Positions 1 to 35,184 of a DNA stretch of 35,184 nt are shown piece by piece. Position 1 is the stretch's first letter, and the number at the start of each line of letters is the position of its first letter. A program made the position numbers and the translations under genes. A model generated the notes under the pieces. The model saw only the letters and a list, made by a program, of their open reading frames with translations. It had not been told where the DNA came from and made no database searches. Source of the DNA: Planctomycetota bacterium (lineage in GTDB: Bacteria > Planctomycetota > UBA11346); contig PLEW01000002.1 of the NCBI GenBank assembly GCA_003136555.1, forward strand, positions 1 to 35,184, written 5' to 3'.

Positions 1-219
1 CCCCAACCCGATGCCGGGAAGGGGGCGCTGAAACCCTGCCCGTTTTGCTGCTCATCGAATGTCCACCTGATGCGCATCGCCTCTGGTAGCCATGAGTCGC
101 ATTACGTCCTCTGCGGCGACTGCGATGCTCAGGGTCCATTCTATACCAGGAAGGCCGGGCCGAACTCGGCCAGGGACGCTATCGATCCGTGGAACGCCGT
201 GAATAGGGAGAGTAAGTAA
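1..219 (+). CDS. Lar-like restriction-alleviation zinc-ribbon protein, 5' partial
   Basis: Frame 1 is open from the window edge to TAA at 217-219, so the start is missing. The visible 72 residues contain LKPCPFCCSS, then VLCGDCDAQGP, then ARDAIDPWNAVN. The CPxC plus CxxC zinc ribbon followed by a final A...WN is the layout of the Lar/restriction-alleviation-like family common in phages. Members are named after the Rac prophage Lar protein, which modulates type I restriction, but most phage homologues are untested. The stop overlaps the next start (TAATG). Confidence 0.75.
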   Translation, partial: PQPDAGKGALKPCPFCCSSNVHLMRIASGSHESHYVLCGDCDAQGPFYTRKAGPNSARDAIDPWNAVNRESK

Positions 220-587
220 TGTTCGCTGCATACCGAGGTAAGTGTGAGCGTTGCGGCAGGGAAGATCCGATGGAGGCCGAGTCCCGCGCCCCCGCCCCAC
301 CTGGGCCAGCGGCCCCTGAGTGGGAACCATATTTACGGCACCTCGTATCGACACTGCCATCTGGGCCAGCGGCGACGGCGGGGGAATCTGCGTTGCATGC
401 CGCCCTGGCGGAACGGGATGCCAATGCGCAGACCGCCAAGGCTATGTCCAGGCTGCACGACGATGCTGAGAAGGAGATAGAGGAGCTGCATGCCACCATC
501 GCCCGCTTGACCAGGGACAAGGACCACCTGCTGACCAAGGAGGACGGCGAGTATATCAGGGAGCGGTTGCGGGAGGCCGCGCAGTGA
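219..587 (+). CDS. Coiled-coil protein with N-terminal CxxC
   Basis: 122 residues; ATG overlaps the upstream TAA. A short CERC near the N-terminus is followed by a Pro/Ala-rich linker. The C-terminal half is helical and heptad-like (KEIEELHATIARLTRDK), so it is probably a coiled coil. Only one CxxC is present, so a zinc site would need a second subunit. Function not recognised. It sits in a translationally coupled run of small accessory genes. Confidence 0.65.
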   Translation: MFAAYRGKCERCGREDPMEAESRAPAPPGPAAPEWEPYLRHLVSTLPSGPAATAGESALHAALAERDANAQTAKAMSRLHDDAEKEIEELHATIARLTRDKDHLLTKEDGEYIRERLREAAQ

Positions 588-685
588 TAGCCGCTTGTGT
601 AGTACCAGTTGCAGGAATGAATGGACTCGAGCGCACCCTCGTAAGAAAGAAGCGTCATGACCCTCGCCTCTCGTCAGTGCCATGA
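584..685 (+). CDS. Possible tiny basic ORF (33 aa)
   Basis: A GTG at 584 overlaps the previous stop as GTGA, the coupling used repeatedly in this operon. It opens 33 residues ending at TGA 683-685. The middle is basic (TLVRKKRHDPR), with an alternative ATG at 617. It would overlap the next gene by 29 bases, more than is usual here. It fills an otherwise empty 69-base gap, which is the main argument for it. No family recognised. Confidence 0.25.
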   Translation: MIAACVVPVAGMNGLERTLVRKKRHDPRLSSVP

Positions 686-941
686 ATGCCGCGGTATCGG
701 CAAGTGCTCCTATGGCCCGAGTCGCTATGAGACCTGCCACATCTGCAAAGGCGCGGGGTCGGTCACCTACGAGCACGCCGTTGACGTGGTGCAGGACCGG
801 TTGGATGCGTTCGCGACCGCGGCGATGCAGACCATCCTCAGCACGAACACGGTCGACGCGAAGGTGGCGACGATGGCCTATGAGATGGCTGAGCTGATGG
901 AAGCCGAGCGGGAGAAGATCGTGCGGAGGAAGAAACGATGA
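657..941 (+). CDS. DnaJ-type zinc-finger small protein
   Basis: 94 residues. CHECRGIGKC followed by CHICKGAGSV are two CxxCxGxG repeats, the hallmark of the DnaJ central zinc-finger domain that binds zinc and unfolded clients. There is no J domain, so this is only the zinc module plus a C-terminal helix rich in Met/Glu (MAELMEAEREKI) ending in RRKKR. Such stand-alone CxxCxGxG proteins are common in phages and of unknown role. Its stop overlaps the next ATG (ATGA). Confidence 0.75.
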   Translation: MTLASRQCHECRGIGKCSYGPSRYETCHICKGAGSVTYEHAVDVVQDRLDAFATAAMQTILSTNTVDAKVATMAYEMAELMEAEREKIVRRKKR

Positions 942-1075
942 GCCGCTTGCACCCGGTCCGCCAGTACTTCATCGAGCGGTGCGTCGAAGATCGGCTATTC
1001 GCTTGGGCAGTCGACCAGATACGGCACCTGCAGGACACCATGACCGCTGTCGCCTATGTGGTGGAGAACCGATGA
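938..1075 (+). CDS. Small hypothetical protein (45 aa)
   Basis: ATG at 938 overlaps the previous TGA as ATGA, and the stop at 1073-1075 overlaps the next ATG at 1072. This gene closes the gap between its neighbours exactly, which supports it. The residues (QYFIERCVEDRLFAWAVDQI) suggest two amphipathic helices. No family recognised. Confidence 0.6.
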   Translation: MSRLHPVRQYFIERCVEDRLFAWAVDQIRHLQDTMTAVAYVVENR

Positions 1076-1266
1076 GCCCCGATCCTGATTCCCCTGCTGC
1101 CGCCCTCAAACGCGAGCGCCTTGACCGCGCTGCAACCGCGATCTACGTCGGCCTGCGCTGGTCGCCGCAGGACCGGCCGCAGGATATGGTGAACCAGTCC
1201 AAAAAGGCTGTTGACCGTGCGGCCCTGCTGCTCATCGAGATCGATCGCTACCTGGGGCAGTGCTGA
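1072..1266 (+). CDS. Small hypothetical protein (64 aa)
   Basis: Starts at the ATG overlapping the upstream TGA rather than at the in-frame GTG at 979, which would run through the previous gene. The sequence is mostly helical and charged (KRERLDRAATAIYVGLRW), with one Cys as its last residue. No recognisable domain. Coupled to both neighbours by overlap. Confidence 0.6.
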   Translation: MSPDPDSPAAALKRERLDRAATAIYVGLRWSPQDRPQDMVNQSKKAVDRAALLLIEIDRYLGQC

Positions 1267-1610
1267 TGGTCGCCTCGACCGACCGCTACCCTCACGTCAC
1301 TAACCGTGGCCTGCTCGACCGGCACCGCAGGGCCCAGCAGTGGATGCGTGCCGTGGTCGCCCAGTGTGAGACCGCCGTCGCTCCATACCACGAGGAGCTC
1401 GAGCGCCGGGCCCGTGCCGCGCACCCGTTCGTCCTGATCCATCGCCACGTTGTGGGCAAGCGGTATTGCATCAGCGGCTGGTGGCCCGACGAGATGCATG
1501 CGATCGGGGTGCACGAGATCGATCGGCCGGCGGATGCGCCGGCAGGCCCGTACCTGCACGCGAACCTGCACGAGTTCATCGTGACCAATGAGCGGTTGAA
1601 GGGTCGGTAG
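1266..1610 (+). CDS. Hypothetical protein (114 aa)
   Basis: ATG at 1266 overlaps the upstream stop as TGATG; an in-frame GTG at 1260 is possible. The protein is rich in His, Arg and Trp. Its centre (FVLIHRHVVGKRYCISGWWP) looks like a small beta-sheet domain. No family recognised. It is the last gene before a short promoter-bearing gap. Confidence 0.6.
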   Translation: MVASTDRYPHVTNRGLLDRHRRAQQWMRAVVAQCETAVAPYHEELERRARAAHPFVLIHRHVVGKRYCISGWWPDEMHAIGVHEIDRPADAPAGPYLHANLHEFIVTNERLKGR

Positions 1611-1620
1611 GATTTCACGG

Positions 1621-1655
1621 TTGACTACTCCATAGCGCCTCCATAGTGGCGCGCA
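1621..1655 (+). promoter_or_regulatory. CTCCATAG-box promoter/operator, copy 1
   Basis: TTGACT at 1621-1626 is followed by two CTCCATAG boxes about 11 bases apart, then TGGCGCGC. The same arrangement (TTGACA, two CTCCATAG boxes, then TGCGCGC) occurs at 19007-19042 before another cluster. Boxes one helical turn apart suggest a protein-binding site. CATAGT at 1642-1647 could serve as a -10, with a short 15-base spacer. Inference from the shared motif. Confidence 0.5.
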
Positions 1656-1673
1656 TTGGCGAGGGAGGTTGCG

Positions 1674-1889
1674 ATGAGTCCGAGCGACAACGAAGTCCGG
1701 TGGGAGATGCTCTCGGTCATCCTGAAGATCGTAGTAGTCGCAGGGCTTGGTATTGGCCTCGCGATGGCCCTCGCTGTTGCCCGTGATTACGCCTTCACGA
1801 GCGCCTGGCACAAAGAAGCCGTCGACGCCGGCAAAGCCGAGTACTACCTCGACGAGCACCATGAGCGGCAGTGGCGGTGGAAACCGTAA
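1674..1889 (+). CDS. Small single-pass membrane protein
   Basis: The start chosen is ATG 1674, preceded by GGGAGG 8 bases upstream; the in-frame ATG at 1656 lacks a site. In the 71 residues, a hydrophobic segment at about 15-36 (VILKIVVVAGLGIGLAMALA) forms one membrane helix. It is followed by a charged tail containing VDAGKAEYYLD and WRWK, a pattern often seen in short phage membrane proteins. Function unknown. The stop overlaps the next start (TAATG). Confidence 0.65.
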   Translation: MSPSDNEVRWEMLSVILKIVVVAGLGIGLAMALAVARDYAFTSAWHKEAVDAGKAEYYLDEHHERQWRWKP

Positions 1890-2245
1890 TGCCTATCTAC
1901 CGGAAACCCTGGGAGACTGTCGCCAATGCGCGCCTGGCTGTGGAACAGCTGCGGGCAGAAGGGGTCGTATATGAACAGGGAGATGGTACGATTTCCAAGC
2001 GTATGCGTCAGATCTGGGAGGAGGCAGGCAATCGCGCACCCCTCCACATCTCCGAGCAGGTCGTCAACGTCCGCTGCAACGGCTGTGATCGCAGCCTGGT
2101 CGCCGTCGGCTGCACCGACACCACCTGCGCACAGAAAGGCTTCCTGTGCGGCCTTCGCACTGTGCTGCACCTGCAGGAAGCCGCCAAGGGCGCACCGATG
2201 AATCCTGCGTGGGAGAAGCCGCCAGAGAAAGGGAAGACGCCGTGA
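1889..2245 (+). CDS. Zinc-binding hypothetical protein
   Basis: 118 residues from ATG 1889, which overlaps the upstream TAA; the GTG at 1871 is less likely. The N-terminal half is helical (NARLAVEQLRAEGVVYE). A cluster RCNGCDRSLVAVGCTDTTC with a later Cys gives a CxxC plus spaced Cys pattern, so a structural zinc site is likely. No named family recognised. Confidence 0.6.
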   Translation: MPIYRKPWETVANARLAVEQLRAEGVVYEQGDGTISKRMRQIWEEAGNRAPLHISEQVVNVRCNGCDRSLVAVGCTDTTCAQKGFLCGLRTVLHLQEAAKGAPMNPAWEKPPEKGKTP

Positions 2246-2541
2246 AGCACTTCATCATGGGCGGCCTCGTCGGCCTCGCATCAAGCCTCTTGATCCTCAC
2301 GATGGTGTTCGCCCCCTCACAGGAGACGGCGACGCGCTTGCGCATGGAGCGAATCAAGGCGAAGTACCCGGGTGCGGATATCGTCGTGGTACCCAGCCAT
2401 ACCGCGCTCTTCGTCGCGCGTCTCCCTGACGGCAGCGTTCGCTGGGTGGAATCACAGCATATACTGACGAACAACGAAATCAGTCTGGACATCGAGATCA
2501 TTCCAAAGGTGGACGGCTACATCCTGAGGAAGACGCCATGA
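2242..2541 (+). CDS. Membrane-anchored small protein
   Basis: GTG 2242 overlaps the previous TGA (GTGA), giving 99 residues. A hydrophobic N-terminal stretch (FIMGGLVGLASSLLILTMVF) is a signal anchor or signal peptide. It is followed by a compact beta-rich domain (ADIVVVPSHTALFVARLPDG). The in-frame upstream ATG at 2146 would run through the previous gene. Likely a membrane or periplasmic accessory protein. Confidence 0.6.
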   Translation: MKHFIMGGLVGLASSLLILTMVFAPSQETATRLRMERIKAKYPGADIVVVPSHTALFVARLPDGSVRWVESQHILTNNEISLDIEIIPKVDGYILRKTP

Positions 2542-2747
2542 GCGACTACGGACGGGTCTGGGAGAACTGCGGCGGCGGAATCGCCGACGCCCGGCGCAAC
2601 GCGAAGAAGGTGGCCGCTGAGCTCGCCGCCCAGGAGAAGCCGACGGCTGAGTACCTCGCCGAGGTGAGTCGCCGGCTATTGCGCTACTCAACCCTGATCA
2701 AGCAGTACGAGCATGAACTGAATACAACTTCCGCACAGGATAGGTAA
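2538..2747 (+). CDS. Small helical hypothetical protein
   Basis: 69 residues; ATG overlaps the upstream stop as ATGA. Helical and charged throughout (NAKKVAAELAAQEKPTAEYL), consistent with a small coiled coil. No recognisable domain. Confidence 0.6.
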   Translation: MSDYGRVWENCGGGIADARRNAKKVAAELAAQEKPTAEYLAEVSRRLLRYSTLIKQYEHELNTTSAQDR

Positions 2748-2750
2748 CGC

Positions 2751-2999
2751 GTGATCGACGTCACCCAAGCCCTCACCGACCTGCGCGCCGCCATCCCCGG
2801 CATCCGCAGCCTCAAGGCCCGCCAGGCAGCACATGACGCGGTGGCCCGTCTCATCCCGGCCATGGTCGCCCTGGAGCGGATCAAGGCTGCCCACCAGGCC
2901 CAGATCGATACCCAGGCCCAGTTGATCACCTCCCTCACCCAGCAGCTGGCCGCGACCCGGCGAGCGCTCACAGAGCTGACCCGATCGGAGACCCCATGA
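2751..2999 (+). CDS. Small coiled-coil protein
   Basis: 82 residues with a GTG start 3 bases after the previous stop. Almost entirely Ala/Gln/Leu-rich helix; QAQIDTQAQLITSLTQQLAA shows heptad periodicity. Likely an oligomerising coiled coil. The stop overlaps the next start (ATGA). Confidence 0.6.
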   Translation: MIDVTQALTDLRAAIPGIRSLKARQAAHDAVARLIPAMVALERIKAAHQAQIDTQAQLITSLTQQLAATRRALTELTRSETP

Positions 3000-3292
3000 C
3001 CTACGTCCCCAAGCCCAAACCGCATGGCCCCCGCGGCTTCGCGGCGATGTCACCAGAAAAGCGCGCCGCGATCTCCTCCAAAGGCGGCAAGCGTGCCCAT
3101 GAGGTCGGCCACGCCCACGAGTTCACCCCGACCGAAGCCCGCCGCGCGGGCCGTCGTGGTGGTGAGGCCGTCGCTCGGGACCGGGAGCACATGGCCTACA
3201 TCGGCCTGCTGGGCGGGCGGAAGCGCGGGGAGAATGCGGTGAGGAAGCGGCAGGACGAAAACCTGGGTGGCTGTGCGGATCTGAGCACATGA
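2996..3292 (+). CDS. KGG-repeat (YciG/con-10-like) protein
   Basis: 98 residues. GFAAMSPEKRAAISSKGGKR is a classic KGG repeat, followed by HEFTPTEARRAGRRGGEAV and then GLLGGRKRGE, so two to three repeats. The KGG motif defines small hydrophilic stress-associated proteins such as bacterial YciG and fungal con-10. Phage versions are common and their role is unknown. Family call is confident; function is not. Confidence 0.8.
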   Translation: MTYVPKPKPHGPRGFAAMSPEKRAAISSKGGKRAHEVGHAHEFTPTEARRAGRRGGEAVARDREHMAYIGLLGGRKRGENAVRKRQDENLGGCADLST

Positions 3293-3492
3293 CCAAACCC
3301 GCCTACGACGTCGCCTACCACTGGACCCGCGGCCAGAAGACCGGGTGGACCACCATCGGCCACGCCTTCACCAACGACGGCGGCCGGATCAAGATATCCC
3401 TGGGATCCCTGCCGATTCCGGGGATCGAGACCAATCCAGGGGAGCTGATGCTGTTTCCGAGAGTGCCGGTGAAGAAGGCGAGCACACCATGA
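3289..3492 (+). CDS. Small conserved phage-type protein
   Basis: 67 residues; ATG overlaps the upstream TGA. The core GWTTIGHAFTNDGGRIKISL followed by LPIPG resembles the short beta-barrel-like phage proteins with a 'tkIG.Af....G..l.l..lPl.G' pattern, often annotated only as hypothetical. No catalytic residues evident. Confidence 0.65.
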   Translation: MTKPAYDVAYHWTRGQKTGWTTIGHAFTNDGGRIKISLGSLPIPGIETNPGELMLFPRVPVKKASTP

Positions 3493-3839
3493 ACGACATC
3501 ATCTACAAGTACGACCTCTCCCTCAAGCCCGGTCGCCAGATCGTCCGGCTGCCGCGGGGCGCCAAGCCGCTGAGCGTGGCGTTTCAGCAGGAGCATTCCG
3601 GCGTGGGCGACCCCGCGCCCAAGCTCCGGGTCTGGGCCGTAGTCGGCCCTGACATCGCGGCCAAGTTCACCAAGAACCCGTCCAGCGGCGGCTACGCTGA
3701 TCTCTTCACCTTCTTGGTGATGGCGACCGGTTCACCCGATCACATCGGCGGCCTCAACTACCTTGGTCGCGCCGACACTGGCGGCCTGGTGTTCCATGTC
3801 TTCGGCTGCCTGGGCGAACACCTGGGCGAGCACCCGTGA
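3489..3839 (+). CDS. DUF7352-like protein
   Basis: 116 residues from ATG 3489 (ATGA overlap). IYKYDLSLKPGRQIVRLPRG, then AKPLSVAFQQE, then LRVWAVVGPD, then FLVMATGSP, then GLVFHVFG follows the signature order of the small all-beta DUF7352 phage family. The function of the family is unknown. The upstream in-frame ATG at 3345 is rejected because it lies inside the previous gene. Confidence 0.7.
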   Translation: MNDIIYKYDLSLKPGRQIVRLPRGAKPLSVAFQQEHSGVGDPAPKLRVWAVVGPDIAAKFTKNPSSGGYADLFTFLVMATGSPDHIGGLNYLGRADTGGLVFHVFGCLGEHLGEHP

Positions 3840-3982
3840 CCCTCCCTCCCGACGACCCTCGCGAAGGCACCTGGGCCGCATTCCTCGGCTGCGCCACACT
3901 CATCGTGCTGGCGGTAGCCCTGGCAGGGTGGGCGGTGTGGGAGCGGATGCACCCGAGTGTGACCATAGGAGTGCAGCCATGA
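3836..3982 (+). CDS. Small single-pass membrane protein (48 aa)
   Basis: GTG 3836 overlaps the previous stop (GTGA) and the stop at 3980-3982 overlaps the next ATG, so it fills the gap exactly. FLGCATLIVLAVALAGWAVW is a clear membrane helix, preceded by an acidic N-terminus. Such short membrane proteins are frequent in phage accessory regions. Confidence 0.6.
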   Translation: MTLPPDDPREGTWAAFLGCATLIVLAVALAGWAVWERMHPSVTIGVQP

Positions 3983-4197
3983 CCAAGGGTCGAGAACTCG
4001 AGCACATCCAACGCCTTCGGGACCAGATCAAGCAGGCCGAGAGAGCCGCTAAGGAGGTCGCCGATGAGATCAGTAAGGGGTGGCAGCCGGTATTCTACAA
4101 CCTGCAGATCGCTGCCCACATGCTCAACGCCTATGCGAAGACGATCCAGACATGCACACAGGGAATCAAGGATCTCGAGAAGGACCTGAAGTCATGA
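3979..4197 (+). CDS. Small coiled-coil protein
   Basis: 72 residues from ATG 3979, overlapping the upstream TGA. Helical throughout, with a charged N-terminal helix (QRLRDQIKQAERAAKEVADE) and a C-terminal KDLEKDLKS-like end. No domain recognised. The longer in-frame ORF from 3763 is out-of-frame shadow of the two genes upstream. Confidence 0.6.
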   Translation: MTKGRELEHIQRLRDQIKQAERAAKEVADEISKGWQPVFYNLQIAAHMLNAYAKTIQTCTQGIKDLEKDLKS

Positions 4198-4577
4198 GAC
4201 CTGAACGCGCCGCCGAACTGCTCCCCATCATCGAGGCCTATTCCAAAGGCCAGGAGATCGAATATCAGCGACTCGATGGTGTATGGGTTCCGAATGAGCA
4301 GATGGGTTTCGGCGGGAAATGGAATTACCGGGTCAAGCCCGCGCCCAAGCTCGTTCCCTGGGCCTCTCGTGACGTCCCCATGGGCGCCATCATCCGGTCC
4401 AAGAAGGGAGACCCTGACCGGCGCGGGATCATCATGGAGGTGAACCCGGAAGGGGTCCTCTCATCGCTGCGCGGGTGGATCACCTTTGCGAAGCTGCTCG
4501 AGGCCTACGAGTATACCAAGCTGCGGGTGGACCATGACGGCGTGGTCTGGCAGCCGTGCGGAAAGGCTGCGCCATGA
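4194..4577 (+). CDS. Phage-type hypothetical protein
   Basis: 127 residues from ATG 4194 (ATGA overlap). RPERAAELLPIIEAYSKGQE, then a WNYRVKPAPK motif, then VPMGAIIRSKKGD, LLEAYEYTKLR and WQPCG follow the pattern of a widespread prophage protein whose N-terminal part ends in 'wrvkp.p' and C-terminal part in 'LLn.yeys.Dg..WkpCg'. Function unknown. Confidence 0.65.
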   Translation: MRPERAAELLPIIEAYSKGQEIEYQRLDGVWVPNEQMGFGGKWNYRVKPAPKLVPWASRDVPMGAIIRSKKGDPDRRGIIMEVNPEGVLSSLRGWITFAKLLEAYEYTKLRVDHDGVVWQPCGKAAP

Positions 4578-5182
4578 TCGATCTCTCCCTCCTCCAACAT
4601 CTCACGATCGGCTTCTCTGCCCCGCGCGGCACCGGCAAGGACACTGTCGCCAACTCCCTGGCCGGGAAAGTCTGGTTTCAGCAGAAGCACCTGTGCTATC
4701 GCGACAAGTTCGCGGCGCCCCTCTATCGCTGCGTCGCTGCGCTTACCGGATGGGCGCCGGAGCAACTCATGGACGAGACCACCAAGGAGGTGGTATGGGA
4801 ACCTACGACCGCCCCAACGCAATCCCTCATCGGCTGGTCCCCGCGTAAGCTCATGCAGTTCATCGGCACCGAAGTGGTGCGCGAGCAGCTGGGGGTCAAC
4901 CACTGGGTCGAGCTGATGAAGGCTCGGCTTGCCCAGCGGACGCACGGGGTGACCCTGATCACCGATGTGCGCTTTGTGAACGAGGCCTTCCTTGCCGACG
5001 CAGTGATCGAACTCCGTCGCGAAGGGGTCGAGTACGCCGACGACCACGTCACCAATCAACGTCTCCCGGCCGCCTGCATCACCGAGACGATCTGGCTCAA
5101 GCCCCGAGCCGAGATCGACTGGGAATGGATGGCGGAGCACATCATCGTCACGGCGCAGCGCGCCAGAGAGCAGAAATCATGA
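4574..5182 (+). CDS. Deoxynucleoside monophosphate kinase-like protein
   Basis: 202 residues. The P-loop GFSAPRGTGKDTVANSL lies at residues 13-29, with the KD after the P-loop lysine typical of phage dNMP kinases (T4 gp1-like). WSPRKLMQFIGTEVVREQLG and VTLITDVRFVNEA are the two other hallmark segments: the template-binding helix and the strand before the D-R pair. The enzyme phosphorylates dNMPs to dNDPs with ATP, feeding viral DNA synthesis in the cytoplasm. The start is the ATG overlapping the previous TGA; the GTG at 4556 is less likely. Confidence 0.85.
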   Translation: MIDLSLLQHLTIGFSAPRGTGKDTVANSLAGKVWFQQKHLCYRDKFAAPLYRCVAALTGWAPEQLMDETTKEVVWEPTTAPTQSLIGWSPRKLMQFIGTEVVREQLGVNHWVELMKARLAQRTHGVTLITDVRFVNEAFLADAVIELRREGVEYADDHVTNQRLPAACITETIWLKPRAEIDWEWMAEHIIVTAQRAREQKS

Positions 5183-5652
5183 CCGACTTCCCCGACCTAC
5201 CCGGCTCCAAGGCCCACACCCTGCTGATGATCACGTATCTCACCGCCCATGCCCACGGGCAGACGGTGCAGCGGCAATACGTCGACACCAAACGGTGGCG
5301 GGATGTGGGTGCGCGTGAGATCGCCGGTATGCAGTCGTACGACCATTTCCGGATCAAGCCGGAGCTGACCGCCGACGAGATTGCGTCCGAAGCCTACTGG
5401 GAAGAGCGCCAGAAGCTTGCGTCGGAGATCTATCGAGTCGTCGAGCAGGTCCAGCAGGGCTGCGGCAAGTCCCACTGCCGGTTCTCGATCGACGGGAGCA
5501 ACAATCCCAAGGCGCCGTGTGGATGCTTAGGCCTGCCGAGCGACCTCAAGGCCTTGGCCGACCGGGTCCATGCGATGAACGGTCGCATCGACACGGTCGT
5601 GCTGCCCAGGAATGGCACATACCCTGATAGCGCCGTGGAGCAGAAGACGTGA
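5179..5652 (+). CDS. Hypothetical protein with cysteine cluster
   Basis: 157 residues from ATG 5179 (ATGA overlap). A long helical N-terminal half is followed by GCGKSHCRFSI and KAPCGCLGLP, four to five Cys within 30 residues, suggesting a metal site. No family recognised. Directly downstream of the dNMP kinase, so probably co-expressed. Confidence 0.55.
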   Translation: MTDFPDLPGSKAHTLLMITYLTAHAHGQTVQRQYVDTKRWRDVGAREIAGMQSYDHFRIKPELTADEIASEAYWEERQKLASEIYRVVEQVQQGCGKSHCRFSIDGSNNPKAPCGCLGLPSDLKALADRVHAMNGRIDTVVLPRNGTYPDSAVEQKT

Positions 5653-6356
5653 ACGTGAGCCTCCGTCTCTGTCGTCGCTGCGCCTACTGCCATTGTATCC
5701 TGCCCGATGACGACGCCATCCATTGCTTCCGTCATCCCGGGCATGGCATACTCCTCGGCCTCATCGAACGCCCTGAACCGTCGCCCAAGGAACCCGCCAT
5801 GCCCATTCCCCCGCCGCCCCAGACCCCGTCCATCATTGACTCCATCGAGCACAGCGCGCGCACCATGCGGGCACTATGGGAGGCAGTCGTCAAGGAGAAG
5901 GACGAGCTCAAGGCCGAGCTGGCCTCCGAGAAACTCCTCCACCGCGCCGAGGTCACCGGCATGCAAGGGCGGATCGATGAGGCGGTAGCGGAGCGGAATC
6001 AACGCCCGTCGTGGGCGGATCACAACAAGGCGGTAGAGACCTTGCAGAGGGAGCGTGATACTCTCCAGGTGTACCTGCGAAAAGCCCACGTCGCTTTGAC
6101 CCGCCACGGTGTCGAGGAGCAGAACGGCGACGGGCGAGTCATGACCCTTTCCGAGCGGATCGATCGGATGGCGGAGCTGCGGCCGACGCCGGGTCAGCCC
6201 AATGAGGCGATCAGGAAGATCAAGGCGGACCTGCACGATGCCAATGCCGCGGCCTCGCTGGTGGCGCAGGAGCGTGACCATCTGAATCAGCAGTATGATC
6301 AGCTGCATCAACTCCTGACCAAGATCAGCAGTATGATCAGCTGCATCAACTCCTGA
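5649..6356 (+). CDS. Coiled-coil protein, C-terminus frameshifted by a tandem duplication
   Basis: 235 residues from GTG 5649 (GTGA overlap). N-terminal CRRCAYCHC is a probable zinc cluster. The rest is coiled coil (KEKDELKAELASEKLLHRAE and later heptads). At 6286-6358 a 35-base segment is repeated with a 38-base period. Because 38 is not a multiple of three, the second copy is read out of frame and ends at TGA 6354-6356. Removing one copy lets the frame continue through LTLADKVAAKRSSLATKQR to TAA 6410-6412. Confidence 0.6.
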   Translation: MNVSLRLCRRCAYCHCILPDDDAIHCFRHPGHGILLGLIERPEPSPKEPAMPIPPPPQTPSIIDSIEHSARTMRALWEAVVKEKDELKAELASEKLLHRAEVTGMQGRIDEAVAERNQRPSWADHNKAVETLQRERDTLQVYLRKAHVALTRHGVEEQNGDGRVMTLSERIDRMAELRPTPGQPNEAIRKIKADLHDANAAASLVAQERDHLNQQYDQLHQLLTKISSMISCINS

Positions 6357-6358
6357 CC
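6286..6358 (+). repeat. 35-bp direct repeat, 38-bp period
   Basis: Copies at 6286-6320 and 6324-6358 are identical over 35 bases, beginning ATCAGCAGTATGATCAGCTG, separated by AAG. The duplication lies at the 3' end of the coiled-coil gene and shifts its frame. Confidence 0.9.
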
Positions 6359-6471
6359 CTGGCCGACAAGGTCGCAGCAAAGCGATCCTCGCTCGCGACG
6401 AAGCAAAGGTAATACGTGGTCCCCGGCCGGGCACTCGGACGTCGGATACATCGAGTAGGTTAGTCGGTACT

Positions 6472-6501
6472 GGGCGTAAGTCGTTGATAGGACTTACGCC
6501 C
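6472..6501 (+). terminator. Hairpin, probable transcription terminator
   Basis: GGGCGTAAGTC (6472-6482) and GACTTACGCCC (6491-6501) form a perfect 11-bp stem with an 8-base loop. It sits after the long first operon. There is no strong T-run (ATCTATTG follows), so efficiency is uncertain. Confidence 0.55.
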
Positions 6502-6508
6502 ATCTATT

Positions 6509-6528
6509 GTGTGACACAGTGTAACGCG
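6509..6528 (+). promoter_or_regulatory. Conserved GTGTGAYACA element, copy 1 (diverged)
   Basis: GTGTGACACAGTGTAACGCG. It matches the element at 9576, 12169 and 12918 with three to four substitutions, and keeps a TGTG/CACA dyad. It lies about 75-95 bases before a gene start and just after a hairpin, as expected for an operator or promoter element of a cluster. The stretch 6413-6604 holds only the hairpin, this element and the leader. Confidence 0.6.
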
Positions 6529-6586
6529 AGTCGGCTAGCCGGAGTCTGTTCAGGGACGGATTCGGTGCATGCTTCGGGCATCACCA

Positions 6587-6607
6587 GCCTGGAAAGGGCA
6601 TACCATG
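6587..6607 (+). promoter_or_regulatory. GCCTGGAAAGGGC leader, copy 1
   Basis: GCCTGGAAAGGGCATACC immediately precedes the ATG at 6605. GGAAAGG is the likely ribosome-binding site. Near-identical leaders occur at 9669, 12997 and 15276. Confidence 0.6.
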
Positions 6608-7237
6608 GTCGACACTGTTCCCTTCGTCCCTGTTGCTACCCCACCCATGCGCCTCCCTGCGATCGGCGACTGCATCCGCCTGGTGATCAACCAAAACCGG
6701 CGCGACTGCATCGTGGTCGAGGTGCTCGCCGAGTACGTCCTGGCGGTCTACACCATGCCCGCCGGCCGCGGCACCCTGACGCGCATCCCGCACGATCGCA
6801 AGCCGGGCCGCTACGACCGCCAGTTCTGGAACGCCAGCAAGGCCGAGCGCCAGCGCCACGCCAAGGCGATCCTGGAGGCCGAGCTCGAGCGTAACTTCGA
6901 GCGCGAGGACGAGGCCGAGAACATGCGCAGCGGCTGGAAGCAGCGGCTCAAGATCAAGGAGATCCTGGAGCAGCGCGCCGAGATCCAGCGGCACCTGGAT
7001 GGGCTGAAGGAGATCGCTGAAACTCCCGCAGCGCCCACTGCCATCAACACCATCTTCAGCGCCCAGGAAGCCTGCACCGCCATCGGCGCCGCCCCTTCCT
7101 ATTCGCATGCGCTGGCCATCTACAACAAGGCGCACAAGAGCTGCACCATTCGCACCGGCCAGGATATGCTGCACAAGGCCATCCTGAGCCGCCCGGATGC
7201 CCCGGGGCGCGCGATGTTCACCGGACCTAAGCCATGA
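6605..7237 (+). CDS. Hypothetical protein with coiled-coil middle
   Basis: 210 residues from ATG 6605, fixed by the leader. The N-terminal ~75 residues look like a small beta domain (CIRLVINQNRRDCIVVEVLA). Residues about 78-140 are charged helix (QRHAKAILEAELERNFERED), and the C-terminal part is mixed. No family recognised. First gene of the second cluster. Confidence 0.65.
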   Translation: MVDTVPFVPVATPPMRLPAIGDCIRLVINQNRRDCIVVEVLAEYVLAVYTMPAGRGTLTRIPHDRKPGRYDRQFWNASKAERQRHAKAILEAELERNFEREDEAENMRSGWKQRLKIKEILEQRAEIQRHLDGLKEIAETPAAPTAINTIFSAQEACTAIGAAPSYSHALAIYNKAHKSCTIRTGQDMLHKAILSRPDAPGRAMFTGPKP

Positions 7238-7566
7238 GCGCTCCCTACTGGATCGTGCTCGCCTGGGTCAGCATGGACGGCGTCGAGCTGACCGGCCGGT
7301 ACCTGGACCGGCTCCAACAGGTGCGCGAGACCAGGCTCGCCCCAAAAGCCAAGGCTTGTACGTGGCTCCACGGACCGGAAGTGAACGCCAAGGAGATCAC
7401 CCGGGCGAAGGCATTCGCCGCCGCGAATCAGTACCAGTGTATGACCTTCCCCAAGAGCGTGAAAGAGCCGCTCGATGCGGCCCGCGCGATTGTGCTGGCC
7501 AAGTTCGCCAACAAAAAGGCCATCCATGGCACCGGGCCGATCGCTGAGTGGATGCTGGGGAGCTGA
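7234..7566 (+). CDS. Hypothetical protein (110 aa)
   Basis: ATGA overlap with the upstream gene. Mixed alpha/beta content (YWIVLAWVSMDGVELTGRYL), with several Lys/Ala-rich helices. No recognisable motif. Confidence 0.6.
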   Translation: MSAPYWIVLAWVSMDGVELTGRYLDRLQQVRETRLAPKAKACTWLHGPEVNAKEITRAKAFAAANQYQCMTFPKSVKEPLDAARAIVLAKFANKKAIHGTGPIAEWMLGS

Positions 7567-7569
7567 GCG

Positions 7570-7752
7570 ATGGGGCGCCTCCACGAGAACATGATTCAGC
7601 AGGCGACCGAGCACCAGCGTGGGCACCTGCTGCGCGTCACCGGGCGTCTCGAAGCGCTCGGCTGTAAGGTCACCTGGATCGACGACGAGATGGTCGTGGA
7701 GGCGCCAGCAGGGGTTGACCAGGACGCGATTCGACAGGCGATGGAGGAGTAG
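7570..7752 (+). CDS. Small hypothetical protein (60 aa)
   Basis: ATG 3 bases after the previous stop (GAGCTGAGCG upstream). HLLRVTGRLEALGCKVTWID followed by DDEMVVEAP suggests a beta-alpha-beta mini-domain. Function unknown. Confidence 0.55.
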   Translation: MGRLHENMIQQATEHQRGHLLRVTGRLEALGCKVTWIDDEMVVEAPAGVDQDAIRQAMEE

Positions 7753-7756
7753 CAGT

Positions 7757-7939
7757 ATGACCCGCATCGCCTTCCTCCGCATCCCCGCCTGCTTCACCTC
7801 GAGCACCCGGGTGCGCCTGTCGCCCGACCAGATCGAGCGACGGGAGTACCACTGCCGGTGGTGCAACCGGACGCTCGGGGTGCGGCCGGGGAAGGATGGG
7901 ATGGCGACGGTACCTAGGCACAAGAGGAGTGAGGGGTGA
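7757..7939 (+). CDS. Small basic protein with CxxC
   Basis: 60 residues from ATG 7757, with GGAG about 8 bases upstream. HCRWCNRTLGVRPGK holds one CxxC; an N-terminal Cys may also contribute. Basic, ending PRHKRSEG. The stop overlaps the next GTG start (GTGA). Confidence 0.5.
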   Translation: MTRIAFLRIPACFTSSTRVRLSPDQIERREYHCRWCNRTLGVRPGKDGMATVPRHKRSEG

Positions 7940-8274
7940 CCCCTGAAGCTGCAACTATCATGCGCCGGCTTCTCTCATTGGACCTCCATCCGGATAGCCC
8001 AGATACTATTCCGGTTCGTACCTATGCAGGGCACCTCATGCGCTCTGCATGGCATCCTCTTTGGATTGTCTCATGCCGAATGGGGGGCCCCGATGCCTTC
8101 TTCGTCACGATGGGTGGTCTGTGGCCGATGAAGATGATGGCTCGGATGCCGTTTACGGAATGGATTGTGCGACCGCCCAATAACGGGCAGTCACGTATTC
8201 TGTGGGCGGGAGAAGGAAAACGCGCTCCTCCGCCTTGGGGTTTCAAGCGCTGGCCGAAAGAGATAGCGCCATGA
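7936..8274 (+). CDS. Hypothetical protein (112 aa)
   Basis: GTG start overlapping the upstream TGA. Rich in Met, Pro and Trp (WPMKMMARMPFTEWIV). No domain or motif recognised. Codon use is a little less GC-biased than in its neighbours. Confidence 0.55.
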   Translation: MTPEAATIMRRLLSLDLHPDSPDTIPVRTYAGHLMRSAWHPLWIVSCRMGGPDAFFVTMGGLWPMKMMARMPFTEWIVRPPNNGQSRILWAGEGKRAPPPWGFKRWPKEIAP

Positions 8275-8537
8275 TCCTCATCATGCCCCGGCAGCTTCTG
8301 GTACTCCGTGCCATCGGTCGATCGGTCGAAGGACTCACCGCGTTCGAGTGTGGGGCCGCGAGCTCCGCCGATGAGGAGTCAGAGTATGGCCCGCTCGGGC
8401 AGGCCGGTTATGGGCGTTTTCTCGCGGAGTTCCTCGTGACCATCAGCCTGTGCCATTTCACCGGTGAGCGGTTCACTGTCACACCCGAAGGGGTCGCGTG
8501 GCTGGCAGCACACCCAGTACCGAAGGAGAAGCGATGA
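8271..8537 (+). CDS. Hypothetical protein, possible winged-helix fold
   Basis: 88 residues from ATG 8271 (ATGA overlap). RQLLVLRAIGRSVEGLTAFE at the start and FTVTPEGVAWLAAHP at the end resemble the first helix and the wing/terminal helix of a winged-helix protein. That reading is weak. No other motif. Confidence 0.5.
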   Translation: MILIMPRQLLVLRAIGRSVEGLTAFECGAASSADEESEYGPLGQAGYGRFLAEFLVTISLCHFTGERFTVTPEGVAWLAAHPVPKEKR

Positions 8538-9031
8538 CCATCATCTACCACACCCCCACCGAGCTCATCGCCGCGCTGCGCGCCACCGCGGTCGAAGCGG
8601 AGCAGTCCGCCGCCCATGACGACGGCTTCCGGGCCCAGCGCCTGGGCGGCTGCGTCGCGGGGATGCGGCAGGCCGCCGACATGCTCGAGAAGATCAGCAC
8701 CAGGACGGCGGCGACGGCGACCACGGTGATCACCAAGCCGAAGATCCCTGACCTCGTCGACCTCCGCCCCCAGTTCCCCGAGGTCGCCGACCTCGTCAGC
8801 CGCGCCTGCGCCGCCTGGCCCGGGGACTTCAGCTCGATCGCGGTCGGGTTGATGGACGGCCACACCAACATGCAGCCGAATGCCGCGGGCGCCATCGCCT
8901 CGCTGATCCTGCTGCTCCAGAACGTCGGCAAGTCGCCGATGAATCTCAGCGCGGCGCTCGAGGACAAGGATGCCCAGGCGCGGGCCTGGCGGGTCCAGCA
9001 GGGCGATCATCCGCAGTGGAGCATGGGATGA
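8534..9031 (+). CDS. Hypothetical helical protein (165 aa)
   Basis: Starts at ATG 8534 overlapping the previous stop. Ala-rich helices (LIAALRATAVEAEQSAAHDD) and a C-terminal domain with ALEDKDAQARAWRVQ. Possibly a small all-alpha protein. No family recognised. Confidence 0.55.
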   Translation: MTIIYHTPTELIAALRATAVEAEQSAAHDDGFRAQRLGGCVAGMRQAADMLEKISTRTAATATTVITKPKIPDLVDLRPQFPEVADLVSRACAAWPGDFSSIAVGLMDGHTNMQPNAAGAIASLILLLQNVGKSPMNLSAALEDKDAQARAWRVQQGDHPQWSMG

Positions 9032-9411
9032 CCCACCCCCGCCGCCCCGCCTTCGTATTCACCTACCCCGACGGCACCGCCGGTCGGGTCCGGGGTACGC
9101 GCAACTGCCCGCGGCCGAGCCATGTGCTGGTGGGGTACTCGGCGGCGCAGCAGCGGTGGATCATCAGGCGGCGGTGCCCTGCAGAGCATGGGCTGCACGC
9201 CGGGCAGGTCTGGTCGAGCGCTAGCAGCCGGCGGCAGGAGGACCGGGGCATGCGGGTGATCGAGGTGCACCCCGCACCTGTAACGAAGCGGCGCCGTCGA
9301 TCGTCTAAGAGGGCATGCGCACCCCAACCCTCGACCAGATCATCCGGCAGTACCTCCGAGACGAGGCCGAGATCCAGGCCTGTGTCGATCGCGCCACCGC
9401 CCGAGTCCTAG
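9028..9411 (+). CDS. Basic hypothetical protein, 3' end uncertain
   Basis: 127 residues from ATG 9028 (ATGA overlap). The first ~95 residues look real (FVFTYPDGTAGRVRGTRNCP, then VLVGYSAAQQRWIIRR). The last ~35 residues, after KRRRRSSKR, are Ser/Arg/Pro-rich and lie over the next ORF in another frame, so they may be read-through of a shifted end. No family recognised. Confidence 0.5.
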   Translation: MTHPRRPAFVFTYPDGTAGRVRGTRNCPRPSHVLVGYSAAQQRWIIRRRCPAEHGLHAGQVWSSASSRRQEDRGMRVIEVHPAPVTKRRRRSSKRACAPQPSTRSSGSTSETRPRSRPVSIAPPPES

Positions 9412-9545
9412 GGGAGCGCCGCCATGCCCAGACCCCTGCTCCCCCGCTGCCCCCACTGCGGTTTCCGGTACAACCACGGAGAGCACGTGGCGCATTGCCT
9501 GAAACGGCACAAGGAGATCGTGCGAAAGTACCTAATAAGCCGTAG
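9315..9545 (+). CDS. Small hypothetical ORF, overlaps both neighbours
   Basis: 76 residues from ATG 9315. The first ~35 (TLDQIIRQYLRDEAEIQACV) are convincingly helical. The rest is Pro/Arg-rich and lies over the better supported zinc-finger gene at 9424. Either the two overlap by 122 bases or this gene is shorter because of a frameshift. Confidence 0.35.
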   Translation: MRTPTLDQIIRQYLRDEAEIQACVDRATARVLGERRHAQTPAPPLPPLRFPVQPRRARGALPETAQGDRAKVPNKP

Positions 9546-9561
9546 AAACCCGCGGTTTTGA
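9424..9561 (+). CDS. Small C2H2-like zinc-binding protein (45 aa)
   Basis: ATG 9424 to TGA 9559-9561. RCPHCGFRYNHGEHVAHCLK followed by RH gives CxxC, then H/C and H ligands, a convincing zinc-finger arrangement. Basic tail (RKYLISRRNPRF). Likely nucleic-acid or protein binding. Last gene before the second conserved regulatory element. Confidence 0.6.
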   Translation: MPRPLLPRCPHCGFRYNHGEHVAHCLKRHKEIVRKYLISRRNPRF

Positions 9562-9575
9562 CGTTCTGGATAGCC

Positions 9576-9595
9576 GTGTGATACACCGTTACGCG
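9576..9595 (+). promoter_or_regulatory. Conserved GTGTGATACA element, copy 2
   Basis: GTGTGATACACCGTTACGCG, identical over 20 bases to the copies at 12169 and 12918. The left half is a GTGT-GAT-ACAC dyad. TTGACG at 9558-9563 lies 16-17 bases before GATACA, so here it could also be part of a promoter. Confidence 0.65.
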
Positions 9596-9668
9596 AACCT
9601 AGTGGTATCGGGTGTTCAGGGGGATTTCGGGTGTAATCTCCCTGGTGTTCGCCGAGCACACCACCCCA

Positions 9669-9689
9669 GCCTGGAAAGGGCACCACATG
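9669..9689 (+). promoter_or_regulatory. GCCTGGAAAGGGC leader, copy 2
   Basis: GCCTGGAAAGGGCACCAC directly before ATG 9687. Matches the leader at 12997 over the full length and those at 6587 and 15276 with few changes. Contains the ribosome-binding site. Confidence 0.6.
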
Positions 9690-9914
9690 ACCGAGACCGC
9701 CACCCCACCCGACCGCACCACCGCCAAGGCCGACACCGTCATCTCCTATGCCCAGGAGATGCGCGACGAGCTCATCGCCTGCCGCACGGTCCTGCGCGAC
9801 GCCAGCCGCGTCCTGCACCACATCCCGATCAGCGAGCACGCCGAGATCATCCTGACCATCCGCAAGATCGACCAGCGCCTCGCCAGCCTGACCTACACCA
9901 TCGGTGCGCCATGA
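9687..9914 (+). CDS. Small helical protein (75 aa)
   Basis: Start fixed by the shared leader. Predicted helices (AQEMRDELIACRTVLRDASR, then AEIILTIRKIDQRLAS), likely a helical hairpin. No family recognised. First gene of its cluster; the stop overlaps the next ATG. Confidence 0.6.
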   Translation: MTETATPPDRTTAKADTVISYAQEMRDELIACRTVLRDASRVLHHIPISEHAEIILTIRKIDQRLASLTYTIGAP

Positions 9915-10540
9915 CCGTCACGATCAACAAGGATGAGACCGTCTCCTCCCACAACCCCGGCTCCGCCGGCCGCGGCAGCATGACCCTGCTCTCCGAGCAG
10001 CGCGGCGTGGGCCTGGTGAACCAGCTGAGCGTCCTGGAGATGATCTGCGCCTACATGCTGGCGCGCAACGGGAAGACCGCCTTCCCCCTGGGCGCCGGGC
10101 CCGAGCTCTACGCCCTGCTGCTCGAGAAGACCGAGGCCTGGGTCACCGCCCGCGCCCAGGCCACGCTGGACGGCCAGCCCATCCCCAAGGGGCCGATCGA
10201 CGAGGAGCTGTGGGCCGAGATCGAGATGCACACCGTCGGGTACTGGCGGCAGTTCATGGTGCACGACATCGGGTCGAGCTTCAACGGGCCGCTGGACAGC
10301 TACCTGGAGGTGGCGTGTGACCATAAGCGGAAGCGGAGCGCGATGCAGGGGCTTGAGGGCTGCGTGGAGACGCAGGGGAGGGGGGTACTGACATGCTCAT
10401 CCCCAACTCCCCCACCCTGGCGTTCCTCGACGCCTACAAGACCACCAATGGCCTGCGCCTGGCGCACCTGCTCGACATCCACGGTCCTGGTTCCAAGGCA
10501 CTGGGCTACGCCATCTCCGGGGTCGCCTGGAACTGGATGA
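9911..10540 (+). CDS. Hypothetical protein, probable out-of-frame C-terminus
   Basis: 209 residues from ATG 9911 (ATGA overlap). Residues 1 to about 158 look genuine (SVLEMICAYMLARNGKTAFP, then ELWAEIEMHTVGYW). After a run of six G at 10380-10385 the reading becomes Ser/Pro/Thr-rich shadow of the next gene. Reading five G instead would give TGA at 10389-10391, just before the next ATG at 10393. Function unknown. Confidence 0.5.
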   Translation: MTVTINKDETVSSHNPGSAGRGSMTLLSEQRGVGLVNQLSVLEMICAYMLARNGKTAFPLGAGPELYALLLEKTEAWVTARAQATLDGQPIPKGPIDEELWAEIEMHTVGYWRQFMVHDIGSSFNGPLDSYLEVACDHKRKRSAMQGLEGCVETQGRGVLTCSSPTPPPWRSSTPTRPPMACAWRTCSTSTVLVPRHWATPSPGSPGTG

Positions 10541-10668
10541 CCTACGGGCCGCACGGGTCGAACCCGAGCAACGCGATGCAGGAGTTCACCCGCCGGTGTG
10601 CCCGCGACATCGACCGCAACCGTGTGCCCGCTGACGTCGTTGCCATGCTCGATGAGGTGCTGTCATGA
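10393..10668 (+). CDS. Hypothetical protein (91 aa)
   Basis: ATG 10393. Helical protein (LAFLDAYKTTNGLRLAHLLD), with a GYAISGVAWNWM core and a charged C-terminal helix. No recognisable family. The stop overlaps the next ATG. Confidence 0.6.
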   Translation: MLIPNSPTLAFLDAYKTTNGLRLAHLLDIHGPGSKALGYAISGVAWNWMTYGPHGSNPSNAMQEFTRRCARDIDRNRVPADVVAMLDEVLS

Positions 10669-10997
10669 CACTGCGCTACAAAGTCGTCGCCAAGTCCTCT
10701 GGCACGCTCATCGCGGCCTGCCAGCGCGCCGATGACGCGGTGCGGATCGCCGAGGCCTACATCGACCGCCCGTGCGCGGTGAAGTGGGCCGGGAAGATCG
10801 TCTGGCGGTCGGGGGAGCCGATGGGCACCATCCATGACGCTGGGCGCCTCGCGGCGGCCCGGGTGACCGAGATCAACCGCCAGGCCTATGACAAGGACTA
10901 CGGGGAGGGCGCCTACGCCCGGATGATCACGCTGATGGATACCCGGCACGAGGTCGCGGCGGAGAACAGTGCAGCATGTGCGTCGGTGCAGGGATGA
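10665..10997 (+). CDS. Hypothetical protein (110 aa)
   Basis: ATGA overlap upstream and downstream. An N-terminal beta-alpha unit (YKVVAKSSGTLIAACQRADD) with a beta strand AVKWAGKIVW is followed by a helical C-terminal half. Function not recognised. Confidence 0.6.
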   Translation: MTLRYKVVAKSSGTLIAACQRADDAVRIAEAYIDRPCAVKWAGKIVWRSGEPMGTIHDAGRLAAARVTEINRQAYDKDYGEGAYARMITLMDTRHEVAAENSAACASVQG

Positions 10998-11134
10998 ACT
11001 ACCAGTACTACTTCGATCTCGGCTGCCAGGCCGCTCGGGCAGGTAATTACTGGCTCACCAGCTGCCCTTTCACGAGCTGGCAGGGAGAAGCGTGGAAGGA
11101 CGGAAATTTTTCCGTGCAGCGAGGGAGAGCATGA
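10994..11134 (+). CDS. Ribosome modulation factor-like small protein (46 aa)
   Basis: ATG 10994 overlaps the upstream TGA; stop 11132-11134 overlaps the next ATG. YYFDLGCQAARAGNYW, then SCPF, then GEAWKDGN follows the RMF pattern: a Gly-centred helix (G..A..G), a CPF turn, then a W..G helix. RMF binds 70S ribosomes and drives hibernation as dimers; phage and plasmid relatives are often untested. Call rests on pattern only. Confidence 0.5.
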   Translation: MNYQYYFDLGCQAARAGNYWLTSCPFTSWQGEAWKDGNFSVQRGRA

Positions 11135-11313
11135 ACAACCACGCCCAATCCGAGCGGCCCCCGCACCAGCAGACTCTGTTCGACCTGGGCCTGCCGGTCA
11201 CCGCGATCCTCAAGCGCCGGATCGTCCACCCACGGAAGCACGTGGTGCCGGAGATCTCGCCGGAAGCGTACCAGAAGAACCTCAAGCCACAGGAGCCAGA
11301 ATGTCCGTTCTAA
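11131..11313 (+). CDS. Small hypothetical protein (60 aa)
   Basis: ATG 11131 overlaps the upstream stop. Hydrophilic and Pro/Gln-rich (SERPPHQQTLFDLGLPVTAI, then RKHVVPEISPEAYQ). The C-terminus overlaps the next gene by 13 bases. No family recognised. Confidence 0.5.
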   Translation: MNNHAQSERPPHQQTLFDLGLPVTAILKRRIVHPRKHVVPEISPEAYQKNLKPQEPECPF

Positions 11314-11675
11314 CCGAGCCAGAGATCCACTATGTCGATGCCTGCCGTAACGAAGTGACCTTTGACCATCACATGCTCAAGGTCTGCCTCGAACTGATGC
11401 GCTGGCCCCAAGCAGCGGATCAAATCCGGGCGCACTGGCAAAGAGCAGACCCCGATCGGATTGTCGATACTGAACCGCTCACCGTCCTGCGCAAGATGTG
11501 GGAAGGCTTCCTGGTGATCCCCCAGACGTCACCGCCGATCGGCGATACGATCTGGTTCATCACCGGGCGCGGGCAGAGCATTTTGAACGCACGGGCCCAG
11601 GCGTTTCGGGATGGTGATCGCGGAGAGACGCAGGGCGCGCTGGCGAAGCCGATCCTTCTGCTGCATGCGCCATGA
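11301..11675 (+). CDS. Hypothetical protein (124 aa)
   Basis: ATG 11301. Helical N-terminal half (HHMLKVCLELMRWPQAADQI), with IPQTSPPIGDTIWFITGRGQ in the middle. No recognised domain. Translationally coupled to the DUF1643 gene by ATGA. Confidence 0.55.
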   Translation: MSVLTEPEIHYVDACRNEVTFDHHMLKVCLELMRWPQAADQIRAHWQRADPDRIVDTEPLTVLRKMWEGFLVIPQTSPPIGDTIWFITGRGQSILNARAQAFRDGDRGETQGALAKPILLLHAP

Positions 11676-12166
11676 CCGACGGCACCGCCATCATCAGCGA
11701 CGATGGCCTGTACCGCTACGTCCTCACCCGGCGCATCCCGCAAGCGGTGCGCTGGGTGAAGCCGATCTTGTTCGTCATGCTTAATCCATCGGTCGCAGAT
11801 CATACTCAAGACGATCCAACCATACGTCGGTGCATTGGCTATGCGCAGCGTGAGCTATGCACCGAATTGACGGTGGTGAATCTATTCGCACTCCGGTCGA
11901 CCAATCCGGTCGGGCTCTCGATGTATGCCGATCCCGTCGGCCCGGAGAACGTCCGGCACGTCACCGAGCAGTGGACCCTGCATGCCCGCATCGGCATCAT
12001 CGTGGTGGCCTGGGGCGCGCATCCGTTCGCCTTGCGCTCCGAGCTCCGGAAGCAGATGTCAGGCATCGGCGCACGCTGCCTGGGCACCACCAAGGCCGGC
12101 GAACCGCGGCATCCCCTGATGGTGCGGGCGGATGAGCCGCTGGTGCCCTGGACAATGGTCGCCTGA
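11672..12166 (+). CDS. DUF1643 family protein
   Basis: 164 residues. PILFVMLNPSVADHTQDDPT, then IRRCIGYAQREL, then VVNLFALRSTNPVGL, PVGPENVRHV, GIIVVAWGAH and GTTKAGEPRHPLM are the ordered hallmarks of DUF1643. The family is common in phages and mobile elements and is of unknown biochemical function. Full length for the family. Last gene of its cluster. Confidence 0.85.
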   Translation: MTDGTAIISDDGLYRYVLTRRIPQAVRWVKPILFVMLNPSVADHTQDDPTIRRCIGYAQRELCTELTVVNLFALRSTNPVGLSMYADPVGPENVRHVTEQWTLHARIGIIVVAWGAHPFALRSELRKQMSGIGARCLGTTKAGEPRHPLMVRADEPLVPWTMVA

Positions 12167-12168
12167 TG

Positions 12169-12188
12169 GTGTGATACACCGTTACGCG
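12169..12188 (+). promoter_or_regulatory. Conserved GTGTGATACA element, copy 3
   Basis: GTGTGATACACCGTTACGCG begins 2 bases after the DUF1643 stop and 86 bases before the next ATG. Identical to copies 2 and 4. The 67-base stretch after it holds no gene. Confidence 0.65.
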
Positions 12189-12254
12189 AGTCTACGTAGA
12201 GATGATGGGAAGACGGAGTTTTGGAGTACTTTGTCGACATAGGAGCCTCTGGCC

Positions 12255-12452
12255 ATGAACACCTTCTTCGATGAATATTTCGTCGGCACCACATCCTCCA
12301 CCCTCACCCGCGGAGTCCTGCTGGGCTTCCAACGCAAGCGCCCGAACCAAGGAGCCGTGCTGCTGACCCAGCTGGAGTACCGCCGCCTGGTCGAGGCCTT
12401 CGTCGTCCGGGGGCGATTCAGCAGCGCGCTGCAGCATGCGGGCCGGCCGTGA
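12255..12452 (+). CDS. Small hypothetical protein (65 aa)
   Basis: ATG 12255 with AGGAG about 10 bases upstream; this cluster lacks the GCCTGGAAAGG leader. FFDEYFVGTTSSTLTRGVLL and a helical C-terminal half. No family recognised. The stop overlaps the next GTG. Confidence 0.55.
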   Translation: MNTFFDEYFVGTTSSTLTRGVLLGFQRKRPNQGAVLLTQLEYRRLVEAFVVRGRFSSALQHAGRP

Positions 12453-12694
12453 AGCCCGCAGCCTACGTCGCGCGCCAGGTGGCGCGAGCGATGCTGGAGC
12501 AGACGACCTGCCGCGCGCATCTGGAGCGGCAGCTGCGCATGCGCCGCCCGGTCTCTGCCCTGGCCAAGGAGGCCGAGGGGCTCTATTCCGCCTACAGGAA
12601 TGCGTTCCACGGCCTGGGAGTGCCGGCCCGCACCGTGCAGTGGCTCCTGGTCGGCCTGGCGATACGGGCCATCCTGCAGCCGGCTGACCCATGA
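12449..12694 (+). CDS. Small helical protein (81 aa)
   Basis: GTG start overlapping the upstream TGA. Ala/Arg-rich helices (YVARQVARAMLEQTTCRAHL) and a C-terminal hydrophobic helix (QWLLVGLAIRAILQPA). No family recognised. Confidence 0.55.
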   Translation: MKPAAYVARQVARAMLEQTTCRAHLERQLRMRRPVSALAKEAEGLYSAYRNAFHGLGVPARTVQWLLVGLAIRAILQPADP

Positions 12695-12915
12695 GCCTGG
12701 ACGACGATCTGGCCGGCGCAGTCGCCGCCTATCGGCATATCGGGGTGCTGTGGCCCCAGCGCCATCAGCCCGCAGTGCGCCGCTGGGTACGAGAGTACCT
12801 GATGCGCATCAGATCCGTGCAGGATCAGGTGTCCTGGCTCGCCGAGGTTATGCGTAGAGAGCGGCAGGAACAGGCGATGCGCGATGATGAGACACAGGTT
12901 CTTATGGCCCTATAG
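12691..12915 (+). CDS. Small helical protein (74 aa)
   Basis: ATG overlaps the upstream stop (ATGA). Entirely helical (AGAVAAYRHIGVLWPQRHQP, then VSWLAEVMRRERQE). Last gene before the helicase cluster; its stop lies 2 bases before the fourth regulatory element. Confidence 0.55.
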   Translation: MSLDDDLAGAVAAYRHIGVLWPQRHQPAVRRWVREYLMRIRSVQDQVSWLAEVMRRERQEQAMRDDETQVLMAL

Positions 12916-12917
12916 TT

Positions 12918-12937
12918 GTGTGATACACCGTTACGCG
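12918..12937 (+). promoter_or_regulatory. Conserved GTGTGATACA element, copy 4
   Basis: GTGTGATACACCGTTACGCG, identical to copies 2 and 3, 77 bases before the helicase start. CTATAGT just upstream (12909-12915) could be a -10 box of the preceding cluster. Confidence 0.65.
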
Positions 12938-12996
12938 AGCCTAGTGAGACTAATGGGAAATAGAGCATTTCGGCGACATAGTACTCACAACCACCT

Positions 12997-13017
12997 GCCT
13001 GGAAAGGGCACCACATG
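12997..13017 (+). promoter_or_regulatory. GCCTGGAAAGGGC leader, copy 3
   Basis: GCCTGGAAAGGGCACCAC directly before the helicase ATG at 13015; identical to copy 2. Confidence 0.6.
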
Positions 13018-14589
13018 AGCCTCCTCCAACCCATCATCGACGCCACCATCGCCGCGCGCGTCTACTCCCCCTACCAGGAATCGATCTTCCGGGCCTTCAC
13101 CGCTGGCCAGGGCAACGTGGTCGTCGAAGCGGTCGCTGGCAGCGGCAAGACCACCACCCTGGTCGAGGCCCTGCGCCGCTGGCAGCAGGTGCCCGGGAAC
13201 CAGAGCAAGCGTGCGCTGTTCGCCGCCTTCAACAAGTCCATCGCCGAGGAGTTGAGCCGCCGGGTGCCCCGCGGCGTGGACGCGAAGACCTTGCATGGCC
13301 TGGCAATGGGCGCGGTCTCCCGCAAGTTCCGCGGCATCAAGATCGAGGCGCGCAAGCTGCACGTGACCGCCGAGCTGGTGGTGACCAAGGCCCTGACCAC
13401 CGATGAGTCGAAGCCCCAGCTCGAGGTGGTCAACGCCATCGCCGGCGATCTGATCAAGGCTTACGGTCTGCTCCGCGGCACGATGACCAACCTGGCGGAC
13501 GTCGATGCGGTGACCGAGACGATCTCCAACTATGGGATCACTCTCGACCAGCCGGAGAGCTCGATCGCGCTGTTCGGCGAGCTGGATCAGGTGATGAAGT
13601 CCCAGGTCGACCAGATGACCTTTGACGAGATGCTTAGTTTTCCCATCGACCACGCGATCAGCCTGCCCAAGTACGACCTGATCTGCGTCGATGAGAGCCA
13701 GGATCTCAACCGGCTGCAGATCGAACTGCTCAAGCGCGCCCTGTCGCCCGGTGGTCGCCTGGTCGCGGTGGGCGACAGCCGTCAGGCCATCTACCTGTTC
13801 CGCGGTGCCGACGCCAAGGCCATGGAGCGGATCAAGGAGGAGTTCTCCGTAGACAATGGGAACTGCCTGCCGCTCTCGATCACCTACCGCTGCCCCAAGG
13901 CCGTGGTTGCGTTGGCCCAGAGCTGGGTGCCCCACATCCAGGCCGCGGACAATGCCCCCGAGGGACTGGTGATCGAGAAAGAGCCCAAGCAGCTCGGCGC
14001 GACCCTGCTGGCGCTGATGGCCGGCGACATGGTGTGCTGCCGCGTGAACGCCCCGCTGATCGGTTGCGCGCTCAAGCTGATCGCCGCCGGCAAGAAGGCT
14101 GTCGTCCGCGGCCGGGACATCGGCAAGACCGTGGCCAAGCTCGCGACCAAGCTGGCCAAGCGTCTGGGCGACGGGCAGGTCGAGGAGCTGGTCGAGCGCA
14201 TCGACACCTACTGCTCGGTCGAGACCGGCAAGCTCAAGAAGGCCCACAAGGACAGCCAGGTTCAACAGATTGAAGATCAGTGTGAGACCCTGATGGCCCT
14301 GCTCAAGGACGTGGTTTCGATCCGCGAACTGCACAGCCGCATCGAGCAGCTCTTCAGCGATGATTCGGTCGGCGTGGTGTTCTCGAGCATCCACAAAAGC
14401 AAGGGCCTGGAGAGCCGCACGGTGGTCTGGCTCGCCCCAGAGAAGAACGACGCGATGATGTACCGGGCTCGCAATGAGGCCGCGATGGCGCAGGAGGTCA
14501 ATATCAAATATATCGTGGCCAGTCGGGCGATCGAGACTCTTATCATCCAGCCGATGCCGGAGCGTGAGAAGGAAGGGGAGGGAGAATAG
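13015..14589 (+). CDS. UvrD/Rep-like superfamily 1 DNA helicase
   Basis: 524 residues. Q-motif Gln at about 21 (SPYQESIF), Walker A AVAGSGKTTT at 39-48, motif Ia FAAFNKSIAEEL at 69-80, Ib KTLHG at 91-95, motif II DESQD at 226-230, III VAVGDSRQAIYLFRGA near 250-265, IV SITYRCP near 288, V SSIHKSKGLE near 457-466 and VI KYIVASRAIETL near 498. All motifs for a 3'-5' SF1A helicase are present, but it is shorter than cellular UvrD (about 720). ATP-driven unwinding in viral replication or recombination is the likely role. Start fixed by the leader. Confidence 0.92.
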   Translation: MSLLQPIIDATIAARVYSPYQESIFRAFTAGQGNVVVEAVAGSGKTTTLVEALRRWQQVPGNQSKRALFAAFNKSIAEELSRRVPRGVDAKTLHGLAMGAVSRKFRGIKIEARKLHVTAELVVTKALTTDESKPQLEVVNAIAGDLIKAYGLLRGTMTNLADVDAVTETISNYGITLDQPESSIALFGELDQVMKSQVDQMTFDEMLSFPIDHAISLPKYDLICVDESQDLNRLQIELLKRALSPGGRLVAVGDSRQAIYLFRGADAKAMERIKEEFSVDNGNCLPLSITYRCPKAVVALAQSWVPHIQAADNAPEGLVIEKEPKQLGATLLALMAGDMVCCRVNAPLIGCALKLIAAGKKAVVRGRDIGKTVAKLATKLAKRLGDGQVEELVERIDTYCSVETGKLKKAHKDSQVQQIEDQCETLMALLKDVVSIRELHSRIEQLFSDDSVGVVFSSIHKSKGLESRTVVWLAPEKNDAMMYRARNEAAMAQEVNIKYIVASRAIETLIIQPMPEREKEGEGE

Positions 14590-14591
14590 TC

Positions 14592-15281
14592 ATGCCCGCC
14601 TTCCGGGACCTGACTGGGATGACCTTTGGGCGAACCAAGGTACTCAGGCTCCATTCTATGAAGAATGGCAGGTCCTGGTGGCTTTGTCGGTGCTTCTGTG
14701 ACAAAGAGTGGGTTACAACGGGGAACAGCCTTGTTTGTGGAAAAACTACCACTTGTGGGTGCGAGCGGTATATCAATATGGGCAATGCTACTCGGACGCA
14801 TGGGATGAAGCATACGAGCATTTATAATGTCTGGCAGGGCATGCGAAGAAGGTGCCTGAATCCAAGAGAAGCTGGATTCAAGAATTACGGAGGAAGAGGA
14901 ATAGAGATCTGCAAACGCTGGGATAAATTCGAGAACTTCTACGCAGATATGGGAGATCGTCCTGGAGTAGGGAAAGAGGCAACTATAGAGCGAAGAGATA
15001 ACAACGGGAATTACGAGCCCGATAACTGTTTCTGGAAAGACTGGGATACCCAGTGCAACAATAAACGAACCAACAGGAAAATCACCGCACAAGGAATAAC
15101 AAAGAACGTCTGTCAATGGGCTGCCATTAGAGGCATACGGTCAGGGACCATTCGAGCACGGTTAGACAAGTGCGGCTGGTCCGTAGAACAGGCCCTAGGA
15201 TTTCTGGCCCCTCCCTTTGATCCGCATCCGCATAAGTTCTACCCTTCCCGTGTTTACAAATCTTTCATCCAACCAGCCTAG
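14592..15281 (+). CDS. AP2/HNH-type homing endonuclease-like protein
   Basis: 229 residues, ATG 14592 two bases after the helicase stop. The N-terminal DLTGMTFGRTKVLRLHSMKN and WLCRCFCD...CGC give the zinc-ribbon start of this phage family. YNVWQGMRRRCLNPREAGFK, then NYGGRGIEICKRW, then ERRDNNGNYEPDNCFW is the conserved AP2/HNH-associated core. The C-terminus has a small repeat-type DNA-binding segment. Base composition is visibly more AT-rich than its neighbours, a sign of transfer. Its TAG stop falls inside the leader of the next gene. Likely a selfish nicking or cutting endonuclease. Confidence 0.8.
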   Translation: MPAFRDLTGMTFGRTKVLRLHSMKNGRSWWLCRCFCDKEWVTTGNSLVCGKTTTCGCERYINMGNATRTHGMKHTSIYNVWQGMRRRCLNPREAGFKNYGGRGIEICKRWDKFENFYADMGDRPGVGKEATIERRDNNGNYEPDNCFWKDWDTQCNNKRTNRKITAQGITKNVCQWAAIRGIRSGTIRARLDKCGWSVEQALGFLAPPFDPHPHKFYPSRVYKSFIQPA

Positions 15282-15296
15282 AAAGGGCGCCCCATG
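15276..15296 (+). promoter_or_regulatory. GCCTGGAAAGGGC leader, copy 4 (altered)
   Basis: GCCTAGAAAGGGCGCCCC before ATG 15294. It differs from the consensus by TGG to TAG, which supplies the endonuclease stop codon. No GTGTGATACA element precedes it, as expected if the endonuclease gene entered this gap. Confidence 0.55.
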
Positions 15297-15806
15297 ACCA
15301 AGACCCCTACCTCATCCACCAACACCCTCGCCGACCTTTCCCCGGTCGCCGTTTTAGCTTTGTCCAAAATGTTGACCGACACGATCATCGACAATGCGCG
15401 TGATCAAGTCGAGGAAGGCGACTACCCTGTTGAGGTCGTTCTCCACCTGCGCGGCGAGATTTCCGTGGATTCAGATTCTGAAACACTCCAAGTGAATAGA
15501 TTGCAGCCGCTCCTGCTGCTCAAGCTCGCGATGCAGAAGCTCAACTCCATCACGATCGACGTCCTGGTCGCCGAGGCCGCGGAGATCCTGGCCAAGCGCA
15601 ATGAGGAGCGCCACCGCAAGCAGAAGGCCGCCGAGGCCAAGGCCGCGGGCAAGAAGGTGCCTGAGGTCGAGCTCGAGGAGCCGGTCGAGGAAGTCGAATT
15701 CAAAGAGGCCGTCGCCAAGGCCTACAAGCGCCTGGCGCGGAAGACGGCGCAGCGCAAGCGTGGCGCTGTGGTCTTCGAGGGCGATCTCACCCCGGCCGAA
15801 GCCTGA
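15294..15806 (+). CDS. Hypothetical protein, helical, basic C-terminus
   Basis: 170 residues, start fixed by the leader. An N-terminal domain with ADLSPVAVLALSKMLTDTII and beta segment VEVVLHLRGEISVDSDSE is followed by a long charged helix (KRNEERHRKQKAAEAKAAGK) and a basic end. The position behind the helicase suggests a DNA-associated role, but no family is recognised. Confidence 0.6.
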   Translation: MTKTPTSSTNTLADLSPVAVLALSKMLTDTIIDNARDQVEEGDYPVEVVLHLRGEISVDSDSETLQVNRLQPLLLLKLAMQKLNSITIDVLVAEAAEILAKRNEERHRKQKAAEAKAAGKKVPEVELEEPVEEVEFKEAVAKAYKRLARKTAQRKRGAVVFEGDLTPAEA

Positions 15807-15842
15807 TCCTCTCACCTACCAACCCTTGTCCCGGAGTCACCC

Positions 15843-16352
15843 ATGCTGCGCCTCATCCTGATGATCATCGGCCTCACCGCCGCTTGCGACCCCTACTGCC
15901 TCGTCGCCGACGAGTCCCCGCCGCCGTCGAAACTCCCCGCCGACGCCACCAAGCTCCTGGCCAAAGCCGAGGCCGATATCGTGGTGATCCGCAAGGCCCT
16001 GATCGCGGCGCTGACCAAGAGCCAGGCGGAGGCGACCAAGAAGGGGGATCTAGATGGGGCCCTGGCGGTGAAGGCCCGCATCGCCGAGATCGAGAAGGAT
16101 TTGCCGGCCAAGGCGGCGCCTGCACCGACGATTGAACAGCAGCTGGCGGGAACCTACATCAAGGCGGATGGCACCGTGACGATCGTGCTCAAGCCCGACA
16201 TGACCTACACCAACTCCTACCTCAGCCGAGCAGGTAAGTATACCCTCAGAGGCAACCGGCTGACTCTTCAAGGGACGCCCGAATTCTATTTGACCGTGAA
16301 AGACGAGTCGACACTCATCGAGGACGGCGGCAACATGTTCGTGAAGCGATAG
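15843..16352 (+). CDS. Secreted/lipoprotein-like protein with planctomycete-type helical segment
   Basis: 169 residues, GGAG 8 bases before ATG. MLRLILMIIGLTAAC is a signal sequence ending at a Cys, compatible with a lipoprotein or an ordinary signal peptide. Residues about 35-90 form a helical pair containing KKGDLDGALAVKARIAEIEK, a composition I know mainly from Planctomycetota/Verrucomicrobiota secreted proteins. The C-terminal part is beta-rich (GTYIKADGTVTIVLKPDMTY), like a small lipocalin-type or sugar-binding sheet. Probably host-derived cargo acting outside the cytoplasm. Role unknown. Confidence 0.6.
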   Translation: MLRLILMIIGLTAACDPYCLVADESPPPSKLPADATKLLAKAEADIVVIRKALIAALTKSQAEATKKGDLDGALAVKARIAEIEKDLPAKAAPAPTIEQQLAGTYIKADGTVTIVLKPDMTYTNSYLSRAGKYTLRGNRLTLQGTPEFYLTVKDESTLIEDGGNMFVKR

Positions 16353-16356
16353 GCCA

Positions 16357-17160
16357 ATGGATCGTCTGTCCTTTTCTCCGTCAGCACTCATCGAATTCCC
16401 GGGAGATCAACTTGCTCCGTCAGAGGAGACCAAGTACAACTGCGGAATCGCTCGGCAGGGTGATAGCTGCTATCTGTCGTACCGGTTCGGGCATCAGATG
16501 CAGAGCAGGACGGGCATCTGCCTGCTCGACTCGCGCCTTCAGATCGAGTCGTCACGTATTGTCGGCACCAAGGACATCCGGCTCGAAGATCTCCGCCTAT
16601 TCACACATCGCGGGGCGCTCTGCGGCTCGTACACACATACGGACGGCCCTATCCGGATGCGGATATGCCGGTTCAATGCGGACTTATCCATAGAGCGGGA
16701 AGTGGAATTCAAGTTCACGCCGGAGCGCTATGAAAAGAACTGGCAGTTCTTTGACTACCACGGGCGGTTGCTATGCATCTACTCCATCAACCCGCACCGC
16801 ATCTATGAGTGTGATTGGGACGGCGCGTTCGCCCTTATCCACTCCACCCCGTTCCCCAACGACTGGGAGGTAGACGGTAAGCAGCTTCGCGGCGGAACCC
16901 CGCCAGCGCTCTATAATGGGCGCTATTACTCAGCTTTCCACACATCGAACTATTATATGGGCATGTACAGCTTTTCTGCCGAACCACCCTTCCAGGTGAT
17001 CGGCATCTCAAATAAACCCTTTCTCGGGCACAGCGGTACCAGCGTCCATTTCCCGTGTGGCCTGCTCTGCCTCGAGGATTCGTTCCTCGTCACCTATGGT
17101 GAAGACGATAAACGCGCTAAGGCGCTCCACCTTCGGCTACTCAACAGGGGCGCGCTATGA
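16357..17160 (+). CDS. GH130-like five-bladed beta-propeller protein
   Basis: 267 residues. IRLEDLRLF near 72-80, YEKNWQFFDYHG, LLCIYSINPHRIYE, LRGGTPPALYNGRYYSAFHT and HFPCGLLCLEDSFLVTYGED follow the glycoside hydrolase family 130/mannoside phosphorylase propeller motif order. Viral or glycan-cluster relatives often lack clear catalytic residues, so activity is uncertain. It lies with a glycosyltransferase-like gene, suggesting glycan modification. No strong ribosome-binding site is seen. Confidence 0.65.
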   Translation: MDRLSFSPSALIEFPGDQLAPSEETKYNCGIARQGDSCYLSYRFGHQMQSRTGICLLDSRLQIESSRIVGTKDIRLEDLRLFTHRGALCGSYTHTDGPIRMRICRFNADLSIEREVEFKFTPERYEKNWQFFDYHGRLLCIYSINPHRIYECDWDGAFALIHSTPFPNDWEVDGKQLRGGTPPALYNGRYYSAFHTSNYYMGMYSFSAEPPFQVIGISNKPFLGHSGTSVHFPCGLLCLEDSFLVTYGEDDKRAKALHLRLLNRGAL

Positions 17161-17267
17161 GCATCGTCTGGGACATCCTCGGCGGCGGCTTCGGGGATAT
17201 GTGGGCCACCGTCTGCGAAGGCGTGGATGACTTCGAAAGGAAGTTCAATGCCAAATACCATCTATAG
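17157..17267 (+). CDS. Possible small ORF (36 aa)
   Basis: ATG 17157 overlaps the previous stop (ATGA) and runs to TAG 17265-17267, overlapping the next gene start by 20 bases. The product (MSIVWDILGGGFGDMWATVC then DDFERKF) is plausible but too short to judge. It fills an 87-base gap. Confidence 0.35.
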   Translation: MSIVWDILGGGFGDMWATVCEGVDDFERKFNAKYHL

Positions 17268-17901
17268 GAATTGGAATTATGGCCTCGGCGATGTTTGGGC
17301 TACGATCCAGCTGCTTGCCCGCATCCAGCGTCCTGGCCCGATCCTGCTGTCGACCGTCCAGCATGGACAGAGCCTGCGCGCGATGCAAGAGGCGGTCCTG
17401 CGTGCGATGGACCAGCAGTATTTCGACAACGAGATTATCCTGGTCGACGACGAGCCGAACACGGAGCTCGATGGATACGCGGTCTGGGCCGCGCCTATGA
17501 TACCGGCGAAGCACCAGTGGAGCCTCGGCCCTCGCGATAACAAGATTACAGTGCAATTCGACGGGGCATCGACCCCCGAGCTGAAGAACCCGCCGCCTGG
17601 TGATATCGTCACGATCAATCTGTGGGCGCAGCGGCACGGGTTCGCCGTCGTGATCGCGGGCAAGGATCTCGGCCTGGAGAAATCGATCTGGGCGATGCGA
17701 ACATCTGTCTTGTTCGTCGGAATCTGTTCTGGCATGTCGCACGTGGCGCACAGTGTCAGCGTCCCGACCTATATTCTCGAATACGATCTCCCCGTCGTCA
17801 CCTGCCACCGCCACCGCAACTACGTTCTCTGCAAGGGCGCCGGGCACTTCATCAGCCAAGCCGAAAACTACCTGACCTTCCTGCGGTTCATCAACCAATG
17901 A
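17248..17901 (+). CDS. Glycosyltransferase family 9-like protein
   Basis: 217 residues. ATG 17248 is preferred over ATG 17227 because GAAAGGAAG lies 6-8 bases upstream. The N-terminal NYGLGDVWATIQLLARI resembles the nucleotide-sugar transferase 'GDvi.t.p.l' start. FAVVIAGKDLGLEKSIWAMR then LFVGICSGMSHVAHSVSVPT matches the second Rossmann domain of ADP-heptose-type GT-B enzymes, where the conserved G.SG..H.A lies at the donor site. It probably transfers or senses a sugar in the cytoplasm. Short for GT9 (about 330). Confidence 0.5.
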   Translation: MPNTIYRNWNYGLGDVWATIQLLARIQRPGPILLSTVQHGQSLRAMQEAVLRAMDQQYFDNEIILVDDEPNTELDGYAVWAAPMIPAKHQWSLGPRDNKITVQFDGASTPELKNPPPGDIVTINLWAQRHGFAVVIAGKDLGLEKSIWAMRTSVLFVGICSGMSHVAHSVSVPTYILEYDLPVVTCHRHRNYVLCKGAGHFISQAENYLTFLRFINQ

Positions 17902-18089
17902 GCCGCGCCCACCGCCGCCTCATCTACGACGACTTCCACCCCAAGCACTGGCTGCGGATTCCACCGCTCTGGGAAAGCGCCTATAGCCCGCACCATGCGC
18001 TGCCGCCTGCGCCAGCAAAAGAAAAAGACAAGGGGAAACCACGCCCCATCGCCCACACCACGCGGGGACCGATCGCGTTCAGCGCTTGA
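17898..18089 (+). CDS. Small hypothetical protein (63 aa)
   Basis: ATG 17898 overlaps the previous stop. Pro/His/Lys-rich (FHPKHWLRIPPLWESAYSPH). No domain. Ends just before the toxin-antitoxin-like pair. Confidence 0.5.
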   Translation: MSRAHRRLIYDDFHPKHWLRIPPLWESAYSPHHALPPAPAKEKDKGKPRPIAHTTRGPIAFSA

Positions 18090-18111
18090 TCCCCGCTGCC
18101 GCCGGGTACAA
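18086..18111 (+). promoter_or_regulatory. Possible promoter of the AbiEii-like pair
   Basis: TTGATC at 18086-18091 and TACAAT at 18107-18112 with a 15-base spacer, shorter than optimal. It lies right before the antitoxin-like start, where an independent promoter would be expected. Weak evidence. Confidence 0.3.
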
Positions 18112-18118
18112 TGAAACC

Positions 18119-18388
18119 ATGCAGAAAGTCGCATATTTGTGGGATGTCGACCCCAAGAAGGGGATCTCCCGGGAGCTCCGAGCAGCCCGGATTATGATGT
18201 TTGGTAAGCTGGCCGATTGGCGCCGTTTGCTGAAGACCCATGATCGGGCGGAGCTCCGCCGGTATGTTGTGGAGTCGAAAGGCCGCATTCTCGATGAGCA
18301 CGTGCTGATTTTGTGGGGGGCTATTCTCGGTATCCCTTTGGCCACCTGCGAACGCTGGATGAAAGGCTGGATCCCATGGCGCGGTTGA
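18119..18388 (+). CDS. DUF6922-like probable antitoxin
   Basis: 89 residues from ATG 18119. AYLWDVDPKKGISRELRAAR, then MFGKLADWRRLLKTHDRAEL, then a VVESKGR...LILWGAILGI tail follow the DUF6922 pattern ('fWDvd', 'fGdl.dw..Ll', 'l.lw..il.ip'). Proteins of this family are usually encoded directly upstream of AbiEii-type nucleotidyltransferases and are the presumed antitoxins. Overlaps the toxin-like gene by 13 bases. A TTG at 18086 would add 11 residues. Confidence 0.55.
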   Translation: MQKVAYLWDVDPKKGISRELRAARIMMFGKLADWRRLLKTHDRAELRRYVVESKGRILDEHVLILWGAILGIPLATCERWMKGWIPWRG

Positions 18389-18993
18389 AACTGTCCAAGC
18401 ACAAACGTGAAGTACTGAAGGACCTCGCCGGGTTCTGCGAGAAGAACAAGTTCTTTCTCGTCGGCGGATCCAATATGTCCCTCCGGTTCAATCATCGGGA
18501 CTCGGAAGATCTCGATTGGTTTACGCTTCGGAACTTCGATACCAGGGCTTTGATGACTCTGCTTCGAGAAGCCGATCTCGAACCGAAATTGATCAGTGAG
18601 AGTTCGAACTCTTTGCATATCACGGTGCGTGGTGTGCGTTTGAGCTTCCTCAGGTTCGATTACAAGGCAGACGTCGAGAGGGGTACCTCGGGAGCGCCCT
18701 TTGCTTCCCTCAAGACGTTGGCAGCTATGAAGATCCTGGCCATCGCGAATCGGGGGACCCGAAAAGATTTCTACGACGTCCACGTCCTTATGAAGAATGG
18801 ATGGCCGCTGAAGAAGCAGATCGAGGCCGCAAGGGACATGATACCGAAGCTGTCGGTCGACCAGATCACCCGTTCGCTCAAGCATTTCGCCGAAGCCGAC
18901 AAGGACCACGGTCACTACAAATACGTTTATACGTGGCCCACAGTCAAGAAAGATATCAGCGCAGCGATGGCGAAATACGCAGAGGGCCGGTAA
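18376..18993 (+). CDS. AbiEii/AbiGii-family nucleotidyltransferase toxin-like protein
   Basis: 205 residues. FFLVGGSNMSLRFNHRDSED followed by LDWFTL at 27-52 is the GG...HR.S.DlD signature of the AbiEii nucleotidyltransferase fold, with the two catalytic acids. LKTLAAMKILAIANRGTRKD and FYDVHVLMK give the conserved distal motif. AbiEii toxins transfer nucleotides to tRNA or other targets and, with their antitoxin, act in abortive infection. A virus may carry it against rivals. Less GC-rich than its neighbours, a possible sign of transfer. Confidence 0.75.
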   Translation: MARLKLSKHKREVLKDLAGFCEKNKFFLVGGSNMSLRFNHRDSEDLDWFTLRNFDTRALMTLLREADLEPKLISESSNSLHITVRGVRLSFLRFDYKADVERGTSGAPFASLKTLAAMKILAIANRGTRKDFYDVHVLMKNGWPLKKQIEAARDMIPKLSVDQITRSLKHFAEADKDHGHYKYVYTWPTVKKDISAAMAKYAEGR

Positions 18994-19006
18994 TCCAACT
19001 TCCCCC

Positions 19007-19060
19007 TTGACACCCCTCCATAGCCTCTCCATAGTGCGCGCCTCACCCACCACTATGGAG
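19007..19060 (+). promoter_or_regulatory. CTCCATAG-box promoter/operator, copy 2, with inverted repeat
   Basis: TTGACA (19007-19012), then 17 bases, then CATAGT (19030-19035) is a good sigma-70-type spacing. Two CTCCATAG boxes about 11 bases apart lie inside it. CTCCATAGTG (19027-19036) forms a perfect 10-bp inverted repeat with CACTATGGAG (19051-19060). GGAG of the second arm is also the ribosome-binding site 8 bases before ATG 19068, so a bound protein or RNA hairpin could block both transcription and translation. Confidence 0.65.
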
Positions 19061-19067
19061 TCTACGT

Positions 19068-20228
19068 ATGGTCTGGAATGACCCCCGCAAGGCCGGCGCC
19101 GCCAAGGCCGCTGCTGCCGCAGCCCCTGCTACCTCTGCCGCCCCGCCGCCCCCGACCGGTGGCACTCTCCAACCTGCTGCCGCAGCCACCGGCTTGCCGG
19201 CCGTCACCAGTGCGCCCCCGCAGCAGCCCGCCGCAACCACGGGCCCCGCAACCCCCGGCCGCGGTCGCCGTGGTGCCGCCGCAGCAGCCGCAGCTGCCGC
19301 CGCAGCATCCCAACCCGCCCCTGCTGCCCAGGCGGCGCCCGCCGCGCAGGCGCCTTCTCCCGCCCCTGCTGCCCAGGTCCCTGCCGCTCCCCAGCCCCAA
19401 ACCCTCTCCCGCCCCATCGGCTTCCTGGCCCTGCTCAACCCATCCGCCCCGACCAAGACCGCGCTCAACGTGGTCGAGGAAGGCGTCCGCCCGGCCGGCG
19501 AGCCGAACATCTTCCCCACGATCTACCTGACCGGGGGCGATAGCGGCGGGAACTTTGAATTCCACGACATGAATCCCGAGGGCACCAACGCAGATCTCCC
19601 CCGCGGCAAGGGTCAGGGTGCCAATGGCACGGATCCCTTCCCGGCGATCCTGCTGGGCTATCGCTACAATGTGCTGATCTGGCCCAAGGCCTTCAACAAG
19701 AACGCACCCAAGCAGTCCCCCCGCTCCCGCGGTGTCATCCCCTACGACGAGCTCGAAGCGGTCGGCATCGCCCAGGGCGCCGTCCAGGTGTACACCTTCC
19801 GCAACCGCAGCACCCAGGATGAATTCGACCCGCTCGGCCACCCGAGCATGACGCTCGAACTGCTGATGTACGACCCGCACGCCGGAATCTTCGCTGTCCA
19901 GACCACGGGCACCTATGACTGCGCCCTGATGACCGGCAAAGAGCTGCTCGCTGCCTTTCCGAACGGCACGCCCCAGGCGACCCCGGTGCTGTTCAACCCG
20001 GCCAAGCATCAGATGCAGTCCAAGACCCAGACCTGGGACGAGCACTACATCCAGGTCCGCCAGAGCGTGGTCGGTGGCGAGATCGACGGGGTGAAGGCCG
20101 CGTTCAACCAGTTCCTCGCCGAGCACGGGGAGAATCCTGACCTCCTCGCGTCGATCAAGGAGTGGGGCACGTTCAGCATGTCCGCCGAGGCCATGGACGC
20201 ATTGGCCCAGATTGCAGGGCGACGCTAG
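19068..20228 (+). CDS. Ala/Pro-rich N-terminus plus globular domain; possible DNA-recombination protein
   Basis: 386 residues. Residues 1 to about 115 are Ala/Pro/Gln low complexity with a GRGRRG basic patch; residues 118-386 form a mixed globular domain (RPIGFLALLNPSAPTKTALN to SAEAMDALAQIAGRR). It starts a cluster with RecB-like and VRR nucleases and has its own strong promoter. A DNA-binding or annealing role is possible, but this is inference. No family recognised. Confidence 0.6.
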   Translation: MVWNDPRKAGAAKAAAAAAPATSAAPPPPTGGTLQPAAAATGLPAVTSAPPQQPAATTGPATPGRGRRGAAAAAAAAAAASQPAPAAQAAPAAQAPSPAPAAQVPAAPQPQTLSRPIGFLALLNPSAPTKTALNVVEEGVRPAGEPNIFPTIYLTGGDSGGNFEFHDMNPEGTNADLPRGKGQGANGTDPFPAILLGYRYNVLIWPKAFNKNAPKQSPRSRGVIPYDELEAVGIAQGAVQVYTFRNRSTQDEFDPLGHPSMTLELLMYDPHAGIFAVQTTGTYDCALMTGKELLAAFPNGTPQATPVLFNPAKHQMQSKTQTWDEHYIQVRQSVVGGEIDGVKAAFNQFLAEHGENPDLLASIKEWGTFSMSAEAMDALAQIAGRR

Positions 20229-20258
20229 ACCCTGCGCCATCCACGATGCGGCTCTGCA

Positions 20259-20284
20259 GCCACCGGTCCTGAGGGGCCGGTGGC
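20259..20284 (+). terminator. Hairpin after the Ala/Pro-rich gene
   Basis: GCCACCGG (20259-20266) pairs with CCGGTGGC (20277-20284) over a 10-base loop, followed by GTTTG. It lies 30 bases after the gene and could attenuate expression of the following cluster. Confidence 0.5.
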
Positions 20285-20319
20285 GTTTGTGGTACCTACC
20301 CTATCCAAGGAACCCATCC

Positions 20320-20799
20320 ATGGCACTCGAACACGATCTCCAGGACGCGATCAAGAAGAACCTCTCGGCCGAGGTCGGAGAGGTGCTGCGCAAGCGGCTC
20401 GAGCAGGCGGAGAAGGATGCGCGGGACCTCGTCACCACCAAGGCTGACCTGGCAGATGCGAAGGCGCGACTCCGGCAGGAGGAGACCCTCGATAGCCAGC
20501 GGGCAGAGATCAAGGGTGAGGAGGCCAAGCTCGCCGCGAAGGAGGCCGCGATCATCGAGCGTGAGCGCGAGATCCGGCACAAAGAGGAGATGGCCGCGCT
20601 CAGGGTGACGATCGCCGATCAGCGGGCCAACGATCTCAAGGAGATCACACGCACCGTCTTCCGTTCGCCGACCTTCCAGCGTACGGTCAATGTCAATGAA
20701 TCGGTCCCCCTGACCAATCCGAACAACCCCGGCTACCAGACCGGCTCCGCGATGGCATCGAAGCAGACCACCGAGACCAGCAGCATCGTCGACTCCTGA
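20320..20799 (+). CDS. Coiled-coil protein of the recombination cluster
   Basis: 159 residues from ATG 20320. Residues 1 to about 105 are one long charged coiled coil (LEQAEKDARDLVTTKADLAD to EREREIRHKEEM). Then ITRTVFRSPTFQRTVNVNES and a Ser/Thr tail. A short 'TVFR.PT...TV' segment after a helix is common in phage proteins of unknown role. The stop overlaps the next ATG. Confidence 0.6.
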   Translation: MALEHDLQDAIKKNLSAEVGEVLRKRLEQAEKDARDLVTTKADLADAKARLRQEETLDSQRAEIKGEEAKLAAKEAAIIEREREIRHKEEMAALRVTIADQRANDLKEITRTVFRSPTFQRTVNVNESVPLTNPNNPGYQTGSAMASKQTTETSSIVDS

Positions 20800-20939
20800 T
20801 GTCCAACGGCAAAGGCTCCCAGCGGCGCGGTGCATCGCGCGAGGAACGGCAGCGGTTCGAGCGCGGCTGGGAGCGGGTGTTTGGCAAACCGCAGCAGAAG
20901 AAGCGCAAGAAGCGCGGGGACTATCCCAAGGGCTGGTGA
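20799..20939 (+). CDS. Small basic phage protein (46 aa), 'GKGSxxRxxxxExF..W..IFG' type
   Basis: ATG 20799 overlaps the previous stop (TGATG) and its own stop overlaps the next ATG. MSNGKGSQRRGASREERQRF followed by ERGWERVFGK is a well-known short phage family pattern ('MSKGSKQRP..re.F..nW..iFG'), but with a basic KKRKKRGDYPKGW tail. Function unknown. Confidence 0.65.
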   Translation: MSNGKGSQRRGASREERQRFERGWERVFGKPQQKKRKKRGDYPKGW

Positions 20940-21937
20940 TGACTAAGAAACCCTGGAAACCCCGCGCCTCCGCTCTCGGTGGCTACATGCGCTGCACCTG
21001 GCGCGCGGTGCAAGATCGCAAGGTGTACGAGGGCGAACTCCCGGCGCCGATCGAGCGTGTCAGCCCGGGGAACAGCGACCTGGGCACCTGCGGGCACTTC
21101 ACCCTGCAGGATGGCATGCGCTGCCTGTTCCCCAAGAAGCAGATGGTGCGTGACATCGATGCGTTCCTGATGGACCTCGACCGGCGCGATGCCACGGGCC
21201 AGGACTACGACCTGACCGGCGATGAGCAGCACCTCGTGGACATCGCCTGTGAGTTTTTCGGCGGGGACGTGGGGGCGGCCTATAGTGCGTTCCTGGCCGG
21301 CGACTCCCGGTGCTACCAGCCGCGGGCGGCAGACTGGACGATGGCGGCCAAGCTCTTCAACAACGACCGGGCGATCACCCAGAGCGCGGTGCGCGCGACG
21401 GCGACCCTGGCCGCGGGCAAGATGCCGGTGCCGGCGGACGGGGAACCGTACCTGGCCGAGGAGGAATGGGCCAACGACTTTGTCACCGGGCACACCGATT
21501 TCCGCACCCAGGATGGGCTTGTGGTCGGGGACCTGAAGACCACGGCCAAGCCGACCAAGGGTGGGTGGATCAACCCGGATCATCTGCCCCAGATGGCAGC
21601 CTATCACCTGCTGACCGGATGCCAGCGGGTCTGGGTGCTCTATGTCGACTCGCTCAAGGCCAAGTGGGCGAGCCTGGTCTGGATCGACTTCACCAAGCCG
21701 GAGATGATATTCTACGCCGAGCAGGTCGCCGGGTTCTGCCGGTTCCTGATGAGTGATGCCGTGCTACAGCATACGTACCCTGTGGTCGGCGACCATTGCA
21801 CGCGCACCTGGTGTCGCCATACTGTCGACTGCTTCAAGCTCTTCATGCCGCCCCCAGGGCGCGTCTACAACGTCGCCCGCGCCCGCGCTGTCAAGGCTGC
21901 CGGGCCCGTCCGCCTGCCCGTTGCACCCCTCGCCTGA
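20939..21937 (+). CDS. RecB/Cas4-like PD-(D/E)XK nuclease
   Basis: 332 residues from ATG 20939 (overlapping TGA). GHTDFR supplies Asp 187 and VVGDLKTT supplies D198-x-K200, the (D/E)XK active site; DHLPQMAAYHLL at about 214-225 is the RecB-family QxxxY motif. It is a metal-dependent DNA exonuclease, probably acting with the helicase and the VRR nuclease on viral DNA ends. An N-terminal Cys (MRCTW) and three C-terminal Cys (HCTRTWCRHTVDC) resemble AddB/Cas4 iron-sulfur Cys spacing, but this is unproven. Confidence 0.8.
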   Translation: MTKKPWKPRASALGGYMRCTWRAVQDRKVYEGELPAPIERVSPGNSDLGTCGHFTLQDGMRCLFPKKQMVRDIDAFLMDLDRRDATGQDYDLTGDEQHLVDIACEFFGGDVGAAYSAFLAGDSRCYQPRAADWTMAAKLFNNDRAITQSAVRATATLAAGKMPVPADGEPYLAEEEWANDFVTGHTDFRTQDGLVVGDLKTTAKPTKGGWINPDHLPQMAAYHLLTGCQRVWVLYVDSLKAKWASLVWIDFTKPEMIFYAEQVAGFCRFLMSDAVLQHTYPVVGDHCTRTWCRHTVDCFKLFMPPPGRVYNVARARAVKAAGPVRLPVAPLA

Positions 21938-21946
21938 GGACCATCC

Positions 21947-22207
21947 ATGCCTGCCAAGCCCGCACCACCCGTACCGTCTGCGTCGCGGTCCAGTTCCCGG
22001 CCCAATCGGACGTTGACCCTGTGGTCCACCCCGAGGCAGCGCGCGATGGTCACCCGGCTCCGCAAGCGCCATCCTGACCGGAGCTTCTCATCGATCGTCT
22101 GGGCCCTGGTCGAGGCGCTCGATACCAAGGCCATTCAGCTGAGCGCCACCCAGGTGATCAGGACGCCCGTCCCATCCACTCCGGCGAGGGGCCTTGACTC
22201 TGCCTAG
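21947..22207 (+). CDS. Small basic protein, possible ribbon-helix-helix
   Basis: 86 residues. A Pro/Ser-rich N-terminus is followed by RTLTLWSTPRQRAMVTRLRK and SFSSIVWALVEAL, a strand-helix-helix order compatible with a ribbon-helix-helix DNA-binding fold. Weak call. TTGACT at the end of the gene (22195-22200) has no clear -10 for the next gene. Confidence 0.5.
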   Translation: MPAKPAPPVPSASRSSSRPNRTLTLWSTPRQRAMVTRLRKRHPDRSFSSIVWALVEALDTKAIQLSATQVIRTPVPSTPARGLDSA

Positions 22208-22227
22208 GGACACGTAACCCTACATAG

Positions 22228-22617
22228 ATGCCACAGCCAGAGTCCCTGTTCAAGCGGCGCCTGACCAAGTGCTTCACCCAGGTCTTTTCCCGCGACGGGT
22301 GGTGGTCGTATCTCAAGCCGATCAAGGGCGGCACCCCAGACCTGGTATTCAGTCATCTCACCTACGGTGCTGCATGGGTCGAGGCCAAGGCTCACGGCAA
22401 ACCGCTCTCCCGAGTCCAGGAGTTCCAGATCGACCGGATGCAGATGGCCGGGATGCGGGTGCGGGTGGTCGACGTGCACATGGCTGAGGGCGGGGTGCGG
22501 GTGCCGTGGAAGCGCTGGTCCCTCCATATCGACTACCTCGAGTCCCGCCGCGGCAATCGGATCTGCCAGGGCGAACTGATGGCGACACCAGGCTTCTGGG
22601 AAGGGTTGCTCACATGA
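22228..22617 (+). CDS. VRR-NUC domain nuclease
   Basis: 129 residues. GGTPDLVFSHLT supplies Asp 38, WVEAKAHGKPL supplies E52-x-K54, and SRVQEFQIDRMQMAGMRV the conserved Gln and helix of the VRR-NUC fold. Stand-alone VRR-NUC proteins of this length are phage Holliday-junction or flap-type nucleases. Clustered with the RecB-like nuclease. Its stop overlaps the next start. Confidence 0.8.
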   Translation: MPQPESLFKRRLTKCFTQVFSRDGWWSYLKPIKGGTPDLVFSHLTYGAAWVEAKAHGKPLSRVQEFQIDRMQMAGMRVRVVDVHMAEGGVRVPWKRWSLHIDYLESRRGNRICQGELMATPGFWEGLLT

Positions 22618-23411
22618 TGTGGCTATGGATGGTGCTGTCGTTCGTTGGTGGCATTGCCGCCTTCTTGGGGGCCCTCTGGGCCATCCGGTGGTGGACACGG
22701 GGGACTGATCAGTTCGCCTGGCTGCAGCGGATCGCCGGGGAGGTGCCCTGGGCCCCGCCACACGACCGGCACATGCGCGTCCACGGGGAGGGGGCCGGGG
22801 GCAACAGTCACGAGGTCTACTGCGTCCCGCGTCAAGAGATCGCCGAATGCGGCCTGAAGTGCCCGAAGTGCCAGGCTGAGGTCGCCCCGCGGGCGGACTT
22901 CAGCAAGATTGTCCGGGTGTTCATCGACGGGCAGGAGAACGAGGTCATCAAGTGCCCCGGGGTCGTCGAGATGCATGATGGCCGCCAGGCGCAATGCCCG
23001 GCATGGCTCGCGGCGTCGCCCAATACCGAGCACGGGGACGATCTGATCGTGGGTGACCCCCTGAGCTTCTACCAGTTCAGCCGGATCTCCCAGCAGCAAG
23101 CGCTGCGGGAGAAGTATGGGATGGACGTGGCGTTTGAGCTTCCCCCGGATGGTGCCGGGGGTCTGGTGGTGAAGGCGGCGTCGCGGCCTGCGGGGGTGGT
23201 GCCGGTGGATTCGGCGGTGGAGAAGATGCTGGGCGGGGTGCAGATTCCATTCGAGCAGGTGCTGGCGCAGGAGCATGCCCGGCAGCGAGCAGAGGCCGCC
23301 GCAGGGGGTGTTCGCGCGACGGATGAGACCGCGCTTCTTCCCACTCTCCCACCCGCCCCCGCCGGCGAGGCGGACCTCGCCGGTCAGGCGGAGAAGGATT
23401 CTAAACCATGA
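22614..23411 (+). CDS. Membrane-anchored zinc-binding protein
   Basis: 265 residues from ATG 22614 (ATGA overlap); a second ATG follows at 22617. VLSFVGGIAAFLGALWAIRW near the N-terminus is a membrane helix. LKCPKCQAEV and later KCPGVV and QCPAW Cys residues indicate a zinc site. The Pro/Ala/Glu-rich C-terminus ends in EKDSKP. Unknown function; possibly at the inner membrane during assembly. Confidence 0.6.
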   Translation: MMWLWMVLSFVGGIAAFLGALWAIRWWTRGTDQFAWLQRIAGEVPWAPPHDRHMRVHGEGAGGNSHEVYCVPRQEIAECGLKCPKCQAEVAPRADFSKIVRVFIDGQENEVIKCPGVVEMHDGRQAQCPAWLAASPNTEHGDDLIVGDPLSFYQFSRISQQQALREKYGMDVAFELPPDGAGGLVVKAASRPAGVVPVDSAVEKMLGGVQIPFEQVLAQEHARQRAEAAAGGVRATDETALLPTLPPAPAGEADLAGQAEKDSKP

Positions 23412-23809
23412 AGATCTTCACCTACCACCCGGAAGGTGCCGAATCCATCGACGGGTTCAACAAGCGCCTCCAGGACTTCGCCTTCTCCAACAACGTCACC
23501 GGGGTCTCCCAGGGCCAGCTCGATGGCGCCCTGGTGCTCTCCCTCGCCCTGGCCGAGGATGGCATCGGGTCACCACTGCTGATCCAGCCCTATGTGGTGC
23601 CTATCCACGCGACCCAGGTGCGCGGCTTGGAGCCGATCCTGGGGCGGGTGCTGGCCGACCTGCAGAAGATCAACAGCGACACCCAGATGTATGTCCCGGT
23701 CGAGACCAGGATGGTCCACATCCAGGAGACTCACGGGGAGGGCTGGCCCCGTGGCTACGCCCTGTTCCTGATCGCCATCGGCACGATCGAAGACGAAAGC
23801 GACGACTGA
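23408..23809 (+). CDS. Hypothetical protein (133 aa)
   Basis: ATG overlaps the upstream stop. Beta-alpha content (KIFTYHPEGAESIDGFNKRL, then LVLSLALAED, then YALFLIAIGTIED). Acidic end. No family recognised. Confidence 0.6.
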   Translation: MKIFTYHPEGAESIDGFNKRLQDFAFSNNVTGVSQGQLDGALVLSLALAEDGIGSPLLIQPYVVPIHATQVRGLEPILGRVLADLQKINSDTQMYVPVETRMVHIQETHGEGWPRGYALFLIAIGTIEDESDD

Positions 23810-23810
23810 C

Positions 23811-24392
23811 ATGTCCAAGATCCTCACCCCCGGCGCGCAACCCCTCTCGCTCCTCCAATGGATGGACGCCTACAGCATGTTCCTGGAGAGCACCGCCGAG
23901 GCGAAGAACAACACCGAGCTGCGGACGTGCATCGAGGAGAACATCAAGGCCCTGAAGGGCTCGTCGAAGGGTCTCGCGGGTGCGGCCGACCGCCAGCTGC
24001 TCGCCACCCAGGAGCAGATCAAGGCCTTCATGGGATTCAGCCTCGATATGTACAAGGCCAAGCGCCTGGCGTGGAAGAATGTCTGCGTCGATGTCCGGGC
24101 CGCCAGCTGGAACCTGGCCGAGGACATCCATTACACGGAGCAGACCAAAGGTGGTTATCTCCGGTTCTGGCAAGGGGACAAGGACGCGACGGAGGGCGGC
24201 TTGGTGGTCGACCGGGTCAAGGCGCTCGTGCTGATCCAGTTCCTGAAGTTCGTCAACGCCCAGTCCACCCAGAACGCGAATCCCATCGAGTACACCAAGC
24301 AGATGCTGCTCAAGCAGGGGATCAACGAGCATAATTTCCACAAGCACGCCGATGCCATCGCCTTCCCGAATCCCTGGACAGTGGCGCTCTGA
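23811..24392 (+). CDS. Hypothetical protein (193 aa)
   Basis: ATG one base after the previous stop. Helical (SLLQWMDAYSMFLESTAEAK, then QIKAFMGFSLDMYKAKRLAW), with a C-terminal LLKQGINEHNFHKHADAIAF. No recognisable motif. Immediately upstream of the serine recombinase. Confidence 0.6.
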   Translation: MSKILTPGAQPLSLLQWMDAYSMFLESTAEAKNNTELRTCIEENIKALKGSSKGLAGAADRQLLATQEQIKAFMGFSLDMYKAKRLAWKNVCVDVRAASWNLAEDIHYTEQTKGGYLRFWQGDKDATEGGLVVDRVKALVLIQFLKFVNAQSTQNANPIEYTKQMLLKQGINEHNFHKHADAIAFPNPWTVAL

Positions 24393-24394
24393 TC

Positions 24395-25369
24395 ATGAGC
24401 TTCATCACCACCCTTACCGGCATCGCGGATGCCTTCGGCGAGAAGCCGCTGCCAACGATATGGGCCTACGTCCGTGTCAGTGATGACACGCACGAGGACA
24501 ACGAGTCGCCGGATGTCCAGCGGACGGCGATCCTCGGCTACTGCCAGCGCTCGGGCATCCCCGAGCCGCGGATCGTCTACGAGAAGGCGTCGGCCGCCAA
24601 GCCCTTGTTCACCGTCCGCCTCCCGGGCATGAAACCCGAGGAGGTGCCCGCGGCATCGCCCCGACCGCTGCTGTCCTCCCTGATCGCCAAGCTGTGCGAG
24701 CGCGACCAGTCCAAGCTGTGCGAGCAGGATCGGTCCAAGCTGCTGATCTGGAAGCTCGACCGCCTGTCGCGTGTCGCCGCCGAGCAGGATATGCTGTTCT
24801 CCTTCTTCGAGCGCCACGCCATCACCCTGGGGGTCGCCTACGCGAGCGAGAGCTTCCTGGCCGACTCTGCCGCCAGCGCGGATCCGGTGCGCGTGCTGAT
24901 GCGTCAGGTGCTCGGGTCCTTCGCCCAGTACGAGCGCCACCTGATCCAGATGCGCATGAAGCTGGGGACCCAGAACAAGTACGCCCGTGGTGGGTGGATC
25001 GGGGGGAACAAGCCCTATGGGTACATGGTGGTCAACCACGACCTGACGATCGACCCTCAGAAGGCTCCGATCGTTCGCCTGATCTTCTCCCTGGTCGACG
25101 GCGCCAAGATGACCTTGAACGAGGTTGCGCGCTACCTGCGGGAGAATGGGCACGGCGCCAAGATCTGGTACAAGGGGAAGGTCCACCGGGTGATCAAGAA
25201 CCGCGCGATCTACCGCGGTATTCTCACCGACCCGACGGGAGTCGCCCACGATCGCCCCGACCTCCGGATCCTGGAGGACCCGGTCGCCACGATCGCCCCT
25301 GACGATGCCGCTCCCGCCGACCAGGCGGAGGTCGACGCTCTGCCCGAACCCGAGCTGGAGCTCCCATGA
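24395..25369 (+). CDS. Serine recombinase
   Basis: 324 residues. WAYVRVSDD places the nucleophile Ser at 29; LIWKLDRLSRV is the second catalytic strand; GSFAQYERHLIQMRMKLGTQ is the long dimer helix; GGWIGGNKPYGYMVVN and RYLRENGHGAKIW belong to the recombinase domain. It catalyses site-specific DNA exchange through a 5'-phosphoserine link. It lacks the long zinc ribbon and coiled coil of large integrases. A 24-base in-frame repeat at 24689-24736 (KLCERDQS/KLCEQDRS) expands a loop before the Arg motif. Confidence 0.85.
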   Translation: MSFITTLTGIADAFGEKPLPTIWAYVRVSDDTHEDNESPDVQRTAILGYCQRSGIPEPRIVYEKASAAKPLFTVRLPGMKPEEVPAASPRPLLSSLIAKLCERDQSKLCEQDRSKLLIWKLDRLSRVAAEQDMLFSFFERHAITLGVAYASESFLADSAASADPVRVLMRQVLGSFAQYERHLIQMRMKLGTQNKYARGGWIGGNKPYGYMVVNHDLTIDPQKAPIVRLIFSLVDGAKMTLNEVARYLRENGHGAKIWYKGKVHRVIKNRAIYRGILTDPTGVAHDRPDLRILEDPVATIAPDDAAPADQAEVDALPEPELELP

Positions 25370-25677
25370 CCGACCACTCCACCGACCCCGACGTCCAGAA
25401 GGTGCTCGGTACCATCCGCTCGACGCTCGACGGGCTCTTCGCCGGCAACGGGTTCAAGCTCGACATGATGGGGATCATCCCGGCGATCACCGCGGGTAAG
25501 AACCTGGCGAAGAAGGACGGGGCGGGCAAGTATATCGCATCCAAGGTCTTCGGCGAGCTGGTGAATGACCACCCGGAGATGATCGACTTGGCCTTCCAGG
25601 GACTCAGCGAGGTGGCCAAGGCCCGGATTCGTACCATCATCGGTATAGCGCCCGTCAAGGACGCAGAGAAGGCCTAG
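25366..25677 (+). CDS. Hypothetical protein (103 aa)
   Basis: ATG overlaps the recombinase stop (ATGA). Helical (FKLDMMGIIPAITAGKNLAK, then MIDLAFQGLSEVAKARIRTI). No recognised domain. Possibly a recombination directionality partner by position only. Confidence 0.5.
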   Translation: MTDHSTDPDVQKVLGTIRSTLDGLFAGNGFKLDMMGIIPAITAGKNLAKKDGAGKYIASKVFGELVNDHPEMIDLAFQGLSEVAKARIRTIIGIAPVKDAEKA

Positions 25678-25678
25678 G

Positions 25679-25969
25679 ATGACCCCGATCGTCCCGGAGA
25701 TCTCGGTCGTGCTGCCCCAGGATGACCAGTCCGGGGATGCTGTGGTACGTGCCATGCTCGGGCAGCAGGTGCTGGTGCAGATCGAAGCGATGCCGGGACC
25801 CCAGGCGCTCGCTGTGGCCAGCGCGATGCGCCAGCTCATCCAGCAGACCCTGCGGCTCAACGGGGTCACCGAACCCCCGCCGGCAGAGCTCGGGCCGCCC
25901 TGGGAGGATTACGCCCCGGGAACCGAGCCCCAGCACCTAGCCGGCACCTCAACCCTGATCCCACCATGA
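25679..25969 (+). CDS. Hypothetical protein (96 aa)
   Basis: ATG one base after the previous stop. Gln/Ala-rich helices (RAMLGQQVLVQIEAMPGPQA). C-terminal Pro-rich tail. No family recognised. Confidence 0.5.
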   Translation: MTPIVPEISVVLPQDDQSGDAVVRAMLGQQVLVQIEAMPGPQALAVASAMRQLIQQTLRLNGVTEPPPAELGPPWEDYAPGTEPQHLAGTSTLIPP

Positions 25970-26496
25970 CCCGAGCCGCGATCCTCTGCCCAGGGCCCTC
26001 CCTGAAGGCGTCCTGGGCCTGGCGGAAGGGCGTCTATGATGTGATCATCGGGGTCAATGCTGCGGTCGAATTCTGGCCCTGTGACTGGTGGTGCATCGGC
26101 GACTGGGAGGCCCTCACCTGGTATCGCCAGACCCCCAGGGTCGGACTCTGCTCGATCGCGGACGCACTGCGCCTGGCCTGGGATGCCCATATCCAGCTCA
26201 AGATCCCGCTGGGGAACCTGCGACGGATTCCCTGGGAGGAGCTGCCCATCCACCAGCGGTTCTCATCGCTCATGGCCCTGGGCCTGGCGCACACCCTGGC
26301 AGCGACCGAGGTGGACTACTTCGGGGATGACAAGGAGGGGAACACCGATTTCACCGGGGCCATTGACCCCTTGCGCAGCACTGCCGGGCCTGCAGGGAAC
26401 GACCGGTGGGCGGACGAGTGGCACCAGCTAGCCGACGTGCTCAAGTGGGCCCAGATCGAAGGAATGCAGGTCAGCTGGGTCAAGCCGCCGGCGTAG
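25966..26496 (+). CDS. DUF115/GPSL-type Rossmann-like protein
   Basis: 176 residues; overlaps the upstream stop. AAILCPGPSLKASWAWRKGV followed by VIIGVNAAVEFWPCDWW carries the GPSL loop and the 'vvgVN.a....p.dw' strand typical of the DUF115-like/6-hydroxymethylpterin-type nucleotide-binding fold found in phages. No activity can be assigned. The 3' end overlaps a convergent minus-strand gene by 69 bases. Confidence 0.55.
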   Translation: MTRAAILCPGPSLKASWAWRKGVYDVIIGVNAAVEFWPCDWWCIGDWEALTWYRQTPRVGLCSIADALRLAWDAHIQLKIPLGNLRRIPWEELPIHQRFSSLMALGLAHTLAATEVDYFGDDKEGNTDFTGAIDPLRSTAGPAGNDRWADEWHQLADVLKWAQIEGMQVSWVKPPA

Positions 26497-26655
26497 GCGG
26501 TCGCGGGCCTGGGTGTCGTAGGCGAGTACCTGGTCGGGGGCGATGCGGAGGCAATGCGCGATGTCATCCACTGAGAACTGCTCGAGCCACCGCAGCCGGA
26601 TGATCAGGCGCTCCATCTCAGGGAGCGAGGCAATCGCATCGTGCAGGTCCATCAT
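26428..26655 (-). CDS. Mini sigma-70 region 4-like protein
   Basis: 75 residues on the minus strand, start ATG at 26655 (second ATG at 26652). LHDAIASLPEMERLIIRLRW then FSVDDIAHCLRIAPDQVLAY and RDRLRRRL follow the sigma region 4 helix-turn-helix that contacts the -35 box and the beta flap. Full-length sigma is missing, so this may be an anti- or co-sigma type transcription factor. It is the only minus-strand gene in the early half and lies at the border with the late module. Confidence 0.6.
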   Translation of the reverse strand: MMDLHDAIASLPEMERLIIRLRWLEQFSVDDIAHCLRIAPDQVLAYDTQARDRLRRRLDPADLHSFDLGPLEHVG

Positions 26656-26687
26656 CCCACTATGAAACCCGTTCCGTAGGAGGCAAT

Positions 26688-26972
26688 ATGCTTGTGCTGT
26701 TCAATCCTGGATCACCCCCCGAACACCAGCAGTGGATCGAGGCGGGTCAGATCGTATGTATGCGCCCGGCGGCGCTGCGCAGATCGAGCAAACCGCTGCG
26801 GCCGGATCAGGAGAAGCCGGACCTGGGCTGGGTCATCCAGCTGGAGATGTCCAGCGGACAGATGTACAGCTGCGAATACCCGAGCGAGGAGCTGGCCAAA
26901 GCGGTGCAGCAGCAGTTCGTCAGTGCGCTGGATGGGTTGTTGGAGGTGGTAGTGCGGCCTCCGGAGGCCTAG
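26688..26972 (+). CDS. Hypothetical protein (94 aa)
   Basis: ATG 26688 with AGGAGG 6 bases upstream, the strongest ribosome-binding site in the plus region. LGWVIQLEMSSGQMYSCEYP and a C-terminal helix with LAKAVQQQFVSAL suggest a small alpha/beta protein. Followed by a strong terminator. No family recognised. Confidence 0.6.
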   Translation: MLVLFNPGSPPEHQQWIEAGQIVCMRPAALRRSSKPLRPDQEKPDLGWVIQLEMSSGQMYSCEYPSEELAKAVQQQFVSALDGLLEVVVRPPEA

Positions 26973-26981
26973 GAGAAAAGG

Positions 26982-27011
26982 AAAAACCCCGAGCCGAAGC
27001 CCGGGGTTTTT
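26982..27011. terminator. Bidirectional rho-independent terminator
   Basis: AAAAACCCCG (26982-26991) and CGGGGTTTTT (27002-27011) are perfect complements with a 10-base loop. T-runs flank both sides. It separates the plus-strand gene ending at 26972 from the minus-strand gene ending at 27037, so it probably stops both. Confidence 0.9.
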
Positions 27012-27036
27012 CGTGAATCCTTGTAAACCGTTTGGC

Positions 27037-27612
27037 TTACTGGATTTCGCGGAGCAGCTCACCTTCCAGGAAGATGTGGCAGTACGTCGAAGCGGTCAGG
27101 GTCCCGCCAGCGGTCGTCAGTGCCAGGAAGAAGTTCTGCACGGGCGGCAAATAAATCGAGTGCAGCAGCGAGTAGATATTCCGCTGGTCCGGCCAGCCGG
27201 TTTCACAGTTGATGGTTCCCGCCGTGGTGGCGGTAGCCGGGACCAGGGTCTGCTGGCTCAGGCCGCCGCCGGCGGTGAGGATGAACGCCGGGATGGTGAG
27301 ATAAACCTTTTCACCCACCTGCAGCTGGTAGAACGCCGCAGCCCAGAAGGCGGCCACGTTGGCGTAGGTCGCGCTGTTGAAGCCGAGCACCTGACGCAGG
27401 GCGCGGATCGAGAAGCGCTTCGGCCAGCTGAGCTGGCCAGCGGTCTGGAGGTTGGTGTAGAGCGCCGAGCGACCGTTGTTCCCGAGGGAGAACAGCGTTG
27501 CGGACGTCTGCAGGGTGGTGGCGAGCAGCACGCTGTCATACAGCGGCTGGTGGATGGCTTCGAGCCGGATCGAGCCGGAGCGGGCATCCTTGACGGTGCG
27601 GAAGACGGGCAT
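27037..27612 (-). CDS. Capsid-like paralogue A (inferred jelly-roll)
   Basis: 191 residues, ATG 27612 with GGAGGAG 6 bases upstream. KDARSGSIRLEAIHQPLYDS, TNLQTAGQLSWPKRF, QVGEKVYLTIP, IYLPPVQNFF and LEGELLREIQ align in order with the proteins ending at 29749 and 30380. The short, strand-rich 180-residue core, ending in 'ippvq.f...l.G.l.REi', looks like a single jelly-roll shell protein. Capsid role is inference. Gene ends at the strong terminator. Confidence 0.45.
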   Translation of the reverse strand: MPVFRTVKDARSGSIRLEAIHQPLYDSVLLATTLQTSATLFSLGNNGRSALYTNLQTAGQLSWPKRFSIRALRQVLGFNSATYANVAAFWAAAFYQLQVGEKVYLTIPAFILTAGGGLSQQTLVPATATTAGTINCETGWPDQRNIYSLLHSIYLPPVQNFFLALTTAGGTLTASTYCHIFLEGELLREIQ

Positions 27613-27810
27613 TGTGTTCTCCTCCCCAAGAGGGGATTCAGGGGACCCGGAACGTGAGGGGCTTCCTCGTTGTTCCAGGAATGGGTATACGGGTCGTTGT
27701 CAGTCCCACATGCAAAGCGCCGGTGGGCAGCGAACCGAATGAAGGCGGTGAAGAGATTGGGAAAGAGCGGCAGGGGCCCACGGGCGGCCCCTACGTATGG
27801 TCTACCTCAA
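27613..27810. other. Gene-free gap
   Basis: Between paralogue A and the membrane protein. Holds the hairpin at 27773-27791 and a TCCCCAAGAGGGGA palindrome near 27624-27637; no convincing ORF. Confidence 0.5.
27773..27791 (-). terminator. Hairpin downstream of the 27811-28482 gene
   Basis: GGGGCC (27773-27778) pairs with GGCCCC (27786-27791) over a 7-base loop, just after the minus-strand stop. No T-run, so a weak terminator at best. Confidence 0.4.
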
Positions 27811-28482
27811 TCAGAGATAGGATTCCATGTACTTGGTGCTCTCGGTCAGGTAGTCGCTGCCGATGCCAGCCAGGTCATCGTCCATGTCCCCGGTGCCGTT
27901 GTAGGCGCGGGCGTCGACATAGCCGGCCAGCTCTTCGCCGGTGCCGTTGTAGGCGCGGGCGTCGACATAGCCGTCGAGCGGGGCCATGTCCCCGGTGCCG
28001 TTGTACGCACGCGCGTCAACGTAGCCCCCGAGACCATTCAGACCGTTCACCGGGCCCTGGACAGCGGCAGCAGGCGCTGCAGCAACGGCCACGGGGCCGA
28101 CAGCCGGGGTGTGGTAGACCAGGCGGGCGATGAGCCCGGGGCTGATCGCCTCGGCGAGCGAGGCGATAGCCCCACCAACCACCAGGGCCTTGCCGAGGTC
28201 ACCCTTGATGAACTTGTTGGCGACGAAGCCGAGGGTGAAGGGCACTGCCGCACCGATCACGCGCTTGGCCATCGGGCCGCTGAGCGCCGGACCCGCGCCA
28301 GGGATGGCGTTGAGACCGGGGGTCACGAGTGAGGTGTTGACGATTCCGCCCAGGGCGTAGGTGGCGACGGCGCCACCGAGCGCGAAGGCGATGTTCTTGA
28401 TCTTGTTCTTGCCCTTGAAGATCCCGAGGATCTCACGGGGAGCTGCCTTGACGGAGCTCACGTACTGCTTGGCGAATCCCAT
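27811..28482 (-). CDS. Late membrane protein with tandem GYVDARAYNGTG repeats
   Basis: 223 residues from ATG 28482, with AAAGGAGA upstream. IKNIAFALGGAVATYALGGI, then PMAKRVIGAAVPFTLGFVAN, then KALVVGGAIASLAEAI are three hydrophobic segments, so it is a multi-pass membrane protein. An Ala/Pro linker leads to three GYVDARAYNGTG repeats and an acidic end. It sits among other membrane proteins of the inferred virion membrane module. The frame stays open upstream to 28671 with an Arg/NP-rich stretch, so a longer form is possible. Confidence 0.6.
   Translation of the reverse strand: MGFAKQYVSSVKAAPREILGIFKGKNKIKNIAFALGGAVATYALGGIVNTSLVTPGLNAIPGAGPALSGPMAKRVIGAAVPFTLGFVANKFIKGDLGKALVVGGAIASLAEAISPGLIARLVYHTPAVGPVAVAAAPAAAVQGPVNGLNGLGGYVDARAYNGTGDMAPLDGYVDARAYNGTGEELAGYVDARAYNGTGDMDDDLAGIGSDYLTESTKYMESYL
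27891..28026 (-). repeat. Three repeats encoding GYVDARAYNGTG
   Basis: 34-base units at 27891-27924, 27939-27972 and 27993-28026, with periods of 48 and 54 bases. The first two are identical at the DNA level; the third has several third-position changes. All in frame in the membrane protein gene. Confidence 0.85.
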
Positions 28483-28846
28483 GGGGTTTCTCCTTTGGGT
28501 GTGGGAACGACGGTGCCGACGTGCGGACGCACGGCGGTGTGAACGACGAGGGTTGGAACAGGAATGACGGCGCTTGCGGGAACGACCGCGATACGGGTTC
28601 CCGAGCAGGGCGAGGTGCAGACCTGGATTGGACATCAGCATCATGGGCATCGGGGTTCTCGTCACGCTCATCAGGAGCGGCAGAAGCGATTGCACATATG
28701 CTGTTGATCGGGCGGCCCCAGCAGAGGAGGCGGCGCAACCACATGCGACACGGCCCAGCCTATGCCCTTCGCCCGATGCACCAAGACCCAGCTCGTATGT
28801 ACGTCTCGGGTCTTGCAAGTCTGTACGTATCTACGTACATACAGGT
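28483..28846. other. Divergent intergenic region
   Basis: 364 bases between the minus-strand membrane gene and the plus-strand capsid island. The minus strand is open in frame back to 28671 and encodes an Arg-rich stretch with repeated NP. The right end (28798-28841) holds the palindromic operator and promoter. Otherwise no gene seen. Confidence 0.5.
28798..28841 (+). promoter_or_regulatory. Promoter with overlapping palindromic operator
   Basis: TTGCAA (28813-28818), 17 bases, TACATA (28836-28841) form a good promoter. TGTACGTA (28822-28829) and TACGTACA (28832-28839) are a perfect 8-bp palindrome spaced by TC, covering the spacer and -10. A further TGTACGT half-site lies at 28798-28804. 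Since the gene starting at 28847 encodes a ribbon-helix-helix domain, autoregulation is likely. The ATG lies only 5 bases after the -10, so the mRNA would be leaderless or start inside the gene. Confidence 0.65.
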
Positions 28847-29749
28847 ATGCCCAAGAAGAAAACCTCGATCACCATGCGCATCGATCCCGATGTGCTGGCT
28901 TGGTACAAAGCACATTCGGAGTCCTACCAGCTCACCATCCAAGAGGTGCTCCAACGTCACATGACGCGCACCACCAACCCCATGCCAGGAGATCTCTCCA
29001 TGCCTGCCGCGACCAAACCACCGAAGAAGACCAAGGACCCCAAGCCGGAGAAAGGCCAGGTCTTTCGCTCGACCGAGGAGTACTGGCAATCCCTGACCGG
29101 CTTCGAGGACGTATCAGACGCAGATCTTGCCAAGCAGCTGGATGATGCCTTGCAGGGCTCGCGTGGCCTGGATGACCTGAAACCATCCCCCGGTGCGCGC
29201 TTCACCGAGCACAAGGATGCTCGGACCGGAACGATCCGCCTGGAATCGTGTCGCCAGCCGCTCTACGACACCCAGGTCCATGGGACCATGTTCAACGTGC
29301 CGATGGGACGCCGCGATGAGTACATCGCTAATCCACCCCCGATCGTCTTCTTCCAGACCGGCGGCGGGCCGAATCGGGGGCCGGCAATCACCAATCTAGC
29401 TACCTCAGGTCAGCTCACCTGGCCCAAGCGTTTCGATCTCGATGGCGTGCGCATCTCATTCTCCCACCTCGTCGACATCTCCGAGGCGCACTTCGAACTC
29501 CAGATCGGCGAGAAGAGGTACCTCACCATGCCGCTCAAGAACATGGAGCGGGACGACGACCCGATCAAGGATGGCGAGTACGGCCCCCTGCTCCCGCGCA
29601 TGCGTCTGAAGCACGTGGGCATCACCCCGACGATCTACATCCCGCCGGTCCAATGGTTCGGCCTGACCATCAATACCGGCGGCAAGCATTTCGAGTCGGC
29701 CGAGATCCGGGTGCAACTCGATGGCACGATCCACCGGGAAATCCAGTAA
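28847..29749 (+). CDS. Ribbon-helix-helix domain fused to capsid-like paralogue B
   Basis: 300 residues from ATG 28847. Residues 4-39 (KKTSITMRIDPDVLAWYKAH then QLTIQEVLQRHM) match the BrnA-type ribbon-helix-helix antitoxin/repressor fold. After a Lys/Pro-rich linker, residues 123-300 align with paralogues A and C: KDARTGTIRLESCRQPLYDT, TNLATSGQLTWPKRFDLDGV, LQIGEKRYLTMP, IYIPPVQWF, LDGTIHREIQ. An internal ATG at 29000 has AGGAG 8 bases upstream and could make the capsid-like part alone. Confidence 0.5.
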   Translation: MPKKKTSITMRIDPDVLAWYKAHSESYQLTIQEVLQRHMTRTTNPMPGDLSMPAATKPPKKTKDPKPEKGQVFRSTEEYWQSLTGFEDVSDADLAKQLDDALQGSRGLDDLKPSPGARFTEHKDARTGTIRLESCRQPLYDTQVHGTMFNVPMGRRDEYIANPPPIVFFQTGGGPNRGPAITNLATSGQLTWPKRFDLDGVRISFSHLVDISEAHFELQIGEKRYLTMPLKNMERDDDPIKDGEYGPLLPRMRLKHVGITPTIYIPPVQWFGLTINTGGKHFESAEIRVQLDGTIHREIQ

Positions 29750-30380
29750 CTCTACCACCACAAGGAGATTCATCACGGCTGAAAAGATCTTCGAAGACCC
29801 GGGCAGAGGCTCGATCGTCCAGGTATATGAAGGAGAGAAGGACGGGGGCCCCTGGCTCGTCGAAGTCCCGGTTGAGTACGTCCATGTCAAGGACCACCGC
29901 AAGGGAGGGGTCCGCCTCGAGAAAGGGCGACGCTCGATCTATGACACCCAGCCGTGGGCGGCCCACAGCACCATCTGCTTCTTCCATAATCCGAACGGCC
30001 GGTCTGAAGCCTACACCAACATGCGCACGGCCGGGCAATTCACCTGGCCGAAACGATTTCTCCTCGACGGGATCCGGATCTCGCTCTCCAAGGTCGTCGA
30101 TATCTCGAAGGCGTCTTTCTACTTTCAGATCGGTGAGAAGCTCTATTTCAACCTGCCGCTCATGAACATGGAGCGGGATGACGACGTGGAGAAGGACGCC
30201 GCTGCTGCGCCAGGGTTGCCGCCGATTCGGCTCAAGCACCTGGGTATCACTCCCAGCCTGTATATCCCGCCCGTTCAACACTTCAGCTTGGTCCTCAACA
30301 CCGGCGACATCGACTGGAGGGACCGCCACGTGGACGTGCGCGTCCAGCTCGACGGCATGCTCTACCGGGAGATCTGCTAG
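29721..30380 (+). CDS. Capsid-like paralogue C, start uncertain
   Basis: Up to 219 residues. KDHRKGGVRLEKGRRSIYDT, TNMRTAGQFTWPKRFLLDGI, FQIGEKLYFNLP, LYIPPVQHFSLVLNTG and LDGMLYREIC align with paralogues A and B. ATG 29721 lies inside the previous gene and has no ribosome-binding site. AAGGAG at 29762-29767 points to 29775, where the in-frame codon is ACG, giving 201 residues starting (M)AEKIFEDPG. An ACG start or a mutated ATG is likely. Its stop and that of the convergent gene share CTAG at 30377-30380. Confidence 0.5.
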   Translation: MARSTGKSSNSTTTRRFITAEKIFEDPGRGSIVQVYEGEKDGGPWLVEVPVEYVHVKDHRKGGVRLEKGRRSIYDTQPWAAHSTICFFHNPNGRSEAYTNMRTAGQFTWPKRFLLDGIRISLSKVVDISKASFYFQIGEKLYFNLPLMNMERDDDVEKDAAAAPGLPPIRLKHLGITPSLYIPPVQHFSLVLNTGDIDWRDRHVDVRVQLDGMLYREIC

Positions 30381-30937
30381 TTCGGCGGCGTGAGCACCGT
30401 GGTCGGGATGATCGAGGCCGGGCTCGCCGGCCGGCGATCGATGTAGGCCACGCTCGAAGCGTTCGGGGCGAGTTGGAAGGTCGATCCCAGCTGCTGCCAG
30501 TGCATCCCGACCGGGGTGGCGGCCGGGGTCTGGGTCCAGGCGGCGCCGTTCCAGATCCACTGGTACCCCCCGACCGGCGGGGTAGCAGGAGGTCCTGAGG
30601 CCTGGGTGGTGCCCGGGGCCGCATAGGGGGCCACATAGCCCGGGGTGCCGTAGGTGGGAGCGGCATACGCCGGGGTGTAGGGCAACCCATATCCGGGGGT
30701 GCCGTAGGCTGGGGCTGCAGGTGCCGCCGTGGCCGCAGCGAGCGTCTGGCCCTGCTGGTTCAGCTGGGCTTGGATCTGGGCGAGGGCCGCGGCATCACCG
30801 GAGGTGCTGGTATCCTCGGCCGCCTTCTTGCTCTTGTGGAAGGCGAGCTTGTAGACCAGGAACAGGCCGACCAGGGCACCGGCGCCGATGCCGAGCGTCT
30901 TGGCGTTCATCTTGAGTTTGAAGGGGAGGGCGGCCAT
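30377..30937 (-). CDS. Late membrane protein, Pro/Gly/Tyr-rich
   Basis: 186 residues from ATG 30937 (GAGGAT upstream). Residues 13-33 (AKTLGIGAGALVGLFLVYKL) are a membrane helix followed by a KSKK stop-transfer. The middle is Ala/Gln coiled coil then a Pro/Gly/Tyr repeat (TPGYGLPYTP, TPGYVAPY). The C-terminal domain is Trp-rich (GGYQWIWNGAAWTQTPAATP). Probably a minor structural protein anchored in the virion membrane. Confidence 0.55.
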   Translation of the reverse strand: MAALPFKLKMNAKTLGIGAGALVGLFLVYKLAFHKSKKAAEDTSTSGDAAALAQIQAQLNQQGQTLAAATAAPAAPAYGTPGYGLPYTPAYAAPTYGTPGYVAPYAAPGTTQASGPPATPPVGGYQWIWNGAAWTQTPAATPVGMHWQQLGSTFQLAPNASSVAYIDRRPASPASIIPTTVLTPPN

Positions 30938-30943
30938 GGTGTT

Positions 30944-31432
30944 CTATCCTCGGAGCCAGGTGTCGACGGTGAAGATGTTACCCTTCCGCCGCTTGATGAA
31001 GAGGTTACCGCGCGAGTCCCTGACCAGCGCCGGCATCACCTTCGCGGTATAGGTTCCGCCCTTGTGGCCGGTGTCCCCAAAGGCGTGTGTCCACCCGAAC
31101 GGATTCTTGTCGGGGCTGATCACTTGCTTGGGCACGAAGTAGTCCAGGGCCTTGATCAGCGCGATCTGCTGGCGCCGTCCGATCGGTGTCGGCACCTCCA
31201 CCAGGCGCCCACCAGAGGCCGGATCGTGGGCGTGGAATCGCCGATGTGCCCGCACGACGCGTGACGGTAACGGTGCCCGGCTGCGCCCCTTGGGCTTGCA
31301 GAGCAGGAATTGCCGCGTCGTGGTGTCCCATCCGAGCCATGTGCCAGGGGTCTTTCGTGTGGTGGTTCGACCGGTGGTGGGATCGACCAGGTGCAGTGCG
31401 AGCAGCCGGCCGATGCCCAGGATCGCTTTCAT
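30944..31432 (-). CDS. Hypothetical basic late protein
   Basis: 162 residues from ATG 31432, overlapping the upstream stop (ATGA); longer forms from 31459 are rejected for that reason. LALHLVDPTTGRTTTRKTPG then TWLGWDTTTRQFLLCKPKGR and a C-terminal domain with GNLFIKRRKGNIFTVDTWL. Many Arg/Lys and Gly/Thr, beta-rich. No family recognised; part of the late operon. Confidence 0.55.
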   Translation of the reverse strand: MKAILGIGRLLALHLVDPTTGRTTTRKTPGTWLGWDTTTRQFLLCKPKGRSRAPLPSRVVRAHRRFHAHDPASGGRLVEVPTPIGRRQQIALIKALDYFVPKQVISPDKNPFGWTHAFGDTGHKGGTYTAKVMPALVRDSRGNLFIKRRKGNIFTVDTWLRG

Positions 31433-31890
31433 GCGCGCTTGGGCTTGAACAGCTTCCACGCGATGAAGCCGGAGATCAGGGCGATGGCGACGCCGGTCTT
31501 GCTGACCGGGCCAATGAACGGGAGGGTCAGGTCGCCGAAGGGCATGTCATCGTCATCATAGGCCCCCATCCCCATCCCCATGTCCCCATCATCGCAGGCG
31601 AGATCCTCGATGCCTGCCAGGTCGCTCGGCTCGGTATAGAACCGGGCGTTCAACGGCTTGCCGAGACCATGAGCCAGGCTCTTGGTGTTGTGGGCCGTGA
31701 TGTTGTGGGGATGGCTCGTGGACAGCTTGTGATCCAGCGGCGCGCTGATCTTGGTCACCGAGGACCGGGTGGTCTGCTGCAGGCCGGGAGTCCGGCTCAT
31801 GCGGGTGCGGGGCTGCTGGACCTGCACCAGCTCACCAGCGCCTCGGCCAGAGAACACCGAGTCGAGCTCGTAGGACATGTCACGTTGCAT
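31429..31890 (-). CDS. Late protein with C-terminal membrane anchor and KPKRA tail
   Basis: 153 residues from ATG 31890 (AAGGA upstream). Hydrophilic N-terminal 100 residues, then an acidic DDDD stretch, then LPFIGPVSKTGVAIALISGF with IAWKLFKPKRA: one helix and a basic end. This tail layout is shared with the protein ending at 33511 (KKLFKRKRA). Likely a C-terminally anchored virion membrane protein. Confidence 0.6.
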   Translation of the reverse strand: MQRDMSYELDSVFSGRGAGELVQVQQPRTRMSRTPGLQQTTRSSVTKISAPLDHKLSTSHPHNITAHNTKSLAHGLGKPLNARFYTEPSDLAGIEDLACDDGDMGMGMGAYDDDDMPFGDLTLPFIGPVSKTGVAIALISGFIAWKLFKPKRA

Positions 31891-31930
31891 GGGTCGGTTC
31901 CTTCAGGAGAGGGGCAGAGGTCTGGTGGGG

Positions 31931-32623
31931 TTAGCGGCGATGGCGCCGGCGGCGGGGATTGGTGGCGACCACGGTTGCCGGCTTGCTGCGGCCGGCCAGG
32001 AGGCCGCCGACGACCAGCACGCCAACACCGCCCAGGATCCAGGGCAGCATCTTGGTGATGCTGGTGCTCTTGCCGGGGGCCGGGGGCATGCCCGCAGGCG
32101 GCATGCCTGGGGGCTTGGGAGCGTTGCTCTTGGCGGTCTCATAGGCGGTGACGCCGGCGGGAACCGCGGAGAACAGGCTCGTCAGGGCGGCCCAGGCGCC
32201 GGTGGGCGGGGCAGCAGGGGCAGCAGGGGATGCAGGGGCCGCTTGGCCAGCCGGCGGCACGTAGCCGGGCGGATTGCCCTCGTCCTGGTCCAGGCCTGGC
32301 GCCGGATCAGCACCCAGACCGGCGAACCCCGCCATCCCGGGCATGAAGCCCTGGCGATTGGCCTGGCTGCGGGTCTTGTAGGTGCGCGCCACACCAGCCT
32401 GGTGGGTCGTGACCTTGGTGCCCTTGATCAGGGTCTTCTTGGAACGCATGCGCGGATCGGGCCCGGCCATCCCGCCGCTCTGCTGGGAGAAGATCTCCAC
32501 GTCCTGGTCATCCTCGAACGGGTTGTCCGAGCCGGTCTCGATCGAGACCGTGTTGCCGAAGGGCTGCAGATCGACGGGCTCGGTGCGGTAGGAGCTATCG
32601 ACGAATGCTTTGGGGAGTGGCAT
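31931..32623 (-). CDS. Late membrane protein, tandem paralogue 1
   Basis: 230 residues. The first ~105 (FVDSSYRTEPVDLQPFGNTV, DNPFEDDQD, QQSGGMAGPDPRMRSKKTL, RSQANRQGFMPGMAGFAGL) are nearly the same as in the next gene upstream. An Ala/Pro linker leads to LPWILGGVGVLVVGGLLAGR, a membrane helix, and a NPRRRRHRR tail. N-terminal out/C-terminal in or the reverse cannot be told. Structural role inferred from the module. Confidence 0.6.
   Translation of the reverse strand: MPLPKAFVDSSYRTEPVDLQPFGNTVSIETGSDNPFEDDQDVEIFSQQSGGMAGPDPRMRSKKTLIKGTKVTTHQAGVARTYKTRSQANRQGFMPGMAGFAGLGADPAPGLDQDEGNPPGYVPPAGQAAPASPAAPAAPPTGAWAALTSLFSAVPAGVTAYETAKSNAPKPPGMPPAGMPPAPGKSTSITKMLPWILGGVGVLVVGGLLAGRSKPATVVATNPRRRRHRR
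32312..32374 (-). repeat. 63-bp segment identical to 33197-33259
   Basis: Both copies encode the RSQANRQGFMPGMAGFAGLG region of the two tandem paralogues. Full identity over 63 bases amid more diverged flanks points to recent duplication or gene conversion. Partner copy at 33197-33259. Confidence 0.9.
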
Positions 32624-32632
32624 GGGTATCTC

Positions 32633-33508
32633 TCAGCGACGGCGTTTGCGGGGATTGGTCTTGGCGGGAGCAGCTGCAGGCGCGGCGATGACGGTGGTCG
32701 AGCGGGAGCCACCACCGAAGACGAGGCCGAGCACCAGCACCAGGCCCACACCGCCAGCGATGTAGGGCCAGTAGGTTTCGACCTGCTTGCCGAGCGCGCT
32801 GGCTGCGGCTGGGAGCTTGCTCTGGGCTGCTTTCGCCTGGGCCGCCTTGGTCTGGGCAGCGAGCACCGCGGTCCCGGTCTGGCCGGCAGCCTGGGTCAGG
32901 GCGGTCAACGCTGTGAGGGCGGTGGCCGCACCACTGGCAGCCTTTGCACCCCCGCCACCTGCTGCAGGAGCGGCAGGCGCGGCGGCAGGGGCAGCTGCAG
33001 GCGTGGCTGCGGCGCTCGGTGCGGGCAGGCCGCTGCCCGGCTGGCCCGGCGCAGGCATCGCGAAGAGGTTCTGGTTCTGGGGTGCCGGCTGGGCGAACAG
33101 GGAGGCATCCTGGTCGGTGGTCAGGGCGTTGAAGTCGGTGGCATCGGCCGGGGTGGCATCGCCGCCGCTACCGCTGTCATCAGTCGGCATGTCGATACCC
33201 AGACCGGCGAACCCCGCCATCCCGGGCATGAAGCCCTGGCGATTGGCCTGGCTGCGGGTGTGGTACGTACGGGACACACCGGCGGGATGCGCGGTGACGC
33301 GTGTTCCCCGGACCAGGGTCTTGCGCGAGCGCATCCGTGGATCAGGCCCCGCCATCCCCCCGCTCTGCTGGGTTACGACCTCGATGCCCTGGTCGTCTTC
33401 GAACGGGTTGTCCGAGCCCGTCTCGATCGACACGGTGTTCCCGAACGGCTGGAGATCGACGCTCTCAGTCCGATAGGAATTGTCGACGAAGGGGCGGGGG
33501 AGGGGCAT
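32633..33508 (-). CDS. Late membrane protein, tandem paralogue 2
   Basis: 291 residues. The N-terminal ~105 residues match the downstream paralogue; 63 bases are identical (33197-33259 and 32312-32374). The middle is Ala/Gln/Pro low complexity. YWPYIAGGVGLVLVLGLVFG near 250 is the membrane helix, then a NPRKRRR tail. The stop is 9 bases before the start of the next gene. Duplication with divergence of the middle part. Confidence 0.6.
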   Translation of the reverse strand: MPLPRPFVDNSYRTESVDLQPFGNTVSIETGSDNPFEDDQGIEVVTQQSGGMAGPDPRMRSRKTLVRGTRVTAHPAGVSRTYHTRSQANRQGFMPGMAGFAGLGIDMPTDDSGSGGDATPADATDFNALTTDQDASLFAQPAPQNQNLFAMPAPGQPGSGLPAPSAAATPAAAPAAAPAAPAAGGGGAKAASGAATALTALTALTQAAGQTGTAVLAAQTKAAQAKAAQSKLPAAASALGKQVETYWPYIAGGVGLVLVLGLVFGGGSRSTTVIAAPAAAPAKTNPRKRRR

Positions 33509-33510
33509 GA

Positions 33511-35184
33511 TCAGGCACGCTTCCGCTTGAAGAGCTTCTTACCGACGGTCTTCCACAGGATGATGCCCAGGCCGATCGCGAGTGCCGGCTTGACCAGGCT
33601 GGAGGCGGAGAAGGCCCCGAGGCCTTCGATCGACGGGGTCAGGGCGGTGCCCCGGCCGTAGCCGGCGCCCCCATCCTCGTTGAGATCGTCCTCGGGGTAC
33701 ATGTCCCCCGTGGCCACGTCGCCGTTGATCCCGGTGTCGAGGTCACTGTCATCGTCGGAGGCCTCGCCGCTGTCGCTGGTGTCCGAGTTGTCACCGCCCG
33801 AGTCGGTGTCCATGTTGTAATACTTGTGCTTCTTGTGCTTCGGGGCCTGGGACGGGGCGTTGTACTGGGACACATCGGTCGAGTCGTCACCGCTGTCGTC
33901 CGGGGTCTCGGTCGCATCGCCCGAGCCATCATCAGTGCCGCCATCATCCGAGCCATCATCACCGCTGTCAGACTGGCCGCCGGCGGTGATGCCCGAGTTG
34001 CCCGAGGGGTCGAACCCGCCGCCACCGCTGGCCGAGACCGCCACGGTGTTCTCGTCCTGCTGACTGTTGTCCGCATAGGACGCCGGGCCCATCTGGTCGG
34101 GCCCGAAGCCGCTGTCGTCCGGGGGACCCTGGTTGGAGTAGTCCGGGGTCGAGGTCAGGGATTCACCGGTGTCGGGGTCATAGGCGCTCGGGTCGGCCGA
34201 GTACCCAGCGCCACCGCTCCCGTAGGATGCCGCGGCATAGGGATTGTAGGCAGATCCACCGCAGTCTGGCGCGGCATTGGTCGCGATCGGGGCTGCCGAC
34301 GGGCCCTGCCAGGCGTAGCACGGGACTCCCATAGATGGGCTCAAGCACCCGGCCACACCGGTGGGGGCACCCGTGGTCATGTTGAAGCATTGGGCGCCTG
34401 GATAGGACGCGAAGACAGATGCCGTCGACCCGGCGCAGTCGGCCGCCGCATTGGTCGGGGTCGGGGCGGTCGTGGGGCCGGTGTAGCTGTAGCACGGCGC
34501 GCCCGTGGAGGGGCTGGTGCATCCCGGCACACCGGTCGGCTGACCCGTGGTCACGTTGAAGCATTGAGCGCCCGGGCCGCTGGCATAGGGGCCCATGACC
34601 TGGGGGTTGTATCCAGACACCGGAGCCATCGGGCAGTCCGGGGCCGCGTTGGTCGCGGTCGGGGCGGTCGTGGCGCTGGTGAAGGTCCAGCAGGCCGCAC
34701 CGGTCGACGGGCTGAAGCATCCGGTCGCACCGGTCGAGGCACCGGATGCGCTGAAGCAGGTCCCGCCGGGGAACTGGGACAGGGTCGACGCGCCGGTGGT
34801 CTGGGTCACGGTCGCGCCCGGGGTGCCCGGCGCGTAGACGCAGCCGGTCGTGTTCAGGGCGCTGCCGTTCGCGTCGAAGCAACTCTCAGGGGTCGACGGG
34901 TTCAACATCAGGCTGTTGTACAACCCAGCGCTGATGATATTGCCGTTGGCGTCTTCATACTGGGTCGCCGGGGTCGCCGGGGTCGAGGGAGCCTTCTGGG
35001 TGCTGGTGACGATCTGCTTGAGCGCCTGGTTCATCGGGTTGGTGACGTTCTGGACGTCACTCGTGAGCGCCGCCTTCACCGAGCCGCCGGTGGCGACGGT
35101 CTGGGCGAGCTTGATCGGGTCGACCACGGTCGCGACCGCAGCTTTGACGGGGACCGTGATGCTGGCGACCACGGACTTGGCCAC
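33511..35184 (-). CDS. Large late membrane-anchored protein with Cys-rich repeats, 5' partial or at window edge
   Basis: 557 residues visible; the first codon is a GTG exactly at the window edge, so the true start is probably beyond it. Residues 143-308 hold three repeats with spacing C-x(12-13)-C-x8-C-x18-C (CFNVTTGQPTGVPGCTSPST, then CYSYTGPTTAPTPTNAAADC). Then a Ser/Asp/Gly-rich linker with long acidic runs, and a C-terminal membrane helix (VKPALAIGLGIILWKTV) ending KKLFKRKRA. A disulfide-rich surface or spike protein anchored in a virion membrane is the best guess. Confidence 0.6.
   Translation of the reverse strand: MAKSVVASITVPVKAAVATVVDPIKLAQTVATGGSVKAALTSDVQNVTNPMNQALKQIVTSTQKAPSTPATPATQYEDANGNIISAGLYNSLMLNPSTPESCFDANGSALNTTGCVYAPGTPGATVTQTTGASTLSQFPGGTCFSASGASTGATGCFSPSTGAACWTFTSATTAPTATNAAPDCPMAPVSGYNPQVMGPYASGPGAQCFNVTTGQPTGVPGCTSPSTGAPCYSYTGPTTAPTPTNAAADCAGSTASVFASYPGAQCFNMTTGAPTGVAGCLSPSMGVPCYAWQGPSAAPIATNAAPDCGGSAYNPYAAASYGSGGAGYSADPSAYDPDTGESLTSTPDYSNQGPPDDSGFGPDQMGPASYADNSQQDENTVAVSASGGGGFDPSGNSGITAGGQSDSGDDGSDDGGTDDGSGDATETPDDSGDDSTDVSQYNAPSQAPKHKKHKYYNMDTDSGGDNSDTSDSGEASDDDSDLDTGINGDVATGDMYPEDDLNEDGGAGYGRGTALTPSIEGLGAFSASSLVKPALAIGLGIILWKTVGKKLFKRKRA
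34261..34758 (-). repeat. Three cysteine-rich protein repeats
   Basis: Repeats of about 42 residues, each with four Cys at fixed spacing (residues 143/156/165/184, 208/222/231/250, 266/280/289/308 of the visible protein). The ends share 'SPSxGxxCYxxxGPxxAPxxTNAAxDC'-like order. Confidence 0.85.

Follow-up and report, generated by a model that had tools for sequence, protein, structure and literature searches.

Tailless bacterial viruses with a predicted single-jelly-roll shell: a probable new lineage distantly related to Salisaeta icosahedral phage 1

Gene content and extent of the element

The window, by which we mean the whole 35,184-nucleotide stretch analyzed, comprises positions 1 to 35184 of a 62,461-bp contig (C205) from a 5.9-Mb MAG. 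Its rightmost part encodes three paralogous capsid-like proteins among membrane proteins, and to the left lie a serine recombinase, small core genes, and a helicase (Table 1).

Table 1. Genes discussed in the text (positions refer to the window unless marked as contig positions)
Feature	Position	Strand	Length	Evidence or remarks
UvrD-family helicase	13015-14589	+		PF00580, E 5e-24
Core protein	20936-21937	+		6/8 contigs; CRISPR/Cas-associated phrog_1706, weak, E 0.005
Four small core genes adjoining recombinase	22228-24392	+		Each in 8/8 contigs
Serine recombinase, core	24395-25369	+	324 aa	PF00239, E 2e-16; phrog_95, E 9e-36; 8/8 contigs
Putative major capsid protein (single jelly-roll)	27037-27612	-	191 aa	Alignment A2, AlphaFold, Foldseek
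Gly/Ala-rich membrane protein	27811-28641	-		Directly upstream of capsid gene in every genome
Ribbon-helix-helix domain, linker, and capsid-like jelly-roll domain	28847-29749	+	300 aa	PF14384, alignment A1
Third capsid-like paralogue	29721-30380	+	219 aa	Core 29865-30377 modeled
Small protein, N-terminal membrane helix	30377-30937	-	186 aa	Hydropathy
Conserved basic protein	30944-31432	-	162 aa	7/8 contigs and L068
C-terminally anchored membrane protein	31429-31890	-	153 aa	KPKRA tail
C-terminally anchored membrane protein	31931-32623	-	230 aa	TNPRRRRHRR tail
C-terminally anchored paralogue of the preceding protein	32633-33508	-	291 aa	TNPRKRRR tail
Transglutaminase-like C-terminally anchored protein, C-terminal part	33511-35184	-		Gene extends to contig 36837
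Fourth paralogue	contig 46989-47681			Beyond the window

A second contig of the same MAG bin, C174 (29,174 bp), carries a DNA polymerase gene. Both contigs are colinear with the 96,773-bp IMG/VR contig IMGVR_UViG_3300030518_000006 (G001), mostly at 98 to 100% identity, and neither contains a stretch of host chromosome, which argues that the element was co-binned with the MAG; its host was presumably a bacterium. The sequence-only reading had put the element at 35 kb or more, and with a contig of 62,461 bp and an element of ~92 to 97 kb this lower bound is comfortably exceeded. A profile search of IMG/VR identified further relatives: G005 (109,520 bp, with an exact 110-bp end repeat), G006 (87,639 bp, with a 96-bp end repeat), G007 (94,993 bp), and several fragments. 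Since the end repeats are exact, G005 and G006 look like closed circles. A single 22-kb contig from a Planctomycetota MAG also carries the structural module. We found no published account of the family within openly licensed text.

Genes present in at least six of eight contigs include those for the 191-aa capsid-like protein and the membrane protein adjoining it, the serine recombinase and its four small neighbors, the transglutaminase-like protein, anchored membrane proteins, the 162-aa protein, the UvrD helicase, and a set of beta-rich-looking proteins encoded at ~51 to 54 kb of C205. Among the four small neighbors of the recombinase, one has an N-terminal membrane helix, and there is one weak endonuclease match. 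The UvrD-family helicase is the only clear Walker A protein inside the window. The genome also encodes several long fiber-like proteins, a family A polymerase, and methyltransferases.

Capsid-like paralogues and membrane proteins

The paralogues find one another within their own genome with E values of 4e-16 to 3e-44, and an alignment of four of them (the three window copies and the fourth) has 25 invariant columns. The window had initially been read as encoding three beta-rich paralogues of ~180 residues that share, in order, the motifs G..RLE, LYD, TN..T.GQ.tWPKRF,.GEK.Y...P, IPPVQ.F, and L.G...REI. The paralogues, the motifs, and their order were all recovered; the size did not hold for one of the three, in which a ribbon-helix-helix domain and a linker precede the shared domain. 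The N-terminal domain of this 300-aa protein matches PF14384 (ribbon-helix-helix, DNA-binding; E = 2.1e-9), and the same fusion is present in G004 and G005. A fifth paralogue, suspected by eye at positions 47371-47826 of G001, was not confirmed by an HMM search.

The 191-aa protein is the sole paralogue found in all ten lineages. Its orthologues are 48 to 95% identical (alignment A2), and 22 columns are invariant over 16 sequences from the 10 lineages, which is far beyond chance. Detectable paralogues number one in G006, two in G007, three in G005, and four in G001. The universal copy is separated in the tree from two other paralogue types, and the only paralogue detected in the closed G006 genome is of the universal type.

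Sequence searches of the PDB, Pfam, PHROGs, INPHARED phages, and PLSDB plasmids with the capsid profile and proteins gave no match. Alignment A1 found none of the solved capsid chains in the PDB, including those of P23-77 and SH1, at E values up to 10, and A3 matched no capsid in the PDB. Staphylococcus phage matches to the capsid query, with an E value of 0.4, were regarded as chance.

AlphaFold, given 16 aligned sequences, predicted a beta-rich structure for the 191-aa protein (pLDDT 67.5, pTM 0.64); the core of the third paralogue was modeled with a pLDDT of 79.2 and a pTM of 0.77. In a Foldseek search of the PDB, the top match of the 191-aa model was chain 6oj0_Z of Sulfolobus polyhedral virus 1 (SPV1; E = 3.9e-4, probability 0.99, but TM 0.35); most of the matches after it were single-jelly-roll capsids from plant viruses and picornaviruses, along with the PRD1 vertex protein. 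For the core of the third paralogue, too, jelly-roll capsids made up most of the matches (best E value 6e-3): satellite panicum mosaic virus, SPV1, other plant viruses, the FLiP penton, and PR772. Both models thus match viral single-jelly-roll capsid proteins, in keeping with the capsid assignment made earlier by inspection; the nearest solved fold is that of SPV1, not P23-77 VP16/VP17. The predictions support the jelly-roll fold class of the two modeled paralogues, and with TM-scores against solved capsids as low as ~0.25 to 0.46 they do not support exact kinship to any of them. Foldseek against BFVD gave the viral protein I1ZBH9 (211 aa) as the top match of the 191-aa model (E = 1e-5, TM 0.59/0.54). 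Its length equals that of gp46 and gp35 of Salisaeta icosahedral phage 1 (SSIP-1).

The sequence-only reading had also described six proteins with membrane helices, mostly with Arg/Lys-rich tails. All six membrane proteins of Table 1 have a hydropathy maximum of at least 1.6, and in four of them a C-terminal helix is followed by a K/R-rich tail. The gene for the Gly/Ala-rich protein adjoins the capsid gene in all eight contigs, and it is also found in L068; the ATG at 28641 gives a product of 276 aa with an Arg-rich, NP-containing N terminus, and a start at 28482 gives 223 aa. The two longer anchored paralogues are encoded by DNA that is 81% identical over 314 bases, and the transglutaminase-like protein has a full length of 1108 aa in G001. 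The 162-aa protein had no Pfam or PHROG match. The order of transglutaminase-like protein, membrane proteins, and capsid gene is the same across lineages. Proteins with a membrane helix are commoner in the structural half of the genome than elsewhere in it (25/61 versus 8/84; Fisher p = 1.4e-5). In G001, G005, G006, and G007, genes for small proteins with 29 to 43% K+R lie close to the transglutaminase-like one. Structural proteins from G001 and G005 carry a strong excess of the motif R-R/K-N-P (7 against 0.2 to 0.3 expected); no such over-representation was seen in the structural proteins of G006. A cleavage-like motif (M/I/L-x-G-x-G or small-G-hydrophobic-G) that the structural proteins here might have in common with those of SSIP-1 was set aside, its excess over shuffled sequences being modest and partly due to Gly-repeat proteins.

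A structural protein in common with SSIP-1, and competing explanations

The only match of the 1108-aa transglutaminase-like protein in 50,697 phage records was gp34 of SSIP-1 (tblastn, E = 4e-7), which is annotated as a structural protein. Alignment of its N-terminal domain with gp34 by hhalign gave a probability of 98.2 and an E value of 5e-14 over 125 columns, and a scan of IMG/VR with the transglutaminase-like domain returned only this family and SSIP-1. Cellular transglutaminases match the same domain (E = 7e-5), so a gp34-type gene is not in itself proof of descent; SSIP-1 and this family may each have acquired it separately. When 32 structural clusters were compared with 21 SSIP-1 proteins by profile, gp34 was the only significant match. 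When 28 SSIP-1 proteins were compared with the two capsid profiles, gp46 came out on top in both cases, weakly, with a probability of 3%; profile A8 against gp45 and gp46, taken here as the two SSIP-1 capsid proteins, gave an E value of 0.0044 and a probability of 8%. With gp46 as the query for bridging viruses, SSIP-1 itself was the only match. No counterpart of the RecA-like structural ATPase gp40 of SSIP-1 was identified, the conserved Walker A proteins being UvrD and D5-type helicases. SSIP-1 is an orphan, unclassified in the NCBI taxonomy; according to PMC6356626, PMC6260650, and PMC4958249, this phage contains a membrane, two types of capsid protein, and a 44-kb circular dsDNA genome, with T = 49 and possibly a single jelly-roll. 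SSIP-1 is the best-supported isolated relative of the family, and a distant one.

Searches for terminase (PF03237) and portal (PF04860) found neither in any of four near-complete genomes, with positive controls. Among the 48 proteins from the structural half of closed G005, PHROG searches listed 11 families, none of them terminase, portal, capsid, or tail; for further large uncharacterized proteins of G005, G006, and G007, the matches were limited to primases and to weak or unknown families. For the other half of G005 the PHROG families are the best 25 of 77, beyond which a weak terminase match is possible. No tape-measure-like gene was seen by inspection. In line with the original observation, the closed relatives yielded no terminase, portal, HK97, or tail family. 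A packaging ATPase of the A32 or FtsK/HerA type, which the sequence-only reading had proposed to look for, was not found in the four near-complete genomes: PF01580 gave no match over the cut-off, and UvrD and D5-type helicases were the only recurring Walker A proteins.

These results bear on the idea of a tailed phage with head and tail genes too divergent to recognize, in which the jelly-roll proteins would serve in decoration or receptor binding. The long fiber-like proteins and a family A polymerase resembling those of tailed phages speak for it; the terminase, portal, and PHROG results, the lack of a tape-measure-like gene, and the homology to SSIP-1 make it improbable. We consider it similarly improbable that the element is plasmid-like or otherwise nonviral, with jelly-roll and transglutaminase-like proteins used at the surface or for storage. 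A serine recombinase, methyltransferases, and the lack of a packaging motor would suit such an element, but the capsid protein has no match in 72,556 plasmids, a search of 84,980 species genomes gave a single related locus, the structural module is absent from 58 genomes related to the MAG bin, and both the structural similarity to capsids and the homology to an SSIP-1 virion protein speak for a virus. Strict membership in the P23-77/SH1 group (Helvetiavirae, Halopanivirales), with two different vertical single-jelly-roll capsid proteins and an FtsK/HerA packaging ATPase, is very unlikely: the capsid paralogues, being small and jelly-roll-like, and the many small membrane proteins fit it, but that ATPase was not detected, UvrD and D5-type helicases are the only conserved Walker A proteins, closed G006 has only one detectable paralogue, and no solved P23-77 or SH1 chain was matched by sequence.

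The proposed virus and its comparison with known systems

We favor, with a probability of about 0.7, the view that these are tailless bacterial viruses of a new lineage, with a single-jelly-roll shell and about twice the genome size of SSIP-1, their distant relative. The earlier assignment to a tailless virus with an internal membrane was probably right as to class; the best phage relative of the element, and the better analogue, is SSIP-1 and not P23-77. Virion shape, membrane, capsid role, and packaging mode are inferred from gene content, conservation, and models built on alignments of 16 sequences, with TM-scores to solved capsids of only ~0.25 to 0.46. The window would be the left third of a ~92- to 97-kb, probably circular dsDNA genome of an icosahedral virus whose shell would enclose a lipid membrane. 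The likely main shell protein is the 191-aa one, since no other paralogue occurs in every genome and none besides it was detected in closed G006; it would form the capsomers as a single jelly-roll. Its paralogues probably fill other shell positions, at the five-fold vertices or in capsomers of a second type, and the ribbon-helix-helix-bearing copy could have a regulatory role or anchor DNA. The proteins encoded at 27811-28641 and at 30377-36837 of the contig, the transglutaminase-like virion protein included, would lie in the membrane with basic tails toward the DNA.

Because no packaging motor is recognizable, we propose that highly basic small proteins from neighboring genes probably condense the circular genome, which would be enclosed during assembly, as in SPV1 and other viruses that lack a packaging ATPase. 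By analogy, packaging by condensation is plausible: neither SPV1 nor FLiP has a packaging ATPase (PMC8812541), SPV1 has circular dsDNA in a nucleoprotein core (PMC8459092), and here small basic proteins occur in four genomes, with the R-R/K-N-P excess in G001 and G005. A broader claim, that these viruses form a new high-rank lineage with genomes of 90 to 110 kb, the largest of this architecture, motorless and packaged by Arg-rich condensation, with one to four capsid gene copies recording the duplication step that has been postulated as the source of two-capsid-protein viruses, is a tentative and rather doubtful extension.

A family of 88 to 110 kb related to SSIP-1 would give that phage relatives and, if true, would show that tailless bacterial viruses reach a large gene content; the genomes of prokaryotic double-jelly-roll viruses are put at below 20 kb (PMC8812541). 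The one to four capsid gene copies would offer a natural series for testing the origin of two-capsid-protein viruses. The family also raises the question of how 100 kb is packaged with no recognizable motor.

Of the known systems, Thermus phage P23-77 and the Haloarcula viruses SH1 and HHIV-2 (Matsushitaviridae, Sphaerolipoviridae) resemble the family in their many small membrane proteins and in single-jelly-roll capsid proteins of the kind predicted here, and the layout first proposed for the window fits in part. The packaging ATPase, sequence similarity, and nearest fold do not follow that model: no FtsK/HerA ATPase was detected here, and no sequence match to this group was found. Genomes of SH1-like viruses are ~30 kb (PMC12643093). 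FLiP, a Flavobacterium phage that is tailless, has an internal membrane, and lacks a packaging ATPase (PMC6260650), is represented by its penton among the matches of the second model. SPV1 (Portogloboviridae) provides the best solved match of the 191-aa model; it differs in its ~20-kb genome and archaeal host, and no sequence similarity to it was found. SSIP-1 differs in having a 44-kb genome, against 88 to 110 kb here, and a RecA-like ATPase (gp40) not found in this family; capsid similarity between the two is below significance by sequence, and one protein is clearly common to both. The likeness lies in circular dsDNA, a bacterial host, and a tailless virion with an internal membrane and two capsid types, as given for SSIP-1 in PMC6356626 and PMC6260650 and predicted for the virion of the present family; in a membrane-protein-like gene placed before the presumed capsid genes; and in the transglutaminase-like structural protein gp34, common to both by sequence.

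Transglutaminase-like protein and neighboring basic proteins

In two relatives, the C-terminally anchored transglutaminase-like protein carries an intein-like insertion that ends exactly N-terminal to the cysteine conserved within the DCD motif, where the junction reads ...VVVHN/CDD; this placement suggests that the cysteine is a functional site. Upstream of the transglutaminase-like gene lie very basic small proteins (37-40% K+R). An R-R/K-N-P motif occurs in the structural region of the colinear 96,773-bp contig G001.

Capsid-like paralogues

Comparison of the third capsid-like paralogue with the related contig L004 revealed a frame change in its upstream part that separates the window from its near relatives, and the part N-terminal to about residue 50 is therefore uncertain. 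In the 28847-29749 paralogue, and in a protein of the 109,520-bp relative G005, a DNA-binding ribbon-helix-helix domain is fused to the capsid-like jelly-roll; the G005 protein carries a DnaJ-like zinc motif between the two. A small-gene cassette present twice (copies about 76-97% identical) flanks a Dcm-like methyltransferase gene that neighbors the fourth capsid-like paralogue.

DNA polymerase

A 1625-aa protein, also found in G005 and the related contig G009, seems to be a fusion of a primase/helicase-like region with a family A DNA polymerase.

Features and their coordinates in the window and related contigs
Feature	Location	Matches
Apparent primase/helicase-like and family A polymerase fusion	G001 5613-10490 (+); C174 (contig of the same bin, G000) 22347-27221 (-)	PF00476, E 7e-10; phrog_17, E 7e-77
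Intein-like insertion	G010 12826-16968 (-); L068 about 1510-3300	
Basic proteins	C205 (contig of the window) 36944-38808	
Third paralogue	window 29721-30380	
Ribbon-helix-helix/jelly-roll	window 28847-29749; G005 37300-38349	
Duplicated cassette	G001 reverse complement 43375-47387
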